Source: Arthrobacter sp. RIT-PI-e (lineage in GTDB: Bacteria; Actinomycetota; Actinomycetes; Actinomycetales; Micrococcaceae). Taken from it: a DNA stretch of 64,000 nt. Positions 1 through 64,000 of the stretch are shown here, piece by piece (position 1 is the first letter of the stretch; every line of letters starts with the position of its first letter). Where the stretch lies: NCBI RefSeq assembly GCF_001187915.1, contig NZ_LGIU01000043.1:124001-188000 (forward strand), in the 5' to 3' direction. The notes beneath the pieces were generated by a model. It saw nothing but the letters and a program-made list of their open reading frames with translations. It had not been told where the DNA came from and did not search any database. The translations under genes and the position numbers were made by a program.

Positions 1-443
1 CGCTGGAAGGCCGCGAACGAGGTGCCGCCCGTGACCGCGAGGGCGCAGATGCGTGCCCCGGCGGCCGGCCACGGCCTGTCTTCCGTCCACGGCTCGGTCC
101 CCCGGGGGCCGCCGTCGCGCTCCTGGCACGTGTACCGCCAGGTGGCAATCCGGCCCGGCACCTTCCGGTGCGTACCGCCGATGGCGTGGACCCGGAAGGC
201 GAACTCGTGGCCGGGCTCGGCGGTCGTCACGGTGCAGCGCGTGCTCCAGCTCACCCTCCCGCGGGTGTTGGCGCCGTCGAAGACGTCCCCCGCCGTCAGG
301 GCACCGTGCGATCCGGACACCACGGCGCCACGGTTCTCCGGGCTCCACTCGCCCATGCGGGTGACGTCACCGACCATTCCGTAGAGCTCCAGCGGGGACC
401 TCGCGATCAGCACGCTGTCCGAGACCGACACGACCCGTCCCAT
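1..443 (-). CDS. SRPBCC-family protein (partial, C-terminus outside window)
   Basis: The minus-strand frame opens with ATG at 443 (MGRVVSVSDS) and stays open to the window edge, giving 147 residues without a stop. Residues 11-40 (VLIARSPLELYGMVGDVTRM followed by GEWSPE) match the start of the polyketide cyclase/dehydrase (SRPBCC, START-like) fold: the 'SP..LY..VGDVTRMGEWSPE' pattern is typical. A later W-R-Y-T and a T-E-P-W stretch fit the last beta strands. These proteins bind small hydrophobic ligands; the substrate cannot be told from sequence. The gene is divergent from the epimerase gene at 617, with about 170 bp between them. No motif suggests an enzyme activity. Family assignment is fairly secure, function unknown. 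Confidence 0.72.
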   Translation of the reverse strand, partial: MGRVVSVSDSVLIARSPLELYGMVGDVTRMGEWSPENRGAVVSGSHGALTAGDVFDGANTRGRVSWSTRCTVTTAEPGHEFAFRVHAIGGTHRKVPGRIATWRYTCQERDGGPRGTEPWTEDRPWPAAGARICALAVTGGTSFAAFQ

Positions 444-616
444 GCGCTTCCCCTCGACGATCCGCGTGAACAAGGGCGCACCCGGGCGGGTGCGCTCCTG
501 CGCGCCAGTCTACGGCGCCGCCCCCGGAAGCCTCCCTGCCGCTCGGGGCCGGTTACGCTGACGGAGGATCGGCCGCTACGGCCACCGGTGGACAGAGGGA
601 AGGACGGACCAGGGCG

Positions 617-1459
617 ATGACCGTACTGATAGCGGGATGCGGGGACCTCGGCACCGAGGTGGGGCTGCGCCTCGCCGCGCGTGGTGAGCGCGTGGTCGGG
701 CGGCGCCGCCCCGCCGGCGCCTCCCGGCAGGGATCGGGGGGGCGGGCGCCGCCCCCCGCGCCGCCCCCGCCGATCCCGGCGGACACCGACGTCGTCGTGC
801 TGGCCGCGGCCGCCGGGGGGCGCAGCGAGGCCGCGTACCGCAGTGCGTACGTGGACGCGACCGCCAACGTGCTGGGGGCGCTCGAGCGCGACGGCGTCCA
901 CCCGCGGCGCATCCTGTTCGTCTCCTCCACCGCCGTGTACGGGGACTTCGACGGCGGCTGGGTCACCGAGGAGTCGCCCGCGGAGAGCACGACGCCGACG
1001 GCGCGCCTGGTCCGCGAGGCCGAGGAGCTGCTGCTCGGGCGGTCCGGGCACGGCACCGTGCTGCGCCTGTCCGGGATCTACGGGCCGGGCCGCACCCGGC
1101 TCATCGACTCGGTCAGGGACGGCAGCGCCGTCCTGCCCGCGGAGCCGCAGTGGACCAACCGGATCCACCGGGACGACGCCGCCGCGGCGATCGTGCACCT
1201 GACTATGGACGTCGCCGAGCCCGCGCCGGTCTACCTCGGCAGCGACGAGCTACCCGTGGATCTCGGCGAGGTGCTGCGGTTCCTCGCGGCGGAGCTGGGA
1301 CTCCCTGGACCGGCGAGCGGCGAGGCGTCGTCGTCCCGTGCCGGCGCGAGGCGCTGCGACAGCGCCCTGCTGCGCGCCTCGGGATTCTCCTTCGCCTACC
1401 CCACCTACCGGGAGGGGTACCGGGCGGTCCTGGCCGGGACCGGCGTCAGGCACCCGTGA
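617..1459 (+). CDS. NAD(P)-dependent epimerase/dehydratase-like SDR protein
   Basis: 280 residues. The N-terminus MTVLIAGCGDLG carries a Rossmann glycine motif (GCGDLG, residues 7-12). LFVSSTAVYGDF is the extended-SDR Ser/Tyr region, followed by SGIYGPGR, typical of nucleotide-sugar epimerase-like proteins. The expected catalytic YxxxK lysine is not evident, so it may act as a nucleotide-binding reductase-like protein rather than a true epimerase. Residues 30-55 are an unusual Arg/Gly then Pro-only low-complexity block (RAPPPAPPPPIP) where homologues have ordinary sequence; this may be a local sequence error (see findings). The 3' end overlaps the convergent GT87 gene by 14 nt. There is no clear Shine-Dalgarno; the start is chosen because the Rossmann strand begins at residue 2. 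Confidence 0.8.
   Translation: MTVLIAGCGDLGTEVGLRLAARGERVVGRRRPAGASRQGSGGRAPPPAPPPPIPADTDVVVLAAAAGGRSEAAYRSAYVDATANVLGALERDGVHPRRILFVSSTAVYGDFDGGWVTEESPAESTTPTARLVREAEELLLGRSGHGTVLRLSGIYGPGRTRLIDSVRDGSAVLPAEPQWTNRIHRDDAAAAIVHLTMDVAEPAPVYLGSDELPVDLGEVLRFLAAELGLPGPASGEASSSRAGARRCDSALLRASGFSFAYPTYREGYRAVLAGTGVRHP
704..781. repeat. GC-only low-complexity block with hairpin potential
   Basis: This stretch is almost pure G/C and contains a run of G followed by runs of C. GGGATCGG near 730 is complementary to CCGATCCC near 770, so most of the segment can fold into one long hairpin. It lies inside the epimerase gene and codes for the Gly/Arg/Pro-rich residues 30-55. Confidence 0.5.
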
Positions 1460-2696
1460 GCGAGGTCGCGGGCCGCGCGGCTGATCGGGTCAGGCGTCCG
1501 AGGCGCACCAGCGACCACACGAAGATGCTCACCACCAGCACGTTGCGGAGCGTGAGCAGGACGGCGACGGCGGGATCCAGCTCGTACCGCAGCGCGTCGT
1601 ACAGCACCGGGTAGACCAGCGTGGTCAGCCCCGCGGTGATGAGCATCGCCACCGCCGGGTAGCGCCACGCCGCGGCCCGGTCCAGCACCGGCCCGGCGGC
1701 GATCACGGCGGTGATCCACAGCATGAACTGGGGTGAGCCCACCTTGTTGAACACCACGAGGGTGCTCACCAGGGCGAGCGACCCGGCGGCCAGCAGGGGG
1801 CCGGCGGGTGCACCACGGTGCAGGGCGAGGGCCAGGAACCCTGCCACCAGGAGTACGGTGAGTGCCAGCAGCGGGTTCATGAGGTCCCCCACCACCCCGC
1901 TCAGGGCGCCGCGCACCTCCATGGTGTTGATCTCCTGGTCCTCGAAGAAGTAGGCCCCTGCGGTCCCGGAGATGGCCTGCCACACCCCGGGAGTGCTGAG
2001 CGGCGCCTCGAGCTGCATGCCCCGGGCCCCCTGCGCGGTGAGGAACCCGGTGAGGTTGCGTATGTCACCGGACACGGCGACGACGACGGCGATGCCGGCC
2101 GTCAGTGCCGCACCGGCGGCGAGGATTCGCGCCCGCCCGGACCGCACCACCACGAGCGCCGCGAGGACGACGGCGGCGGGCCACACCTTGATCCACGTCG
2201 CGGCACTGAGCACCAGCGACGCGACGAACGGGCGGGCCGCGACGATCAGCAGCGCGGCGAGGACCAGGGGGGCCGTGAGACCGTCGACGCGCCCCACCGC
2301 CACCGGGCCGAGCAGTGCCGTGGCCACCAGCCACCACACGGCCGCGGTCCGGGTTGCCGAGGTACCACGACGCACCAGGACCGCCACGCCCACGGCGTTG
2401 CAGAGCGCGAACAGCACGAACCAGGTGAGCTGGTAGAGAAAGCTGCCGAGGGCGGCGGACAGCACCATGGGGACGATCGCCCCCACCGGGTAGACCCACT
2501 CCACGTCCACGCCCTGCCACACGCCGTCGGCCAGCGCCCGGTAGGCCCACTCGCGGTACAGGCGGATGTCGCTGAGCACGCCCCCACCGATGATGAAGGG
2601 CAGCAGCCGCAGCAGGAATCCTGCGTGGACGAGGGCGAAGAACAGCCAGACACCGCGCGCGCCGTGGAACAGTCGTGGACGAGGGCGCAGACGCAC
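1446..2696 (-). CDS. GT87-family (DUF2029) integral membrane glycosyltransferase
   Basis: 416 residues with about ten hydrophobic segments. The N-terminal loop after the first membrane helix contains GGGVLSDIRLYREWAYRAL, close to the acidic 'D...Y' loop of GT-C enzymes of the DUF2029/GT87 family (PimE and ArnT-like mannosyl/arabinosyltransferases that use polyprenyl-phosphate sugars). WVYPVGAI and ATWIKVWPAAVV are also characteristic of this family. It probably transfers a sugar at the outer face of the membrane to a lipid, glycan or protein. The gene is convergent with the epimerase gene and stands alone on its strand. The sugar donor and acceptor cannot be inferred. Confidence 0.75.
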   Translation of the reverse strand: MRLRPRPRLFHGARGVWLFFALVHAGFLLRLLPFIIGGGVLSDIRLYREWAYRALADGVWQGVDVEWVYPVGAIVPMVLSAALGSFLYQLTWFVLFALCNAVGVAVLVRRGTSATRTAAVWWLVATALLGPVAVGRVDGLTAPLVLAALLIVAARPFVASLVLSAATWIKVWPAAVVLAALVVVRSGRARILAAGAALTAGIAVVVAVSGDIRNLTGFLTAQGARGMQLEAPLSTPGVWQAISGTAGAYFFEDQEINTMEVRGALSGVVGDLMNPLLALTVLLVAGFLALALHRGAPAGPLLAAGSLALVSTLVVFNKVGSPQFMLWITAVIAAGPVLDRAAAWRYPAVAMLITAGLTTLVYPVLYDALRYELDPAVAVLLTLRNVLVVSIFVWSLVRLGRLTRSAARPATSLTGA

Positions 2697-2774
2697 GGGG
2701 AACTCCTGGTGGAGGGGGTGGGGGCAGCGTCCATTGTGTCACCGAGTACCGGGTCCGTGCTCGGCGGGGCCGTC

Positions 2775-3797
2775 TCAGGACGCGTCGGCACCGGTGGCTC
2801 CGCGTCGTGACGGCACGTACCCGAGGGCCTTGTCGATCACCCCGGGCAGCGGCAGTCCGTCCCGCCAGAGCAGGAAGTTCTGCTCGAACTGCACCGCGAG
2901 GTCATCCAGCCAGGAATCGGCGTTGCTGGCCATGTGCGGGGTGACCAGCACCCCGGGCAGGGACCAGAACGGGTGCTCCGGCGGCAGGGGTTCCACGGCG
3001 AAGGTGTCGAGCACGGCCCCGCCCAGCGTCCCGGTGCGCAGGCGTGCCACGAGGGCGTCCTCGTCGAGGAGGCGCCCGCGGCCGGCGTTTACGAGCACCG
3101 CACCGGGTGCGAGGGCCCCGATCACGGCGGCGTCCACGAGGTTCTCGGTGAGCGGCGTCAGCGGAGCCACGAGCACCACGTAGTCGAAGGATCCCACCAC
3201 CGTGGCGAGCTCGGAGGAGGCATGGATCCGCCCGAAGTCCTCGTCGTGCAGGACCGCACGGCGTCCCGCGCCCTCCACCTGCATGCCCACGGCACGCAGG
3301 AGCTGTGCCGTCCGGCGTCCGATGCCGCCGGTGCCGACCACCAGGGCCCGTGCACCGGCGATGGTGCGGCCCTCGTGCCAGGACCACTCGGCCCGGCGCT
3401 GCTGGTCGGAGGACCGCCCGAACCCCTTGGCGGCGTGCAGCACGGCCCCCAGGACGTACTCCGCCATGGGCTGGTCGAACACTCCGTGCGCGTTGGTCAC
3501 CACCACGTCGGAGGAGACCAGCTCCGGGAACAGCAGCTTGTCCACCCCCGCGGCCGCCACATGAAGCCACCGCAGCGACCCGGCGGCGTGCCAGGCGGCG
3601 GGCAGCGCGCCGGAGAAGTAGTCCCACAGGTGGAGCACGTCGGCGCCGTCGAGGGCCTCCGCCAACCCGGGTGCGCCGGTGACGCGGACCTCGGCGAACT
3701 CCCGCACCCGCTCCAGCCCGCGCACCGGCCGCGCCCCCTCCAGCACGGCCACCACAGGACGGCCGGCGGGCCGCCCCGTTGCGGTCCGCTCAGTCAT
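2775..3797 (-). CDS. D-isomer-specific 2-hydroxyacid dehydrogenase family protein
   Basis: 340 residues. The NAD-binding motif GTGGIG is at 155-160. The catalytic triad of the family is visible: Arg240 in NAGRG, Glu269 in FAVEPLP and His288 in VTPHMA. The N-terminal catalytic domain includes LHVAAAGVDKL and the Q-P-M-A-E-Y segment. These enzymes reduce 2-oxo acids to D-2-hydroxy acids with NAD(P)H, or the reverse. The sequence resembles the GhrA/SerA-like 'phosphoglycerate dehydrogenase-like' branch, so a glyoxylate or hydroxypyruvate substrate is possible but not shown. Its start overlaps the end of the upstream AI-2E transporter gene by 8 nt, so the two are probably co-transcribed. Confidence 0.85.
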   Translation of the reverse strand: MTERTATGRPAGRPVVAVLEGARPVRGLERVREFAEVRVTGAPGLAEALDGADVLHLWDYFSGALPAAWHAAGSLRWLHVAAAGVDKLLFPELVSSDVVVTNAHGVFDQPMAEYVLGAVLHAAKGFGRSSDQQRRAEWSWHEGRTIAGARALVVGTGGIGRRTAQLLRAVGMQVEGAGRRAVLHDEDFGRIHASSELATVVGSFDYVVLVAPLTPLTENLVDAAVIGALAPGAVLVNAGRGRLLDEDALVARLRTGTLGGAVLDTFAVEPLPPEHPFWSLPGVLVTPHMASNADSWLDDLAVQFEQNFLLWRDGLPLPGVIDKALGYVPSRRGATGADAS

Positions 3798-5073
3798 CGG
3801 CCGCTCGAGGACGGGGCGGCAGGTCGCCCGGCGCCGCGCCCCCCGTTTGGCTCAGCTGTGTGCGGTCCTCCACGGAGAGGTCCCGCAGGTACCGCAGCAC
3901 CACGATCGTCACGGCGGTGGCGGGGACCGCGAGGAACGCACCCACGATCCCGAACAGTGTCCCGCCGGCGGTGACGGACGCGAGGACCACCGCCGGGTGG
4001 ATCTCGAGCGTCCGCCCAACGAGCAGGGGCTGGATGAAGTTGCTCTCCACCTGCTGCACCAGCACCACGATCCCGAGGACGATCAGCGCCGTCACCCAGC
4101 CGTACGCCAGGAAGGCCACGAGGGTCGCGAGGAGGCCGGAGGTGATGGCCCCGAGCACCGGGATGAACGCGGAGAAGAACACCAGCACGGCCAGGGGGAT
4201 GGCCAGCGGGATGTCCAGGAGCACCAGCCCGAGGCCGATGAAGAAGGCGTCCACGAGTGCCACGGTGGCCTGAGCGAAGATGTAGTGCGCCAGGGTCCGC
4301 CAGGTTCCCACGGCGATGCGGGCGGTGTGCGCGAAGGTCCTCGAGTTGGTCCAGCGGGCCGCCCAGGGGAGGAAGCTGTCGCCGTCCTTCAGACTGAAGA
4401 ACGTGAACACGAGGGTGAGCAGCACCACGATGGTGGCCGAGGTGAGCTCACTCAGCCCGGTGGTGATCCCGGTGACGATGTTCCCCGCGTTCGCCTGCAG
4501 CTGCGTCAGCGCCGTGTCCACGATCCGGTCGAGGTCGAGGTTCTCGAGCGACACGGCGTCGAGGTTGAACGGCGCGCCGTCCACGAAGTCGATGAGATCC
4601 GCGATGTTGTCCTGGGCGAGGAGGGACAGCTCCGCCACGCCGTCGGCGATCGCCGGGACGGTGAGGAAGCCGATCCCCACCACGGAACCGAGCAGGGCCA
4701 GCACCGTCACGAGCGCGGCGAGGACCTTCGGCAGCACCATCCGCAGCACGCGGTTCACCGGCCACAGCACCGAGGCCAGGAGCAGCGCGAACAGCGTGGG
4801 CAGGACGATCGACCACAGCGCCTTCGTCAGGAACCACAGGATCACCAGTCCCGCGAGGACCACGATGCTGCGTGCCGTCCAGGCGGCGCTCGCGCGCAGA
4901 CCGTCGGCGAAGACGTGGGGCCGGAACCGGCTGGCGATCGACGCCCCGTGGCGTACGCGCTCGGACTCCTCGCCGGGGTCCTGCGGGCCCCGCTCCCCGG
5001 GGGGCGAGAGGGGCGGGACCGGCGCGTCGGACGGCTCGGGATGTTCGGGATTCTCGGGATCGATGCGGCTCAC
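3790..5073 (-). CDS. AI-2E family transporter (PerM/YdgG-like)
   Basis: 427 residues. An acidic, Pro-rich cytoplasmic N-terminus of about 60 residues (PENPEHPEPSDAPVPPLSPP) precedes two close hydrophobic hairpins, an extracytoplasmic segment with TGITTGLSELTSATIVVLL, and a C-terminal cluster of helices containing PVLGAITSGLLATLVAF and EIHPAVVLASVTAGG, the hallmarks of the AI-2E_transport family. Members are putative exporters; quorum-signal export was shown for TqsA, and other members are Na+/H+ antiporter-like. The substrate here is unknown. It lies directly upstream of, and overlaps by 8 nt, the 2-hydroxyacid dehydrogenase gene, suggesting one transcript. Confidence 0.85.
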   Translation of the reverse strand: MSRIDPENPEHPEPSDAPVPPLSPPGERGPQDPGEESERVRHGASIASRFRPHVFADGLRASAAWTARSIVVLAGLVILWFLTKALWSIVLPTLFALLLASVLWPVNRVLRMVLPKVLAALVTVLALLGSVVGIGFLTVPAIADGVAELSLLAQDNIADLIDFVDGAPFNLDAVSLENLDLDRIVDTALTQLQANAGNIVTGITTGLSELTSATIVVLLTLVFTFFSLKDGDSFLPWAARWTNSRTFAHTARIAVGTWRTLAHYIFAQATVALVDAFFIGLGLVLLDIPLAIPLAVLVFFSAFIPVLGAITSGLLATLVAFLAYGWVTALIVLGIVVLVQQVESNFIQPLLVGRTLEIHPAVVLASVTAGGTLFGIVGAFLAVPATAVTIVVLRYLRDLSVEDRTQLSQTGGAAPGDLPPRPRAADD

Positions 5074-5222
5074 GTGCTAATCCTGCCCTGCCCGGGCGGT
5101 CGGGCGGGGATGCCCGCGGACATCCGTGCCACCTGAACCGTGGCATGCCGGCCTCGCACCGCTCACCCGCCCTCCACCGGACTAGGGTGGGGGGACCAGT
5201 CCGATCTCAGCGAAGGTGTCGC

Positions 5223-6197
5223 ATGCGCTACGTCAAACTCGGTTCCACAGGCCTCGATGTCTCGCCGATCGCCCTCGGGTGCATGAGCTACGGCGCACCC
5301 GATCGCGGGAACCACGCGTGGACCCTTCCCGAGGAGCAGAGCCGCCCCCTCATCCGGTCCGCGGTGGACGCCGGGATCAACTTCTTCGACACCGCCAACG
5401 TCTACTCGGACGGCTCCAGCGAGGAGATCGTGGGCCGTGCCCTCGCCGAGTTCACCCGCCGCGAGGAGACCGTGATCGCCACGAAGGTCCACGGCCGCAT
5501 GCACGAGGGGCCCAACGGTGCCGGGCTGTCCCGGAAGGCGATCCTCACGCAACTGGACGCCAGCCTGCGCCGGCTCGGCACCGACCACGTGGACCTCTAC
5601 CAGATCCACCGCTTCGACCCCGCGACGCCGCTGGAGGAGACCCTCGAGGCCCTTCACGACGTCGTGAAGGCCGGCAAGGTGCGCTACCTCGGGGCGTCGT
5701 CGATGTACGCGTGGCAGTTCTCCAAGGCCCTGCACCTGCAGCGCGCCAACGGCTGGTCCCGCTTCGTGACCATGCAGGACCACTACAACCTGATCAACCG
5801 CGAGGAGGAGCGGGAGATGTACGGCCTGTGCGCGGACCAGGGCATCGGCGTGCTCCCGTGGAGCCCGCTGGCACGCGGCAAGCTCGCCCGCCCGTGGGAC
5901 GAGACGACGTCGCGCTCGGAGACCGACACCTTCGGCAAGACCCTCTACGGCACCTCGGAGGCGGACCGCCGGGTGGCCGACGCCGTGGGTACCGTGGCGG
6001 AGCAGCGCGGGGTGTCCCGCGCCCAGGTGGCCCTCGCCTGGGTGTCGCGGAACCCGGTGGTGTCCGCGCCGATCGTCGGTGTGGGGAAACCCCGGCACCT
6101 CGAGGACGCCCTCGCGTCCCTGGACCTCCAGCTCACCGACACCGAGGTGGCCGCGCTGGAGGAGCACTACGTGCCGCACGCGCTCGTGGGCTTCTGA
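5223..6197 (+). CDS. Aldo/keto reductase
   Basis: 324 residues starting MRYVKLGSTGLDVSPIALG, a classical AKR opening. The catalytic tetrad can be placed: Asp56 (FFDTAN), Tyr61 (NVYSDG), Lys88 (IATKV) and His129 (YQIHR). WSPLARGKLARPW and the C-terminal APIVGVGKPRHLEDAL fit the NADPH-binding region of AKR11/12-type enzymes. It reduces an aldehyde or ketone with NADPH; the physiological substrate is unknown. The reading frame is open far upstream, but the AKR fold begins exactly at this ATG. A TAGGGT box lies about 37 nt upstream. It is convergent with the SDR gene at 6222. Confidence 0.9.
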   Translation: MRYVKLGSTGLDVSPIALGCMSYGAPDRGNHAWTLPEEQSRPLIRSAVDAGINFFDTANVYSDGSSEEIVGRALAEFTRREETVIATKVHGRMHEGPNGAGLSRKAILTQLDASLRRLGTDHVDLYQIHRFDPATPLEETLEALHDVVKAGKVRYLGASSMYAWQFSKALHLQRANGWSRFVTMQDHYNLINREEEREMYGLCADQGIGVLPWSPLARGKLARPWDETTSRSETDTFGKTLYGTSEADRRVADAVGTVAEQRGVSRAQVALAWVSRNPVVSAPIVGVGKPRHLEDALASLDLQLTDTEVAALEEHYVPHALVGF

Positions 6198-6221
6198 GCC
6201 CGGCCCCGATCACGAACACGC

Positions 6222-7031
6222 TCATCCCCTGCGGAACCCGCCCTCCGTGCTGAGCACCTGCCCCACCATCCAGCGGCCCTCCTCGCTCAGCAGCCACGCG
6301 ATGAGCCGGGCCGGGTCGTCGGGCTCGCCGAAGCGGCCCGACGGGAAGTGCCGCAGCACGGACCGGACGGTCTCGGGCGAGCGGTCCGAGGCCGCCTCGT
6401 CCAGGTACCCCGTGTTCACCGGTCCGGGGTTCACGGTGTTCAGCAGGATGCCCCGCTCCACGAGGTCGTCCGCCACGGAGGCCGTGAGACCGGCGAGGGC
6501 CGCCTTCGACGCCGCGTAGGCGATCTCCCCCGGCATCGGCCCGGCGAGCTGCCCCGAGGTCATCCAGATGACGCGCCCGCCGTCGCGGCCGTCGTGCTGC
6601 TCGGCGAAGTACTTGGTGGCGAGGATCGTGGAGCGGGTGTTGACCTGCCAGTGGGCGTCGAGCTCCTGCGCCGAGATCTCGGACAGGCGCCCGTCCCCTC
6701 CGCTGCGAGCGTGGTTGCACACCAGACCGTCGAGGTGACCGAGGGCCGCCCGCGCCTCCGTGATCAGGCGCCGGGCGCCGTCCTGGTCCGCGAGGTCGAT
6801 CCCGGTGGAGGCGAGCGAGGCACCGTCCACGAGCTGGGCGCGCACGCCCTCGAGCACCTCCTCGATCGGGTCCGCGCCCCACGGCTGCCCGGCGTCGTGG
6901 GGGACGTGGTGGTGCAGGAAGAGGCTGGCACCCATGCCCGCGAGCCGGGACGCGACGGCGTAGCCGATCCCCCGATGCCGGCTCACCCCGGTCACCACGA
7001 ACGTACGGCCTGCCAGTGCGGTGGGATCCAT
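6222..7031 (-). CDS. SDR-family oxidoreductase
   Basis: 269 residues. The cofactor motif is GVSRHRGIGYAVA (TGxxxRxxGIG type, with one extra residue). The active site has Ser in MTSGQLAGPMPG and YAASKAALAGL (YxxxK). NPGPVNTGYLDE follows as in 3-oxoacyl-ACP reductase-like classical SDRs. The C-terminal VGQVLSTEGGFRR is the usual 'G..i.vdGG' end. HHHVPHDAGQPWGADPIEEV is an unusual insertion after the second strand, seen in a subgroup of SDRs. The substrate is unknown. The start has no Shine-Dalgarno; a TACGCT box ends 6 nt before the ATG, so the message is probably leaderless. Confidence 0.85.
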   Translation of the reverse strand: MDPTALAGRTFVVTGVSRHRGIGYAVASRLAGMGASLFLHHHVPHDAGQPWGADPIEEVLEGVRAQLVDGASLASTGIDLADQDGARRLITEARAALGHLDGLVCNHARSGGDGRLSEISAQELDAHWQVNTRSTILATKYFAEQHDGRDGGRVIWMTSGQLAGPMPGEIAYAASKAALAGLTASVADDLVERGILLNTVNPGPVNTGYLDEAASDRSPETVRSVLRHFPSGRFGEPDDPARLIAWLLSEEGRWMVGQVLSTEGGFRRG

Positions 7032-7037
7032 GACCCC

Positions 7038-7062
7038 AGCGTAGGGGTGGTCTCGTTAGGCT
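7038..7062. promoter_or_regulatory. Overlapping divergent -10 boxes (SDR / lipoprotein)
   Basis: On the minus strand TACGCT (7043-7038) stands 6 nt before the ATG of the SDR gene, the spacing of leaderless actinobacterial promoters. On the plus strand TAGGCT (7057-7062) could serve the lipoprotein gene, whose ATG at 7093 has an AGGAGG element just upstream. The two boxes lie within 25 bp of each other, so the promoters may interfere. Predicted from sequence only. Confidence 0.4.
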
Positions 7063-7092
7063 GGGAACACCCGTCGCAGTGTCAGGAGGACC

Positions 7093-7554
7093 ATGCACCG
7101 CCGTTCGACCGACCGTTGCCCGCCGCGCCTCCGGCCGGCCGGGATCGCCGTCGTGGTCCTGGTGCTCACGGGGTGCACGGGCGGATCCGTGCTCGGCATC
7201 CTCGACACCGAGCAGACGGAGCGGGACCTGCCGGGGATCCGCACGGATCTCGACGGCGTGGACCTCGCCAGCACCCGTTTCCTGGCCGAGCGCGACGGCA
7301 TCGAGTACTTCGCGGCGGTACCGGAGGGCGGCTCCGGCGCCGAGGACTCCACCGTCTGCCTCCTGGTGGAGGAGGGGATCGGCGTGGGCCTGGAGTGTGC
7401 TCCCCTGGAACGCGGATCCACGGGGGCCGTCATCCGCGACAGCCTGGTCACCGCCGTCCTACTGCCCGATGACATCGACCGGAACGCGGTGGTGGACGAG
7501 GGCTTCGAGCTCCTGCACCCCAATCTGGCGATCCGCGCGGCGGATGCCGGCTGA
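7093..7554 (+). CDS. Putative small lipoprotein
   Basis: 153 residues. A basic N-terminus and hydrophobic stretch (AGIAVVVLVLTGC) end in a lipobox with the acylated cysteine at residue 28. The mature part is acidic and contains SAEDSTVCLLVEEGIGVGLECAP with two further cysteines that could form a disulfide. No enzymatic motif is visible. AGGAGG precedes the ATG at the normal distance. It is expected to be tethered to the outer face of the membrane. Function unknown. Confidence 0.7.
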   Translation: MHRRSTDRCPPRLRPAGIAVVVLVLTGCTGGSVLGILDTEQTERDLPGIRTDLDGVDLASTRFLAERDGIEYFAAVPEGGSGAEDSTVCLLVEEGIGVGLECAPLERGSTGAVIRDSLVTAVLLPDDIDRNAVVDEGFELLHPNLAIRAADAG

Positions 7555-7558
7555 ACCG

Positions 7559-7714
7559 CTACGCCTGGACCTGGGTCTCCCCCACCGTGATCCGGTGGTC
7601 CTGTTCGCACTGGAACACCGCGAGTGTCCCCGGGGGAACCGGTCCCTCGGCCGGCCACTGGTCCTCGCCCAGTTCCCGCAGTCCGGTGTTGCATCGGGGA
7701 CAGTATGCTTCCAT
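7559..7714 (-). CDS. Small zinc-ribbon-like protein
   Basis: 51 residues beginning MEAYCPRCNTGLREL. The CPRC pair with a third cysteine in FQCEQDH could bind a metal ion. The ATG at 7714 is preceded by GAAAGG at proper spacing; an upstream ATG at 7747 has no comparable signal. It ends only 4 nt from the convergent lipoprotein gene. Short proteins of this kind are common in actinobacteria and have no known role. Confidence 0.55.
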   Translation of the reverse strand: MEAYCPRCNTGLRELGEDQWPAEGPVPPGTLAVFQCEQDHRITVGETQVQA

Positions 7715-7886
7715 GTCGGCGCCTTTCTCGATAGCGGGCCGGGGCATCGCCCGCGGAGCATCCAGTACACACCAGGATGCGGGTGCTTCACCGCTGCGGC
7801 AGGCGGCGGGTACCCGCTGGACGTACCGTCCGCCACGGAGTAGCCGGCCGTGCGGGCGGGTTCGTCCGCGTGCGGGGACCGGTGCT

Positions 7887-7892
7887 TACAAT
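7887..7892 (+). promoter_or_regulatory. -10 box (TACAAT) for leaderless DUF429 gene
   Basis: TACAAT, a near-consensus sigma-70 -10 hexamer, ends 5 nt before the GTG at 7898. This places the transcription start at or next to the start codon, supporting a leaderless message and this start choice. Confidence 0.45.
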
Positions 7893-7897
7893 CGACC

Positions 7898-8641
7898 GTG
7901 CTGATCGCAGGGGTTGACCTCGCCGCCGAGACCAGGGGCACGGCGTGCGCGCTGCTCGACTTCTCGGCTCCCACGGTGAAGATCGAGGTGCGTCTCGGCG
8001 TACCCGATGCGGACATCGCCGCCCTCGCGCCCTCCGTCCAGAACCTCGGCATCGACTGCGCCTTCGGGTGGCCCGACGACTTCCTCGCCTTCCTCACCCG
8101 CCATGCGGCGGGACACCCAGTGGCGGCGTCCGAGGACCAGGGCATGGCCTGGCGGCGCCGCCTGGCCTACCGGGCCACCGACCGCGCCGTGCGAGAGCTC
8201 ACCGGACGCTGGCCGCTGAGCGTCGCCACGGACCGGTTGGGCCTCACCGCCCTGCACTGCGCGGTCCTGCTGGACCACGTCGGGCAGACCCTGGGATCCC
8301 CGGTGGACCGCGCCGGTGGCGGGGTCGCCGTCGAGGTGTACCCGGCCGCCACGCTCCGCCTGTGGGGCTTCGACACGAAGGGCTACAAGACCGACGCCAC
8401 CGTGCGTGGCATGCTCCTGGAGACCCTCGCGGCGCGCGCACCCTGGGTGGCGTTCGACGCCGGGACCCGGGAGCTCATGGTGCACTCCGACGACGCCTTC
8501 GACGCCGTGGTCGCAGCGCTCGCCGCCCGGGCACACGCCCTGGGGCTCACACACCCCGTGCCGCCCGAGTGCGCCGCGCAGGCGTTCCGTGAGGGGTGGA
8601 TCGCCCTCCCCGCGGGGCGCCTCGAGGACCTGGCGCCGTGA
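7898..8641 (+). CDS. DUF429 domain-containing protein
   Basis: 247 residues from a GTG. VLIAGVDLAAETRGTACAL is the first strand pair of the RNase H/actin-like fold that DUF429 adopts; LGIDCAFGWPDDFLAF, RATDRAVRELTG and VEVYPAATLRLWGF are further DUF429 hallmarks. Asp residues in GVDLA and GIDCAFGWP may form a metal site. The function of DUF429 proteins is not established. The start is set by the TACAAT box immediately upstream and by the domain beginning at residue 1. It is convergent with the LLM oxidoreductase gene at 8696. Confidence 0.8.
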   Translation: MLIAGVDLAAETRGTACALLDFSAPTVKIEVRLGVPDADIAALAPSVQNLGIDCAFGWPDDFLAFLTRHAAGHPVAASEDQGMAWRRRLAYRATDRAVRELTGRWPLSVATDRLGLTALHCAVLLDHVGQTLGSPVDRAGGGVAVEVYPAATLRLWGFDTKGYKTDATVRGMLLETLAARAPWVAFDAGTRELMVHSDDAFDAVVAALAARAHALGLTHPVPPECAAQAFREGWIALPAGRLEDLAP

Positions 8642-8695
8642 CGCCGGGCCGGCTCCGGGGACGTGACCGGCGTGATCCGGGGGATACAGCGGCTC

Positions 8696-9715
8696 CTAGC
8701 GCAGTCCGGCCCCGGGCGCCACGAGCTTCACGATGTTGCCGAGCAGCGCCGCGTTGAACTCCACACCGAGCTGGTTCGGGATGGTCACCAGCAGGGTGTC
8801 CGCCGCCTGCACCGCCGCGTCGGCGGCGAGTTCCTCGGCGATGACGTCCGGCGCGCCGATGTAGCTGCGGCCGAAGCGCGACCGCGCGCCGTCGAGGATG
8901 CCCACCTGGTCACCCGACTCCTGCTGGGCGCGGAGCCCGAAGTAGTACTCGTCGCGCTCGCTGACGATCGGCAGGATGCTGCGGCTCACGGACACCCGCG
9001 GGCTCCAGGCGTGCCCGGCGTCGGCCCAGGCCTTCCGGAAGACGTCGATCTGCTCGGCCTGGAGCTCGTCGAACGGCACGCCGGTGTCCTCCGTCAGGAG
9101 GGTGGAGCTCATCAGGTTCATGCCCTGCTCGCCCGCCCACTGCGCTGTCGCACGGGTACCGGAACCCCACCAGATGCGCTCGGGGAGACCCGGTGAGAGC
9201 GGATCGATCGGAAGCCCGCCGCTGCTGCGGCTCATCCGGGGGTTGGCCTCGGCCACGGGGTTCCCGGCGATCGCGTGCCGGAACAGGGCGGTCTTGTCCC
9301 GCGCCAGGTCCGCGTCCGTGGACCCTTCCGCGGGAACGTACCCGAAGGTACGCGAGCCGTCCAGGGCCGTCTCGGGGGACCCGCGGCTGATCCCCAGTTG
9401 CAGCCGCCGGTTGCTGATGAGATCGGTCACCGCGGCCTCCTCCGCCATGTACAGGGGATTCTCATATCGCATGTCGATCACGCCGGTGCCGAGCTCGATG
9501 GTGCTGGTCCTCGCCGCCATGGCGGCGAGGAGGGGGAAGGGGGCCGAGTACTGGGGCGCGAAGTGGTGGACTCGCATGTACGCGCCGTCCACCCCGAGCT
9601 CCTCCGCCGCGACGGCCAGCTCGACGGCCTGGAGCAGCGCATCCTGCGCGGTGGGCACCTGTGAACCGCGGACGTCCTGGTAGTGGCCGAAGGACAGGAA
9701 ACCGATTTTCGTCAT
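8696..9715 (-). CDS. LLM-class flavin-dependent oxidoreductase
   Basis: 339 residues starting MTKIGFLSFGHYQ. It is a luciferase-like monooxygenase TIM barrel: RVHHFAPQYSAPFPLLAAMA, IELGTGVIDMRYENPLYMAE and LQLGISRGSPETA are the standard flavin-binding segments of this family. It probably uses FMNH2 or F420; the preference cannot be read here. The start at 9715 begins right at the first barrel strand; the frame continues upstream without homology. The frameshifted VOC gene starts about 50 bp away on the other strand, so the two may share a promoter region. Confidence 0.85.
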   Translation of the reverse strand: MTKIGFLSFGHYQDVRGSQVPTAQDALLQAVELAVAAEELGVDGAYMRVHHFAPQYSAPFPLLAAMAARTSTIELGTGVIDMRYENPLYMAEEAAVTDLISNRRLQLGISRGSPETALDGSRTFGYVPAEGSTDADLARDKTALFRHAIAGNPVAEANPRMSRSSGGLPIDPLSPGLPERIWWGSGTRATAQWAGEQGMNLMSSTLLTEDTGVPFDELQAEQIDVFRKAWADAGHAWSPRVSVSRSILPIVSERDEYYFGLRAQQESGDQVGILDGARSRFGRSYIGAPDVIAEELAADAAVQAADTLLVTIPNQLGVEFNAALLGNIVKLVAPGAGLR

Positions 9716-9769
9716 GCCCGGTGCAGCGCACACCGACGCCGGTCCATTCCCGCGCCGGGCACCGGGCCG

Positions 9770-10203
9770 GTGTGCTGCACTTCCCCCACGACGATCCCCC
9801 TCAAGGCCTACGCCCACGTCCGTCTCACGGTCACCGACATCCGCGCCTCGCGTGCGTTCTACGACTCCGTGTTCGGCCTGCCCATCGCGTTCGAGGTGCC
9901 CGAGGGCGCGGACGACGCCACCCGGGAGCAGCTCGCCTTTTTGTACGGAGGGGTGATCTACCAGCTCGGGACCACCCTGCTGGGTCTCCACCCGTGGCCG
10001 AGGACGGCTTCGACGAGAACCGGGTGGGCCTGGACCACCTCGCCTTCGAGGTCGAGGGCAGGGCCGTGCTCGACGACGCCGCGACCATGCTCGAGAGCAT
10101 GGTCATCGGGCATGCCGGGGTGAAGGACATCGGCGTGGGCCACATCCTCGAGTTCCGCGACCCCGACGGCATCGCGCTGGAACTCTTCACCCCCGCCGCC
10201 TGA
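9770..10203 (+). pseudogene. VOC (glyoxalase-like) protein, frameshifted
   Basis: Two adjacent frames together encode one vicinal-oxygen-chelate protein. The first frame gives KAYAHVRLTVTDIRASRAFY and then LAFLYGGVIYQLGTTLLGLH. Near 9993 the frame must change to continue with AEDGFDENRVGLDHLAFEVE and, at the end, LEFRDPDGIALELF, the typical VOC C-terminus with its metal-binding Glu. A single missing G in CACCCGTGGCC (expected CACCCGGTGGCC) explains the break. Either the gene is inactive or one base was lost in sequencing. The start is uncertain; a GTG at 9770 is the only in-frame candidate close to the domain. Such proteins bind a metal and act on small molecules. Confidence 0.65.
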
Positions 10204-10208
10204 TCCGC

Positions 10209-10255
10209 GCGACGACGGCGGCCCGGCCCCATGAGGGTCGGCGCGCCGTCGTCGC
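10209..10255. terminator. Bidirectional hairpin terminator
   Basis: GCGACGACGGCG (10209-10220) and CGCCGTCGTCGC (10244-10255) form a perfect 12-bp stem, with further pairing (GGCCC/GGGTC) in the loop. It fills the gap between the convergent VOC gene and the usp gene. There is no strong U tract, as is usual in high-GC actinobacteria. Confidence 0.65.
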
Positions 10256-10265
10256 ACCCGTGGGC

Positions 10266-10661
10266 TCAGGGGAGCTTGACCGCCAGGACGTTGCACCGCG
10301 CCGTGAGCAGAATGGTCTGCGCCGTCGAGCCGAGGATCAGCTTGCCCACCGGGGTGCGGTGCCGCAGCCCGATCACGATCAGCTCTGCACCCACCTCCTC
10401 CGCGACGTCCACGACCTCCTCGGCCGCCGTCGCCTCGGAGATGCTGTGCCGGATCGAGTACCCCACCCCCGTCCGGGCCAGCAGCGCCTCGAGCTCGGAG
10501 ACATCCGCGGAATCGGCGTAGGCCGGATCCACGAGGCGGTCCGCCCGCGTGGTGTTGACCACCACGAGATCGGCGCCCCGGTGACGCGCCTCCTCCGCAG
10601 CCTGCAGGACGGCGGCCCCACCCAGGGCGTTGGGCACGTAGCCCACCACGACGGTGCTCAT
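10266..10661 (-). CDS. Universal stress protein (UspA family)
   Basis: 131 residues starting [14 protein letters not shown]. The ATP-binding signature of the UspA fold is seen at the end: [20 protein letters not shown], i.e. a G-x-x-x-R...G-K-L-x-L-G-S pattern. It is the last gene of the tct operon; its ATG overlaps the tctA stop (ATGA). A stress protein coupled to a citrate-type transporter recurs in actinobacteria, but its role is unknown. Confidence 0.9.
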
Positions 10662-12274
10662 CGGTCGGTGTCCTCCCGGCGGATCGATACCGCCGGGGTG
10701 GTGCCGGAGGACTGCACGGTGCCGCGGACGACGTCGGGGGCATCGGCGTTGGCCGCAACCATGGCCTCGAACTGGCGCTGCCGACGCTTGAGCAGCAGGG
10801 ACAGTGCGAAGATCACGAGGAGCACCACGTAGATGGTCGCCGCGATCGGCGACTGGACCAGTGCCACGGGGTCGCCCTGCGAGATGGCGAGCGAGCGGCG
10901 CAGCTGGCTCTCGAAGATGGGTCCCAGGATGAGACCCACCACCATGGGGGCGATCGGGTAGCCGAAGCGCCGCATGAAGAAGCCGAGGATGCCGACCACC
11001 AGCAGGATGATGACGTCGATCGGGGTGAAGTTCACGGAGAACGCCCCGAGGACGGCGAACACCAGGATGCCCGCGTAGAGGTAGGGCCGGGGGATCTGGA
11101 GGATCTTGACCCAGATGCCCACGAGCGGCAGGTTGAGCACCAGGAGCATCAGGTTGCCCACGTAGAGGCTCGCGATGAGCGCCCACACGAGTGCGCTGTT
11201 GGACTCGAAGAGCTGCGGGCCCACGGGGATCTGGTAGCGCTGGAACGCCACGAGCATCATGGCTGCGGTGGCCGTGGTCGGGATGCCGAGCGTCAACAGT
11301 GGCACGAGCACGCCGGCGGCGGCCGCGTTGTTCGCGGCCTCCGGACCGGCCACGCCCTCGATGGCACCCTTGCCGAACTGCTTCTTGTTCTCGCCCTTGG
11401 CGAGCCTGCGTTCGGAGGCGTAGGACAGGAAGGTCGCGACGTCGGCGCCGCCGGCGGGGATGGTGCCGACCGGGAAGCCGATGAACGTGCCGCGGAGCCA
11501 GGGCCTCCAGGAGCGCCGGAGATCGTCCTTGCGGAGCCACGTGGTCCAGCCGCCCGTCACGGGGATCACCTTGATGGGGCCGTGCCGCAGCCGGGAGCCG
11601 ACGTAGAGGGCCTCCCCCACGGCGAAGAGCGCGACCGCCACGAGGACGACGTCGATCCCGTCCGCCAGGAAGGGGCTGCCGAAGGTGTAGCGCTGCTGCG
11701 CGGTGAGGGAGTCGAAGCCCACGAGGGCGATGAACAGTCCGAGGCCGAGGGAGGCGAGACCGCGCAGCACGGACGAGCCGAGGAGCGCGCCGACCGTGAG
11801 GAAGGCGACCACCATGAGTGCCACGTACTCCACGGGGCCGATCTGCACGGCGAACGCCGCGACGTAGGGTGCCACGAAGCTCAGCAGCACCGTCGCGATG
11901 GTGCCGGCCACGAAGGAGCCGACCGCCGCCGTCGCCAGGGCCGCCGCTCCCCTGCCGGCCTTGGCCATCTTGTTGCCCTCGAGGGCCGTGACGATCGAGG
12001 CGGACTCGCCGGGGGTGTTCAGCAGGATCGAGGTGGTGGACCCTCCGTACATGCCCCCGTAGTAGATACCGGCGAAGACGATGATCGCCGCCGTCGGTTC
12101 GAGGGTGTAGGTGATGGGCATGAGCAGGGCCACGGTCATGGCGGGGCCGATGCCGGGCAGCACGCCGACGGCGGTCCCGACCAGCACGCCGCCCAGTGCG
12201 TACAGCAGGTACATGGGCTGCAGCGCCGTGGTGAAGCCCTCCATGAGCAGGAAGAAGTTATCCACCGAACCCAC
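10658..12274 (-). CDS. tctA: Tripartite tricarboxylate transporter, large permease TctA
   Basis: 538 residues, about twelve membrane helices. [17 protein letters not shown] and [20 protein letters not shown] are diagnostic TctA motifs. TctA is the major channel subunit of the binding-protein-dependent, ion-driven TTT family, which imports citrate, tartrate, aromatic acids or other carboxylates. The gene overlaps tctB by 17 nt and usp by 4 nt, so translation is coupled. The substrate cannot be read from sequence; the adjacent CitA/DcuS-type sensor kinase supports a di- or tricarboxylate. Confidence 0.93.
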
Positions 12275-12800
12275 CGATCCCTTCCAGGAAGCCGGGGGGC
12301 AGGGAGACCCCGAGCAGACCGCCGAAGACGAACTGCAGCACCAGGGCCAGGACGATCGCGGTCACGAGATTGCGCCACCAGGGGCGTGCCCCGAGCGACC
12401 AGGCGGCGCCGAAGAAGAGGACGGCCGCCGCGACGGGCCAGCCGAGCGGCACGATCAGGAAGGCGTGGAGCAGGACGATGCCGGCGAGCTTGCCGACGGT
12501 CGCCCAGTCCGTCCCCGTCTCCAGGTCCACGTCCTCGCCCTCGTCCGCCGCTCCGCGGTGACCGCGGAGCACCTGGAGGACCAGGCCCGCGCCGACCAGC
12601 ACGAGCAGCGCGGACACGGCGAAGGGGAAGGCGCGGGGCCCGATGTCGCTGGCCGACGGCGGCGTCTGGATGCCGGCGCCGGCCACGAAACCGAGCACGC
12701 CGATGCTCACGATGAGGAGCGCGAAGACCAGCTCACCGATCGGTCTGCCGGGAGCGGTGTCGGTGCCGCTCCCGGGTGCGTTCTGGACGGAGGTACTCAT
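12258..12800 (-). CDS. tctB: Tripartite tricarboxylate transporter, small permease TctB
   Basis: 180 residues with four hydrophobic segments. It contains [12 protein letters not shown], the conserved TctB loop after the first helix. A hydrophilic acidic stretch ([10 protein letters not shown]) separates helices two and three. It forms the membrane complex with TctA, whose gene overlaps its 3' end, and follows tctC by 3 nt. Confidence 0.88.
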
Positions 12801-12803
12801 GCT

Positions 12804-13811
12804 CTAGAGCAGCCCGATGTCGGTGAGGGTGGTCTTGACGCTGGTGATGTCCTCGTCGAGGAAGGCGTCGAACTCCTCACCCGCGAGGAAGGCGTCGGAC
12901 CAGTTGTTCTCCTCGAGCGTGCTCGTCCAGGTGTCGGTGGCGTGCAGGTCGGTGACGAGCTGCGTCAGCTTCTCGGCCTGCGCCTCGTCGATGCTCCCGG
13001 GGGCGACGACGCCGCGCCAGTTGGTGAGCACGAGCTCGATCCCCTCGTCCGTGAGGGTGGGGGTGTCGGGCAGCTGGGGCGCGGCCTCCTCACCGGAGAC
13101 CGCGAGTGCCCGCAGCTTGCCGGAGGTGACCTGCTCGGCGTACTCGCCCACACCGGAGATGCCCGCGTCCACCTTGTTGCCCAGCAGCGCCGCGAGAGAT
13201 TCGCCGCCGCCGGAGTAGGGGATGTAGTTGAGGTTGTCGGGGGTGATGCCCGCCTCCTTGAGCACGGACCCTGCGAGGATGTGGTCCGCGCCGCCGGCCG
13301 AGCCACCGGTGATGGACACACCCTGGCCCTCGGACTCGATGGCGTCCAGCAGGTCCTGGAGGTCCTGGTACGGGGAGTCCGCGGGGACCACGATCACGAG
13401 TGGTTCCTCGGTGAGCCGCGCGATCGGCGTCGTGTCCTCGATGCGGTTGGCGGCGTTGTTCGTCTCGACGGCGCCGACCATGACGTAGCCCATGACCATG
13501 AGGGTGTTCGGGTCGGTCTCGGTGGCCAGCTGCGCGAGCCCGTTGGTACCACCGGCGCCGCCCACGTTGACCACCGAGGCATTGCCGACGAGGTCGTTCT
13601 CGGTCAGGTTCGACTCGATGGCACGGCCGGTCTGGTCCCATCCGCCACCGGGATCGGCGGGGACCACGATGTTGAGCCTGTCGATGGCGTCGTCCGTGCC
13701 GCCCGAGGTGGTGCTCTGCGTCATGGAGCCGCACGCCGAGAGGGCGAGGACGGAGACGAGGGCCAGGCCGGTGATGGTCGAACGGCGCGCCGTTGTGCGA
13801 TCGATCGTCAT
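12804..13811 (-). CDS. tctC: Tripartite tricarboxylate transporter substrate-binding lipoprotein TctC
   Basis: 335 residues. The signal peptide ends in the lipobox ALSAC (Cys27). The mature protein has NIVVPADPGGGWDQTGRAIE and VVNVGGAGGTNGLAQLA, the ligand-binding loops of the Bug/TctC family, and YIPYSGGGESLAALLGN in the second lobe. It captures the carboxylate outside the cell and hands it to TctAB. The ATG at 13811 is preceded by GAGGAAGAG; an upstream in-frame start adds non-homologous residues. It is the first gene of the operon and is divergent from the sensor kinase gene. Confidence 0.92.
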   Translation of the reverse strand: MTIDRTTARRSTITGLALVSVLALSACGSMTQSTTSGGTDDAIDRLNIVVPADPGGGWDQTGRAIESNLTENDLVGNASVVNVGGAGGTNGLAQLATETDPNTLMVMGYVMVGAVETNNAANRIEDTTPIARLTEEPLVIVVPADSPYQDLQDLLDAIESEGQGVSITGGSAGGADHILAGSVLKEAGITPDNLNYIPYSGGGESLAALLGNKVDAGISGVGEYAEQVTSGKLRALAVSGEEAAPQLPDTPTLTDEGIELVLTNWRGVVAPGSIDEAQAEKLTQLVTDLHATDTWTSTLEENNWSDAFLAGEEFDAFLDEDITSVKTTLTDIGLL

Positions 13812-14008
13812 GATGTTCTCTTCCTCAAGAAGTGGTTGCTCGTACCGAGCGGGGAGTGTGATGTGGGTCACCACCGTCGATCTCAGGGTAGGAGGACCTC
13901 GGGGCGGCGGTGAAGCATGCGGTCGTAGTGCTCGTATCGGTCTTTGTGGTCACGGCAGATCCGCGTCATGGCGTGCTTCCGGCTCCCCTGTGACGTCCGG
14001 CGGCGTGT

Positions 14009-14014
14009 CACACT
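14009..14014 (+). promoter_or_regulatory. Possible -10 box (CACACT) for the sensor kinase gene
   Basis: CACACT ends 6 nt before the ATG at 14021, the spacing seen at other leaderless genes of this window. It favours the ATG over a GTG two codons earlier. The box departs from consensus at the first base. Confidence 0.25.
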
Positions 14015-14020
14015 GTGGGC

Positions 14021-15625
14021 ATGATCAGGACGATGTCGCTTCGATCGCAGCTGTTCCTCCTGCAGCTGTCCATCGTGCTCGTCATCGTGGCCGTCGCCGG
14101 GTCCACCGCCGTCGCCATGCAGCGCCTGCAGATCCGTGAGCAGTACGAGGACCGCATGATCGGGGTCGCGCAGTCGGTGGCGCAGCTGCCCTCCGTGGTC
14201 GAGGCCTTCGGGAAGCCCGACCCGAGCGCCGAGATCCAGCCCATCGCCGATCTCATCCGGCAGTCCACGGCCGTCACCTACGTGGTGGTCACCGACGCGG
14301 ACGGCATCCGGTACTCCCACCCCAACCCCGACCTGATCGGGCAGCCCGTCTCCACCGACCCCTCCATCCCGCTCTCCGGTGACACCTTCGTGGGGACGCA
14401 GACCGGCACGCTCGGCGAGTCCTGGCGCGTGAAGGTCCCCATCCGCGGCGCCGATGGCCGGATCATCGGTACCGCCTCCGTGGGGACGCTCGAGTCGGAG
14501 CTCGACGCGGATCTCTACGAGGACCTGCCGCGTCTGCTGGCGTGGTTGATCGTCGCCGCCCTGGTCGGGTCCGCCGGTGCCATCTGGATCTCCCGGCTCG
14601 TCTGGCGGCGCATCTACCGCCTCGAACCCGAGCAGATCGCCTCCCTCCTGGAGACCCGCGACGCCATGATCCACGGCATCAGCGAGGGCATGGTCGCCGT
14701 CGACGAGCAGCACCGGATCGCCCTGCTGAACGACGAGGCCAAGCGCCTGCTCGACCTGGACGACTCCGCCACGGGCAGGCGCATCGACGACGTCATGGAG
14801 CCGGCCCTCGCCCAGCTCCTCACCGACCCGGCGGACACCGACGAGACCGTCCTGTCCGGCGAGCGGGTGCTCCTGGCCCGCACCTCGGACGCCCTCGTGG
14901 ACGGCAACCGCGTGGGCCGCGTCATGATCCTCCGCGACCGCACCGAGCTCTACCAGCTGCTGACCGACCTCGACGGCGAGCGCGACGTGACACAGGCGCT
15001 GCGTGCGCAGGCCCACGAGTTCGCGAACCGCATGCACACCATCTCCGGGCTTCTGGAACTCGGCCGGACGGACCAGGCGGTGGATTTCATCTCCCGCTCC
15101 GGCCACGGCGGCTCCCTGGTGTCCGGGACCATCGCCCCGGGCATCCGGGACCCCGACGCGGCGAGCCTGCTCATGACCAAGAGCACCATCGCGGCCGAGA
15201 AGGGCATCGATCTGGTCATCGACGACGCCTCGACGCTCGAGCCCGACGGCACCACCGACGTCGTCACTGTGCTCGGCATCCTCCTCGACAACGCGATGGA
15301 GGCCGTCACGGGCTCCGGGCGCGCCGACGGCACCGTCACGGTCCTCCTGCGGGAGGAACCCGGCACGGTGCGCATCGAGGTCGCGGACAACGGTCCCGGT
15401 GTGGCGCCGGAGGACGTGGCCGGTATCTTCTCCTCGGGCTACTCCACGAAGGACGCCGGGCATCCGGGCACACGCGGTTTCGGCCTCGCGCTGGTGGAGC
15501 GCATCGCCCGGCGGCGCTCCGGGCACGTGGTCGTGGACGACGCCGGGCTCGGCGGTGCCGAGTTCACCGTCTGGCTGGCGCCCTCCCCCGTGGCGGCGCC
15601 CCGTTCCACCCTGCAGGTGCCATGA
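14021..15625 (+). CDS. CitA/DcuS-type sensor histidine kinase
   Basis: 534 residues. A membrane helix (LFLLQLSIVLVIVAVAG) is followed by an extracytoplasmic PAS-like (PDC) sensor of about 130 residues, with ITYVVV-like YVVVTDADGIRYSHPNP and the conserved GTASVGTLESE end. A second helix (LLAWLIVAALVGSAGAIWI) and a cytoplasmic PAS domain (MIHGISEGMVAVDE) come next. The phosphoacceptor is His332 in AHEFANRMHTISGLLELG, diagnostic of the CitA/DcuS family; the ATPase domain has DNAMEAV, DNGPGV and GFGLALVERI. It should sense an external di- or tricarboxylate and phosphorylate the regulator at 15622, probably controlling the divergent tct operon. Genes overlap by ATGA. Confidence 0.92.
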   Translation: MIRTMSLRSQLFLLQLSIVLVIVAVAGSTAVAMQRLQIREQYEDRMIGVAQSVAQLPSVVEAFGKPDPSAEIQPIADLIRQSTAVTYVVVTDADGIRYSHPNPDLIGQPVSTDPSIPLSGDTFVGTQTGTLGESWRVKVPIRGADGRIIGTASVGTLESELDADLYEDLPRLLAWLIVAALVGSAGAIWISRLVWRRIYRLEPEQIASLLETRDAMIHGISEGMVAVDEQHRIALLNDEAKRLLDLDDSATGRRIDDVMEPALAQLLTDPADTDETVLSGERVLLARTSDALVDGNRVGRVMILRDRTELYQLLTDLDGERDVTQALRAQAHEFANRMHTISGLLELGRTDQAVDFISRSGHGGSLVSGTIAPGIRDPDAASLLMTKSTIAAEKGIDLVIDDASTLEPDGTTDVVTVLGILLDNAMEAVTGSGRADGTVTVLLREEPGTVRIEVADNGPGVAPEDVAGIFSSGYSTKDAGHPGTRGFGLALVERIARRRSGHVVVDDAGLGGAEFTVWLAPSPVAAPRSTLQVP

Positions 15626-16365
15626 CCGCCCCCTCCGGTGGACCGCTGATCCCCGCGCTCGTGGTCGACGACGACCACGCAGTGGCCGGTATCCACACCG
15701 GCTTCCTGCTCGCGCACGGCGCGTTCGAGGTCGTGGGTGCCGCGCACTCGGGTGCCCGGGCGCTGGAGCTCGTGGACGAGCTGCGGCCCCGGCTCGTCCT
15801 CCTCGACATCCACCTCCCCGACATGACGGGCATCGACGTGCTGCGCGCCCTGCGGAACCGGCCGGGGGAGCCGCTGGACGTCATCGCGATCACGGCGGCC
15901 CGGGAGCTGGACACCGTGCGGGCCGCCGTGGCCGGCGGGGTGCTGCACTACCTCGTGAAGCCCTTCAGCGCTGCCGTGCTGAACCAGCGCCTGGACTCCT
16001 ACGTGGCGTACCGGCGCGAGCTCCACGCCCATGCGACCGACGGCACCGCGGCCCTCGACCAGGGGCGCATCGACCAGCTCCTGCGCACGACGTCGGGCAC
16101 CGGCACCGGCACCGGCACGGCGACCTTCGTCACTCCCAAGGGGCTCTCCGCACCCACGCTCGACGCCGTCGTCCTGGACCTCCGGGGGCACGGTGGCGGG
16201 ACGTCCGCGTCCGACGTCGCGAACCGCCTCGGCATGGCTCGGGTCAGCGCGCGGCGCTATCTCGAGTTCCTCGTCTCGCAGGGCAGGGCGCGGATCGTCC
16301 CGCAGTACGGGTCCGCGGGGCGCCCCGAGAAGTTCTACCTCTGGACGGAGGGCCCGTCCGCCTGA
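15622..16365 (+). CDS. CitB/DcuR-type response regulator
   Basis: 247 residues. The receiver domain shows the acidic pocket VVDDDH, phosphoacceptor Asp62 in LLDIHLPDMTG and Lys113 in YLVKPF. A Gly-Thr repeat linker (residues about 158-166) joins it to a C-terminal winged-helix region (TSASDVANRLGMARVSARRY) as in CitB/DcuR proteins. Its ATG overlaps the stop of the kinase gene. It is the likely DNA-binding partner that activates the tctCBA operon in response to the substrate. Confidence 0.92.
   Translation: MTAPSGGPLIPALVVDDDHAVAGIHTGFLLAHGAFEVVGAAHSGARALELVDELRPRLVLLDIHLPDMTGIDVLRALRNRPGEPLDVIAITAARELDTVRAAVAGGVLHYLVKPFSAAVLNQRLDSYVAYRRELHAHATDGTAALDQGRIDQLLRTTSGTGTGTGTATFVTPKGLSAPTLDAVVLDLRGHGGGTSASDVANRLGMARVSARRYLEFLVSQGRARIVPQYGSAGRPEKFYLWTEGPSA
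16096..16118 (+). repeat. Short GGCACC tandem repeat in response-regulator linker
   Basis: Nearly four copies of GGCACC encode the alternating Gly-Thr linker between receiver and DNA-binding domains. The unit is six bases, so changes in copy number keep the frame and only alter linker length. Confidence 0.6.
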
Positions 16366-16407
16366 GCGCGAGCACCCCCGGACCGGGCACCGGTGGGCAC
16401 CGAGCGG

Positions 16408-17475
16408 TCAGGAGATCCCGTGGACCGTCTCGCCGATCCTCGCGTGGGCCAGGAGCCACAGCCGCGCCTCCCCGTGGCCTGAGAGGACGAATCCGCCCGC
16501 GGGGACGACGGCTCCGGTCGGGGATCCGCCCCGGCGGTCGTGCACGCCGGTCACCCTGCCGTCGAGCACGGTCACGTCGCACCCGTACGGACCACGGGAG
16601 GCCAGCACGGTGTCGTCCGTGCAGGCCACCAGGGCATCGGGCCCGCCGGGCACGTCGATGCCCGTGAGCGGGTAGGAGGCACCCCCGATCCTGACCGCGG
16701 GGACGGGAGGGGACATGGGCCTCGGCGGCGGTACGGCGGGCGGTGCGTGCAGGGGCACCGGCGCCGCCAGTACGAGCGGTGCCACCTGGTCGGCGAAGGC
16801 CCAACCGCGCTCGCTGTCGGTCCTGTGCTGCCACACGAATGCCCCGCGGATGGTGGGGAACTCCCTCTGGATCACGCGCCAGGCGGAGCGGATCTGCTCC
16901 AGCGACGAGTAGTTCTCCGCATCCTCCATGCCGAAGCCCACCACGATCTTGCTCGCATCGCCGCCGGCCACGTCCTGCACCCACTCACGCGTGGTCCTGA
17001 CGATGTACGCGGGGTCGGAGAGCCCCGGTCCGTCGTAGAACTGCGGCGCGGCATACGTCATCAGCCCCTGCGACAGCGCCTCGCGGATCATCGCCCTGTC
17101 CTGCTCGTTCCACGGTGCGGGTGGGGAGGTGATGCCGAAGTCCTCGCCGAACCGGCGCTTCAGCTCGCGGAACATCCACAGGTACTCGGTGGTGTCGGGC
17201 GCGAGTTCCGCCTCGAACGTGTTGAAGTCCACGCCGTCGATCACGGGGTCGGTCGAGGTGCCGCCGAGCTCGGTGTTGATGCGCTCGACACTGTCCACGA
17301 AACGCCGGCTCACGGTTCGGGAGGAGAAGTCGATCCCCTGGCCCGCACCACCGGTGGACAGCACCACCTGCTGGCCGCGCGCCCGGACGGTCCTGATGTC
17401 GTCCGCGATCTCGTCCGCCCCCCACTCCACGGCGCCGTCCTCGGTGGAGCGGCCGGCCGCGAACAGGTAGATCAC
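16408..17475 (-). CDS. GH18-like secreted-type hydrolase, start unclear, extra C-terminal module
   Basis: From the GTG at 17475 there are 355 residues, but clear family sequence (AAVYWTRWNPEIPLTEIPQA) lies upstream in the same frame, which is open back to the stop of the deacetylase gene (17611) with no ATG, GTG or TTG in between. The barrel contains VVLSTGGAGQGIDF and the active-site strand IDGVDFNTFEAEL, a variant of the GH18 DGxDxDxE motif in which the second Asp is Asn and the Glu is shifted by one. TYAAPQFYDGPG and AFVWQHRTDSERGWAF fit chitinase-like barrels. After a Pro-rich linker (PPRPMSPPVPAV) the last 95 residues form another module. It may bind or cut a surface glycan; activity is uncertain. 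Confidence 0.7.
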   Translation of the reverse strand: MIYLFAAGRSTEDGAVEWGADEIADDIRTVRARGQQVVLSTGGAGQGIDFSSRTVSRRFVDSVERINTELGGTSTDPVIDGVDFNTFEAELAPDTTEYLWMFRELKRRFGEDFGITSPPAPWNEQDRAMIREALSQGLMTYAAPQFYDGPGLSDPAYIVRTTREWVQDVAGGDASKIVVGFGMEDAENYSSLEQIRSAWRVIQREFPTIRGAFVWQHRTDSERGWAFADQVAPLVLAAPVPLHAPPAVPPPRPMSPPVPAVRIGGASYPLTGIDVPGGPDALVACTDDTVLASRGPYGCDVTVLDGRVTGVHDRRGGSPTGAVVPAGGFVLSGHGEARLWLLAHARIGETVHGIS

Positions 17476-17610
17476 GTTGTACGCCTGCGGGATCTCGGTG
17501 AGCGGAATCTCGGGGTTCCACCGCGTCCAGTAGACGGCGGCAACCTTGTCCGGCAGCCCCGTCCCCGCGGTATCCTCCTGATCCCGGACCAGGCGTATGT
17601 CAGGATCCCT

Positions 17611-18438
17611 TCATCCGTAGGTGTCCAGCACACGGCCGGTGGCGTTCTCGCGGACGTCGGCCGTGGCGCAGAGCTCCCTCTCGTTCATGGTGTCCACGAT
17701 GGCCTGCAGCGCAGCGATCGAGTTGAGCGTCGCCTGGCCCTGGCCGTCGTGCATTGTGATGATCGTCCCGTCCCGCAGCCGCGGTGTCGTGGTGTCGATG
17801 ATCTGCTGCGTCGTGACGCCCTCGGTGTCCCGCGTGTCCACGATGTTGTCCTCGGCCCGGAGCCCCCAGGGCATCACGAGCCGCAGACCGAGTTCCTGGG
17901 CCACCTCGTCCACGCGGGTGTCCACCGCACCGTACGGCGGGCGGTAGAGCGCAGGGTCCGGAGCGCCGGCGGCCACCAGCGCGTCGTCGGTCCGCTGCAG
18001 CTCACCGCGCAACCAGGCCGCCGTCACGGTCTCCTCGCTGCCGTCCGGGAGTACCCCGGTGGTCAGATCGGGATGGCTGTAGCTGTGGTTGCCGATGACG
18101 TGGCCCTCGGCGACGGCGCGGGCCACCGTGCTCTCACGGCCCTCGACCGCCCGCCCGTTCCAGAAGAACACCGCATCGATGCCCAGCCCGTCGAGTGCGT
18201 CGAGCACCTCGGGGGTGTTCCTGCCCGGGCCGTCGTCGAACGTGAAGGTGACGTGACCACCCGAGCAGTCGTTGCTCAGGGGCCGCTCCGCCGCAGGTCC
18301 GCTCCCGGTCCCGGCACCATCGGTGACGGGCACCATCCGGTCGGAGTGCTCCTGGACCACGGCCTGGGAAGCTCCGGCGAGGGCGACGACGGTGACGGTG
18401 GAGGCGGCGACCACCGCCGCCTTCGCACGGTTCCTCAC
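17611..18438 (-). CDS. Polysaccharide deacetylase (NodB domain)
   Basis: 275 residues from a GTG preceded by GGAGGGG. An N-terminal signal or anchor segment (AAVVAASTVTVVALAGASQA) precedes the NodB domain. All catalytic motifs are present: TFTFDDGPG (motif 1), GNHSYSHPDL (motif 2, metal His), RPPYG (motif 3) and ITMHDG (motif 5). It should remove N- or O-acetyl groups from a cell-surface or secreted polysaccharide outside the cell. The start codon overlaps the stop of the GT39-like gene (GTGA), so it belongs to the glycosyltransferase operon, and the GH18-like frame follows in phase after its TGA. Confidence 0.9.
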   Translation of the reverse strand: MRNRAKAAVVAASTVTVVALAGASQAVVQEHSDRMVPVTDGAGTGSGPAAERPLSNDCSGGHVTFTFDDGPGRNTPEVLDALDGLGIDAVFFWNGRAVEGRESTVARAVAEGHVIGNHSYSHPDLTTGVLPDGSEETVTAAWLRGELQRTDDALVAAGAPDPALYRPPYGAVDTRVDEVAQELGLRLVMPWGLRAEDNIVDTRDTEGVTTQQIIDTTTPRLRDGTIITMHDGQGQATLNSIAALQAIVDTMNERELCATADVRENATGRVLDTYG

Positions 18439-19931
18439 TGCCCCTCCACCCTGGTGAACACGAGCCACAGATCCGTCTCGGAGTGCTCACGGGCGGGGAG
18501 GGTGGCGGTCAGCTCGTAGTTCGGGTTGTCCCGGAGCGCCTGGAGCAGGACGTCCTGCACGGCGTCCAGGTCGGGCGTGCCCGTGCCGACGGTGCGCAGG
18601 ATCGCTGTCTCGAAGCGCTGGTCCTCCACGGCCACCCGCACGAGGTCCGGATTCTCGGCGTAGCCGGAGAGCGGCACGTTCCGGATCTCCGGACGGTCAC
18701 GCAGGTGGTAGTCGAGCTGCTCCGCGGCCGGGGAGATGTAGCTGCCCGCGCGCGGGGCCTCCTCGATGACGTCCAGGACCGGGCGTACGTCCACCCAGGA
18801 GGTGTACATGGCTTCCGAGCGGGAGAACCCGAACAGCAGGACGACCATGAGCAGCAGGGTCACCGGCAGGAACTTCCACACGCCCTTGGACAGCTTCGCC
18901 AGGAAGTACCCCGCGGACGGGGCGAGGAAGAGGGCGGAGTACGCCATGTGCTTGTCGAAGGAGACCGCTTCACCGAGCACCAGGTGCGCAGCGGGCATCG
19001 CCATCCCCCCGATGAACAGCAGCGCTGCCAGGACGGCCTGACGCCGGCCGTTGCGTGCCAGGAGGACCATCCCGGCGAGCGCGAGGAGGGCGAGGATGCC
19101 GATGTCGAGGACCATCCACCCCACCAGGTCACCCGGCGAGGCGTCACCGGACACGGTCCGGTCGACAGTGTTGAGTGCGATCCCCGAGGCGATCCGGTCC
19201 GACCACATCAGCCAGGCCGTGGCGGGGAGGGCCACCGTGATCGCGGCGGCCAGAGCAGCTCGCCGTCGCGTCGAGGTGAGCAGGACGATGCCGATCACCA
19301 CCGGCAGGAAGATCACCCCGGCGTACTTGACCATGGGCACCAGGCCCAGGAGCACACCGCTCACCACCGCCGATCCCCAGCCTCTCCGGACCCCGGCCCA
19401 GAGCGCTCCGGCCAGCATCGCCATGACCGGGGCGTCGAACGTGGCGAGAGCACCGACGAACACCACGGGTCCGGTCAGGGCGAGGACCGCGAGGGCGAGC
19501 ATCCCTTCGGAGCGGTACCCCAGGTCCACCGCCGCGCGGTAGACGAAGACGACCGCGGCCAGCACGCACAGCAGGCTGAATCCCCTGACGAGGCCGAGGC
19601 CCCCGAGGGTGTCCAGGACGGCGGCGAGGACGGGGTACAGGAACGGCACGCCGGAGAACGACTCGCCGTACTCCACCACGGCCTGACCCGAGAACCAGTG
19701 GTCGAGGTAGTTGTGCCCGATGGTGATGGAGAGCGCCTCGTCGACGAAGGCGGTGTTGGAGAGCCTCACGCTCAGCACGGTCAACACGGCCAGCAGCCCG
19801 ATCAGCGGGAGGTACGCCACCCGGCGGGGCGTGCTCTCGTGCTGGAACCTGGGCGGCAGCGCCTGGGCGACGGCCTCGTTCCACGCCGGACGGCGGTACT
19901 CGCCCACGGGGCGCTGCAGGATGTGGCTCAT
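18435..19931 (-). CDS. GT39-like (PMT/ArnT-type) membrane glycosyltransferase
   Basis: 498 residues with about ten membrane helices. The first external loop has NTAFVDEALSITIGHNYLDH, in which the D-E pair matches the catalytic acidic loop of GT-C dolichyl/polyprenyl-phosphate sugar transferases; MVKYAGVIFLPVV is a conserved membrane segment. The C-terminal 120 residues are soluble and external. It probably transfers a sugar from a lipid carrier to a glycan or protein at the outer membrane face. It sits between the 55-residue membrane peptide (4-nt overlap) and the deacetylase (4-nt overlap). Confidence 0.78.
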   Translation of the reverse strand: MSHILQRPVGEYRRPAWNEAVAQALPPRFQHESTPRRVAYLPLIGLLAVLTVLSVRLSNTAFVDEALSITIGHNYLDHWFSGQAVVEYGESFSGVPFLYPVLAAVLDTLGGLGLVRGFSLLCVLAAVVFVYRAAVDLGYRSEGMLALAVLALTGPVVFVGALATFDAPVMAMLAGALWAGVRRGWGSAVVSGVLLGLVPMVKYAGVIFLPVVIGIVLLTSTRRRAALAAAITVALPATAWLMWSDRIASGIALNTVDRTVSGDASPGDLVGWMVLDIGILALLALAGMVLLARNGRRQAVLAALLFIGGMAMPAAHLVLGEAVSFDKHMAYSALFLAPSAGYFLAKLSKGVWKFLPVTLLLMVVLLFGFSRSEAMYTSWVDVRPVLDVIEEAPRAGSYISPAAEQLDYHLRDRPEIRNVPLSGYAENPDLVRVAVEDQRFETAILRTVGTGTPDLDAVQDVLLQALRDNPNYELTATLPAREHSETDLWLVFTRVEGQ

Positions 19932-20095
19932 GTGTCCGTCCTCCTCGGAGGCAGGGTGGGATCGTGCTCGTGCTTCGGCAGCATGCGGCGGACGGCGATG
20001 CAGAGCACCAGCAGGGTCAGGGCCGTCAGACCCGCGACGCCCACCATGAAGCCGTTGTGCGTGACCTCCTCGAGGAGGCCCAGGAATTCGTCCAT
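19928..20095 (-). CDS. 55-residue single-span membrane protein of the polysaccharide operon
   Basis: MDEFLGLLEEVTHNGFMVGV begins a short protein with one membrane helix (GLTALTLLVLCIAVRRM) and a charged, Pro-rich tail. The start shares TGATG with the stop of the upstream GT2 gene, and its stop overlaps the GT39-like start (ATGA). This tight double coupling is good evidence that it is real. It may be an accessory subunit of the GT2 synthase, comparable in position only to small partners such as PgaD; no sequence similarity is claimed. Confidence 0.65.
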   Translation of the reverse strand: MDEFLGLLEEVTHNGFMVGVAGLTALTLLVLCIAVRRMLPKHEHDPTLPPRRTDT

Positions 20096-21243
20096 CAGGT
20101 CAGCCACTCCTTCTCTCCGCCGTGCAGCGCCAATCGGAGGGCCTTCCAGTACGCGAACGACTGGTACGTCTCGTAGACCCACAGCGGCACGATGAGCGCG
20201 GCGTAGATCCGCCCGCGCACCCCCGCCTGCCAGGTGGCGATCAGCTGGTCGAGCATGAACACCGGGATGATCAGCAGCCAGAACGGGTGGAACGCCACTT
20301 CCTCGAAACTCAGCGCGTAGCTCCAGATGATGATCATCAACAGGGGGATGATGGTCCGGAAGTAGGTCCAGAGCTGCACACCCCAGGCCTTCCGGGTGTG
20401 CTCCACGAACCCGTAGGTGAGCAGGGTCTCGAGCGTGCCCCGCTGCCACCGCAGGCGCTGGATCCTCCACTCGCGCCAGGTGGGCATCACGTCGGTGTCC
20501 ACGATGCAGTCCGCGGCGCACCGGGGATCGTACCCCACGCGTTTCAGGGCGACGGTGAGCTCGTAGTCCTCGGTCAACGAGGACTCGTCGTAGACCTGTC
20601 CCTCCACGCCCGGGAGCACCTTGCTGCCCCGCATCTCGGCCACCCTGCGCAGCGCCTCGACGGTGAAGACGGCGGCCGCCCCGGAGAGCACGTGGATGCG
20701 TCCGGCACGCCGGTGGACGGCTCGCAGGCCCTGGGTGTACTCGATCTTCTGCAGGAGTGCCACGCGTGAGGGGTGGTCCGCGGCCACGTAGGAGCCACTG
20801 ATCCCTCCTCGCTGCGGCCAGTACTCGAAGTACCTCATGCCGATCTCCACGAAGTCCTGGTTCAGCCGGCTGTCCGCGTCCATCATCAGCACGACGTCGT
20901 GCGGCTGGAGGTCCGGGAGCACCAGGGCGAGCCCCTGGTTGAGAGCACCCGCCTTCTTGGCGGCGTTGTCCCTGGTCTCCAGGACCTCCACCCCCATGGC
21001 CCTGGCGATCTCCACCGTGCCGTCGCTGCAGTTGTCGGCCGCGACGATGATGTGGTCCGGTGCCTGGGTCTGGCGACGCAGGCTGTCGATCGTCTGCGCG
21101 ATCCCGATCTCCTCGTTGTGCGCAGGGATGATCGCGATGACCCGCGCGGGTGGTTGCTGCTCCCGGGCCTCCTGCAGCAGGGAACCCGGCGCCGCCTCCT
21201 TCCCCGGTACCCCCGTACCGAGGATCTCGTCACTCAGGTGCAC
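20095..21243 (-). CDS. Processive GT2 glycosyltransferase (PgaC/IcaA-like)
   Basis: 382 residues from a GTG with GGAGG six nt upstream. The GT-A domain carries VIAIIPAHNEE, DNCSDGT, the metal-binding DAD (122-124), the catalytic TED (224-226) and QRLRW (262-266), the signature of membrane-bound processive synthases such as poly-beta-1,6-GlcNAc and cellulose synthases. Three or four membrane helices follow. It should polymerise a UDP-sugar and move the chain across the membrane. It heads an operon with a small membrane protein, a GT39-like enzyme, a NodB deacetylase and a GH18-like protein, which resembles a pga/ica-type arrangement. The sugar is probably GlcNAc given the deacetylase, but this is inference. 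Confidence 0.85.
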   Translation of the reverse strand: MHLSDEILGTGVPGKEAAPGSLLQEAREQQPPARVIAIIPAHNEEIGIAQTIDSLRRQTQAPDHIIVAADNCSDGTVEIARAMGVEVLETRDNAAKKAGALNQGLALVLPDLQPHDVVLMMDADSRLNQDFVEIGMRYFEYWPQRGGISGSYVAADHPSRVALLQKIEYTQGLRAVHRRAGRIHVLSGAAAVFTVEALRRVAEMRGSKVLPGVEGQVYDESSLTEDYELTVALKRVGYDPRCAADCIVDTDVMPTWREWRIQRLRWQRGTLETLLTYGFVEHTRKAWGVQLWTYFRTIIPLLMIIIWSYALSFEEVAFHPFWLLIIPVFMLDQLIATWQAGVRGRIYAALIVPLWVYETYQSFAYWKALRLALHGGEKEWLT

Positions 21244-21804
21244 GGCAGGCCTCCGTTCCGCCCGGAGGGGAGGAGCCCGGCATCCCGGGCGCCTCGATGC
21301 AGCGGCCCCGGGCCGGTCCCGCGGACGAGGGACCTCGAATACGGTCGGGGATCGACGACGGCAGACAGGATGGCTGCTCCTCATGAGGTGAAGCCGCGGG
21401 GTAGAAGCGCTCGCGACGGGGGTGGTCTTCCGGATGTGCGCAAGCGGGGCGCGAAGTGCTGTCCCCCGGTGGATCGTCACGAGGGCACAAGTATCCCCCC
21501 GGACGTGCGTACTCATTCAGGATGACTCCGGCACCGATCCCGTACACGAGTGAGGTGTACGCAAGATTCGAGAGGGAATACCTCACCGGGCGGTAGGCAC
21601 CACCTATGGACCACTTGACACCTGTCGGCGAGGAAGTGGGTGCGGGTCAGTGACACCGGGGATGAGCGCCGATCATCCCCGTCGGGGCGCCGATCCACCG
21701 CCAGTGCACCGACGTCGGGTGCAGGCTCGCGCCCCGGGGAACCGGGCCGTGTGAATCATCACACACCCGGTCCGGTCCCAGTGGGCCCCGGTGACCGCAC
21801 CCGG
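21244..21804. other. Long intergenic region upstream of the GT2 operon
   Basis: About 560 bp without a convincing gene. It contains an inverted repeat GTACAC (21542-21547) / GTGTAC (21555-21560) and a hairpin, CCGGGCCGTGTGA (21742-21754) with TCACACACCCGG (21759-21770), just beyond the end of the GAF gene. The first may be a regulator site for the minus-strand operon, the second a terminator for the GAF gene. Confidence 0.45.
21742..21770 (-). terminator. Hairpin downstream of the GAF gene
   Basis: GTGTGA and TCACAC flank a 4-nt ATCA loop and are extended on both sides by mostly paired G/C. It begins 34 nt after the end of the GAF coding region. There is no U tract. An operator function is also possible because GTGTGA-N4-TCACAC is a symmetrical site. 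Confidence 0.4.
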
Positions 21805-22431
21805 CTACGACCGCGCGTCGCCCACGTGGTTCAGCTCGAGTTCCGCCTCCCGGGCGAGATGCTCGAAGTACCGGTACTCACGCGGATCGAGTCCCCGTGG
21901 TTCCGTGCCGAGAAGGCAGAAGGTACCCACGAACCAGCCTCCGGGTCCCCGCAGGGGCACACCTGCGTAGAAGCGGAGGAAGGGTGCTCCGGTGACGTAC
22001 GGATTCCGTGCGAACCGCTCGTCCGCCAGCAGGTCCGGCACCACCAGCGGTTCCTCGCCCCGGATGGTCACGGTGCAGATCGAGACGTCCCGCGGGAGGT
22101 TCAGGGGCAGGGTGCCCGTGGAGGACTTGAGGTACTGCCGGTCGTCGGCGATCAGCGAGATGATCGAATCCATGACCCCGAACCGGTTCTGCGCCTCGCG
22201 GGTGAGGCGGTCGAAGCGCTCCTCCCGGCCGGAATCCAGCAACCCGCATCTCTCGACCGAACGGATCCGGTACCGCTCGGCCTCGTGGAACGCACCGGTC
22301 CTGGGCGGTGCCGGCGAACTCCGGAGCTGCGCTGTGGGCACTGAAGTCACTGGGTATGTCCGCTCGGGTGGAAGGTCGACGTCGTATCCGCACCGGAGGG
22401 GACGAACACCTCCATCCTGCCCGTCGGGCAT
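21805..22431 (-). CDS. GAF domain-containing protein
   Basis: 208 residues from an ATG; a GTG at 22350 is an alternative start. The GAF domain starts near residue 50: RYRIRSVERCGLLDSGREER, then LIADDRQYLKSSTG and DVSICTVTIRGEEPLVVPDL, as in the stand-alone GAF sensors of actinobacteria. The end (LRFYAGVPLRGPGGWFVGTF) is the usual last strand. There is no attached output domain, so it would bind a small ligand or redox signal and act through a partner. It lies between the exopolysaccharide synthase operon and the GH16 gene and may belong to their regulation, which is a guess from position. Confidence 0.75.
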   Translation of the reverse strand: MPDGQDGGVRPLRCGYDVDLPPERTYPVTSVPTAQLRSSPAPPRTGAFHEAERYRIRSVERCGLLDSGREERFDRLTREAQNRFGVMDSIISLIADDRQYLKSSTGTLPLNLPRDVSICTVTIRGEEPLVVPDLLADERFARNPYVTGAPFLRFYAGVPLRGPGGWFVGTFCLLGTEPRGLDPREYRYFEHLAREAELELNHVGDARS

Positions 22432-22608
22432 CGTCCCGGACCGTCCCGGACCTCACCCCGACGTGAAACCTGCGGAGAACCTTCGTCCGGGCGTCGCCGA
22501 CCTGCGCGGGGACGGCGGCGCGGGCGGGCGCCGAGCATCCTCGTCACCTCCCACGCGCGAGCCCGGGAGCGAGGACGGACAGGAGGCGGATCCTTCCGCC
22601 CCGGAGGG

Positions 22609-23784
22609 TCACCGTCCGCCACGCACCACCGGGGAGCAGCGCGAGCTGTCGCAGATCTGGTGGCGGACCGACGCCGTCCTCGTCGTCGTCGTGAAGCTCC
22701 CGGTGTTCTCGATGCTCCGCCGGACCCCGTTGCTCACCAGGGCCACGGTGGATCCCTTCGCCCCGGACCAGGTGAGCGTGGTCGTGATCGTGCCACGGAC
22801 CTTGGAGCTCTTCGAGGTGAGCTTGATGGGAGCGGGGACCGGCTTCGGCTTCGGGGGAACAGGCACCGCGGTCGGGACCGGAACCGGCTTCGGAGGAACA
22901 GGCACCGCGGTCGGGGCGGGCAGTGGACCTGCGACGGCGCCCGCGGGGGTGAAGGAGAAGTCGCGGACGACGACCTGCTCGGGCCTCACCCGTGCCGGGT
23001 CCCCCCCTCCACCTCCGGTGACCCAGAGGTTGAAGTGGACGGTCTCACGGGCCGGCGTCGGCACCTTCCCACCCTCCAGCACCGTGCGCTTGAGCAGCGG
23101 CCCGGAGGAGTCCTTCCCCGCGAAGGTCTCGAAGGTCAGCTTCCTCGGTTCCCACACCAGCCGGTGCGTGAGGACCGGGTGGTCGGTCACGTCGAAGACG
23201 GTGGTGTCGTTCCCCGCCCCCGGCGGGAGGCTCGCATCGAACCAGTAGCCGTGGCCCTGCGTGATGGGCCACTGCTGCTTGCCGGTTCCCCCACCCCAGG
23301 CACTGGCCTCGCACAGGTCCACCTCGTTGTACCCGGGCGCCACCGAGGCGTCGTAGGTGAAGAGGCAACCCCACACCACTTCCTTCTGCAGGCTCGAGAG
23401 ATCCTTCTCCACCGTGGTGCTGTAGGTGCCGTAGCCGAACCCGCGCCGGGTACTGATGAGTTCGGCACCCACGGGCGCCTGCCCGGTCGGGTTGGAGAGC
23501 GTCAACGTCACGTGACCGTTCGCATCGGGGTCGCCGACGTTCGCGGCGTCGAACTTCCCGTTGTAGTTCGGGCCGCCTCCGTACCGGCGCTTCTCCCAGT
23601 TGAAACCCTTCCAGGAGAAGTCGCCCGAGGGTCCTGGGTCCGCGATGACGGACGGCGTCTCGGCCGCGACACCGGGAGCCGGCACGAGGGCCCCCAGGAG
23701 CAGGGCCGCCAGAACCGTTCCGAGGGTCGTGCGGCGGAGGTGCGCCGCACGGCGTGGGGCGGCACGGACAGGTGTGACGGACAT
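22609..23784 (-). CDS. Secreted GH16-family glycoside hydrolase
   Basis: 391 residues from an ATG with GGAGG upstream. A signal peptide (LGTVLAALLLGALVPAPGVAAE) precedes a concanavalin-like barrel with FSWKGFNWEKR, GKFDAANVGDP, RRGFGYGTYSTTVE and the active-site strand NEVDLCEASAW, which matches the GH16 E-x-D-x-x-E motif. A Pro-Val-Lys repeat linker leads to a C-terminal Ig-like domain (TLTWSGAKGSTVALVSNGVR). GH16 enzymes cut beta-1,3/1,4-glucans or galactans. It is secreted and lies next to two glycan synthases, so it may trim or release the polymer made by this locus. Confidence 0.78.
   Translation of the reverse strand: MSVTPVRAAPRRAAHLRRTTLGTVLAALLLGALVPAPGVAAETPSVIADPGPSGDFSWKGFNWEKRRYGGGPNYNGKFDAANVGDPDANGHVTLTLSNPTGQAPVGAELISTRRGFGYGTYSTTVEKDLSSLQKEVVWGCLFTYDASVAPGYNEVDLCEASAWGGGTGKQQWPITQGHGYWFDASLPPGAGNDTTVFDVTDHPVLTHRLVWEPRKLTFETFAGKDSSGPLLKRTVLEGGKVPTPARETVHFNLWVTGGGGGDPARVRPEQVVVRDFSFTPAGAVAGPLPAPTAVPVPPKPVPVPTAVPVPPKPKPVPAPIKLTSKSSKVRGTITTTLTWSGAKGSTVALVSNGVRRSIENTGSFTTTTRTASVRHQICDSSRCSPVVRGGR
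22840..22916 (-). repeat. Imperfect 39-nt tandem repeat encoding Pro-Val-Lys linker
   Basis: The segment containing GGAACAGGCACCGCGGTCGG occurs twice, 39 nt apart, coding for repeated P-T-A-V-P-V-P-P-K-P units between the catalytic and Ig-like domains of the GH16 protein. The unit is a multiple of three. Confidence 0.65.
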
Positions 23785-24155
23785 GGCAGGAACCTCCACT
23801 GTTCGGTAGCCCGGCGAACCGCGAGGGTCCCGTGGCTTTGCGTCCCCGGTTCGCACCGGGTTTGCCCTTGTCGACGAGCACGTGCCCGGCGGGGACCGGC
23901 GAACCTGCTCGAGGCGGTCGCCGGGCTTCCCATGGTGCCGCACCGCGATCGGACGCGAACCGCCGACAGGCACAACAATTCGTCAGGATTGCCGCATTCG
24001 AACCGCAGGCGCCATTTCGTATCGTCGCTCGGGTACCTTGAATCCAAGCTCGGTGGTCCTCTCGGACCCGGTGAGTGTCTCAGTGCTGCCGACCCGGCGC
24101 ATACAAGTCACCGAAGCGCCGTCGTGCGCGAGTTGGAAGTGGAGAGTGCTGGAGC
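23785..24155. other. Divergent promoter region between GH16 and cellulose-synthase-like operons
   Basis: 370 bp without a gene; noticeably less GC-rich around 23970-24060 than the rest of the window, as expected for promoters. It must drive the GH16 gene to the left and the synthase/GH26/OpgC genes to the right. I see no clear consensus hexamers or operator. Confidence 0.4.
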
Positions 24156-26267
24156 ATGACTGCGCCGTCCCAGGGGGGACCTCCCGCGAACGAACAGCAC
24201 CCGGCGTCGAACGGCTCGGTGACAGGACGGATGCTCCTCATCCGGGGAATCGTCCTCGTGACGGCGATCCTGGGCACCAACTACGTCGTGTGGCGTTGGC
24301 TCTACTCCATCAACTGGGACGCCTGGTGGATCGCCATCCCGCTGGTGCTGGCCGAGACGTACTCGCTGGTCGACTCCCTCCTGTTCGGCTTCACCGTGTG
24401 GCGGCTCAAGAAACGGGAGCCGCCCGAGGCTCCCGAGGGCCTCACCGTGGACGTCTTCATCACCACCTACAACGAACCGCTCGACCTCGTGCTCACCACG
24501 GCGCGGGCCGCCAAGGCCATCCGGTACCCGCACCGGACCTACATCCTCGACGACGGCAACCGCGCCGAGGTCCGCGCCGCCGCCGAGGCGGAGGGCATCG
24601 ACTGGATCACCCGCTCCGCCGACTGGAAGAACATGCCGCGGCATGCGAAGGCCGGCAATCTGAACAACGCCCTGGCCTCGACGGACGGCGAGTTCCTCGT
24701 GATCCTCGACGCGGACCAGATCCCGGACCCCGAGATCCTCCACAGGACGCTCGGGTACTTCACGAACGAGAAGATGGCACTGGTCCAGACGCCCCAGGTG
24801 TTCGTCAACGTTCCGGACTCGGACCCGCTCGGCAGCCAGGCACCGCTGTTCTACGGGCCCATCCAGCAGGGCAAGGACGGCTGGAACGCGGCATTCTTCT
24901 GTGGTTCGAACGCCATCATCCGCCGCGAGGCCCTCATGCAACTCGGCGTCACGCGCTACGTGACGGAGATCGAACTGGCCCTCCACAAGGCACTGAAGAC
25001 ATCCGACAAGGTCATCGCGAAGGCGAAGAAGGGCCTCGGCAAGGACAACGACCGGGTGTCGGACGCCCTCGACCTCGTGACGAAGGACCTGCGGAGGGTA
25101 CGGCGCCGCCTGCAGAAGGGGCACGGCATCTCGGAGGTAACCTACGAGTTCCAGCAGCGGATGACGTCCATCACCCGGTTGCTCGTCGCTGCGGACATCG
25201 CGGCGTTCCACGAGGACCTCGCCTCGCTCGGCGACCTCTCGTCCCTCGAGGACCTCGGCCTCACCGGACTCGACGCCGGACTGCAGGACGCCGCGGTCTC
25301 GGCCCCCGGTCTGGCCGTCGTCGGCGATGCCGCCCTCGATCAGCTCGCGCAGCGCGCGTGGTCGCCACTCGCCGCGATCGACGCCGTCCGCGTCCTCATC
25401 GAATCGGTCAACGCGGACCGCAGCGGGGAGGCGCAGGCCGTGATGCCGATGGCCACCATCTCCGTCACCGAGGACATGGCCACCTGCATGCGCCTGCACT
25501 CCCTCGGGTGGGAATCCGCCTACCACCACGAGAAGCTCGCCGACGGCCTGGCACCCGAGGACCTGAACTCCATGCTGACGCAGCGCCTCCGGTGGGCACA
25601 GGGAACCATCCAGGTCATGTTCCGGGAGAACCCCTTCGCACAGAAGGGGCTGACGTTCGCCCAGAAGCTCATGTACTGGGCCACGATGTGGAGCTACTTC
25701 TCCGGCTTCACCGCCCTCGTCTACCTCGCGGCGCCCATCATCTACCTGATCTTCGGCATCCTCCCCGTCGACTCCATCAGCATCGAGTTCTTCGCACGGT
25801 TGATCCCGTTCCTCGTGGTGAACCAGCTGCTCTTCGCGATCGTGGGCAAGGGCACCAGGACCTGGCGCGGCCAGCAGTACTCGCTGGCACTGTTCCCGGT
25901 CTGGATCCGCTCGGTCACCTCGGCCTTCGGCAATGTCTACCTGGGGAGGAGCCTGGACTTCGCCGTCACCCCGAAGACCCTGCAGCAGGACGCACAACTG
26001 CGCTGGGACCTGGTCAAACCGCAGCTCTGGGCCATGGGCCTGCTGGTGGCGGCCACCGTCATCGGCCTCGTCCGTCTCGCGGTGGGGCAGGCGGACGTCC
26101 TCGGGACGTCGATCAACATCGTCTGGGTCGTCTTCGACCTCCTGATCTTCAGCGTCGTCGTCGAGGCCGTGCGGTACCGCGGCTACGAGCACTACCAGAC
26201 CGACATCGCCGCCGCGAAGTCGCGACAGGAGAGACGACAGGAGAAACGACGGGAGGGAGGGCGATGA
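24156..26267 (+). CDS. Cellulose-synthase-like GT2 with large helical insertion
   Basis: 703 residues. Two N-terminal membrane helices, then the GT-A domain with VDVFITTYNEP, DDG (132-134), DAD (185-187), PQVFVNVPDSDPLGSQ, FFCGSNAIIRREAL (248-260), TED (438-440) and QRLRW (476-480), and about five C-terminal helices: the full set of BcsA-type synthase motifs. Between GSNAIIRR and TED, normally some 20-30 residues apart, lies a predicted alpha-helical, charged insertion of about 170 residues. No PilZ domain is seen. It should polymerise UDP-glucose or a related sugar into a beta-glycan and export it. It is followed with a 4-nt overlap by a secreted GH26-like gene and then OpgC. Confidence 0.85.
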   Translation: MTAPSQGGPPANEQHPASNGSVTGRMLLIRGIVLVTAILGTNYVVWRWLYSINWDAWWIAIPLVLAETYSLVDSLLFGFTVWRLKKREPPEAPEGLTVDVFITTYNEPLDLVLTTARAAKAIRYPHRTYILDDGNRAEVRAAAEAEGIDWITRSADWKNMPRHAKAGNLNNALASTDGEFLVILDADQIPDPEILHRTLGYFTNEKMALVQTPQVFVNVPDSDPLGSQAPLFYGPIQQGKDGWNAAFFCGSNAIIRREALMQLGVTRYVTEIELALHKALKTSDKVIAKAKKGLGKDNDRVSDALDLVTKDLRRVRRRLQKGHGISEVTYEFQQRMTSITRLLVAADIAAFHEDLASLGDLSSLEDLGLTGLDAGLQDAAVSAPGLAVVGDAALDQLAQRAWSPLAAIDAVRVLIESVNADRSGEAQAVMPMATISVTEDMATCMRLHSLGWESAYHHEKLADGLAPEDLNSMLTQRLRWAQGTIQVMFRENPFAQKGLTFAQKLMYWATMWSYFSGFTALVYLAAPIIYLIFGILPVDSISIEFFARLIPFLVVNQLLFAIVGKGTRTWRGQQYSLALFPVWIRSVTSAFGNVYLGRSLDFAVTPKTLQQDAQLRWDLVKPQLWAMGLLVAATVIGLVRLAVGQADVLGTSINIVWVVFDLLIFSVVVEAVRYRGYEHYQTDIAAAKSRQERRQEKRREGGR

Positions 26268-27742
26268 GCCGGGGGCTCCGCGGCACCCGGGCGGCCATCG
26301 TGCTCCTGCTCGTCACCCTGGTCACCCTGCTGGTCGGGCTGCCGGCCGGAGCAGCACCGGCGCAGGCGGCCCCGCCCGCGCCCACCACCGCGGTCCGGAC
26401 CGACGAACCCCCGCTCCCCGATCCCACCGCGCTCACCGACGGCCGGTACTTCGGCCCGGAGCTCGACTGGTCCGCGAGCAGTGCCGGCGCCTACACCGAC
26501 CGCGCAGGGATCACCCCGTCGGTGTTCAGCCGCCCGTTCCCCTACCCGCTCGATGCCGCCGCCGAACGCGACCTCGTCGACCTCGCGCGGCAGCAGTCCC
26601 GGCTCGGAGCCGTCGCAGTACTGACCCTCGAGCCGTCGGGCCCCCTCGAGGAGCTCACGACGGACGACGCCGAGCAGCTGGCGTCCACCCTGGCCCGCGT
26701 GGGCGGGGACTTCCGCACGGCATTCTTCATCCGCTTCGCACCGGAGATGAACGGCACGTGGGTGGACTGGGGGCAGCAGCCCGACACCTACGTGGATGCG
26801 TTCGCCACCGTCGCGGACGCCGTGCACGAGCAGGTGCCGACGGCCGCCATGGTGTGGGCGCCGTCGTACGCCGCCGGGTACCCGTTCACCGAGGCGTACG
26901 GTGCGGTGGAAGGGCTGGACGCGGGCAGCGTCACCGCACTGGACACGAACGGCAACGGCCTGATCGACGCGGGCGACGACCCGTACGCCCCGTACTACCC
27001 GGGCGACGACGCCGTGGACTGGGTGGGCCTGTCCATGTACCACTTCGGGAGCTACGTACAGGGCGCCACCACCAGCGCCGACGGCACGCGCGAGTACTCC
27101 GGGGCCATCACCACCTCGGTGCTGCCGGAGCCGGACAAGTTCACCGACCAGCTTGCCGGCACCTACGGCATGGCCCCGGGGGCGCCGCGCATCGACTTCG
27201 CGAAGGAGTACGGAGCGGACCGGGGCAACCGGATGATCGTCCAGACGGCCGCGCTCTTCGACCCGGAGGACCAGGAGAGCGCTCCCGAGGCGGAGATCAA
27301 GGAGGCCTGGCTGGACCAGCTGTTCGATCCCGCGCTCGCCGAGGAGTACCCCGAGATCGGGATGGTGGTCTGGCTGGAGGCCGCCCGCCCCGAGCCGGAG
27401 GCCGGCGGGAACACCGTGGACTGGGGCCTCCTGACGGACGCGGCGGCGACGGCGGCACTCCGGGACACGGTGCACGACTTCACCGGCCTGCAGCTCGGCC
27501 CCGTCACCGAGGGGATCACGCAGGAGGACGCGAACAGCTCCACGGCCCAGGGGGGGGAGACGAGCGGTGGCACGAACGAGGCCATGAACTGGCTCGTGGC
27601 CTCGGGGTCGGCGTGGCAGGTCCCCTACCCCGGGCCGCCCGGGCGCGCCGCTTCCTGCCGCAGTGGCGCTCCCCCGCCGAGAACAACCCCCGTGACATGC
27701 GCCTGGACCTGCTGCGCGGCTGGATCATCACCGCCGTGGTGA
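26264..27742 (+). CDS. Secreted GH26-like glycoside hydrolase (possible 5' part of a GH-OpgC fusion)
   Basis: 492 residues. The signal peptide (AAIVLLLVTLVTLLVGLPAG) is followed by a TIM barrel with FFIRFAPEMNGTWVDWG; Glu161 in PEMNG matches the GH26 acid/base. Glu315 in DFAKEYGAD is the best candidate nucleophile. VDWVGLSMYHFG is another barrel strand seen in mannanase-like proteins. After about residue 440 the sequence becomes linker-like, and the last residues (from about 27640) look like a wrong-frame tail that runs over the OpgC gene. The ATG overlaps the synthase stop (ATGA). It may trim the polymer during export, like the BcsZ cellulase in position, though from another family. Confidence 0.75.
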   Translation: MSRGLRGTRAAIVLLLVTLVTLLVGLPAGAAPAQAAPPAPTTAVRTDEPPLPDPTALTDGRYFGPELDWSASSAGAYTDRAGITPSVFSRPFPYPLDAAAERDLVDLARQQSRLGAVAVLTLEPSGPLEELTTDDAEQLASTLARVGGDFRTAFFIRFAPEMNGTWVDWGQQPDTYVDAFATVADAVHEQVPTAAMVWAPSYAAGYPFTEAYGAVEGLDAGSVTALDTNGNGLIDAGDDPYAPYYPGDDAVDWVGLSMYHFGSYVQGATTSADGTREYSGAITTSVLPEPDKFTDQLAGTYGMAPGAPRIDFAKEYGADRGNRMIVQTAALFDPEDQESAPEAEIKEAWLDQLFDPALAEEYPEIGMVVWLEAARPEPEAGGNTVDWGLLTDAAATAALRDTVHDFTGLQLGPVTEGITQEDANSSTAQGGETSGGTNEAMNWLVASGSAWQVPYPGPPGRAASCRSGAPPPRTTPVTCAWTCCAAGSSPPW

Positions 27743-28851
27743 TCACGCACATCGAGGTGGCCGGGCCGTGGTCCTTCATCGCCCTGAACCTCGTGGGAGC
27801 CATCACCGGGGCCGAACTGTTCGTGATCCTCTCGGGGGTGGTCATGGGCATGGTGTACCCGATCGCCGTCCGCAAACTGGGGTCGGGAGCAGCGGCGAAG
27901 GGCACCGTCAGACGCGCGGTGCGCCTGTACCTGACGGCTCTCGGCGTCGTGATCACGGTGTACCTGCTCTCCCTGGTGCCGTTCATCGACGCCTCCGTGA
28001 TCACCACGTTCACCGATCGCGGGACGGGGGACACCGGGATCGGCGCAGCGGGCCGCGTGTACGACCTGTACCCCAACGCGGCCAGGCTCTTCGACTACCC
28101 GCCGCCCGGGTACGCGATCCGCGACCTGCTGCTGCTGAACATGGGCCCGTGGACGTTCAACATCATGGGGCTGTTCGTGGTGCTGACCCTCACCGTCCCG
28201 GTGCTCGTGGAACTGCTGCGGAGGAAGCTGTGGTGGCTCCTGCTGGTGGTCAGCTGGGCGCTGTACCTGGTGGACTCCGTGCTCCACGTCCGTGTGATCG
28301 ACGCGCAGTTCCAGGACGTCTTCCCGCTGCTGACCTGGCAGGTGGTCTTCGTGCACGGAGTGGTGATCGGCTTCTACCGCCGCAGGATCATCGACACGCT
28401 CAGCAGTCTCCGGGGCAAGATCCTCATCGGCGTCCTGGCAGGGATCTACGCGCTGGGGCTGGGGCTCCTGTGGCTGGACGCGACCCTCGGGCTGCAGCTG
28501 CCCTTCATCCCCGACGGCGCCTACGAGGACCTGTACGACGCCGGGTACGTGCGCGTGTTCCTGCAACCGGGCCGGCTGATCGACCTCGCGTTCTTCGTCG
28601 TGGCCGCGCACATCATCCTGACCTGCTTCTGGAAACCGGTGGAGCGGATGGTGGGGTGGCTCTACATCCCCCTGGGCCAGGCGAGCCTCTACGTGTTCAT
28701 CGTCCACGTGTTCTTCGTGCTGGCCGTGGGCAACATCCCCGGACTGGACCGCACCAGCTTCTGGCAGGGCCTGCTGGTCCACACCGTGGTGACGCTGCTC
28801 ATCTGGGTCATGGTGCGCAGGAAGTTCCTGTTCTCCGTGATCCCGAGCTGA
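27697..28851 (+). CDS. opgC: OpgC-type membrane acyltransferase
   Basis: 384 residues from the ATG of MRLDLLRGWIITAVVITHIE. The NPRDMRLDLLRG opening, FVILSGVVMGMVYP and about ten membrane helices are diagnostic of OpgC, the succinyl (acyl) transferase that decorates periplasmic glucans in proteobacteria. Homologous sequence extends upstream (RRFLPQWRSPAENNPRD), in a frame that continues the GH26-like protein only if one base is shifted near 27640. There is no Shine-Dalgarno before this ATG. It probably adds acyl groups to the glycan made by the upstream synthase. Either a separate protein or the C-terminal half of a fusion. Confidence 0.82.
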   Translation: MRLDLLRGWIITAVVITHIEVAGPWSFIALNLVGAITGAELFVILSGVVMGMVYPIAVRKLGSGAAAKGTVRRAVRLYLTALGVVITVYLLSLVPFIDASVITTFTDRGTGDTGIGAAGRVYDLYPNAARLFDYPPPGYAIRDLLLLNMGPWTFNIMGLFVVLTLTVPVLVELLRRKLWWLLLVVSWALYLVDSVLHVRVIDAQFQDVFPLLTWQVVFVHGVVIGFYRRRIIDTLSSLRGKILIGVLAGIYALGLGLLWLDATLGLQLPFIPDGAYEDLYDAGYVRVFLQPGRLIDLAFFVVAAHIILTCFWKPVERMVGWLYIPLGQASLYVFIVHVFFVLAVGNIPGLDRTSFWQGLLVHTVVTLLIWVMVRRKFLFSVIPS

Positions 28852-28861
28852 CCGCCGGGAC

Positions 28862-29545
28862 TCATCCGCGCGGACCCCTGTGGCGCAGTACGCGCCGCCA
28901 CAGGGGTACCCGGGGTGTTTCCGGTGGCGCGGGCGCCTCGGCGGTCCGGCGTGCGGCGGCCCGCCGCTCGCGCCAGCGCTCCCCCTCGGGGGCCACCTCC
29001 CGCAGCTTGGTGATCACGGGCGGGCCGCCGAGGAGCTGGCGGCGGGCGTCGATCACCCGGTAGTTGAAATCCTCCAGCACCTCACGGACCTGCTGCTCCG
29101 TGTAGAGGCGGTCCAGGCGGTCGTCGAGCTCGGCGTCCTCGTGCCGCAGCAGGATGGCCCGCGGTCCGAGTCCCGTGATGTTCTCCCGCTGGATCAGGCC
29201 CTTGACCCACCAGTCGGGGTCGTGGCTCTCCCCGAGACCCGGGATCGGCTTGCCCGCCAGTGCCAGGTCGTCGAACTCCCCGGCCGCCACCGCACGGTCC
29301 ACGATCAGACGCGCACGCTTGACCTCGTCCTCCCCCGCGCGCAACGGAGCCAGCTCGCCGGGTGCGCCGTCGTCGTGCTGGCGTCCGAACTCGTCCAGTG
29401 CGTCACCGGCACCCTCGGTGCCGGCGTGTGCCGCGCGGTACTGGGCCGCCCCGCGCAGCCGTTCCCCGTGCTCGGGGGGTCTGCTGATGACGCTGCCCTC
29501 CCCCGTGGGCACCCCCGCTGGCCGCGCTGTCCTCGGACCCAGCAT
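28862..29545 (-). CDS. DUF1992 (DnaJ-homologue C28-like) protein
   Basis: 227 residues from ATG 29545; longer GTG starts exist and the true start is uncertain. The domain shows ARLIVDRAVAAGEFDDLALA, GKPIPGLGESHDPDWWVKGL and LPPAI-like LGPRAILLRHE, all typical of DUF1992. The C-terminal part is Arg-rich. Function unknown; eukaryotic relatives act in trafficking, but bacterial ones are not characterised. Its last codons contain a perfect hairpin that may also terminate the convergent OpgC operon. Confidence 0.75.
   Translation of the reverse strand: MLGPRTARPAGVPTGEGSVISRPPEHGERLRGAAQYRAAHAGTEGAGDALDEFGRQHDDGAPGELAPLRAGEDEVKRARLIVDRAVAAGEFDDLALAGKPIPGLGESHDPDWWVKGLIQRENITGLGPRAILLRHEDAELDDRLDRLYTEQQVREVLEDFNYRVIDARRQLLGGPPVITKLREVAPEGERWRERRAAARRTAEAPAPPETPRVPLWRRVLRHRGPRG
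28874..28907. terminator. Hairpin inside the 3' end of the DUF1992 gene
   Basis: ACCCCTGTGGCG and CGCCACAGGGGT form a perfect 12-bp stem (28874-28885 with 28896-28907). It lies 23 bp after the OpgC stop, so it is well placed to end the synthase-GH26-OpgC transcript while also coding for the last residues of the convergent gene. Confidence 0.6.
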
Positions 29546-29686
29546 TTCGGGGGGCGCAGACCCGCCGCAACCGCATCCCCGGCCGCCGGCCGGCTCTTGC
29601 ACCGGCGGGAGGCCGGACGACGTCGGCGGGGCCCTCGGGAGGGAACCCGCCGTCGGGCCGCGAGCAGGAGCAGGAGCAGGAGCGGG

Positions 29687-31387
29687 TCAGCGGATCCAGG
29701 CGGTGGGGTTCGCGGGGAGCCTGCCGGCCTCGAGGGGAGAGCTGGTCAGCAGGACGCTCCCCACGGGCAGGTCCACGGGCTCGGCGCCGAAGTTGGTGAT
29801 GCTGTGCCAACCACCGGGACGGACGAAGTGCAGCACGTCCCCGGAGGCCCCCTCCACCCAGTCGAAGTCCTCGGCTCCCTGCAGTTCCCTGCGCAGGACC
29901 AGGGCACGCCGGTAGAAGGCGAGGGTCGACCCCGGATCCTGTTCCTGGACCTCGACGGCGTGGTCCCCGAACCAGGCAGGTTGCGGCAGGTGCGCGCCGG
30001 CGAACCCGAACCCGAAGGACTCACCGTCCGTGGTCCAGGGCAGCGGCACACGGCACCCGTCACGGCCCACGTCCACGCCGGGGCTACGGAAGAACGTGGG
30101 ATCCTGCCGCTCGGCGTCGGGGATCCCGGCCACCTCGTGCAGTCCGAGCTCCTCCCCCTGGTAGATGTACCCGGAGCCGGGCAGGGCGAGCATCAACTGC
30201 GTCACGGCCCGTGCCCGGCGCTCACCGAGCTCCCGGTCCAGGACGGACTCGTCGCCCCCGGCCAGCAGCCACTTCCGCCCGTCCCGATCCTGCTCCAGCG
30301 GCAACCCGTAGCGGGTGGCATGCCGGATCACGTCGTGGTTGGAGAACACCCAGGTCGAGGATGCACCGGAGCTCCTCGCTTCGGTGAGGTTCTTCGTGAT
30401 GATGTCCCGGAAGCTCGCCGGGTCCCACGACGCCTGGAGCAGATCGAAGTTGAAGGCCTGCCCGAGGCCCTCCGGGCTCGCGTACCGGCCTCGCCGGTCC
30501 GCGTGCACCCACGCCTCGGCCACCGCCGAGCGCGGCGGTGTGTACTCGTCGAGCACCGCACGCCAGGACGCGAACACCTCGTGGACCTCGTCCCGGTCCC
30601 AGAACGGGTGCAGGCCCTGGTTGTCCTCGTCCTGTGCCCCCAGCTCGGCCCAGGGCTGCAGCGGCTCGGTCATGTCCTTGGTCAGGGCGTGCGCCACGTC
30701 CACCCGGAAACCATCCACCCCGCGGTCGGACCAGAAGCGCAACGTGGTCAGGAAGTCCTCGCGGACCTCCGGGTTGTCCCAGTTCAGGTCCGGCTGCTCC
30801 TTCGCGAACAGGTGCAGGTACCACTGGCCGTCGGGAACCCGCTCCCACGTGGGGCCGCCGAACACCGACTCCCAGTCCGAGGGCGCCGTGGCCCCGTCCG
30901 GGCCGAGCCCGTCCCGGAAGATGTACCGCTCCCGCGCGGGCGAGCCCTTCGGGGCGGCCAGCGCCTCCTGGAACCACACGTGCCGGTCCGAGGTGTGGTT
31001 CGGCACGATGTCCGCGATCAGCTTGATGCCCGCCGCGTGCAGCCCGGCGATCATCTCGTCGAAGTCCTCCAGCGTGCCGAGCTTCGGGTCCACGTCCCGG
31101 TAGTCGTCGACGTCGTACCCGCCGTCGGCGAGCGCGGACGGGTAGAAGGGGCTCAACCACACGGCGTCCACCCCCAGCGACACCAGGTACGGGATCCGGG
31201 AGGTGATGCCCTTCAGGTCCCCGATCCCGTCACCGTTCGAATCGGCGAAGCTGCGGGGGTAGATCTGGTACACGGCGGCCTGACGCCACCAGTCCGGGTC
31301 CTGCATCCGCCGGGCCACGGCGTCGGCGTCCGGCGCGGGAGCGCCCTCGGCGGCGGCATCGGACCCTGGTTCGACGATGGAAGTCAC
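29687..31387 (-). CDS. GH13 alpha-glucosidase / oligo-1,6-glucosidase-like
   Basis: 566 residues from a GTG with AGAGGA upstream. All GH13 regions are present: ADIVPNHTSD (I), GFRVDVAHAL (II, nucleophile Asp), VAEAWVHADR (III, acid Glu) and FSNHDVIR (IV). QIYPRSFADSNGDGIGDLKG carries the calcium-binding-type loop of oligo-1,6-glucosidases and the C-terminus ends in a short beta domain. It probably hydrolyses alpha-glucosidic bonds of maltose, isomaltose or sucrose-type sugars in the cytoplasm (no signal peptide). It is divergent from an SDR gene and has a consensus -35 upstream. Two more GH13 genes lie at 50184 and 51812. Confidence 0.9.
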   Translation of the reverse strand: MTSIVEPGSDAAAEGAPAPDADAVARRMQDPDWWRQAAVYQIYPRSFADSNGDGIGDLKGITSRIPYLVSLGVDAVWLSPFYPSALADGGYDVDDYRDVDPKLGTLEDFDEMIAGLHAAGIKLIADIVPNHTSDRHVWFQEALAAPKGSPARERYIFRDGLGPDGATAPSDWESVFGGPTWERVPDGQWYLHLFAKEQPDLNWDNPEVREDFLTTLRFWSDRGVDGFRVDVAHALTKDMTEPLQPWAELGAQDEDNQGLHPFWDRDEVHEVFASWRAVLDEYTPPRSAVAEAWVHADRRGRYASPEGLGQAFNFDLLQASWDPASFRDIITKNLTEARSSGASSTWVFSNHDVIRHATRYGLPLEQDRDGRKWLLAGGDESVLDRELGERRARAVTQLMLALPGSGYIYQGEELGLHEVAGIPDAERQDPTFFRSPGVDVGRDGCRVPLPWTTDGESFGFGFAGAHLPQPAWFGDHAVEVQEQDPGSTLAFYRRALVLRRELQGAEDFDWVEGASGDVLHFVRPGGWHSITNFGAEPVDLPVGSVLLTSSPLEAGRLPANPTAWIR

Positions 31388-31441
31388 GGGTGAGGTTCCT
31401 CTCTGGTGGGGCTGCTGGAGACGGTGCTATACCCGTTCCTA

Positions 31442-31470
31442 CCTCTACGGGGGAACACGGGGCGTGTCAA
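31442..31470 (-). promoter_or_regulatory. Promoter of the GH13 gene
   Basis: On the minus strand a perfect TTGACA (31470-31465) is followed after 17 nt by TAGAGG (31447-31442), about 55 nt before the GTG start. The -10 is a weak match; the -35 and spacing are ideal. Confidence 0.45.
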
Positions 31471-31518
31471 TGTGGTGGATCCCGGAATTATCGCGGAGCA
31501 CAGGGTCTTGGAACCCGT

Positions 31519-32184
31519 ATGACTACCATCGCGATCATCGGAGCAGGACGCGGCCTCGGCGCCGCGGTAGCACGGCGTTTCGGAGCCGAAGGATTCTCCG
31601 TGGCCCTCGTCTCACGCAACCAGGGCAAGCTCGACGCCCTGGCCGAGGATCTCGGGAAGGACGGCGTGCACGCACGCGGTTTCACCGCGGACGTCCGGAA
31701 CCCGGAGTCCATCGCGGCGGCGCTCGAGGCGGCGACGGAGACCCTCGGCCCCATCGAGGTCCTCCAGTACAGCCCGCTGCCGCAGAAGGACTTCATGCGG
31801 CCCGTCCTCGAGACCACCCCGGCAGATCTCAAGGGCCCGGTGGAGTTCTCCATCTACGGCCCGGTGGCGGCGGTGCACCAGGTGGTGCCCGGGATGCGTT
31901 TCCTCGGGGAGAACCGCGGCACCATCCTCTTCGTCAACGGCGGCTCCGCCGTCAAGCCCGGGCGTTCCGTCACCGGGACCTCCGTGGCCTTCGCCGGCCA
32001 AGCGGCCTACGTGCAGCTCCTCAACGAGGTGCTCGGCGAGGAGGGCATCCAGGTGTCCCAGCTCATCATCGGCGGCCAGATCATCGAGGGGGACCCGGAG
32101 AAGGACCCCGACGTGCTCGCCGGTATCCTCTGGGACCTGCACACCCGCCGCGACACCTTCCGCCACCAGGTCAGCGCGGACTGA
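31519..32184 (+). CDS. SDR-fold protein lacking the catalytic lysine
   Basis: 221 residues starting MTTIAIIGAGRGLGAAVARR with a GxGxGxG-like cofactor loop. VLQYSPLPQKDFM replaces the usual N-N-A-G strand, and in the active-site helix AFAGQAAYVQLLNEVLGEEG there is a Tyr but no Lys four residues later, so the classical YxxxK is broken. LIIGGQIIEGDPEKDPD is found in a subgroup of atypical SDRs annotated as oxidoreductases. It may bind NAD(P) with altered chemistry. The chosen ATG is the first residue of the Rossmann strand. It precedes another SDR gene on the same strand by 49 nt. Confidence 0.75.
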   Translation: MTTIAIIGAGRGLGAAVARRFGAEGFSVALVSRNQGKLDALAEDLGKDGVHARGFTADVRNPESIAAALEAATETLGPIEVLQYSPLPQKDFMRPVLETTPADLKGPVEFSIYGPVAAVHQVVPGMRFLGENRGTILFVNGGSAVKPGRSVTGTSVAFAGQAAYVQLLNEVLGEEGIQVSQLIIGGQIIEGDPEKDPDVLAGILWDLHTRRDTFRHQVSAD

Positions 32185-32233
32185 TCCCGCTCCCCCGACA
32201 TTCTCGACATCCGTAGCACGCAAGGAGAACAGC

Positions 32234-33061
32234 ATGGGCAAGATCTGGTTCATCACGGGAACTTCGCGCGGCTTCGGCCGCGAGTGGGCTGAGGCCGCCC
32301 TGGAGCGCGGCGACTCGGTCGCGGCGACCGCGCGGAGCACCGACAGCCTCACCGCACTGGTGGACACCTACGGGGAGCGGGTCCTGCCCCTTTCGCTCGA
32401 CGTCACCGACCGCGCCGCAGTCTTCGCGGCCGTCCGGCAGGCGCAGGAGCACTTCGGCAGGCTCGACGTGGTCATCAACAACGCCGGCTACGGCCAGTTC
32501 GGGATGGTCGAGGAGCTCAGCGAGAGCGAGCTGCGCGACCAGATCGAGACGAACCTCTTCGGGGCGGTCTGGGTCACCCAGGCCGTGCTGCCGGGGCTGC
32601 GGGAGCAGGGCAGCGGGCACATCATCCAGGTGTCCTCGATCGGCGGGATCAGCGCCTTCCCCACGGTGGGCGCCTACCACGCCTCCAAGTGGGCCCTCGA
32701 GGGGCTCAGCCAGTCGCTGTCGCAGGAGGTGGCCGGTTTCGGCATCAAGGTCACGCTGATCGAACCGGGCGGCTTCTCCACCGACTGGGGCGGCAGCTCC
32801 GCGAAGCACGCCACCGCGATCGACGCGTACGACGCCGTGCGGGAGCAGGCCTCGAACCGGCCCAGCCGCGCGGGCACCCCCGGCGACCCGAGGGCCACCC
32901 GCGGGCCGATCCTGAGGATCGTCGACGCCGAGAACCCGCCGCTGCGCGCCTTCTTCGGGGAGGCACCGCTCGGCATCGCGACAGCGGACTACGAGTCCAG
33001 GCTCGCGTCCTGGAACGAATGGCAGCCGGTGGCGCTGGAGGCCCACGGCAGCCAGGACTGA
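32234..33061 (+). CDS. Classical SDR oxidoreductase
   Basis: 275 residues. TGTSRGFGREWAEAAL holds the TGxxxGxG cofactor motif; VVINNAGYGQFG, the Ser in VSSIGGISAFP and YHASKWALEG (YxxxK) complete the active site. IEPGGFSTDWGGSS resembles the 'SDR5C'-like retinol dehydrogenase/oxidoreductase subgroup that has a variable C-terminal substrate cap. AAGGAG precedes the ATG. The substrate is unknown. A strong hairpin follows directly after the stop. Confidence 0.9.
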   Translation: MGKIWFITGTSRGFGREWAEAALERGDSVAATARSTDSLTALVDTYGERVLPLSLDVTDRAAVFAAVRQAQEHFGRLDVVINNAGYGQFGMVEELSESELRDQIETNLFGAVWVTQAVLPGLREQGSGHIIQVSSIGGISAFPTVGAYHASKWALEGLSQSLSQEVAGFGIKVTLIEPGGFSTDWGGSSAKHATAIDAYDAVREQASNRPSRAGTPGDPRATRGPILRIVDAENPPLRAFFGEAPLGIATADYESRLASWNEWQPVALEAHGSQD

Positions 33062-33067
33062 CCAGCC

Positions 33068-33097
33068 GTGCACGGTGCCCGGCAGGGCACCGTGCAC
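33068..33097. terminator. Strong hairpin after the SDR gene
   Basis: GTGCACGGTGCCC (33068-33080) and GGGCACCGTGCAC (33085-33097) form a perfect 13-bp stem with a GGCA loop, 7 nt after the SDR stop. No U tract. It separates the SDR gene from the dehydrogenase gene at 33158. Confidence 0.65.
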
Positions 33098-33157
33098 ACG
33101 GACGACACCCACGGATCGGGCATGGGCCCGGTACCCGACACCCACGGAGGACACCGC

Positions 33158-34003
33158 ATGAAGATCGCACTGCTCGGCGTAGGACGCATGGGGCACGAGC
33201 TCGGCCTGCACCTGATCGGGGCGGGCCACGAGCTGACCGCCTGGAACCGGACGGCGAGCGCCGTGGAGCGCCTGCGGGACGCCGGCGCTGCGCAGGCGCA
33301 GTCCCCCGAGGAGGCCGTCGCCGACGCCGAGGTGGTCATGACGGTCCTGTTCGGCCCGGACACCGTGCGCGAGGTGGTGCTCTCGGGCCTCGAGCTGCCG
33401 GCGGAGGCGGTGTGGCTGGACGTCACCACCGTGGCACCCGAGGACGCCCGGGAGTTCGCCGACTACGCGACGGCCGCCGGGATCCGCTACGTGCACGGCC
33501 CCGTGATCGGCAGCCTGGCACCGGCACGTGCAGGTCAGCTCGGTGTCCTGCTGGGCGGTGCGCCGGGTGACGTCGACGTCGTCGAACCCCTCGCCGCCCT
33601 GTGGGCGGACGCCGAGCGCCTGCGTCGCGTCGACACCGCGCAGGATGCCGCCACCGGCAAGTTGCTCGCCAACCTGGCCCTCGGGGTCTCGCTCCAGGGA
33701 CTCGTGGAGGCGCTACGGCTGGGGAGGGCCAACGGGCTCGACGCCGGGGCGGTCCTCGATCTTCTGAAGGGCACCGGTCTCGACGTGATCGCCGGCATGA
33801 AGGGCGCGGTGATCACCGAGGGGACTTTCGAGGACACGCAGTTCTCCGCCGACCTGCTCGCCAAGGACGCGCGCCTGATCCTGCGGTCCACCCCGGATCC
33901 GCTGCCCGCGGTCACGGCCCTCCTGCAGTCGCTGACCGAGGCGCAGCGCGCCGGCTCGGGCGACGCCGACATCGCGGTGATCGCGAAGCCGGAACTGACC
34001 TGA
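33158..34003 (+). CDS. NAD(P)-dependent beta-hydroxyacid dehydrogenase-like (HIBADH family)
   Basis: 281 residues. MKIALLGVGRMGHELGLHLI carries the GxGxMG cofactor motif; WLDVTTVAPEDAREFADYA and VHGPVIGSLAPARAGQLGVL align with the substrate-binding loop of 3-hydroxyisobutyrate/6-phosphogluconate dehydrogenase-like proteins; ATGKLLANLALGVSLQGL contains the catalytic-helix Lys (K in the G-K-L position). FSADLLAKDARLIL is a further conserved helix. GGAGG lies 8 nt before the ATG. The C-terminal helical domain suggests the imine reductase or glyoxylate reductase subgroups as alternatives. Confidence 0.87.
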   Translation: MKIALLGVGRMGHELGLHLIGAGHELTAWNRTASAVERLRDAGAAQAQSPEEAVADAEVVMTVLFGPDTVREVVLSGLELPAEAVWLDVTTVAPEDAREFADYATAAGIRYVHGPVIGSLAPARAGQLGVLLGGAPGDVDVVEPLAALWADAERLRRVDTAQDAATGKLLANLALGVSLQGLVEALRLGRANGLDAGAVLDLLKGTGLDVIAGMKGAVITEGTFEDTQFSADLLAKDARLILRSTPDPLPAVTALLQSLTEAQRAGSGDADIAVIAKPELT

Positions 34004-34027
34004 CCCGGACCGGGGCCTCGGCCCGCG

Positions 34028-34723
34028 TCAGCGTCGGCCCCTGCCGGGCACGAGCTGCTCCTCCCGGGCCAGGATCGCGGCCTGCGTCCTCGTGGTGCAC
34101 CCGAGTTTGGCGAGCACCCGGGACACGTGGGTCTTCGTGGTGCCACCCGAGATGTGCAGTTCGGCGGCGATGGTGCGGTTGGAACACCCCTCCGCGATGA
34201 GCCCGAGGACGTCGAGCTCGCGGTCGGTCAGGCCGTACCCGGGACCGTCCGAGGACCCAGGAGTGGAAGCACCCCGGTCATCCCGGTCCGCGTCCAGGGA
34301 CACGAAGGCGTCGAGCACTTTCCGGGTCACCTCCGGCGCCAGGGCCGCGTCGCCGGCGGCCACCCGCCGCCCCGCGCCCCCGAGTGCCGCGGGTTCCACC
34401 GTCTTCAGCAGGACCCCCGCCGCGCCGGCCCGGAGCGCTTCGAACACGTAGTCGTCCACGTCGAACGTGGTGAGGACCAGCACCCGCCCGGCACCGGCGG
34501 AGACGATGCGGCGGGTCGCCTCGATGCCGTCGATCCCCGGCATGCGGAGGTCCATGAGCACCACGTCGGGGCGCAGTGCCGCGGCATTGGTGATCGCCCC
34601 GGCGCCGTCGGACGCCTCCCCGACCACGCGGAGATCGGGGGTGGCTTCCAGGATGAAGCGCAGGCCCGCCCGGATCGCGGCGTGGTCGTCCACGAGGAGC
34701 ACGGTGATGGGATCGCCGGTCAC
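34028..34723 (-). CDS. NarL/LuxR-type response regulator
   Basis: 231 residues from a GTG. The receiver has LLVDDH, phosphoacceptor Asp58 (VLMDLRMPGIDG), T-T-F-D and the Lys of GVLLKTVEP. The C-terminal LuxR helix-turn-helix has LTDRELDVLGLIAEGCSNRT and ISGGTTKTHVSRVLAKLG. It overlaps the stop of the sensor kinase gene by 4 nt (GTGA). It controls unknown targets; the divergent GAP-family membrane protein gene at 36080 is a candidate. Confidence 0.92.
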   Translation of the reverse strand: MTGDPITVLLVDDHAAIRAGLRFILEATPDLRVVGEASDGAGAITNAAALRPDVVLMDLRMPGIDGIEATRRIVSAGAGRVLVLTTFDVDDYVFEALRAGAAGVLLKTVEPAALGGAGRRVAAGDAALAPEVTRKVLDAFVSLDADRDDRGASTPGSSDGPGYGLTDRELDVLGLIAEGCSNRTIAAELHISGGTTKTHVSRVLAKLGCTTRTQAAILAREEQLVPGRGRR

Positions 34724-35961
34724 GCTGCACCCCCCGCCGGATGCGGCAGCTCTGCCGTCACGGTCCATTCCCCCGGCTGCACCTCGATGTGCAGGGTCCC
34801 GCCGAGCGCCGCGGCCCGTTCCCGCATGGTGGTGAGCCCGAACCCTGCGCCCTGGGACCGGGCGGGCGGGGAAATGACCGGGGCCGCCGCACGGGTGTTG
34901 TGGATGCGCAGCCGCACCCGGGAGTCCGACGGCGCCACCTGCACCTCGATGCGCTCCCCGGGTGCGTGCTTCGCCGCGTTGGTCAGCGCCTCCTGCACGA
35001 TCCGGTAGCCGGCGAGGCCCACCGGCGCCGGGCACCGGACCATCTGCTCCGGACCGGCGAACCGCACCTCGCTCCCCGTACGTCGTGCCTGCTCCACCAG
35101 CTCGGGGATGTCGGCGAGGCGCGGCAGCCGAACGGCAGCCTGCTCCGGCTCACGCAGCAGCGCGATGAGCGCGTGCATCTCCTGCATGGACTCGAGCGCG
35201 AAGCTGCGCGTCAGCTCGAGTGCGGCGCGGTCCTTCACCGGGTCGGCCGCAGTGGCGAGTGCGCCCCCGGCGTGCAGGGCGATCGCCGAGAGGTGGGAGG
35301 CGACGGCGTCGTGCAGGTCACGCGCCAACGCGTCACGCTCGACGCGGACTGCGCGCCGCTGCTCCGCCTCGGCGAGCCGCTCGATCGCATCGGCACGGGC
35401 CTCGGCGACGTCGGCGAGTTCCCTCCCGGTCCGCACGTCCCGGGCCCACCACAGCGGCCCGAGGTAGAGCACGGCCTGCTGCAGCGCCATCAGCACACCC
35501 CAACGCACCTCGGACGTGACGAGCACCGTGACCACGGTGGGTCCGGCCACGAGCGCGCCGGCGGCGACCCACAGCGCTCGGCGCAGCCGGGACGACCCGA
35601 GAAGGGCCGCCCTGTAGAGCAGGTCGACGACGTAGAGGAACGCGGCGATGCTCCCGCCGAGCGCCGTGTCCACGGCGAAGGCGGCCGCCCCGACCGACAG
35701 CGCGGCCACCGGGGCCGCCCGCTTGACGAGCATGGCGAGGCAGCCCACCAGCAGCGGGGGTACGAACCACCATGCCGGGGCGTCCTGCACCACCGCGAGT
35801 CCGGGCAGCTGCCCGTGGCCGGTGAGACCGAGCGCCAGCAACCCCAGGCCGGCCACGAAGGTGCCCGCCGCGACCCGTGCGTCCTGACCCCGGGTGGTCC
35901 CGACCCCCGGGGAATGGCGGCGTGCCGGGACCGTCCTGTGCTCGTGGCCGGCGGATGTCAT
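34720..35961 (-). CDS. NarL-system sensor histidine kinase (HisKA_3)
   Basis: 413 residues. About five membrane helices between residues 30 and 170 without a large external domain; then a coiled-coil and the dimerisation/phosphoacceptor helix with His217 in ALARDLHDAVASHLSAIA, and the ATPase domain with IVQEALTNAAKHAPG (N box) and GAGFGLTTMRERAAALGG (G box). This is the usual actinobacterial DesK-like kinase that senses membrane state or membrane-embedded signals. It is co-translated with the response regulator. Confidence 0.9.
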   Translation of the reverse strand: MTSAGHEHRTVPARRHSPGVGTTRGQDARVAAGTFVAGLGLLALGLTGHGQLPGLAVVQDAPAWWFVPPLLVGCLAMLVKRAAPVAALSVGAAAFAVDTALGGSIAAFLYVVDLLYRAALLGSSRLRRALWVAAGALVAGPTVVTVLVTSEVRWGVLMALQQAVLYLGPLWWARDVRTGRELADVAEARADAIERLAEAEQRRAVRVERDALARDLHDAVASHLSAIALHAGGALATAADPVKDRAALELTRSFALESMQEMHALIALLREPEQAAVRLPRLADIPELVEQARRTGSEVRFAGPEQMVRCPAPVGLAGYRIVQEALTNAAKHAPGERIEVQVAPSDSRVRLRIHNTRAAAPVISPPARSQGAGFGLTTMRERAAALGGTLHIEVQPGEWTVTAELPHPAGGAA

Positions 35962-36079
35962 GACCGAAGTCCATCACACCGGACCAGCGGTGCGGATCGG
36001 CCGAAAGACCTACCCGGAGTGCCGACATCGGCCATCCGGCGGGCGCGACGTCCGCACGCTCCTCCGTAGCGTCCCTCTC

Positions 36080-36790
36080 ATGACCCTCCCCCTGGCCGGT
36101 GGCCTCCTCGTCCTCGCGCTGCTCGATTCCACGAGCTTCGGCACCCTGCTCATCCCGATCTGGCTGATGCTCGCCCCCGGACGCGTGCGAGCGGGCCGGA
36201 TCCTCCTGTTCCTGGCCACCATCGCGGTGTTCTACTTCGGCGTGGGTGTGGCGATCCTCCTCGGCGCGGACGCCGTGCTCGATCGGTACGGGCACCTCCT
36301 CACCTCCCGGCCGGCCTTCGTGCTCGCCTTCCTCCTCGGGGCCGCACTGCTGGCGTGGAGCTTCCTCCTGGAACATCAGGCGAAGCAGCAGAAGCTGACC
36401 GGGCAGGTGCCAGGACGGTTCAGCAGGTTCCGCACGCGTGCCGTGGGTGGAGGGGGCCGGGGTCTGCTCCCCCTCGTGGGGCTCGCACTGTTCGCGGGAC
36501 TGGCGGAACTCGCCACCATGCTGCCCTACCTCGCTGCCATCGCGGCACTGACCGCGTCCGGTGTGACGGTGCCGGTGGCCGGCGCGGCGCTCGCTCTGTA
36601 CTGCGCCGTGATGGTGCTGCCCGCCGTCGTCCTGCTGCTCCTCCGGGTGTCCGCCACACGCCACGTCACCCCGCTCCTCCTCCGGCTCGAGGGCTGGATG
36701 AGCAAGCACTCCGTCAACGGTCTCTCCTGGGTGGTGGGCATCCTCGGGGTGGTGGTCATGGTCCACACCGGAGCGCCGGCCTTCGCCTGA
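36080..36790 (+). CDS. GAP-family (SfLAP-like) membrane protein
   Basis: 236 residues with six membrane helices. The start MTLPLAGGLLVLALLDSTSF and the segment GLLPLVGLALFAGLAELATM, followed by LPYLAAIAALT, are typical of the GAP/Sap family (LysE-like fold), named for proteins that address glycopeptidolipid or sulfolipid to the surface in mycobacteria. A Lys/Gln/Arg-rich cytoplasmic loop lies near residue 105. It could export a lipid or small molecule, which is inference from the family. It is divergent from the two-component genes. Confidence 0.75.
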   Translation: MTLPLAGGLLVLALLDSTSFGTLLIPIWLMLAPGRVRAGRILLFLATIAVFYFGVGVAILLGADAVLDRYGHLLTSRPAFVLAFLLGAALLAWSFLLEHQAKQQKLTGQVPGRFSRFRTRAVGGGGRGLLPLVGLALFAGLAELATMLPYLAAIAALTASGVTVPVAGAALALYCAVMVLPAVVLLLLRVSATRHVTPLLLRLEGWMSKHSVNGLSWVVGILGVVVMVHTGAPAFA

Positions 36791-36842
36791 CCGGCCCCAC
36801 CCCACGAGCGTGCTGCACGGGTGGAGCGTCCCCGGGGATCAG

Positions 36843-36848
36843 TAGACT
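36843..36848 (+). promoter_or_regulatory. -10 box (TAGACT) for leaderless acyl-CoA dehydrogenase gene
   Basis: TAGACT ends 6 nt before the ATG at 36855 with no Shine-Dalgarno between them, the layout of a leaderless transcript. It would drive the three-gene operon 36855-39966. Confidence 0.45.
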
Positions 36849-36854
36849 GCGATC

Positions 36855-37919
36855 ATGCTGCCACCCAACCTGCAGGCGCCCGACACGACGACCGGCTCCG
36901 GCCAGGACACATCCCTGCAGTTCCTCGCCGACAAGGTGCACACCGCCCGCTCCTCCCTGGACAGCGCACTCGAGCTGGCCGCCGAGCTCGGCGCGGCCGT
37001 TCCCCTCCCGGGCTCCGGCCGTACCGCCGTCACCTGGCAGCTCCTCACCACCATCGCCGCCGAGGACCTCACCGTGGCCCGCGTGGTGGAACCGCACCTG
37101 GACGCGCTCGCCATCCTCGACCAGGCCGACGACGCCCACCTCACCGGGGGCGTCGGGACGTGGGGCGTCTTCGCGGCCGAGGGGCCGGGTGTGGCGCTCA
37201 TGGCAGCGCAGCAGGACGACGGCACCTGGACGCTGACCGGCACCAAGCCCTGGTGCTCCCTGGCCGACCACCTGGACCGTGCGATCGTCACGGCACATGT
37301 GGACGAGGACGCCCGGCGTGCCTTCGCCGTGGACCTCCGCGCGGACGGCGTGCGGCCCGAACCGGCCGCGGCGTGGGTCAGCCGGGGACTGCCCACTGTG
37401 ACCAGCTGCTCGGTGCACTTCGACGCCGTCCCCGCCGTCCCGGTGGGCGCGAACGGCTGGTACCTGGAGCGGGACGGTTTCGCCTGGGGCGGCATCGGCG
37501 TCGCGGCCTGCTGGTACGGGGGCGCGCTCGGCGTGGCCCGCACCCTGCTCGCCGCGTCCCGCCGTCGTGCCCCGGACCAGATCGCGCAGCTGCACCTGGG
37601 CCGCGTGGACGCGGCGCTGCACGAGGCGCGCACCGTCCTGGCGGAGGCCGCCGACGCCGTCGACGCCGGCAGGGCAGCCGGACAGGACGGTGCCCTGCTC
37701 GCCGCCCGCGTCCGCGCCACCGTGTTCCGCTGCGCCGAACTGGTGCTCGACGCCGCCGCGCACGGACTCGGCCCCGCATTGCTCGCCTTCGACGACGAGC
37801 ATGCGGCCCGCGTGGCGGACCTGCACCTCTACCTGCGCCAGCACCACGCCGAACGCGACGACGCCGCTCTGGGCAGGCGCGTCCTCGACCGGGTGGACCA
37901 GGGCGGGGCGGGATGGTGA
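36855..37919 (+). CDS. Acyl-CoA dehydrogenase-like flavoprotein
   Basis: 354 residues, slightly short for the family. The middle beta domain shows TWGVFAAEGPGVALMAAQQD, TWTLTGTKPWCSLADHLDRA and VHFDAVPAVPVG, all typical of acyl-CoA dehydrogenases; the C-terminal four-helix part includes RVRATVFRCAELVLDAAAHG and LHLYLRQHHAERDDAALGRR. The normal catalytic Glu is not obvious. It probably binds FAD and oxidises a carbon chain. It is the first gene of a trio with a deacetylase-methyltransferase (7-nt overlap) and a GT2, so its substrate may be a sugar- or lipid-linked intermediate rather than a fatty acid of beta-oxidation. Confidence 0.82.
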   Translation: MLPPNLQAPDTTTGSGQDTSLQFLADKVHTARSSLDSALELAAELGAAVPLPGSGRTAVTWQLLTTIAAEDLTVARVVEPHLDALAILDQADDAHLTGGVGTWGVFAAEGPGVALMAAQQDDGTWTLTGTKPWCSLADHLDRAIVTAHVDEDARRAFAVDLRADGVRPEPAAAWVSRGLPTVTSCSVHFDAVPAVPVGANGWYLERDGFAWGGIGVAACWYGGALGVARTLLAASRRRAPDQIAQLHLGRVDAALHEARTVLAEAADAVDAGRAAGQDGALLAARVRATVFRCAELVLDAAAHGLGPALLAFDDEHAARVADLHLYLRQHHAERDDAALGRRVLDRVDQGGAGW

Positions 37920-39283
37920 GCTTCACGCACCGGCAGCAGGGCACGCCGGAGAGCGTCTGGCGCAGCTGGGAACAGGACCGCGGCACCGGCCGGGGGCTGC
38001 AGGTCGAGGCGCTGTTCGACGGGCGGCTTCCCGCGCGGTTCCTCCTCGTCGCCGCACACCCCGACGACGAGACGCTCGGTGCGGGCGGGCTGCTCGCCCG
38101 CCTCGCCCGCGACGGCGTCCGCTGCGACGTCGTCGTCCTCACGGACGGTGAGAACTCCCACCCCTCCTCCCCCACGCACCCGCCCGCGCGCCTCGCGGAG
38201 ATCCGGCGCACGGAGGTGCGCACCGCCGTCGGCCTCCTGGCCCCGGCCGCACGCGTGAGCTTCGCCGGTCTGCCCGACGGCGGCCTCGTCGACGACGACG
38301 TCGCGACCGTGCTCCGCCGCGAGCTCGCCGACGGCGAGACCACCCGCACGCTCGTGGCCGCCCCCTGGCGGCACGACGGGCACACCGACCACGACGCCGC
38401 CGGCCGCGCTGCCGCGATCGTGTGCGGGGCGGCGCAGAGCCCACTGCTGGAGTACCCGATCTGGCTGTGGCACTGGGGGAATCCCGAGGAGCAGGCGGAC
38501 GCCCTCGGCGAGCTCGCCCTGCACACCCTCGATGCGGAGGACGCCGCGCGCAAGGGCTCGGCCCTCGCCGCGCACGTCTCGCAGACCACCGCCCTCTCGG
38601 AGGAGCCCGGCGACGAGGTGCTGCTGGCACCGGAGGTCCTCGAGCACTTCCACCGCGGCCACGAGTCCTTCTTCGTCACCGAGGGTGCCTCCACCTTCGA
38701 ACGGCTGCACCGGGACAAGGCGGACCCCTGGGAGGTGGCCGAGCGGTTCTACGAGCGGCGGAAGCGCGCGCTGACCATCGCGAGCCTGCCCCGGCCACGC
38801 TTCCACCGCACGCTCGAGGTCGGCTGCTCGGTGGGTGCTCTCACCCGGGAACTGAGTGCCGTCTCGGAGACCCTCCTGGCGCTCGACACGAGCGAGACCG
38901 CGGTCCGGCGCACCAACGAGGCCCTGGTCACGAACGCCGCCGCGACGGCACGTCTCGCCACGGTCCCGCGGGACTGGCCCGGGGAGGAGGGCCCGTTCGA
39001 CCTGATCGTGCTCTCGGAGACCGGCTACTTCCTGTCCTCGGACCAGCTGGACGAGGTGATCCGGCTGATCCGGGCGTCGCTGGACGAGGACGGCGTGCTG
39101 GTGTTCTGCCACTGGCGCCACCCCATCGAGGGCTGGGAGCTCGACGGCGAGGCGGTGCACGAGCGGGTCCGGGCCTCGTCGGATCTCGTCACCCTCGTTC
39201 TCCACACCGAGGAGGATTTCCTCCTGGAGGTCCTCGTCCCGGCACCCGCGCACTCCGTGGCCCGCAGGGAGGGCCTGCTGTGA
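37913..39283 (+). CDS. PIG-L deacetylase fused to class I SAM methyltransferase
   Basis: 456 residues. Residues 1-230 are a LmbE/PIG-L domain: the zinc motif AHPDDE at 48-53, SFAGLPDGGLVDDD and the distal HTDHDAAG. Residues about 280-456 are a Rossmann methyltransferase: FHRTLEVGCSVGALTRELS (motif I), LALDTSE, FDLIVLSETGYFLSS and DGVLVFCHWRHP (nodulation NodS-like type). PIG-L enzymes remove acetyl from N-acetylglucosamine conjugates; NodS-like domains N-methylate the freed amine. A combined deacetylation/methylation of an amino sugar is therefore plausible. The start overlaps the acyl-CoA dehydrogenase stop and its end overlaps the GT2 start. Confidence 0.88.
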   Translation: MVSFTHRQQGTPESVWRSWEQDRGTGRGLQVEALFDGRLPARFLLVAAHPDDETLGAGGLLARLARDGVRCDVVVLTDGENSHPSSPTHPPARLAEIRRTEVRTAVGLLAPAARVSFAGLPDGGLVDDDVATVLRRELADGETTRTLVAAPWRHDGHTDHDAAGRAAAIVCGAAQSPLLEYPIWLWHWGNPEEQADALGELALHTLDAEDAARKGSALAAHVSQTTALSEEPGDEVLLAPEVLEHFHRGHESFFVTEGASTFERLHRDKADPWEVAERFYERRKRALTIASLPRPRFHRTLEVGCSVGALTRELSAVSETLLALDTSETAVRRTNEALVTNAAATARLATVPRDWPGEEGPFDLIVLSETGYFLSSDQLDEVIRLIRASLDEDGVLVFCHWRHPIEGWELDGEAVHERVRASSDLVTLVLHTEEDFLLEVLVPAPAHSVARREGLL

Positions 39284-39966
39284 ACACCGGGCAGCTGGTC
39301 GTCGTGGTGCCTGCGCACAACGAGGAGGACTGGTTGCCCACCTGCCTCGCGGCCGTCGACGAGGCACGCCTGCACTTCCTGCACTCCGTCCCCCGGGTGC
39401 TGGTGTCCGTCACCGTGGTGCTCGACCGCTGTACTGACGGCTCGGCGGATGCGGCACGGAGCATCCCCGGGGTGTCCGTCATCTCGGGGGACTTCGGCTC
39501 CGTCGGCGCAGCACGGCACGCGGGCGTCCGGTTCGCGCTCGCGCGATCCCGGAGCCTGCCGCAGCACACCTGGATCGCCAACACGGACGCGGACACCGTG
39601 GTTCCCCGCGACTGGCTCGTGGGCCAGTACCGTCTCGCCCTCGAGCACGATCTCGTCCTCGGCACCGTGCACCCCGTGCTCACGGCGGAGAACGCGGAGC
39701 GCGTGGAACTGTGGTCCAGGGAGTACGTGCCGGAGGACGGTCATCCCCACGTGCACGGCGCGAACCTCGGCATGCGGGGCAGCACCTACCAGGAGCTCGG
39801 CGGCTTCAAACCGTTGGCACAGGACGAGGACGTCGATCTCGTGCAGCGGGCCAAGGCGGCGGCGGTCCGGTGGACGGCCGCAGGGACGGTGCGAGTGCTG
39901 ACCTCCTCCCGTACCGAGGGTAGGGTGCCGGCCGGATTCTCCAGCTATCTGCGGCTGCTGCGCTAG
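39280..39966 (+). CDS. GT2-family glycosyltransferase (soluble)
   Basis: 228 residues from a GTG that overlaps the previous stop (GTGA). LVVVVPAHNEEDWLPTCLAA is the nucleotide-binding start; TVVLDRCTDGSADAA and IANTDADTVVP carry the DxD-like metal site; GANLGMRGSTYQELGGF and AQDEDVDLVQR contain the acceptor/catalytic acidic region. There is no membrane helix. It should transfer one sugar to a small acceptor. With its two partners it forms a conserved-looking operon for an unknown glycoside. Confidence 0.88.
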   Translation: MNTGQLVVVVPAHNEEDWLPTCLAAVDEARLHFLHSVPRVLVSVTVVLDRCTDGSADAARSIPGVSVISGDFGSVGAARHAGVRFALARSRSLPQHTWIANTDADTVVPRDWLVGQYRLALEHDLVLGTVHPVLTAENAERVELWSREYVPEDGHPHVHGANLGMRGSTYQELGGFKPLAQDEDVDLVQRAKAAAVRWTAAGTVRVLTSSRTEGRVPAGFSSYLRLLR

Positions 39967-40081
39967 CGGTTCCCCCGGCTTCTACGGTGTTTCCGCTTTG
40001 TCCGACCCATCTGCTAGACATGACGGGTCGCAGCCGGCGCTCGCCAGGAAGGGCCCGCTGAACTTTTCCAGGGGGATCTGT

Positions 40082-41299
40082 ATGCGTTTCGGTGACATGC
40101 TCCGCGAGGCACGGAGCGCCAAGGAGCTGACCCAGGAGGAGCTGGGTGCAGGACGGTACTCCCCCAACTACGTCTCGCTCCTCGAACGCGGTGAGCGGCA
40201 GCCGACGCCGGAGATGGTGCAGCACTTCGCCCACGTCCTCGGAATGGACGCGGGGACGCTCGGCTGGTGGGTGGAACCGACGCCGTCCGCGGACACCGCG
40301 CTCCTCGCCGCCGCCATGCACGACGTCGGCAATGCCCGCGACCTGCAGGACGACGATCTCACAGCGGCCGAGGCCGCGAACGCCGCCTCCATCGCTAAGG
40401 AACAGGGGAATGTGGCGGCATGGTGGTCCATGGCCACCCTCCATGCCCAAGCACTCGTGGCCCTCCGCCGCTACGACGAGGCCGAGGCGGTGCTCCGCTC
40501 ACTGCGCGAGAGCACGCTCGTCACCCAGAAGCCGGAGCTCCTCGTCCTGGTGCTCGGCCGGCAGGCGGCCGTGCTGCGAACACAGGGCAAACTTCCCCAG
40601 GCAGTGGACATCGCCCGGGAGGCGGTCGAGGTCTCAGCGGCACTTCCCATGCACTCCGCCGTGCGCCTCGAGGCGGTGTTCGTCCTCCTCTCGGCACTGT
40701 CCGTCCAGGGCCGTCTGGACGAGGCGTGGGACATCGTGCTGGAGCTGCACCTGGACGAACCGGACCCGGCCCTGCCGTCCCGGCTGGTGGGGAACGGCGC
40801 CTGGGTGGTTGGCAACATCGCCTTCCGCCGCGGGGACGTGGAGATCGGCCTCACCCAGCACCGGTTGGCGGCGAAACTACTCCTGGCGCGGACGGACGTC
40901 GAGTCCTGGGCGCAGTTCCATGGTGCCAGCGTCATGATGCGTCTGCACGCGGGCATCGCCGACAAGGAGGTGTGGACCTCGCTGCAGAACGCGCAGCTGG
41001 GCTTCCGCATCTCCGGCACGGAGCAGCAACGCCGTGAGATCAAGCTCTACGAGGCGTACTTCCACCTCCGCTCCGGCGAACCGGTCCTGGCCGGACCGCT
41101 CCTGGCCGATGTGGAAGCGACGATGGACCTCGTGGACTTCGAATCCTCATCACTGCTCGAGCGGCTGCTGGGCGAGTATTACGCGCATCAAGGGGATACC
41201 CTGCGCAGCCGCAAGCACTTCCGACGCGCCATCACGCTCTTCGAGGAGGCCGGTGCATCCGAGTCCGCGGCCGAGGTCCGCGAGCTCATGACCCACTGA
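40082..41299 (+). CDS. XRE-family regulator with TPR domain
   Basis: 405 residues. An N-terminal helix-turn-helix (FGDMLREARSAKELTQEELG, then YSPNYVSLLERGERQPT) is followed from about residue 95 by a series of helical repeats such as WWSMATLHAQALVALRRYDE and YEAYFHLRSGEPVLAGPLL, a tetratricopeptide array. This is the architecture of Rgg/PlcR-like and of many actinobacterial signal-binding regulators, in which the TPR part binds a peptide or partner. GGGGG stands 7 nt before the ATG. The 3' end overlaps the convergent DUF1622 gene by 14 nt. The target and ligand are unknown. Confidence 0.85.
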   Translation: MRFGDMLREARSAKELTQEELGAGRYSPNYVSLLERGERQPTPEMVQHFAHVLGMDAGTLGWWVEPTPSADTALLAAAMHDVGNARDLQDDDLTAAEAANAASIAKEQGNVAAWWSMATLHAQALVALRRYDEAEAVLRSLRESTLVTQKPELLVLVLGRQAAVLRTQGKLPQAVDIAREAVEVSAALPMHSAVRLEAVFVLLSALSVQGRLDEAWDIVLELHLDEPDPALPSRLVGNGAWVVGNIAFRRGDVEIGLTQHRLAAKLLLARTDVESWAQFHGASVMMRLHAGIADKEVWTSLQNAQLGFRISGTEQQRREIKLYEAYFHLRSGEPVLAGPLLADVEATMDLVDFESSSLLERLLGEYYAHQGDTLRSRKHFRRAITLFEEAGASESAAEVRELMTH

Positions 41300-41660
41300 C
41301 CGCGGGTGCCACGGGCTCCGCGTCCTTCTGCCAGGGCCAGCGTCCGCTGATCTCGAGCTCCAGGGACCAGCTGAGGAAGGTCCGGATCACCACGATGACA
41401 GCGAGGACCCCGACGGATTCGAAGGTCGGGGTGACCGCCACCGTCCGGATGATGTCCGCGGCCACGAGGAGTTCCAGACCGAGGAGGATCGAGCGGCCGA
41501 GCCGTTGGCGGTACCGGTGGTAGATCCCGTTCTCCCTGCGGTGACGCAGGATCGCCGCACCGGCGACGAGCGTCGCGATCAGCGCGCCGATCACGATCAC
41601 GGCAACTCCCGCGGCGTCCACCGCCTTGCCGACGCCCTCCATGAGCTCCTGGAATGTCAC
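41286..41660 (-). CDS. DUF1622 membrane protein
   Basis: 124 residues from a GTG with AAAGGA upstream. Three membrane helices: VAVIVIGALIATLVAGAAIL, the segment RSILLGLELLVAADIIRTVA with the conserved G-L-E...A-D-I-I motif, and VGVLAVIVVIRTFLSWSLEL, where the R-T-F-L-S-W-S-L-E-x-E end is the DUF1622 signature. Function of the family is unknown. The 3' end overlaps the XRE-TPR gene. Confidence 0.85.
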   Translation of the reverse strand: MTFQELMEGVGKAVDAAGVAVIVIGALIATLVAGAAILRHRRENGIYHRYRQRLGRSILLGLELLVAADIIRTVAVTPTFESVGVLAVIVVIRTFLSWSLELEISGRWPWQKDAEPVAPAVSGS

Positions 41661-42148
41661 GGTGTTCCTTTCGTAGGTGTGGGTGCAGCCGCGGGATCGC
41701 CGTGGGTATGTCACACGGTCCCGATGCGTGCTGGAGCCGACGGGGCGCGAGAACGACGGCGGCCTCCGGTCGACCGGTGCGGCCCCCGCCCCGCGGACCG
41801 GGAGGACCACCTGGCACCGGTCCTCCCGGAAGGTGCCGGCGAGGTGCGCGGAGCAGGAACCCGGTCACGGAGACCGTACCCGGGAATCGGACCACATCGG
41901 CGAGTGACACGAGGAGTGCGCCGTACGCGTGCTCGTAGCGGCGGTACGCGTCTACGCGGACGCTGCAGCGGGCGTGCATCGATGCGTGCTCCGCACGGCG
42001 GTCCCCGCATGCCCCGCACGCGGTGCGGCGTGCCTCGAGCAGTCGAGAAACCGGCACGACATCGAGTCCTGCGGTCCGTGGGAGCGCCCTCCCGCGGTGG
42101 TGCAGGCGTGCGCGCACTCCGGACCCGTGCGGATACAGTTCCGGAGGC
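41661..42148. other. Gene-free region with an 11-bp perfect inverted repeat
   Basis: About 490 bp with no convincing coding frame. CCGGGAGGACC (41798-41808) and GGTCCTCCCGG (41819-41829) form a perfect 11-bp stem with a 10-nt loop. It lies about 140 bp upstream of the DUF1622 start, in its leader, and about 320 bp after the end of the 42149 gene. It could be a terminator, an operator or part of a small RNA; I see nothing else here. Confidence 0.45.
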
Positions 42149-42637
42149 TCACGTCCGTGTCCGGAAGCGACGAATGCTGTAGACGATGAAGGTGGCCGCG
42201 AAGACACCCGAGAGGATCAGGCTGGAGCCGACGCTCCAGCCTCCCGGCAGCCACCAGCGCCCGTCGATCGGCCACCAGCCCGGGGCGGCCGGCTGGGCGA
42301 TCCACAGGATGCCGAGGAGAACCAGGACGACGACGCCCCCGAGGCTGAGCGCGATGCTCCACCGGCTCTGCACTCCCCGGGCAGCCGCGACGAATGCCCT
42401 GCGACGTACCGGCTGCAACCAGCGCCTGGCCCATGCGTAGTGCGGCGCCAGGACGGCGAGTCCCGCCACGAGGGTGAGCAGACCGGGACCCGGTAGCACC
42501 AGTGCAGCCAGACCGAGCAGTACCAGCAACCACCCGCTGACCAGGCCCGCGGCGCGGCGGATCCCACCGGACTGGGCATGGCCGGCCGTACTCGAACCCT
42601 CGACACCACGCGCCGGTGTCCGTCGATCGGCTGCCAT
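42149..42637 (-). CDS. PGPGW-motif putative membrane protein
   Basis: 162 residues from the ATG with GGAGG upstream (a start 20 codons earlier lacks a signal). Two pairs of membrane helices. VLLGLAALVLPGPGLLTLVA contains the P-G-P-G loop and LAPHYAWARRWL follows, matching the small family named after the PGPGW motif, here with Leu instead of Trp. The N-terminus is polar and cytoplasmic. Function unknown. Confidence 0.75.
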   Translation of the reverse strand: MAADRRTPARGVEGSSTAGHAQSGGIRRAAGLVSGWLLVLLGLAALVLPGPGLLTLVAGLAVLAPHYAWARRWLQPVRRRAFVAAARGVQSRWSIALSLGGVVVLVLLGILWIAQPAAPGWWPIDGRWWLPGGWSVGSSLILSGVFAATFIVYSIRRFRTRT

Positions 42638-42793
42638 GGTCGGACCTCCCTCACTCCGGTAACGCCCCATCGTGCAGCCGATCCGGCCCACCGGCAAGCC
42701 CGGTCAGTATCCGGCAAACGCACTCCTGACTGTCAGTGGCCAGGTGTAGCGTGACATCACACAGAGTTCCACCTCCGCTCGGAAGGCACACTC

Positions 42794-44014
42794 ATGAACA
42801 AGAACTGGCGCTGGCTCCCCGCCGGCATCGTCCCTGCCGTCATCGTGGCCGCTTCCGTGAGTGGCTCCGCCGTTGCCGAGGCCCAGCCGCAGCTCCCGGC
42901 CAAGACCGCCCAGGAGCTGCTCGAGTTCATCGCCACCAGTGCGGACGACGCCTACTCGGGAACCCTGGAGCAGACCTCGGAGCTCGGACTACCGGACATC
43001 GGCATGGCCACCCCTCCCGGAGGCAGAGCCGGTGACGACCCCACCTCCACCGCCCTCGAGCTCCTCACCGCCGACCACACCGCGCGCGTCTATATCGACG
43101 GCCCGGACAATGCCCGCGTCCAGGTCCTCGACGAGCTGGCCCAGCGCGACGTCGTCGTCAACCGGGACAATGCCTGGACCTACGACTCCGCAACCAACGA
43201 GGTGACCCACGCCGTGCTGCCGGACAAGGAGTCCGTGCAGGCGGAGGCGGAGGCGAAGCTGCAGGAGAAGATCGCCGAGTACCCGGAGCTGCAGGACGTC
43301 CCCCGCCCCCCCGCCGAACTGGCCCGACTCTTCCTCGCGAGGATCGACCCCTCCACCGAGGTGACCGTCGGTGCCAACAGTCGTGTGGCCGGCCGTAGCG
43401 CGTACGAGCTCCGCCTGGAGCCCACGGACCCGGGCACGCTGATCGGTTCCGTCGCGATGGCCATCGACTCCGAGACGGGTGTTCCCCTGAGCATGACCGT
43501 GCAGGCGAAGGGACAGGACGTACCGGCTTTCGAGACAGCATTCACGTCGGTCGACTTCACTGCACCGGACGCCGCTCTCTTCGACTTCACACCACCTCCC
43601 GGTGCCACGGTGACGGAGATCCCCACGAAGGACGAGCTCGAGGCCACCCTCGACGCCAGGTCGGGTGCCGAGCACGCTCCCCCCGCGGGCACACCCACCG
43701 ATGGACATGCAGAGCCCGAGGTCATCGGTACGGGATGGAGCACCATCGTGGAGCTGCCGGCCGGCACGGCCACCGGGCTGGGCCTTCCCAGCGGGCAGGA
43801 TGCCCCGGGTATGAGCGACATCATGGACATCAAGCCGGGTATGGACCCGGCGGACGTTGCCGGCGCACAGGCGCTGTTGGAGCAGGCACTGACGGAGGTC
43901 GACGGCGGACGTGCACTGCAGACCTCGCTGGTGTCGGTGCTGATCACCGATGACGGGCGGATCCTCGTGGGCGCCGTGAGCACCGAAGAGCTCGTCGCCG
44001 CTTCCCGGACGTGA
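42794..44014 (+). CDS. Secreted LolA-like protein (DUF2092/outer-membrane-lipoprotein-carrier-like)
   Basis: 406 residues. A signal peptide with probable cleavage after SGSAVA (about residue 28) precedes a beta-rich domain: TAQELLEFIATSADDAYSGT, RDNAWTYDSATNEVTH and AGRSAYELRLEPTDPGTLIG resemble the LolA/LppX half-barrel that binds lipids. The last 90 residues form another acidic part. GGAAGG precedes the ATG. In this arrangement (upstream of an ABC ATPase and permease by 47 nt) the protein could be the extracytoplasmic component of a lipid or antimicrobial-export system. Actinobacteria lack an outer membrane of the Lol type, so the classical Lol role does not apply. Confidence 0.75.
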   Translation: MNKNWRWLPAGIVPAVIVAASVSGSAVAEAQPQLPAKTAQELLEFIATSADDAYSGTLEQTSELGLPDIGMATPPGGRAGDDPTSTALELLTADHTARVYIDGPDNARVQVLDELAQRDVVVNRDNAWTYDSATNEVTHAVLPDKESVQAEAEAKLQEKIAEYPELQDVPRPPAELARLFLARIDPSTEVTVGANSRVAGRSAYELRLEPTDPGTLIGSVAMAIDSETGVPLSMTVQAKGQDVPAFETAFTSVDFTAPDAALFDFTPPPGATVTEIPTKDELEATLDARSGAEHAPPAGTPTDGHAEPEVIGTGWSTIVELPAGTATGLGLPSGQDAPGMSDIMDIKPGMDPADVAGAQALLEQALTEVDGGRALQTSLVSVLITDDGRILVGAVSTEELVAASRT

Positions 44015-44060
44015 TCGACGCGGCTCACGGCTCGCTCATCCCCGACGAGCGGACGCGCCG

Positions 44061-45008
44061 ATGAGTTCGGACGGGCTCGCGATCGAGACCCGCGGGTTGA
44101 CGAAGGTCTTCGGGTCCCAGAAAGCCGTGAACGGAATCGATCTGGCCGTACCACGGGGATCGGTCTTCGGGTTCCTCGGCCCGAACGGGTCGGGGAAGAC
44201 CACCACCATCCGCATGCTCCTCGGCCTCGCCTCCGCCTCGAGTGGTGAGATCCGTCTGCTCGACGGCGTCATGCCGAGGGACGCACGGGGTGTGCTGCCT
44301 CGCGTCGGTGCCCTCGTGGAGGGTCCTGCCATCTACCCGTTCCTCTCGGGGCGGGCGAATCTCCCGCGGCTCGATGCCGCCGATCGCCCCCCCCCCCCCC
44401 CCCCCCGTAGCACGAGGGTGGACGCAGCCCTGGAACGGGTGGGGCTCGGGCACGCCGCGACGAAACGGGCGGCTGCCTACTCCCTGGGCATGAAGCAGCG
44501 CCTCGGGATCGCCAACGCGCTGCTGGCGCCACGTGACCTGCTCATCCTCGACGAACCCACTAACGGCCTGGACCCGCAGGGCACGCGTGAGGTCCGGGGT
44601 CTCATCAGATCGCTCTCCGAGGACGGCACCACCGTGTTCGTCTCCAGCCACCTGCTCGCGGAGGTGGAGCAGATGTGCTCGCGGATCGCCGTCATGAGCG
44701 CCGGACGGCTCGTGGCCCAGGGCACGCTCGACGAGCTCCGCTCCGAGGGGACCGCACGCGTGCGGGTGACCACACCCGACATCGACGACGCATCCCGTGT
44801 CCTCGCCCGGCTCGGGCTTCCACCCCAGGTGCACGGGCGCGACGACACGATCACCGCCGAGCTCGTGGTCGAGGGTCTCCTCCCGGAGACGGTGAACGCC
44901 GCACTGGTACAGGACGGCGTCCGGGTGCGAGGATTCGAAGTCAGCGGTGCCTCGCTCGAGGACCGCTTCGTCGCACTCACAGGAGAGGGGTTCGACGTTG
45001 CCGGCTGA
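44061..45008 (+). CDS. ABC transporter ATP-binding protein
   Basis: 315 residues. Walker A GPNGSGKT at 40-47, signature SLGMKQRL at 141-148 (BcrA/DrrA type), Walker B LLILDEPTNGLDPQG from 160, and H-loop SSHLLAEVEQ. The C-terminal 90 residues (VRVTTPDIDDASRVLARLGL) are the regulatory extension of drug/bacitracin-type exporters. Residues 110-115 are six prolines coded by a 20-base C run where relatives have a charged, variable loop between Q loop and signature; this may be an assembly artefact. It pairs with the permease gene that overlaps its 3' end. Confidence 0.88.
   Translation: MSSDGLAIETRGLTKVFGSQKAVNGIDLAVPRGSVFGFLGPNGSGKTTTIRMLLGLASASSGEIRLLDGVMPRDARGVLPRVGALVEGPAIYPFLSGRANLPRLDAADRPPPPPPRSTRVDAALERVGLGHAATKRAAAYSLGMKQRLGIANALLAPRDLLILDEPTNGLDPQGTREVRGLIRSLSEDGTTVFVSSHLLAEVEQMCSRIAVMSAGRLVAQGTLDELRSEGTARVRVTTPDIDDASRVLARLGLPPQVHGRDDTITAELVVEGLLPETVNAALVQDGVRVRGFEVSGASLEDRFVALTGEGFDVAG
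44387..44406 (+). repeat. Homopolymer of 20 C within the ABC ATPase gene
   Basis: Twenty consecutive C residues. It keeps the frame at this length; a gain or loss of one or two bases would truncate the ATPase. It may be a slippage-prone tract or a gap-filling artefact. Confidence 0.8.
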
Positions 45009-45861
45009 ATCCGCGCAGGACCGGCCCATCGGCTCCGGGGGTTCCCTCGGGCTCACCCTGGTCCTCTCCGAGATCGCCGTCCTGTTCCGTCGGCTGCGCA
45101 CGTGGGCCATGATCGGTGCCCTCGCGCTCATCCCGATCCTGATCGCCGTCGTGGTCCGTGTGTCCTCCGACGGCTCGGCGAGCGGCCGCGGCCCAGCGTT
45201 CCTCGACAGCATCACGCAGAACGGGTTGTTCGTCTCGCTGACGGCGCTGACCGTGGCCATCCCGCTGTTCCTCCCCCTGACCATCGGGGTGGTGGCCGGT
45301 GACACCATCGCCGGGGAGGCGAACCTCGGGACGCTGCGGTACCTGCTCATCGCACCCGCCGGGCGCATCCGCCTCCTGCTGGTGAAGTACGCGGGCGCTG
45401 CCCTGTTCTGCCTCGTGGCCACCCTGACCGTCGTCGTCACCGGGGCGATCATCGGTGCCCTGCTGTTCCCCGTCGGGCCGGTGACACTCCTGTCCGGGGA
45501 CACCGTGGGGATCGTCGGGTACTTCCTCCGGCTGCTGCTCCTCGCGCTCTACGTCACGGTCTCGCTGCTGGGGCTGAGCGCCATCGGTCTGTTCATCTCC
45601 ACGCTGACCACCGTTCCGGTGGGTGCGATGGCCGCCACCGCCGCCCTCGCCGCCGTCGCGCAGATCCTCGGTGCCCTCCCCCAGCTCGAATGGCTGCACC
45701 CCTGGTTGTTCACGAACTACTGGCTCGGGTTCGCGGACCTCCTGCGGGAACCGATCGCGTGGACGTCCTTCGCCGACAACGCCCTGCTGCAGCTCGGCTA
45801 CATCGCGGTGTTCGGGACCCTTGCCTACGGCCGGTTCAGTACGAAGGACGTCCTGAGCTGA
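44998..45861 (+). CDS. ABC transporter permease
   Basis: 287 residues from a TTG preceded by AGGAGAGGGG; it overlaps the ATPase gene by 11 nt. Six membrane helices, with AIPLFLPLTIGVVAGDTIAG and GEANLGTLRYLLIAPAGRIR, the loop typical of ABC-2-type permeases (the 'E...G-T-L-R..L..P..R' motif that contacts the ATPase). It should form an exporter with the ATPase; the LolA-like secreted protein upstream may be its partner. Confidence 0.88.
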   Translation: MPAESAQDRPIGSGGSLGLTLVLSEIAVLFRRLRTWAMIGALALIPILIAVVVRVSSDGSASGRGPAFLDSITQNGLFVSLTALTVAIPLFLPLTIGVVAGDTIAGEANLGTLRYLLIAPAGRIRLLLVKYAGAALFCLVATLTVVVTGAIIGALLFPVGPVTLLSGDTVGIVGYFLRLLLLALYVTVSLLGLSAIGLFISTLTTVPVGAMAATAALAAVAQILGALPQLEWLHPWLFTNYWLGFADLLREPIAWTSFADNALLQLGYIAVFGTLAYGRFSTKDVLS

Positions 45862-45895
45862 GCGCAGGCGGTCCGCGGGTCGAGCTTCTCGAGGT

Positions 45896-47317
45896 CTACC
45901 GGGAATCCTTCGTTGCTGGCGTCCGCCGCGCCCATCCGGTCGCCTGCTCGAAGGCATAGGTCACCTGCAGCAGTTCCACGTCGCTCCCAGGTGGCATGGC
46001 CAGCTGCAGCCCCACCGGGAGGCCGCCCGCGCTGAACCCTGCCGGGACGGACACCGCGGGCAGACCGGTCGCGGAGATCAGGCATGCCGAGCGCATCCAG
46101 TCCAGGTAGGTCCCGAACTCCACCCCGTTCACGGACGTCGGGTACCGCTCCGCGGCGTCGAACGGCAGCACCTGCGTGGCAGGACTCGCGAAGACGTCGT
46201 ACGTCCCGAAGTACCGCCGCACGCTCGTGTCCAGCCGTGTCCGTGCCAGGGCGGTGTCCACCAGGTCCTGCGCGGTGAGGCTCCGCCCCTGCTCCACGTT
46301 CCACCGGATCTCGGGCTTGATGGCCTCGCCGTGCTTCTGCACCAGCTCGCCGAGACCGAGCAGGAAGTCGAACGCCCTCGTCGCACCGAACACGCGGTCG
46401 GCCCCCCGGAGATCGGGGGCCGCCTCCTCCACGACCGCGCCGAGATCGGCGAACACCTGCAGCTGCCCCTCGAGCACCCGCAGCACCTCCCGGTCCACCG
46501 GCACCCCGAGCCCGAAGTCCGGCGACCAGCCGATGCGCAGTCCCGTGAGGTCCCGCTCCAGCGGGTCGGCGAAGGAACCCCGCACCGGGTAGCCGTACGG
46601 TACCGCGGGATCCGGTCCGGCGATCGCCGTCATCCCCAGGGCGATGTCCGCGACCTCCCGCGCCATCAGCCCGTTGCGGCCCAGCCAGGCCCAGGCGTTG
46701 CGGGTGGGGACGGCCGGCACCACGCCGAGGGAGGGCCGGTACCCCACCACGTTGCAGAACGACGCCGGGATCCGCAGCGATCCGCCCATGTCGCTGCCGT
46801 CGCCGAGCGGCTGGATCCGGGCCGCGATCGCCGCCGCCACTCCCCCGCTGCTCCCGCCGGCGCTGCGCGAGGTGTCGTACGGGTTCACGGTGGTGCCGAA
46901 CACCTCGTTGAAGGTGTGCGAACCGGCGGCGAACTCGGGCACGTTCGTCTTGCCCGTGGTCACCACCCCGGCCTGCTTCAGCCGGGCGATGACGAGGTCG
47001 TCGAACGTCGGCACGAAGTCCCGGAAGATCGGGGAGCCCTGGGTGGTGCGCACACCTTTCGTGTTGGCGGTGTCCTTGTGGGTCATCGGCAGACCGTGCA
47101 GCGGCGGCAGCTCGGCGCCCGAGGCCGCGCGCTCGTCGGCCGCGGCGGCAGCCGTCGCGGCGCCGTCGCGGTCCTCGGTGACCACCGCGTTGATCGGCCC
47201 GTTGACGGCGTCGATCCGCTCGAAGTGCGCCTCGAGCGCCTCGCGTGCGGAGACCTCACGACGGCGGAGGGCACCGGTCAGTCCGACAGCGGACAGCTCG
47301 TGGAGCGCGCTGCTCAC
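45896..47317 (-). CDS. Amidase (amidase-signature family)
   Basis: 473 residues. The Ser-cisSer-Lys triad is visible: Lys81 in MTHKDTAN, the cis-Ser in GGSSGG (152-159 region) and the nucleophile Ser180 in DGSDMGGSLRIPAS. The C-terminal part includes LISATGLPAVSVPAGFSAGG and LPVGLQLAMPPGSD, as in the family. It hydrolyses a carboxamide, possibly an amino acid or aromatic amide. Its start overlaps the M20 gene's stop by 4 nt, so the two act together in one operon. Confidence 0.92.
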   Translation of the reverse strand: MSSALHELSAVGLTGALRRREVSAREALEAHFERIDAVNGPINAVVTEDRDGAATAAAAADERAASGAELPPLHGLPMTHKDTANTKGVRTTQGSPIFRDFVPTFDDLVIARLKQAGVVTTGKTNVPEFAAGSHTFNEVFGTTVNPYDTSRSAGGSSGGVAAAIAARIQPLGDGSDMGGSLRIPASFCNVVGYRPSLGVVPAVPTRNAWAWLGRNGLMAREVADIALGMTAIAGPDPAVPYGYPVRGSFADPLERDLTGLRIGWSPDFGLGVPVDREVLRVLEGQLQVFADLGAVVEEAAPDLRGADRVFGATRAFDFLLGLGELVQKHGEAIKPEIRWNVEQGRSLTAQDLVDTALARTRLDTSVRRYFGTYDVFASPATQVLPFDAAERYPTSVNGVEFGTYLDWMRSACLISATGLPAVSVPAGFSAGGLPVGLQLAMPPGSDVELLQVTYAFEQATGWARRTPATKDSR

Positions 47318-48549
47318 GCTCCGGTTCCCACCTTGGAGAGCAGCACCGACATCGCGGCCCGGACACCGGTGGTGAGCGTGGGTTCGATCGCGGGGGCGAA
47401 GTACGGCGAGTGGTTGCCGGCCACGGGCTCGTCGGCGTCGAGCAGTTCCTGCGGGTGCCCGCCGAAGAACCAGTACACGCTCGGCACGCCGATGGCCTCG
47501 GCCAGGAGCCCGAAGTCCTCGCTGCCCATCACGGGCGGGGACTCGATCACGGCGTCCTCACCCAGGACCTCACCGAGCACCGCCATGACGTCCTCCGTGG
47601 AGGAGGGGTCGTTGTAGCACTGGGGGAAGCTCGTGATCTCCTCGATCCCCGGCTCGGGTGCACCGGAGGCGGCCGCCTCGGCGCTGATGATCCTCCGCAG
47701 GGAGCCCAGGACGCGGTCGCGCACCTCGGGATCGAACGTGCGGACGTTGATCGTGAACTCCGCGGACGCCGGGATGATGTTCTCCTTCAGCCCGCCGTGG
47801 AAGGTGCCCACCGTGACCACGGCCGACTTCATGGGGTGGATCTCGCGGGAGACGATCGTCTGGATCCGCACCACCATGTGGGCACCGAGCACGATCGGGT
47901 CGATGGACTGCTCCGGCTGCGACCCGTGGGCCTGCTTGCCCCGCACGGTGACCTTCCAGGAGTCCGCCATGGCCATGGCGGTGCCCTTGCTGATGTTCAC
48001 CGTACCGGCGAGACCCGGCCACACGTGCTGCCCGTAGACCACGGACGGCTTGGGCGCCCGGTCCCACAGGCCGTCCTCCACCATGGCCTCGGCACCCGCG
48101 CCGATCTCCTCGCCGGGCTGGAAGACGAACACCACGGTGCCCGCCCAGGCCCCGGTGTTCTCCGCCAGGAGCTGCGCGGCGGTCAGGCCCACGGTGATGT
48201 GCGTGTCGTGCCCGCACCCGTGCATCACCGGCACGGCCGTCCCGTCGGCGAGCGCCCCCGTTGCCGTGCTCGCGTAGTCCAGCCCGGTGTCCTCCTGCAT
48301 GGGCAGGCCGTCGGTGTCGGCGCGGTACCCGATCACCGGTCCGTCGCCGTTCCGCAGGATCCCGACGACGCCGGTGCCACCGCACAGGAAGGTCTCCAGC
48401 CCCAGGTGCTCGAGCTTGTCCAGGATGAATGCGGCGGTGTGCGTCTCCTGCATGGAGAGCTCGGGGTTGGCGTGGAAGTGCCGGTACAGATCGTGCATGG
48501 CGGTGATGGCGGAGTCGGAGAGGTCGAAGACGGTGGTGTCGATGCTCAT
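47314..48549 (-). CDS. M20-family amidohydrolase (hippuricase/N-acyl amino acid hydrolase-like)
   Basis: 411 residues from an ATG with AAAGGA upstream. RHFHANPELSMQETHTAAFI, MHGCGHDTHITVGL and FVFQPGEEIGAGAEAM contain the metal-binding His/Asp/Glu set of the M20D subgroup; GKQAHGSQPEQSIDPIV is the dimerisation-domain His segment. These enzymes cut N-acyl or indole-3-acetyl amino acids, N-acetyl-amino acids or hippurate. Coupling with an amidase suggests catabolism of amide or N-acyl compounds; the specific substrate is unknown. Confidence 0.92.
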   Translation of the reverse strand: MSIDTTVFDLSDSAITAMHDLYRHFHANPELSMQETHTAAFILDKLEHLGLETFLCGGTGVVGILRNGDGPVIGYRADTDGLPMQEDTGLDYASTATGALADGTAVPVMHGCGHDTHITVGLTAAQLLAENTGAWAGTVVFVFQPGEEIGAGAEAMVEDGLWDRAPKPSVVYGQHVWPGLAGTVNISKGTAMAMADSWKVTVRGKQAHGSQPEQSIDPIVLGAHMVVRIQTIVSREIHPMKSAVVTVGTFHGGLKENIIPASAEFTINVRTFDPEVRDRVLGSLRRIISAEAAASGAPEPGIEEITSFPQCYNDPSSTEDVMAVLGEVLGEDAVIESPPVMGSEDFGLLAEAIGVPSVYWFFGGHPQELLDADEPVAGNHSPYFAPAIEPTLTTGVRAAMSVLLSKVGTGA

Positions 48550-48664
48550 GGTGTCCTTTCGAAGGAGTCGCTGATTCACGAGTACATCAGGTGGGGACCC
48601 CTCCGTGCGAGAGTGGAGGAACCGGATGAGGCCCTCCTGTACATGGCGGTGGCAGACTGGAGGC

Positions 48665-48838
48665 ATGGGATTCCTGGTGAGAATTCAGCGCTGTCTCGGC
48701 CTGGACGCGGTGAAGGTGCTCGATGGCTACGAGAAGGCGCCGCGGGCCGCCCACCTGACCTGCAGGAAGTGCGGCGTCTTCGTCTCCGCCGAGGGCCAGT
48801 CCCTGCACACAGGGTGGCACCGTGCAGCTGGCTCCTAG
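48665..48838 (+). CDS. Small hypothetical protein
   Basis: 57 residues from ATG: MGFLVRIQRCLGLDAVKVLD, ending with LTCRKCGVFVSAEG, which has a CxxC pair. It lacks a second CxxC to make a full zinc ribbon. There is no convincing Shine-Dalgarno. It overlaps the possible GTG start of the CPBP gene. Coding status is moderate. Confidence 0.45.
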   Translation: MGFLVRIQRCLGLDAVKVLDGYEKAPRAAHLTCRKCGVFVSAEGQSLHTGWHRAAGS

Positions 48839-48851
48839 TCCGCCGGGGTCC

Positions 48852-49532
48852 ATGACCCTCGGGCAGGCCGGCTGGGCCCTCATGTTCGTGGCGCTCTACG
48901 TGGGCGCGGCGACGGGTCTGATCATCCTCCTCCAGGTGACCGGACTCGTCGAGTTCACCCTCACCCTCCTGTTACCCGTGGCCCTGGGCGGTGCCACCCT
49001 CGCCGCCGTGCTGGCGCTGTACGTGCACCTGATCCGCAGGAACTCACTCAGACCGGCTGATCTCGGTTTCCGACGCCCTACCATGCGCCTGTTCCATCTG
49101 CTCTGGCAGATCCCCGCCACCATGCTCGCCGGTGCGATCCTCCAGATCCTCGTCCTCCTTGCTTTGACGGGTCTGGACCTGACGGCGGAACCACCGGACA
49201 GCGCCCTGGACGACATCGCAACTCTGCCCGCCTCGCTCGTCGTCCTGTGCGTGGTCCTCATCGCCGTGATCACTCCGCTGTGGGAGGAGATCCTGTTCCG
49301 TGGAGCCCTGCTCGAGGGCCTCTCCCGGCGCTTCCGCCCCTGGGTCGCCGTCGTCCTCTCCGCCCTGGTCTTCGCCTCGGTGCACCTGGTTCCCCTGAGT
49401 TTCGCCTACCTGTTCACGCTCGGGGTGTCCCTGGCCCTGCTGCGTCGGTTCCACCGGAACCTCTGGGCACCGGTCCTCCTCCATGCGGCGAACAACGCCT
49501 TCGTCGTGTCCGTCGTCCTGCTGAGCACGTGA
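48852..49532 (+). CDS. CPBP-family intramembrane glutamic endopeptidase
   Basis: 226 residues from the ATG (a GTG ten codons earlier at 48822 is possible). Seven or eight membrane helices. The Abi/CAAX-protease motifs are present: EEILFRG at 145-151, VFASVHLVPLSF with the active-site His, and LHAANNAF. Members cleave membrane substrates or, in some systems, process bacteriocin-immunity or prenylated proteins; the role here is unknown. Confidence 0.85.
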   Translation: MTLGQAGWALMFVALYVGAATGLIILLQVTGLVEFTLTLLLPVALGGATLAAVLALYVHLIRRNSLRPADLGFRRPTMRLFHLLWQIPATMLAGAILQILVLLALTGLDLTAEPPDSALDDIATLPASLVVLCVVLIAVITPLWEEILFRGALLEGLSRRFRPWVAVVLSALVFASVHLVPLSFAYLFTLGVSLALLRRFHRNLWAPVLLHAANNAFVVSVVLLST

Positions 49533-49554
49533 CCGTCGCACCGGGAGGGAGACC

Positions 49555-50142
49555 ATGACGGCACCTGGGCAGCCGGATCCACGATCCTCCGGCCCCGGGG
49601 TCACCGAACCACCGGTGCTGCTGGATCCACGGCGCTGGGGCGGTGTGGTGGGCCTGGCCGGCGGGCTGGTGTTCGTGCTCAGCTACTCCGACCCGCTCGG
49701 CACCATCGCCTCCTCGTTCGCCGAGGTGGCCGCCGTCGCCCTGGCACTCACCGCCGTCGTGCTGCTCTTCGTCCGGCCGGTGGCGCTCGGCCCGCTGGCC
49801 CGGCCGCGCGCACTCGCGGTGCTGGTCTACCTCGCCTGCGTGGCAGGGGAGGTGGTGCTCATCGGCGTCGGTTCACGAGCACTGGGCGACGCCGGAGCGG
49901 GTGAACTGCGGCCCGCGCTGATCGCCGCCGTCGTCGGCCTGCACTTCCTGCCCTTCGCGTGGGCGTTCGGCGAGCGCATGTTCACCCTCCTCGGCGGTGT
50001 CGTGGCTGTGCTCGGCGCAGCGGGCCTGGTAGCCGGCGCCCTCGGCGTTCCCCGTGCTGCCGAGGTCTCGGCGGTACTGGCGGGCTTCGCCATGCTCGTG
50101 GTGCTCGTCCGCTACACACAGGGACGGTTCGCCCCTCGGTAG
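49555..50142 (+). CDS. Hypothetical membrane protein
   Basis: 195 residues, with a Pro-rich N-terminus of about 27 residues and five or six membrane helices (WGGVVGLAGGLVFVLSYSDP; LAVLVYLACVAGEVVLIGVG; HFLPFAWAFGERMFTLLGGV). GGGAGGGAGA lies just upstream of the ATG. I do not recognise the family. It lies 22 nt after the CPBP gene and is probably co-transcribed. Confidence 0.7.
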   Translation: MTAPGQPDPRSSGPGVTEPPVLLDPRRWGGVVGLAGGLVFVLSYSDPLGTIASSFAEVAAVALALTAVVLLFVRPVALGPLARPRALAVLVYLACVAGEVVLIGVGSRALGDAGAGELRPALIAAVVGLHFLPFAWAFGERMFTLLGGVVAVLGAAGLVAGALGVPRAAEVSAVLAGFAMLVVLVRYTQGRFAPR

Positions 50143-50171
50143 CCGGGTGCATTCCTGTCCTGCGGCGCCTC

Positions 50172-50177
50172 TAGGCT
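50172..50177 (+). promoter_or_regulatory. -10 box (TAGGCT) for leaderless GH13 gene
   Basis: TAGGCT ends 6 nt before the ATG at 50184, with no Shine-Dalgarno, matching the leaderless layout at 36855 and 56068. Confidence 0.4.
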
Positions 50178-50183
50178 GGAGCC

Positions 50184-51809
50184 ATGTCCACCGTGCCGGC
50201 GTCCATCCCCTCGGGATCCCCCTCCCCCACCGACGACGACGCCGGGTGGTGGCGGAACGCCGTCATCTACGAGGTGTACCCGAGGTCTTTCGCCGACGGC
50301 GACGGCGACGGCGTCGGTGACCTCGCCGGCCTGCTCGCCCGCCTCCCCTACCTCGCCTCCCTCGGCGTGGACGGGATCTGGATCACCCCCTTCCAGCCCT
50401 CCCCGCAGGTGGACCAGGGCTACGACGTCAGCGACTACTGCGACGTCGATCCCGTCTTCGGCACGCTTGAGGAGTTCGACGCCGTCCTGGACGCGGCGCA
50501 CGCACTCGGCCTGAGGGTGTTCATGGACCTGGCCGCGAACCACTGCTCCGACCAGCATCCCCTCTTCCGCGCCGCCGTCGACGCCGGGCCGGGCTCCCCC
50601 GAACGCACGATGTTCCACTTCGAGGACGGACCTGACGCGGACACCCCGCCCAACAACTGGATCGGCTCCTTCGGCGGCTCCATGTGGACGCGGGTAGCGC
50701 CGGACTCCGCTACGGACACCCAGTGGTACCTGCACATCTTCGCCTCGGCGCAACCGGACTGGAACTGGCGGAACCCCGCGGTCGGCGCGTTCTTCGAGGA
50801 CGTGCTCCGGTTCTGGTTCGACCGCGGCGTGGACGGCCTGCGGGTGGACGTGGCCCACGGACTGTTCAAGGCCGAGGGACTGCCGGACATCGAGGATCCC
50901 GCCGCCGTGGTCAAGGGGCTCCGCTTCAACCCCCACGTCACGGACCAGGAGGAACTCCACGGGGTGTACCGGGAGTGGCGCCGGATCGCCGAATCCTACG
51001 CCCCTCCGCGCATCCTCGTGGGCGAGGTGAACCTCGAACCACCCCGGGCCGCCCGCTTCACCCGGCCGGACGAGCTGCACCAGACCTTCGCCTACGGGTT
51101 CGTGAAACTCGGCTGGGACGCCGACGCCTGGCTCGCGGCGGGGATCGCATTGGAGCGGTCGCACCGCGAGCACGGTGCCACCCCGGCGTGGTCACTGGAG
51201 AACCACGACGTCCTGCGGTCCGTGATGCGCTTCGGCGGTGGCAAGCTCGGGGCGCTGCGCGCCCGGGCCGGACTGCTCGCCATCCTCGGCCTGCCCGGCG
51301 GCGCGTACCTCTACCAGGGCCAGGAGCTCGCCCTCCCGGAGGTGCCGGTGCCGATGGAGGCGCGCGTGGACCCCATGTGGACGCGCGGCGGGGTATGCCG
51401 CGACGGTGCACGCATCCCGCTGCCATGGACGGCCGGGTCGGCAGATGCGCACGGCTTCTCCACGCGTGCGGACGCCGAGCCCTGGCTCCCCGTCCCGGCC
51501 TGGTGGGGCGAATGGGCCATCGACGTGCAGGATGCCGACGATACGTCCCCGCTGAGTCTCGTCCGCACGGCCTTGACCCTCCGGAAGCACCTGCTCGAGG
51601 AGGGCGTCCTGTCCGCCGATGACGACGGCGCGTGGCGGATCGACGAGGGCGCCGTGCTGGTCTGCGAGCGCGAGAAGTTCGTCGTCGTCCTCGCGATGGG
51701 AACCGACGCCGTGCCGCTACCGGACGGTGAGGTGGTGCTGACGTCGTCGCCCCTGACGCCGGAGGGTCTCCTGCCACCGGACACCGCCGCCTGGGTCCGG
51801 CGGAGCTGA
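50184..51809 (+). CDS. GH13 alpha-glucosidase-like, first of a tandem pair
   Basis: 541 residues. AVIYEVYPRSFADGDGDGVG and the four GH13 regions (FMDLAANHCSD, GLRVDVAHGL, LVGEVNLE, LENHDVLR) are present; nucleophile Asp in RVDVAH and acid Glu in GEVN. Region I reads D-L-A-A-N-H instead of the usual D-x-V-x-N-H. No signal peptide, so the enzyme acts inside the cell on imported oligosaccharides. It is followed after 2 nt by a close paralogue, which points to a gene duplication. Confidence 0.9.
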   Translation: MSTVPASIPSGSPSPTDDDAGWWRNAVIYEVYPRSFADGDGDGVGDLAGLLARLPYLASLGVDGIWITPFQPSPQVDQGYDVSDYCDVDPVFGTLEEFDAVLDAAHALGLRVFMDLAANHCSDQHPLFRAAVDAGPGSPERTMFHFEDGPDADTPPNNWIGSFGGSMWTRVAPDSATDTQWYLHIFASAQPDWNWRNPAVGAFFEDVLRFWFDRGVDGLRVDVAHGLFKAEGLPDIEDPAAVVKGLRFNPHVTDQEELHGVYREWRRIAESYAPPRILVGEVNLEPPRAARFTRPDELHQTFAYGFVKLGWDADAWLAAGIALERSHREHGATPAWSLENHDVLRSVMRFGGGKLGALRARAGLLAILGLPGGAYLYQGQELALPEVPVPMEARVDPMWTRGGVCRDGARIPLPWTAGSADAHGFSTRADAEPWLPVPAWWGEWAIDVQDADDTSPLSLVRTALTLRKHLLEEGVLSADDDGAWRIDEGAVLVCEREKFVVVLAMGTDAVPLPDGEVVLTSSPLTPEGLLPPDTAAWVRRS

Positions 51810-51811
51810 GC

Positions 51812-53404
51812 ATGCCGATCCCCGGGCACCACGACGCCTGGTGGCGCGACGCCGTCATCTACCAGGTGTACCCGCGCTCGTTCGCGGACGGGGACGGCGA
51901 CGGCGTGGGTGACCTCGCGGGCCTGCTGACCCGCTTGCCGTACCTCGCGTCCCTGGGCGTGGACGGTGTCTGGATCACGCCGTTCCAGCCATCCCCGCAG
52001 GTGGACCAGGGGTACGACGTGAGCGACTACTGCGGCGTGGACCCGCTGTTCGGCACCCTCGAGCAGTTCGACTACGTGCTGGACGCCGCGCACACCTCCG
52101 GGTTGCGCGTGCTCCTGGACGTGGTGCCGAACCACTGCTCGGACCAGCACCCGTTGTTCCGCGCCGCGATCGCCGCCGCTCCCGGCTCCCCGGAGCGGGC
52201 GATGTTCCACCTCGAGGACGGACCGGACGGGGACACCCCGCCGAACAACTGGCGGAGCGTCTTCGGCGGGCCGGCCTGGACCCGGGTGGACCCGACGTCG
52301 GCCACGGATCTCCAGTGGTACCTGCACCTGTTCTCACCCGCCCAGCCGGACTGGAACTGGCGGAACCCGGCGGTGGGCGACTACTTCGAGGGTGTGCTGC
52401 GGTTCTGGTTCGATCGCGGCGTGGACGGCGTGCGCGTGGACGTGGCCCACGCCCTGTTCAAGGCCGACGGGCTGCCGGACACCACGGGCACCGGCTCCGT
52501 GGTGGACGGCCTGCGCTCGAATCCTCAGGTCTCGGACCAGGAGGAGGTGCACGGGGTGTACCGGAGGTGGCGGCGCGTGGCCGACTCCTACACGCCCGGC
52601 CGCGTGCTGGTGGGCGAGGTGAATCTCGACCCGCACCGCGCCGCCCGGTACACCCGGCACGACGAACTGCACCAGGCGTTCGCGTTCACCTTCGCGAAGC
52701 TGGGCTGGGATCCGGAGGCCTGGGCCCGGGTGGGTACCGAGCTCGAGGCAGGACGGCGCGAGCACGGCGCACCCCCGACCTGGGCATTGGAGAACCACGA
52801 CATCGTCCGCACCGTCACGCGCTTCGGCGGCGGGACGCGCGGTACAGCGCGGGCCCGCGCGGGTCTGCTCGCCGTCCTCGGACTGCCCGGGGGCGCGTAC
52901 CTCTACCAGGGCCAGGAGCTCGGACTGCCCGAGGTCGAGGTTCCGCCCGACGCCCGGCAGGACCCCATGTGGGTACGCGGCGGAGTGTCCCGTGACGGCG
53001 CGCGGATCCCGCTGCCGTGGACGGTGGCGCCGGAGGGTTCCTTCGGGTTCTCCCCTGCCCACGCCGAGCCGCCGTGGCTCCCGACGCCGGCCGCCTGGGG
53101 CTCGCACTCGGTGGAGGCGAATGAGCACGACGTCGGCTCGAGCCTGCACCTCGTCCGGACCGCGCTCCGGGTGAGGAAGGAACTCGCCGAACGAGGCGTC
53201 CTCTCCCCCGACGACGGCGGTACCTGGCGCGTGGACGACGGCGGGCTGCTGATCTGCGAACGCAGCGCGCGCTTCCTGGTCGCAGTCGCCATGGGTGAGG
53301 AACCTGTGCGCCTGCCGGAGGGCGACGTGGTGCTGGCCTCGTTGCCGCTCACCTTCGGCGGGCTGCTGCCGCCGGATGCCGCGGCGTGGGTCGTACGGAG
53401 GTGA
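51812..53404 (+). CDS. GH13 alpha-glucosidase-like, second of a tandem pair
   Basis: 530 residues. The sequence is similar to that of the preceding gene over its whole length (for example GVDGVWITPFQPSPQVDQGY and NHCSDQHPLFRAA in both). Regions I-IV are DVVPNHCSD, GVRVDVAHAL, LVGEVNLD and LENHDIVR. Region I is canonical here, unlike in the first copy. No signal peptide. The ATG follows the previous stop by 2 nt, so both are translated from one message. The two copies may differ in substrate range. Confidence 0.9.
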   Translation: MPIPGHHDAWWRDAVIYQVYPRSFADGDGDGVGDLAGLLTRLPYLASLGVDGVWITPFQPSPQVDQGYDVSDYCGVDPLFGTLEQFDYVLDAAHTSGLRVLLDVVPNHCSDQHPLFRAAIAAAPGSPERAMFHLEDGPDGDTPPNNWRSVFGGPAWTRVDPTSATDLQWYLHLFSPAQPDWNWRNPAVGDYFEGVLRFWFDRGVDGVRVDVAHALFKADGLPDTTGTGSVVDGLRSNPQVSDQEEVHGVYRRWRRVADSYTPGRVLVGEVNLDPHRAARYTRHDELHQAFAFTFAKLGWDPEAWARVGTELEAGRREHGAPPTWALENHDIVRTVTRFGGGTRGTARARAGLLAVLGLPGGAYLYQGQELGLPEVEVPPDARQDPMWVRGGVSRDGARIPLPWTVAPEGSFGFSPAHAEPPWLPTPAAWGSHSVEANEHDVGSSLHLVRTALRVRKELAERGVLSPDDGGTWRVDDGGLLICERSARFLVAVAMGEEPVRLPEGDVVLASLPLTFGGLLPPDAAAWVVRR

Positions 53405-53443
53405 CGGGCCTCGATACTCCGGGGCACCGACGTCGCCCCCACG

Positions 53444-53472
53444 GCCGCGGCGGAGGGAGCCGACGCCGCGGC
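53444..53472. terminator. Hairpin between convergent GH13 and GH3 genes
   Basis: GCCGCGGCG (53444-53452) and CGCCGCGGC (53464-53472) form a perfect 9-bp stem with an 11-nt loop. It sits 40 nt after the GH13 stop and 2 nt from the end of the GH3 gene, so it could stop both transcripts. Confidence 0.5.
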
Positions 53473-53473
53473 A

Positions 53474-55954
53474 TCAGGCGACGGTGACCGTGAGCTCGGA
53501 GAACTCGTCCTCCACGTACCGGCCCACGAGCACCTGGAAGGTGCCGGGCTCGTACTGCCAGCCGTCCTCGTAGTGCGCGAAGGCGCGTGCCGGGACGGAC
53601 ACGTCCGCGGTCCCCGAAGCGCCGGCGTCGAGCTCCACCGAGCCGAAGCCCGCAAGCCAACGGACGGGCCGATCCACGGCGGAGTCCTCCCGCGCCACGT
53701 ACACCTGCACCACCTCGCGGCCTGCCCGTGATCCGGTGTTCGTGACGGGCACGCTCACCGTGAGGCCCTCCCCCGCCGTCACAGAGGTGCCCGCGGAGAC
53801 CTGTCCGAGCTCGAAGGACGTGTACCCGAGGCCGAACCCGAAGGGGTAGGCCGGGCTCGCACCACCCTCGGCGGCCTGCTTGAGCCAGGCCCGGTACCCG
53901 ACGTGGATGCCCTCGGCGTAGTGCACCTTGCCGTCCACGGGCATGGTGCTGAGCACGGGGACGTCCGCGAGCGCGGCGGGCCAGGAGGTGGGCAGCCGGC
54001 CGCCCGGCTCCTGGACGCCCAGGAGCACGTCGGCGATCGCAGCGCCGAACTCCTGACCGCCGAACCAGCCGAGCAGCACGGCCGCCACCTCGTGCCGCCA
54101 CGGCATGAGCACGGGTGAGCCGGAGTTCACCACCACCACGGTGCGGGGGTTCGCGGCGGCGACGGCGGAGACGAGGCGGTCCTGGTGGCCGGGCAGGTCC
54201 AGGTGCTCGCGGTCGAAGCCCTCGGACTCGATGGCCGAGTTGGTCCCCACCACGACGACGGCGACGTCTGCCTCGCGCGCGGCCTCCACGGCGGCGTGGA
54301 TCTCTGCGTCGGCGTCGTCCACCACGGTCTCCTCCCCGATGAGCACGGCGGAGAACGGGATCGCCTGGCTCTCGGGCAGGGCGAAGACGACGTCGACGTC
54401 CACGCGCTGGCCTGCGGTGGTGGTGACGGGGAAGGTCTCCTGCGGCGGGGCGAACAGGGCGGCGCCGAGGACGGCGTGCTCGGCCACGAGTTCGCCGTCG
54501 AACACCTTCTCGCCGTCGAGCGCCAGGCTGATGTGACCCACGGTGCCGATACCCAGCTGGTGCACGCCGTCGTCGGGCGAGGTCCAGGCGGTCCGCATGC
54601 GGATCGTCGTGGTGCCCTCGGGGATGCCGACGCCGAACCAGATGAGATGGGAGGCGAGGCGGTCCTCCCCGGAGATCTCCGCACCGGTGGCGTCGAGGAA
54701 GGTGACCCGCACGCCGGGGACGTCGGAGACGGGGTTGGAGAGGGACTCCCGGGGGAACTCCTGCAGCCCCACGCTCACCTTCGCACCACGTGTGTAGGTG
54801 ACCTCGACGTCGTCGGGCAGTGCCTCGCGCAGCCCCTCCAGCGGGGAGACGATCTGCAGCGGCATGACCGTGGCGCTGCCGCCGCCCTGGGTGCGGGCGT
54901 CGGAGGCGTTGTCGCCGATGACGGCCACGCGCTTCAGCGCTGAGGGATCGAGCGGCAGGACGCCGTCCTCGTTGCGGACGAGAACCGATCCGCGGGCCGC
55001 CGCCTCACGGGCGAAGGCCCGGCCGTCGATCGCCTTGGGCAGCTCGATGACCGCTGGCTCGAAACCGTCGAGCACACCCACCCTGGCGGCCAGCCGCAGG
55101 ATGCGCGTGACCTTCTCGAGGATCGCCTCGCGGGGAACCTCGCCGGACTCGACGGCGGCCACGAGCTTCGGGCCCCAGGCGCCGACGGGTCCGGGCATCT
55201 CGAGATCCTGATGAGCCTTCGCGGCGTCGACGGAGCGCACGCCGGTCCAGTCGGAGACCACCACGCCGTCGAAACCCCACTCGGTGGCCAGCGGAGTCTC
55301 CAGCAGATCGTTCTCGCTCGCCGTCGTGCCGTTGATCGAGTTGTAGGAGCTCATCACCAGCCAGGCCCTCGCCTCGGTGACGGCCTGCTCGAACGCCGCG
55401 AGGTACAGCTCGCGGAGCGGTCGCTCGGCCACCACGGAGTCGGCGGTGAAGCGCTCCGTCTCGGCGTCGTTGGCGATGTAGTGCTTGGGCGTGGCACCCA
55501 CACCCACCGACTGCACACCGGTCACGTACCCGGCCGCGAGCTGCGCCGTGAGCACGGGGTCCTCGCTCATGCACTCGAAGTGGCGGCCGCCCAGCGGGGA
55601 GCGGTGCAGGTTGATGGTGGGACCGAGGACCACGTGCACTCCTTTGCGGCGCGCCTCCTGGCCGAGCACCTGCCCGTAGCGCCGCGCGAGGTCCACGGAC
55701 CAGGCGGCGGAGAGGGACGACGACGACGGCAGGCTGATGGAGTCGTGGCGCTCGTCGAAGTCCTCACCGCGGACGCCGGCGGGGCCGTCGCTGAGGACGA
55801 TGCGCTTCAGCCCGATCTCGGGGATCTCGACGGTGCTCCACACGTCGGCGCCGGTCAGCAGGCCGACCTGCTGCTCGACGGTGAGCTTCTCGGCGAGCTC
55901 ACGGATACGGGGGTCGACGGCGACGGGGATCTGGTTCGAGGTGCTGGTGGTCAT
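53474..55954 (-). CDS. GH3-family beta-glucosidase
   Basis: 826 residues. The GH3 N-domain has VLSDGPAGVRGEDF, GPTINLHRSPLGGRHFECMS, PKHYIANDAETERFTADS and nucleophile Asp235 in VVVSDWTGV. The C-domain has the glucan-binding region VLVRNEDGVLPLDPSALKRV and VVVVGTNSAIESEGFDRE. A PA14-like insert (DGVHQLGIGTVGHISLALDG) and a C-terminal fibronectin-III-like domain complete the protein. It releases beta-linked glucose from oligosaccharides and, lacking a signal peptide, is intracellular. The divergent TetR-family gene at 56068 is the likely regulator. Confidence 0.93.
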   Translation of the reverse strand: MTTSTSNQIPVAVDPRIRELAEKLTVEQQVGLLTGADVWSTVEIPEIGLKRIVLSDGPAGVRGEDFDERHDSISLPSSSSLSAAWSVDLARRYGQVLGQEARRKGVHVVLGPTINLHRSPLGGRHFECMSEDPVLTAQLAAGYVTGVQSVGVGATPKHYIANDAETERFTADSVVAERPLRELYLAAFEQAVTEARAWLVMSSYNSINGTTASENDLLETPLATEWGFDGVVVSDWTGVRSVDAAKAHQDLEMPGPVGAWGPKLVAAVESGEVPREAILEKVTRILRLAARVGVLDGFEPAVIELPKAIDGRAFAREAAARGSVLVRNEDGVLPLDPSALKRVAVIGDNASDARTQGGGSATVMPLQIVSPLEGLREALPDDVEVTYTRGAKVSVGLQEFPRESLSNPVSDVPGVRVTFLDATGAEISGEDRLASHLIWFGVGIPEGTTTIRMRTAWTSPDDGVHQLGIGTVGHISLALDGEKVFDGELVAEHAVLGAALFAPPQETFPVTTTAGQRVDVDVVFALPESQAIPFSAVLIGEETVVDDADAEIHAAVEAAREADVAVVVVGTNSAIESEGFDREHLDLPGHQDRLVSAVAAANPRTVVVVNSGSPVLMPWRHEVAAVLLGWFGGQEFGAAIADVLLGVQEPGGRLPTSWPAALADVPVLSTMPVDGKVHYAEGIHVGYRAWLKQAAEGGASPAYPFGFGLGYTSFELGQVSAGTSVTAGEGLTVSVPVTNTGSRAGREVVQVYVAREDSAVDRPVRWLAGFGSVELDAGASGTADVSVPARAFAHYEDGWQYEPGTFQVLVGRYVEDEFSELTVTVA

Positions 55955-56027
55955 CTACGTGGCTCCTTCGATCGGCCCATCATCGGGACACCCCGAGCGT
56001 ACACGCGAAAACAGAGTGATACTAGGC

Positions 56028-56076
56028 ATTGCTCATCGAGAAGAAGGGGCTCTCCTACACTGAACCTGTGAGCAAT
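56028..56076. promoter_or_regulatory. Inverted repeat and -10 box between GH3 and TetR genes
   Basis: ATTGCTCA (56028-56035) and TGAGCAAT (56069-56076) are perfect reverse complements 33 nt apart; the second overlaps the first codons of the TetR gene. TACACT (56056-56061) lies 6 nt before the GTG at 56068, giving a leaderless start. Autoregulation by the TetR protein is likely. Confidence 0.5.
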
Positions 56077-56652
56077 AGAGGAGTGCGGGGACCATACGCG
56101 AAGGGTGAGGAGCGACGCCGGGAGATCCTCCGCACTGCTGCGGAGGTCTTCGCGACCGAGGGGTTCGAGGGTGCAGCGCTCAAGCACGTGGCCGAACTGG
56201 TGGGCATCCGGGAGGCCACGCTCTTCCACTACTTCAGCACCAAGCAGGAGCTCCAGCAGGCCGTGCTGGCCGAACGGGACCTGCGGGTGCGCCAGGATCT
56301 CGATCAGGACGTCGACATCGACGACCTCCCGGGCATCGCCGCCCGGAACGAGCAGGAGCCGGGCCTCACTACCCTCTACGCGGTGGCGTCCGCGACGGCG
56401 AGCAACCCCGTCCACGCCTCGCACCAGTACTTCCGTGAGCGGTACGAGCTCCTCGTCGCGGACCTGGCCGTGGACGTGCAGGCGCGCCAGCTCTCGGGCG
56501 AGTACCGCCAGGACATCGACCCGGCGTGGGCGGCGCGACTGCTGATCGGCGTGTTCGACGGCCTCCAGGTCCAGTGGCTGTACGACAAGGGCGTCAGCAT
56601 GCAGGAGGGGTTGAAACAGGCGATCGCGCTGTTGAAGGTGCCGGAGGCATGA
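56068..56652 (+). CDS. TetR-family transcriptional regulator
   Basis: 194 residues from a GTG. The HTH is in residues about 10-55: RREILRTAAEVFATEGFEGA, then VAELVGIREATLFHYFSTKQ, textbook TetR. The C-terminal ligand domain is helical (PAWAARLLIGVFDGLQVQWL). The start is chosen because the TACACT box sits 6 nt upstream and the reading frame before it has no homology. Divergent from the GH3 gene, it probably represses it and itself until a glucoside is present. Confidence 0.88.
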   Translation: MSNRGVRGPYAKGEERRREILRTAAEVFATEGFEGAALKHVAELVGIREATLFHYFSTKQELQQAVLAERDLRVRQDLDQDVDIDDLPGIAARNEQEPGLTTLYAVASATASNPVHASHQYFRERYELLVADLAVDVQARQLSGEYRQDIDPAWAARLLIGVFDGLQVQWLYDKGVSMQEGLKQAIALLKVPEA

Positions 56653-56709
56653 ACCCATGAGCAGGGCCTTCCGTCATGCACGCAGGCTCGTGGACGGCCC
56701 GGGCTCCTG

Positions 56710-57876
56710 ATGGGTGGGCTCGGCGCAAGCCTCTACACCTACCCCTAGGACTTCGTCGGGGATCCGGACGCGGCCCGACTGCTGAGGGACTTCGGCTTCG
56801 ACGACGTCACCGTCGCCGCCGCGTACCACTCCGTGCGAGCAGCCACTCCCCGCCACCCCCGTCACCAGGTGATCGACGCCGAGGCGGCAACGTACTTCCC
56901 CGTACGTGACTCCGCCTGGGCCGGCCGCCGTCTCACCCCTCGGGAAGGCACACCCTGGGCGGCGCCGGGCTCGTTCGTCGCAGCACGGGATTCCCTCCGG
57001 GCCGCCGGTGTGAGGGTGCGCGCCTGGGTGGTGGCGACGCACTCCAGCGCAGTCGGGAGGACCGCCCCCGACCTCTGCGTCCGGAACGCCTTCGGTAACA
57101 CCTACACCTGCGCGCTCTGCCCGTCACACCCCGAGGTCCTCTCCTACGCAGAGACAGTGGTGACGGAGGCGGCTCAGCTCTGTGGTGTCGAGGCGATGAT
57201 CGTGGAGGGTTGCGGCCCGCTGGGGTTCTCCCACCAGAGTCAGCACGAGAAGACGGCGGGAGCGGACTGGTCCGCGCTGGACGAATCGCTCCTGAGCATC
57301 TGCTTCTGCGACTGCTGTGCGGACGCGTATGCGGAGAACGGCTTGTCCGTCGATGATCTGCGGCAGCGGATCCGCCATCGGGTAGGGACAAGCGCTCAGC
57401 AGGTGGAGGAGGTGCTCGGCGAGGACGCCGCTCCTGTTCTCGCGGTCAGGGCCGCCTGGACTGCACGCCTCCGCACCACCTTGACCGCTGCTGCGCGCAG
57501 CTCCGGGGTGGAGGACCTGTCCTTCTTCGCAGCCCCGGACGCGTGGGCGGTGGGGCCGAACGTGGCACTGCCCGCCCTGCTCGGCACCGATGGGACGGAT
57601 CGCGGCGCTGATTCCTATGTGGTGAACGCATGGGCACTGGATCCCTCCGGTGCGGAGCGGGTCCGGGCTGCAGCGAACCTCACCCCGGCTCGGGTCGGCG
57701 CCTACACCACCGTCCTCCCGCCCACCACCGCGACCCCGGAGGACCTCGTATCGCACTGGTCGGGGTTGGTGGACGCAGGCGCGGAGGAGCTCCACATCTA
57801 CCATGGCGGTCTGGCCTCCACCGCTCGTCTCCGGAACGCCGGAGAAGCACTGGCGCAGGTTCGCGCACACCGTTGA
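56710..57876 (+). pseudogene. Actinobacterial alanine-rich/TIM-barrel-like protein with in-frame amber codon
   Basis: Reading from ATG 56710 the sequence MGGLGASLYTYP is followed by TAG (56746-56748) and then, in the same frame, DFVGDPDAARLLRDFGFDDV, AAAYHSVRAATPRHPRH and on to the stop at 57876. Relatives I recall from actinobacteria have Trp at the TAG position (YPWD), so TGG to TAG is the simplest explanation. Internal starts such as GTG 56833 would lose the first barrel strand. The remainder includes GFSHQSQHEKTAGADWSALD, two CxxC-type clusters (FCDCCADAY; YTCALC) and HIYHGGLAST. The product is unknown; the gene looks inactivated or read through. Confidence 0.65.
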
Positions 57877-57989
57877 CACTCCCGTGCGGCGATCAGCCCG
57901 TCCGTCGAGGGTGACCCTCGGATGATCGGTAGGCGCATCGTCAGGCCCTCGAGGGGATCCTCGAGGACGATGCAGGGCAGGTGACATCA

Positions 57990-58022
57990 GGAAAGGCCGG
58001 CCCCGAGGGGCCGACCTTCCGG
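57990..58022 (-). terminator. Hairpin terminator after hxlA
   Basis: GGAAAGGCCGGCCCC pairs with GGGGCCGACCTTCC around a GAG loop, with one bulged base. It lies 25-57 nt beyond the hxlA stop on the minus strand and may also serve the convergent gene ending at 57876. Confidence 0.6.
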
Positions 58023-58046
58023 TTTGTCACTGGTGGAGCAGCGTGA

Positions 58047-58670
58047 TCAGTTGATCGCCTCGCGCAGGTCCTTCGCCGCCTGGGCGGGGTCGTCGGCGCT
58101 GTAGATGCCGCCGCCCACCACGGCCACGTCGGCACCGGAGGCCTGCACGTCCTTGATGGTGGCGAGCTTCACGCCGCCGGCCACGGAGAAGTCGACGCCG
58201 GATGCCTTGCCCGCGGTGAGCAGGGTGTTCAGGTCGTAACCGTCCTGGGCCTGCTCGTCGAGTCCGGCGTGGAACTCCACGAACCGGGCACCGAGCTCGG
58301 TGACCTCCTTGGCACGGGCGGCCTTGTCGTCCACGCCGATCAGGTCCACCACCACGCCCTTGCCGTGGGCCTCACCGGCCTTGATGGCACCGGCGATGGT
58401 GGAGTCGTCGGCCACGCCGAGCACGGTCACGAGGTCAGCGCCGGCCGTGAATGCGATGTCGGCCTCGAGCTCGCCGGCATCCATGGTCTTGAGGTCCGCG
58501 AACACGATCTTGTCCGGGTGGGCCTCCTTAACGGCGGTGACGGCGGAGAGCCCGGCGTTCTTCACGAGCGGGGTGCCGAGCTCGATGATGTCGACGTACT
58601 CGGCGACCTTCCCGGAGAGTTCCAGGGCGGCGTCGACGGTCAGTACGTCCATGGCGAGTTGCAGTTTCAC
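58047..58670 (-). CDS. hxlA: 3-hexulose-6-phosphate synthase
   Basis: 207 residues from a GTG with AAAGGA upstream. MKLQLAMDVLTVDAALELSG, the segment IIELGTPLVKNAG, FADLKTMDAGELE and VDLIGVDDKAARAKE are the conserved active-site strands of the OMP-decarboxylase-superfamily enzyme that joins formaldehyde to ribulose-5-phosphate (Asp in ADLKTMD and Lys bind metal/substrate). GGIYSADDPAQAA ends the barrel. It is preceded by hxlB, the next enzyme of the ribulose monophosphate pathway, in a two-gene operon. The pathway fixes or detoxifies formaldehyde and, run in reverse, supplies ribulose-5-phosphate. Confidence 0.95.
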   Translation of the reverse strand: MKLQLAMDVLTVDAALELSGKVAEYVDIIELGTPLVKNAGLSAVTAVKEAHPDKIVFADLKTMDAGELEADIAFTAGADLVTVLGVADDSTIAGAIKAGEAHGKGVVVDLIGVDDKAARAKEVTELGARFVEFHAGLDEQAQDGYDLNTLLTAGKASGVDFSVAGGVKLATIKDVQASGADVAVVGGGIYSADDPAQAAKDLREAIN

Positions 58671-58712
58671 GGTGTGTCCTTTGCTGGCTGGGATGGGAAG
58701 TTGGGGGACGCG

Positions 58713-59288
58713 TCACTCGAGGTTCGCGTGACGCGGCCAGAGTTCTTCGGCGGGTGTGCCGTCGGCCTGCCAGAGGGCATGGAACACGGCATCGAGCACC
58801 AGGAGGAGCGTCTGCTCGAAGAGGCTGCCCGAGTACTGCCGGGAGGCGGTGCCGCTGTGGTCGGTCTTCTGCGCGGCAGGGACCACCACCACCGAGGAGG
58901 CGAGCCCGGCGAGCGTCGATGCACCGTCCGTGGTCAGCACGGCGACCCGCGCGCCCACCGACGTCGACTTCTCGGCCGCCGCGACCGCCGCCGCCGTCGT
59001 CCCCGAGCCGGAGGCGACGATCAGCAGGTCACCGGAACCGATGGCCGGCGTCGTCGTCTCGCCCACCACGTGGACGGTGAGGCCGAGGTGCATGAGGCGC
59101 ATGGCGTGCATCCGCAGGGCGAGTCCGCTGCGTCCTCCCCCGGTGACGAACACGCGGGTGGCCTGCTGGATCTCGGCGACGAACGCCGAGAGCTGGTCCT
59201 CCTGCACGCCGTCCGCCGCGCGGGCGATCTCGTCCTGGACGAGGCGTAGCTGTGCGGAAACCGAGGTGTCCTGTGGTGCTTCGCTCAA
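58713..59288 (-). CDS. hxlB: 6-phospho-3-hexuloisomerase
   Basis: 191 residues from a TTG with GAGGAG upstream. It is a single SIS domain: VFVTGGGRSGLALRMHAMRL, VGETTTPAIGSGDLLIVASG and SGTTAAAVAAAEKSTSVG match phospho-sugar isomerases of the PHI group; the Ser/Thr loops bind the phosphate, and FEQTLLLVLDAVFHAL is the last helix. It converts hexulose-6-phosphate to fructose-6-phosphate. It forms one transcript with hxlA, 42 nt downstream. Confidence 0.94.
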   Translation of the reverse strand: MSEAPQDTSVSAQLRLVQDEIARAADGVQEDQLSAFVAEIQQATRVFVTGGGRSGLALRMHAMRLMHLGLTVHVVGETTTPAIGSGDLLIVASGSGTTAAAVAAAEKSTSVGARVAVLTTDGASTLAGLASSVVVVPAAQKTDHSGTASRQYSGSLFEQTLLLVLDAVFHALWQADGTPAEELWPRHANLE

Positions 59289-59441
59289 GGTGTCGCTCCT
59301 CGTGGATCGGGGATGTTCCGTGACTCCAGTCCATCACCCGATCTGTGCGCAGAGGGCCGTACGACCTACCCCGCTGGACCTAGTTCCCGCAGGGCTAGGC
59401 GTACCGGTGACGCACGCCACCCACCCCGCAGCGGCGGTGCC

Positions 59442-60293
59442 TCACGCCCGGGTGGCGGTCGACGACGTCGCCGCGGCGAGCGCCGCCAGCGCGGCCTCGC
59501 CGCTGGAGCCGGGCGCGCCGTAGTAGGTACAGACGCTCTGGTCGGCCTCGCCGGGGACCTGCAGCGTCTGGTAGTGCAGCACGGTGGGGCCCATCACCGC
59601 ATGGTTGAAGCGGATCTCCCCCTGGTCCTTCTCGTGCACGTTCTGGTCCGCCCAGAAGCTGGTGAACTCGGGGCAGCCCTCCCGGAGGTCGCTGATGAGC
59701 TCGGCGAGCTGGCGGTCGTCCGGGAAGCGGCCCACGTCCAGGTGCAGCATGGCGGTGGTCTGCGCGCTGACCTGCTCCCAGTCCTCGTACAGTTCCCGGG
59801 CCCTCGGGTCCAGCAGGATGAAGCGGGCGTAGTTGCGGTGCGTGGCGGGGAGGGCTTCGAAGTCGGTCATCAGGGCCCGGGCCAGGCGGTTGCTGGCGAG
59901 CACGTCCGTACGGCGGCCCAGGATGATCGCGGGCACCGAGTCCATCACCGCGAGCAGGTCGTACAGGCCCTGCCGGACGCGCTGCGGGTCGAGTTCCGGC
60001 GCGTGGTGCGGGGTCGGGGTGCCGCAGAGGTTCAGCAGGTGGTTCCGCTCCACATTGTCCAGGCGGAGCGCGAGGGCCAGGGAGTCGATGATCTCGAGGG
60101 ACACCGCACCGCTGCGGCCCTGCTCGATGCGCATGTAGTAGTCGGAGCTGATCCCGGCGAGACGGGCCACCTCCTCGCGCCGCAGGCCCGGGACGCGGCG
60201 CACCCGGCCGTCGAACGGCGCCTTGAGGTCCGTGGGTGAGAGCCGTGCGCGTCGCGAGCGCAGGAATGCGGAGATCTCGGCGGCGCGGTCCAT
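59442..60293 (-). CDS. XRE/MmyB-like transcriptional regulator
   Basis: 283 residues. The N-terminus has a helix-turn-helix (FLRSRRARLSPTDLKAPFDG, then LRREEVARLAGISSDYYMRI and EQGRSGAVS), followed by the MmyB ligand domain: VMDSVPAIILGRRTDVLASN and RYFILL-like YARFILLDPRARELYEDW. MmyB-like proteins bind fatty acids or related ligands and regulate antibiotic or catabolic genes. It is divergent from the beta-galactosidase gene by 131 bp and may respond to an associated ligand, but a link to lactose is only positional. Confidence 0.9.
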   Translation of the reverse strand: MDRAAEISAFLRSRRARLSPTDLKAPFDGRVRRVPGLRREEVARLAGISSDYYMRIEQGRSGAVSLEIIDSLALALRLDNVERNHLLNLCGTPTPHHAPELDPQRVRQGLYDLLAVMDSVPAIILGRRTDVLASNRLARALMTDFEALPATHRNYARFILLDPRARELYEDWEQVSAQTTAMLHLDVGRFPDDRQLAELISDLREGCPEFTSFWADQNVHEKDQGEIRFNHAVMGPTVLHYQTLQVPGEADQSVCTYYGAPGSSGEAALAALAAATSSTATRA

Positions 60294-60380
60294 GCCTCCA
60301 TTCTGCCGCACCCGAACAGGCGGGGACCGTCCGGCGGGGACGACGGCGGGCATCTTCCGGTCCACCCGGGAGGTTGCGAC

Positions 60381-60410
60381 TACTGTCGATGGGGAGCCGA
60401 CCCCCATCGA
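60381..60410. promoter_or_regulatory. Inverted repeat and -10-like box upstream of lacZ
   Basis: TCGATGGGG (60386-60394) and CCCCATCGA (60402-60410) form a perfect 9-bp palindrome with a 7-nt spacer, 14 nt before the lacZ ATG and overlapping the position expected for the transcript start; TACTGT (60381-60386) could be the -10. It may be an operator or an mRNA hairpin that masks the ribosome-binding site GGAG at 60412. Confidence 0.45.
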
Positions 60411-60424
60411 AGGAGCCCCGGGCC

Positions 60425-63400
60425 ATGCTGCCACCGCCCTACCTGTCCGACACGGCACCCGGTCGCGGATCGCGTGCACCGGCGCGGTCGTGGTTGCGCA
60501 CCGATGCGCGGTCCCTGTCCCTGAACGGGGAGTGGCGTTTCCGCCTCTCGCCCCATGCCGCCCTCCCCGACGACGTCGCGGACAGGGCACTGGACGACTC
60601 CGGCTGGGCGGGCATCCCCGTCCCGGCCCACTGGGTCCTGGAGGGCGACGGCGCGTGGGGCCGCCCCGCCTACACCAACGTCCGGTACCCGTTCCCGGTG
60701 GATCCGCCGTACGTCCCCGACGAGAACCCGACCGGCGACCACCGCCGGTGGTTCGAGCTCCCGGACACCTGGGCGGACGATGCACGGCTGGTGCTCCGGT
60801 TCGACGGCGTGGAGTCGATGTACCGGGTCTGGTTGAACGGCACCGAGGTGGGGGTCGCCACGGGCAGCCGGCTGGTGCAGGAGTTCGACGTGACGGGGAT
60901 GGTCCGTCCCGGGCAGAATCTCCTGGCCGTGCGGGTGCACCAGTGGTCCGCCGCCAGCTACCTGGAGGATCAGGACCAGTGGTGGCTCCCCGGTATCTTC
61001 CGGGACGTGACCCTGCTCGAGCGCCCGGTCGGCGGCCTCGACGACGTGTGGTTGCGCACGGGGTGGCGGGAGGGCCGCGGGTGGATCGACCCGGAGATCC
61101 GTGCGGCGGACGCGGCCTTCCCGGTCGTGGTGCGCATCCCGGACCTCGGGGTCGAGACGGTGTGGGAGTCGCGGTCCGACGTGGCTCGCATCGACGTGGG
61201 CGAGGTGCCGGCCTGGACGGCCGAGACGCCGTCGTTGTCCACGGTGACCGTGGAGGCGCGCGGTGAGACGGTGACGCTGCGTACCGGGTTCCGCAGCGTC
61301 GAGATCCGCGGGGACCGTTTCCTGGTGAACGGGAAGCGGGTCGTCTTCCGTGGGATGAACCGTCACGAGACCCACCCGGAACTCGGGCGGGTCTTCGACG
61401 AGGCCCACGCCCGCGCGGACCTGGTGCGCATGAAGCAGTTCAACGTGAACGCCATCCGCACCAGCCACTACCCGCCGCATCCCGTACTCCTGGACCTGGC
61501 CGACGAACTCGGGTTCTGGGTGGTCCTGGAGTGCGATCTCGAGACCCACGGGTTCGAGGCCTCCGGCTGGGTCGACAACCCGAGCGATGATCCCCTCTGG
61601 CGGGACGCCTACCTGGACAGGATCCAGCGCACGGTGGAACGCGACAAGAACCATCCCAGCATCGTGCTGTGGTCCCCGGGCAACGAGGCGGGGACCGGCG
61701 CGAATCTCGCGGCCATGCCGGCCTGGGTGCACGCGCGGGACCCCGAGCGGCCGGTCCACTACGAGGGCGACCATGCGGGCGAGTACACCGACGTGTACTC
61801 GCGGATGTACTCCTCGCTCCTCGAGACCGAGCAGATCGGCACCGACGGCTCGTCGGCACCCCTGCTGAACTGCACGCCGGCGGAGGCCGCACGTCAGCGG
61901 ACCAAGCCGTTCCTGCTCTGCGAGTACGCCCACGCCATGGGCAACGGGCCGGGCGCCCTGGACCGGTACGAGGCCCTCACGAGCGCGTACCCGCGGCTGC
62001 ACGGTGGGTTCGTGTGGGAGTGGCGCGACCACGGGATCCTGACGCACACCGCCGACGGCACACCGTTCCACGCCTACGGCGGCGACTTCGGCGAGGTGCT
62101 CCACGACGGCAACTTCGTGATGGACGGCATGGTGCGCTCCGACGACGTACCGACGCCCGGTCTGCACCAGTTCAAGGCGGTCGCCCAACCGATCCGCTTC
62201 ACGTTCGACGACGACGGCGTGATGGTGGAGAACGCCCGGCACTGGGCCGACACCACGGATCTCGTGTTCACCTGGCGTGCCGAGCACGACGGCCGCCCGG
62301 CCGCCGCGGGAACGCTGGAGGTGCCCGGCATCAGTGCGGGCGGGCGGGTCCGTACGGCGCTGCCGTCCTTCCCCGTCGCAGCGGACGCGGAGACCTGGTT
62401 CACCGTCGAGGCGGTCCTCGCAGCCGACACGCCGTGGGCCGCAGCCGGTCACGTCGTCGCGACGAGCCAGCTCGATGCATCCGTCGTCCTCCCCGTCCCG
62501 GCTCCCCCGCTGCCCGTCACCTGGGCGGAGGCGGCAGGCACCGTGGACCTCGGGATCGCCGAGTTCCGGGACGGTCGGCTGGTCCGGATCGGCGGGGGCC
62601 GCACCGCGGGGCCGCGCCCGGAACTCTTCCGCGCACCGACGGACAACGGCGAGGGAGCCGGCGACGTCGCCCCGGCGGTCAGCGATCTGGGCATCCCCGG
62701 CGTGTCGAGCGCGGCCCGGTGGCGTGAGCTGGGCCTGGACCGGCTGACGCACCGCGTGGTCCGGGTCCGTGAGGCACCCGGTGCGGCGCAGACCGTCACG
62801 CGGGTGTCCCCGGCGGCCGGCACCCACCACGTGACGGTGGAGAGCACCTGGACGGTGGTGGACGGAGCACTCGAGCTCCGCGTGGAGATCACGCCGTCGG
62901 CGGGGTGGCCGAGTGTGTGGCCGCGCATCGGCATCCGGTTCGATCTCCCGGACGACGGCGATGCGCCGGACGCGGTCGAGTGGTTCGGTACCGGCCCGCT
63001 CGAGTCGTACCCGGACAGCGACCTGGCGGCCCGGGTGGGTCGTTTCGGCTCCACGGTCCATGACCTGTGGTTCGACTACGCCCGCCCCCAGGAGAACGGG
63101 CACCGCGCCGGGGTCCGGGAGCTGACCGTCGGCGGCCTGATGCTGACGGTCCTCCCCGACACGCGCGGCCGCCGCCCGGGTTTCGTCCTCAGCCGGCACA
63201 CCCCCCAGCAGGTCGCCGCCGCCGCGCACCCCCACGAGCTCCCCGCATCCGGTACGACGTACCTGTTCCTCGACGCCGTGCAGCACGGTCTCGGCTCGCG
63301 CTCCTGCGGTCCGGACGTGGAGCCGGAGTTCTCCCTCCGCCCCGAGGCGCGCACCATCAGGGTGCGGTTCACGGAGGCGTCCCACCCCGGGCCCGGGTAC

Positions 63401-63445
63401 GGGAGCCCCGGGACCGGCGTGCAGTCGGGGACGGAAGCGGAGTAG
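60425..63445 (+). CDS. lacZ: GH2-family beta-galactosidase
   Basis: 1006 residues, full length for LacZ. The first domains include RRWFELPDTWADDARLVLRF and LEDQDQWWLPGIFRDVTLLE; the GH2 signature NRHETHPELGRVFDEAHA leads into the barrel, with acid/base Glu421 in SPGNEAGTG and nucleophile Glu500 in CEYAHAMGN. The C-terminal beta sandwich has FRAPTDNGEG. It hydrolyses terminal beta-galactosides such as lactose; no signal peptide. The start is chosen at the ATG with upstream GGAG. It lies divergent from an MmyB-like regulator and upstream of a sugar ABC transporter gene. Confidence 0.95.
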   Translation: MLPPPYLSDTAPGRGSRAPARSWLRTDARSLSLNGEWRFRLSPHAALPDDVADRALDDSGWAGIPVPAHWVLEGDGAWGRPAYTNVRYPFPVDPPYVPDENPTGDHRRWFELPDTWADDARLVLRFDGVESMYRVWLNGTEVGVATGSRLVQEFDVTGMVRPGQNLLAVRVHQWSAASYLEDQDQWWLPGIFRDVTLLERPVGGLDDVWLRTGWREGRGWIDPEIRAADAAFPVVVRIPDLGVETVWESRSDVARIDVGEVPAWTAETPSLSTVTVEARGETVTLRTGFRSVEIRGDRFLVNGKRVVFRGMNRHETHPELGRVFDEAHARADLVRMKQFNVNAIRTSHYPPHPVLLDLADELGFWVVLECDLETHGFEASGWVDNPSDDPLWRDAYLDRIQRTVERDKNHPSIVLWSPGNEAGTGANLAAMPAWVHARDPERPVHYEGDHAGEYTDVYSRMYSSLLETEQIGTDGSSAPLLNCTPAEAARQRTKPFLLCEYAHAMGNGPGALDRYEALTSAYPRLHGGFVWEWRDHGILTHTADGTPFHAYGGDFGEVLHDGNFVMDGMVRSDDVPTPGLHQFKAVAQPIRFTFDDDGVMVENARHWADTTDLVFTWRAEHDGRPAAAGTLEVPGISAGGRVRTALPSFPVAADAETWFTVEAVLAADTPWAAAGHVVATSQLDASVVLPVPAPPLPVTWAEAAGTVDLGIAEFRDGRLVRIGGGRTAGPRPELFRAPTDNGEGAGDVAPAVSDLGIPGVSSAARWRELGLDRLTHRVVRVREAPGAAQTVTRVSPAAGTHHVTVESTWTVVDGALELRVEITPSAGWPSVWPRIGIRFDLPDDGDAPDAVEWFGTGPLESYPDSDLAARVGRFGSTVHDLWFDYARPQENGHRAGVRELTVGGLMLTVLPDTRGRRPGFVLSRHTPQQVAAAAHPHELPASGTTYLFLDAVQHGLGSRSCGPDVEPEFSLRPEARTIRVRFTEASHPGPGYGSPGTGVQSGTEAE

Positions 63446-63613
63446 GCGGACATCGGATGACCCTGTCCGTGGTGCTTGCGGTTGGCATCACCGGCCGTAC
63501 TAGGGTTAGGCGATACTGATGTTCCGGGACACCCGTTGCCGGTGACGGAACCGAGAGATCGTAACGCCGAGTGATCATGGCGATCGCCGGCCCCGCTTCA
63601 GGAGGATTCAAGG

Positions 63614-64000
63614 ATGAAACGACTCCCACGTCACGGTCGTGCGCCCCGCACGGCCGCAGTGGTTCTCAGCGCGACGACGATCATCGCGCTGTCCGGGTGC
63701 TCCGGGTCCGATGCGGGCAGCCCGGAGAGCCTCACCCTGTGGATCTCCTCGAGCGCGGAGCAGCAGGCCGGATACGACACCATCGTGGAGCAGTACGAGG
63801 AGGAGACCGGCGTGGCGGTCGAGGTGGTGAACCTCCCCTACGACGGCTACACCACGCGACTGCGCAGCGCAGCCCAGGCCGACGCCCTCCCGGACATCGC
63901 CAGCGTCCCGGCCCTCGACCCGATCTGGACCGACGTCCTCGTCGACCTCGACGGGATCGCGTCCAACCCGGACTACAACATCGACGACTCGGTGGTGGCG
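63614..64000 (+). CDS. Sugar ABC transporter substrate-binding lipoprotein (partial)
   Basis: 129 residues to the window edge. MKRLPRHGRAPRTAAVVLSA and the lipobox ALSGC (Cys29) are followed by LTLWISSSAEQQAGYDTIVE and VVNLPYDGYTTRLRSAAQAD, which are the beginning of family 1 extracellular solute-binding proteins for oligosaccharides. AGGAGG lies 8 nt upstream. With the GH2 gene just upstream it probably imports a beta-galactoside or other oligosaccharide. The permease genes should follow outside the window. Confidence 0.88.
   Translation, partial: MKRLPRHGRAPRTAAVVLSATTIIALSGCSGSDAGSPESLTLWISSSAEQQAGYDTIVEQYEEETGVAVEVVNLPYDGYTTRLRSAAQADALPDIASVPALDPIWTDVLVDLDGIASNPDYNIDDSVVA

Follow-up and report, generated by a model that had tools for sequence, protein, structure and literature searches.

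Do two polysaccharide synthases that are encoded 2.9 kb apart on opposite strands build one surface matrix, or do they belong to separate systems that share an address? This question is raised by a block of genes in the window, which is the whole stretch of 64,000 nucleotides analyzed here. The initial annotation had grouped these genes as a single polysaccharide locus, and no description of either system was found in the literature searched. We consider it likely that the span comprises three separable units, termed A, B and C, with the roles proposed below. The site that they occupy is variable. It lies between a conserved gene pair for an sCache histidine kinase and a response regulator with a DpiA-like HTH (HK-RR; 14021..16365, plus strand), which is kept at the site across the clade, and a DnaJ-C28-like gene (28862..29545, minus strand), which closes the site in the clade. 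The gene calls and family models used here are heuristic, and the genome assembly is a draft of 104 contigs.

Much of the gene content originally listed is upheld. Both membrane GT2 synthases, GT2a (20095..21243, minus strand; also placed by Pfam and a tree) and GT2b (24156..26267, plus strand), carry complete DxD (DAD), TED and QRLRW motifs. The minus strand further encodes a small membrane peptide (19928..20095), a PMT_2/GT39-like multi-span transferase of 498 aa (18435..19931) whose Pfam score of 27.2 bits is just above the cut-off of 26.1, a NodB/CE4 polysaccharide deacetylase (17611..18438; Pfam PF01522, 107 bits) and a GAF-domain protein of 208 aa (21805..22431; Pfam, 42.3 bits). An OpgC_C acyltransferase (Pfam, 169.6 bits) is encoded on the plus strand at 27697..28851. 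What does not survive is the grouping of these genes as one locus. GT2a is encoded in none of the 80 GT2b neighborhoods counted (L116-L195), and no GT2a-labeled gene occurs there or in the family loci L033-L058. Moreover, L033 and L034, the closest among the loci sampled for the family, keep unit A and lack the whole minus-strand block in the space between the response regulator and GT2b genes. Such a failure to co-occur is the outcome that the initial annotation itself had named as speaking against a single locus. Thus, the two halves represent two systems rather than one. An integrated locus, in which the synthases, deacetylase, hydrolases and OpgC protein together build and modify one matrix, would draw on physical proximity and on genome G079, where an 18-kb stretch surrounding the same HK-RR genes carries the GT2a cassette (unit B), the GAF gene and unit C. 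However, the G079 site carries GT2a and GH16 with no GT2b there, and together with the neighborhood counts this makes such a locus highly improbable. The G079 clustering does indicate that units B and C are not fully independent in the genus, and their co-regulation in this strain is possible because they are encoded on one strand, separated by nothing but the GAF gene.

Unit A, comprising GT2b, GH26 and OpgC, is a pared-down version of an operon of Actinomycetota that encodes a SpoIIE phosphatase, a GT2, a STAS protein, an anti-sigma-type ATPase and a GH26-OpgC protein. The GT2 of this operon is cellulose-synthase-like, lacks PilZ and carries an insertion of ~158 residues. GT2b matches the BcsA model TIGR03030 at 357.5 bits, below the curated cut-off of 699.1, and the BcsA structures (PDB 4hg6, 7lby) are its best solved matches, with a shared catalytic GT2 core and membrane frame. 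Unlike BcsA, GT2b has no PilZ domain in a Pfam scan, stops in the alignment before the C-terminal part seen in the Caballeronia BcsA row, and bears the lineage insertion between RREAL and TED (24936..25466, plus strand), whose length, measured for 79 of the 80 loci, is 153-177 residues. Most relatives also differ from BcsA in having STAS and SpoIIE partners, and no BcsB match was found among the neighboring window proteins scanned.

Within 4.5 kb of GT2b, the 80 loci encode HATPase (71 loci), GH26 (66), STAS (58), SpoIIE-type (51) and OpgC (49) proteins, and Pfam confirmed SpoIIE, STAS and HATPase_c_2 at one sample locus. GH26 and OpgC form a single open reading frame at 48 of the 80 loci over the same distance. 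In the window, a secreted GH26-like protein (26264..27742, plus strand) and the OpgC acyltransferase correspond to the front and rear parts of this protein in relatives (e.g. L033), with a frame change in the linker separating the two. The GH26 assignment falls below its Pfam cut-off (17.7 versus 20.2), although the protein aligns with GH26-like proteins of kin. The proposed logic of synthase, trimming hydrolase and acyl modification therefore holds for the plus-strand half, where GH26 and OpgC recur beside GT2b. A GH26 gene in Actinoplanes, described in the available part of PMC13390465, was set aside because it belongs to a predicted Wzx/Wzy exopolysaccharide cluster, a different system.

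Missing beside GT2b in the window are the STAS, HATPase and SpoIIE genes. They are likewise absent at all 7 Arthrobacter agilis group loci, and all three adjoin GT2b at 51 of the 73 others; the agilis group thus lacks the partner-switching genes of the operon. We propose that GT2b would polymerize and export a beta-glycan, which the GH26 protein may trim outside the cell and to which OpgC may add acyl groups. Most relatives retrieved outside the agilis group encode the same synthase with a SpoIIE phosphatase, a STAS protein and an anti-sigma-type kinase. In these relatives, the dephosphorylated STAS protein might switch the synthase, possibly via its cytoplasmic insertion, and this putative switch would be missing in the agilis group. 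The SypA/SypE proteins of the Vibrio fischeri syp system offer a likeness, in that a STAS protein controls polysaccharide and biofilm output according to the accessible part of PMC4517449. The relatives of unit A differ by encoding STAS, kinase and phosphatase genes with the synthase itself, all of which the window lacks.

The reach of unit A may extend further. The GAF protein shares up to 44% identity with the GAF part of GAF-SpoIIE phosphatases beside GT2b elsewhere, such as the L035 protein, which Pfam identifies as GAF-SpoIIE. One Nostoc plasmid brings together DUF3131, GH26-like, GT2, STAS, SpoIIE and HATPase_c_2 genes, and a Paracoccus plasmid carries GH16, OpgC, SpoIIE, GAF, GT2 and DUF3131. 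Since GAF and GH16 both occur with OpgC and a GT2b-type synthase in Paracoccus, the two genes may be part of unit A. A search of a plasmid collection for copies of GT2b itself yielded nothing but distant synthases, all of them matching less than 80% of the query length.

Unit B, comprising GT2a, the membrane peptide, the PMT-like transferase, NodB and a GH18-like protein, forms an uncommon cassette that has relatives in other genera. It is found again in L092, L094 and L321, with which GT2a clusters in a PMT-cassette clade at a support of 100/100, on a long window branch (1.33). In this half, the logic of a synthase paired with a deacetylase holds in the same three loci. The PMT-like gene has matches at E<=1e-30 in only 6 of 396 genomes of the order, its own included. 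Four lie outside the genus, and these were rejected as kin of the cassette because none is near GT2a, which indicates a neighborhood of another kind; three (G313, G209 and G274) adjoin GT2b-like synthases, and G255 has one ~5 kb away. The GH18 assignment (16408..17475, minus strand) is weaker than originally claimed, with a Pfam score of 19.8 against a cut-off of 29.6, a DxxDxNxxE motif that is atypical by eye, and no evident signal peptide.

GT2a would make a second polymer, helped by the single-helix peptide, and the NodB and GH18-like genes that accompany GT2a make it probable that this polymer contains amino sugars. The GH18-like gene is reminiscent of the hydrolase half of PgaB. PgaC/IcaA with PgaB/IcaB, and Streptomyces MatAB, resemble unit B in combining a GT2 synthase, a small membrane partner and a CE4 deacetylase, as far as the available portions of PMC4391728 and PMC5972031 describe them. 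GT2a scores only 65.9 bits against the PgaC/IcaA model TIGR03937, below the cut-off of 422.3. Unit B differs from these systems by its extra PMT-like gene and, in relatives L092 and L094, by galactose-oxidase-like domains that the window lacks. GlxA of Streptomyces is likewise a galactose-oxidase-like enzyme. The CslA/GlxA pair, in the accessible text of PMC5972031, matches L092 and L094 in joining such a protein to a GT2 synthase. It differs from the window, which has no oxidase domain, and also has other partners and another gene order. Unlike unit B, MatB fuses NodB to GT2 (available portions of PMC4391728 and PMC5972031), and the word sortase has a count of 0 in the available text of each of these two sources.

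The small peptide raises a question of its own. In relatives, GT2a-type synthases adjoin a peptide of 50-65 residues that resembles a bare sortase signal, with an LAXTG motif, one helix and a basic tail. This pairing holds for 11 of 11 strong peptide matches in the 396 order genomes. In another genus, 17 of the 22 synthase loci have it, and 2 of the 22 also encode a sortase. Most relatives have motif, helix and tail; the window peptide (55 aa) shares their position, helix and basic tail and is missing LAXTG. Stand-alone short LAXTG peptides are also described by the NCBIfam model NF058583 ("LAXTG motif-containing small protein"), whose name gives no synthase link. Among 14 relative peptides, 9 match this model at 15-35 bits, all below the cut-off of 65, and neither the other 5 nor the window peptide matches.

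It is quite conceivable, if somewhat short of an even chance, that the peptide is simply a membrane subunit of the synthase in the manner of IcaD/PgaD, in relatives too, with a functionless sortase-like motif. A single helix beside a GT2 that by eye lacks an N-terminal membrane pair would suit such a role, as would the loss of LAXTG in the window and its replacement by LTYAG in f17; among five peptides scanned, none has a Pfam sorting-signal match, with LPXTG_anchor just under its cut-off for one relative (15.4 versus 15.9). Yet LAXTG/LPXTG is retained across genera, a peptide HMM matches the C-terminal sorting signal at 18 of 20 loci with longer open reading frames, and a class E sortase adjoins the synthase-peptide pair in L323. 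In a bolder and more doubtful model, GT2a-type synthases across Actinomycetota would work with the mini-peptide as a dedicated, bare class E sortase substrate. The polysaccharide, either complete or still growing, would be attached to its N-terminal outside tail, perhaps at a conserved Tyr2, and the sortase would cut LAXTG and link the polymer covalently to peptidoglycan. Adjacent GH16 or GH26 enzymes, set by c-di-GMP riboswitches in some Arthrobacter, would free the polymer. The window member would be derived, its motif lost, such that its polymer would be shed or otherwise held. Sortase presence was discarded as a discriminator, since a sortase is found in 18 of 18 genomes, four of them without a GT2a match, and thus merely permits the sortase model.

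Unit C was overlooked in part by the initial annotation, which listed the hydrolase and not the RNA. A full-length c-di-GMP-I-GGC riboswitch aptamer (RF03167; 23801..23875, minus strand) scores 69.2 bits by cmscan against a gathering threshold of 59. It ends 16 nt before the start codon of the secreted GH16-fold hydrolase (22609..23784, minus strand), with a GGAGG ribosome-binding site in between. The minimum-free-energy fold of the leader is no better than shuffles (z 0.11). A c-di-GMP-I riboswitch also lies upstream of GH16 in six further loci (G079, Leaf234, A. bussei, G009, G520 and G540). A riboswitch at GT2b itself found no support, since the 20 GT2b loci L033-L052 gave no Rfam match at gathering level; the cmscan searches of GT2b loci covered these 20 together with L121 and L122.

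No GH16 Pfam model is listed at E<=1 for any of 16 members of the hydrolase family, although all 16 carry ExDxxE, which reads EVDLCE in the window. A Foldseek search with a low-confidence model (mean pLDDT just 57.4 with 16 sequences; the single-sequence model, at 40.8, was useless) matched 4w65 (E 1.4e-7) and 1byh_A (E 1.8e-7, TMt 0.68). GH16 beta-glucanases make up most of the best 19 rows, with PL7 lyases and lectins ranking below. This predicted structure supports a beta-jelly-roll fold like that of GH16 beta-glucanases. GH16 adjoins a short-type GT2a in 11 loci. Its candidacy as a partner of the window GT2a is weakened because this synthase, in the PMT-cassette clade, stands apart from the 9 of those 11 loci included in the tree, and because at the same chromosomal site GH16 adjoins GT2b without GT2a in L121 and L122. 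We suggest that the riboswitch sets expression of the GH16 enzyme, by either activating or repressing it, and that the enzyme would remodel such polymers.

Are all these parts still at work? Some may be inactive, because the GH18-like and GH26-OpgC genes look damaged here. The GH18-like domain runs in frame from just past the NodB stop, upstream of the gene's only start codon, and the GH26-OpgC frame is broken. If the lost LAXTG, the long GT2a branch and the draft state of the assembly are added, the site might be viewed as a variable spot that gains and loses glycan genes, with a minus-strand cassette and GH26-OpgC that are partly inactive. We judge such decay unlikely, because each gene called in the block has a positive codon-position GC score, the motifs of both synthases are intact, and the riboswitch exceeds its cut-off. 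Three separable units remain our preferred reading.

In most relatives of unit A, the combination of a cellulose-synthase-like enzyme with a full partner-switching module suggests that polymerization is controlled by protein phosphorylation rather than by PilZ and c-di-GMP. Similarly, c-di-GMP riboswitches before secreted hydrolases would put matrix remodeling under the messenger that usually drives matrix building. To our knowledge, how synthase-made exopolysaccharides are fixed to the wall in Gram-positive bacteria is poorly understood. The conserved association of a synthase with a sortase-signal-like peptide, and in two loci with a sortase, offers a directly testable answer.

Gene calls and Pfam matches place an HK gene (14021-15625) and an RR gene (15622-16365) on the plus strand of the window, followed from left to right on the minus strand by genes for a GH18-like protein, NodB, a PMT-like protein, a 55-aa membrane peptide, the membrane synthase GT2a, a GAF protein, and GH16. 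To the right of GH16, the plus strand encodes GT2b (a cellulose-synthase-like GT2 lacking PilZ), GH26, and OpgC, beyond which lies a minus-strand DnaJ-C28-like gene. The sole RNA found in the window by an Rfam scan is a c-di-GMP-I-GGC riboswitch on the minus strand (23875-23801). The genome is a 3.46 Mb draft in 104 contigs. We treat GT2b, GH26, and OpgC as unit A; GT2a, the membrane peptide, and the PMT-like, NodB, and GH18-like proteins as unit B; and the riboswitch with GH16 as unit C. Elsewhere in the window, a tandem pair of similar ORFs (50193-53404), each beginning ...IYxVYPRSFADGDGDG, appears GH13-like by eye.

A GT2b relative scoring above 700 bits is present in 26 of the 149 family-sample genomes, counting the window's own. 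Among the matches listed, the closest named relatives come from Arthrobacter agilis, A. bussei, and A. cheniae, which with other Arthrobacter are called here the agilis group. Outside this group, genes called around family-sample relatives recur in the order receiver-SpoIIE or GAF-SpoIIE protein, GT2b, 110-aa STAS protein, and HATPase protein of approximately 143 aa, and Pfam agrees in the one locus tested (SpoIIE, 121 bits; STAS, 68 bits; HATPase_c_2, 45 bits).

A wider profile scan, covering one genome for each of 84,980 named species, returned at least 591 stretches, at least 550 of them encoding a GT2b relative. Among the best 80 of these at least 550 loci, counted with neighbor models built from family loci (some genomes being common to both sets), the genes within 4.5 kb of GT2b include those for HATPase (71/80), GH26 (66/80), STAS (58/80), SpoIIE-type proteins (51/80), OpgC (49/80), and GH16 (2/80), and 48 loci carry a single ORF joining GH26 and OpgC; some neighbor absences reflect contig ends, because 15 of the 80 stretches span less than 20 kb. 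GT2a is found in none of these best 80 loci, either within 4.5 kb or across the entire 10-kb flanks. STAS, HATPase, and SpoIIE are absent from all seven agilis-group loci in the set, six of which have the GH26-OpgC ORF. The window's GH26 and OpgC genes overlap and are read in different frames, with no recognizable counterpart of the linker helix present in the relatives' GH26-OpgC protein.

One stretch of a Nostoc plasmid carries DUF3131, GH26-like (19.6 bits, below the cut-off of 20.2), DUF3131, GT2, PIG-L, STAS, SpoIIE, receiver, and HATPase_c_2 ORFs, and a Paracoccus plasmid groups annotated GH16, OpgC, SpoIIE, GAF, GT2, and DUF3131 genes. By alignment, GT2b differs from BcsA in lacking the C-terminal part of the latter. 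Between RREAL and TED, GT2b carries 153-177 additional residues (median 158, from the 79 of 80 loci measured), an insertion with no counterpart of this length at that site in the Nostoc and Paracoccus synthases.

The PMT-like gene of unit B is rare, matching in 6 of 396 order-sample genomes at E<=1e-30, the window's own included. None of the four matches outside the genus lies beside GT2a; three adjoin a GT2b-like synthase, and the fourth has one approximately 5 kb away. The gene set of the window recurs in L092, which belongs to the same genus, in L094, from a different genus (its genome not among the order genomes matched in the PMT-like search), and in L321, from a separate lineage of the phylum. 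All three share GT2a, the small peptide, NodB, and the PMT-like protein, called in that order in L092 and L094. A large protein in these cassettes combines a GH18-like part, assigned by our own model only, with a galactose-oxidase-like part (L092:1774-4530, L094:10547-13813) or a GSDH part (L321:12826-16227). The window lacks the oxidase part and reverses the NodB-PMT order. In a tree, its GT2a joins those of the three cassettes with 100/100 support, although on a long branch flagged as unsure by the tree program.

Between the NodB stop codon and 17475 (17475-17611), the GH18-like reading frame stays open, in frame with NodB, and offers no ATG, GTG, or TTG start. A GT2a paralogue in the same genome (G000:C39:39130-40173; L109:5693-7471) is followed by a different conserved membrane peptide of 73-79 aa (GILLPESVL...); L095, L108, L263, L270, and L271 carry the same pair.

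Short-type GT2a lies beside GH16 in 11 loci (L093, L253-L261, L307), although the gene calls include no small peptide in L254. GH16 is missing from a further two short-type loci (L262, L272). The gene after GT2a in the GH16/short-type loci encodes approximately 54-65 residues with MYNNP..., LAxTG, one hydrophobic helix, and a basic end. A profile of nine such peptides finds 33 places in the 396 order genomes. The 11 strong places (E<=1.3e-7) are small frames of at most 137 codons from stop to stop, and all adjoin a GT2 of the GT2a kind, that of L306 being divergent. There, a LAVTG peptide (L306:8369-8548) lies upstream of a GT2 that is 22% identical to GT2a and has its own N-terminal hydrophobic segment. 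The other 22 places (E>=2.6e-6) have no adjoining GT2a in the stretches inspected. In 18 of the 20 weak places inspected first (exceptions, L289 and L293), the match ends within 20 residues of a longer ORF's stop at a LAXTG/LPXTG-like motif; judged from sequence, these 18 are sorting signals of surface proteins. Of the two remaining places, the one in G253 lies at the end of a contig in a frame of 121 codons.

Phylum-wide, 14 places were found, five beside GT2a and nine elsewhere; two of the nine are short frames (97 and 106 codons; L315/L348, L320/L349). In the genus of G719, whose matching genomes include sizes of 8-12 Mb, GT2a is present in 20 of 219 genomes at E<=1e-40, giving 22 loci. The peptide lies near GT2a in 17 of these, 14 by a motif rule within 1.5 kb and three by a laxer look, and is absent from five; the strict rule alone found none in a control of 1.65 Mb of GT2b loci. 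The window peptide retains the helix and basic tail with an acidic N-terminus and lacks LAXTG.

With its LAXTG motif, helix, and basic end, the peptide of the relatives could be a bare sortase sorting signal, and a sortase-like gene is also present in L324 and L325, two of the 22 loci (in L323, which covers the same site as L324, it scores 112 bits with Pfam Sortase and 177.7 with the NCBIfam model for class E sortase, cut-off 160). However, all genomes tested carry a sortase in any case, the motif is LTYAG in peptide family f17, none of five peptides scanned matches the Pfam sorting signal, matches to related NCBIfam models stay below their cut-offs, and no signal peptide is seen by eye.

The riboswitch of unit C, which the initial annotation did not include, ends 16 nt before the GH16 start codon, with a ribosome-binding site in between. 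Of the 149 family genomes, 12 contain this riboswitch (10 of them above its cut-off), as do 32 of the 38 genus genomes; GH16 relatives occur in 10 of the 38. In 41 riboswitch loci, a set mixing strong and below-cut-off matches, the next long ORF encodes an OmpR-like regulator (15, one checked by Pfam), GH26 (10), GH16 (2), or an unassigned product (6); the motif used for this count was not found in eight. GH16 has a c-di-GMP-I riboswitch immediately in front of it in seven loci: the window, G079, Leaf234, A. bussei, G009, G520, and G540, with parent family RF01051 the best model in G079, Leaf234, and A. bussei, and G520 and G540 placed by coordinates. None is listed before GH16 in G099, G536, G539, or G541, nor before further G520 copies.

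The genome's second c-di-GMP-I-GGC riboswitch (G000:C27:9194-9268; L001, L059) precedes an OmpR-like regulator with receiver and Trans_reg_C domains (Pfam), the arrangement seen at 15 of the 41 loci. In L097, L099, L103, and L105 (the last by coordinates), this riboswitch class directly precedes a secreted GH26, with no GT2b in the stretch.

Among the matches listed in the literature searched, which mostly excludes subscription papers, none describes a synthase operon with partner switching, the pairing of a synthase with a LAXTG peptide, or c-di-GMP riboswitches before GH16/GH26 hydrolases. This is weak evidence that the three arrangements are novel.

For units A, B, and C, only the genes present, their conservation, and the match to the riboswitch model are shown. 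Unit A may synthesize, trim, and acylate a beta-glycan, unit B may produce an amino-sugar-type polymer with deacetylation, and in unit C hydrolysis would be set by c-di-GMP.
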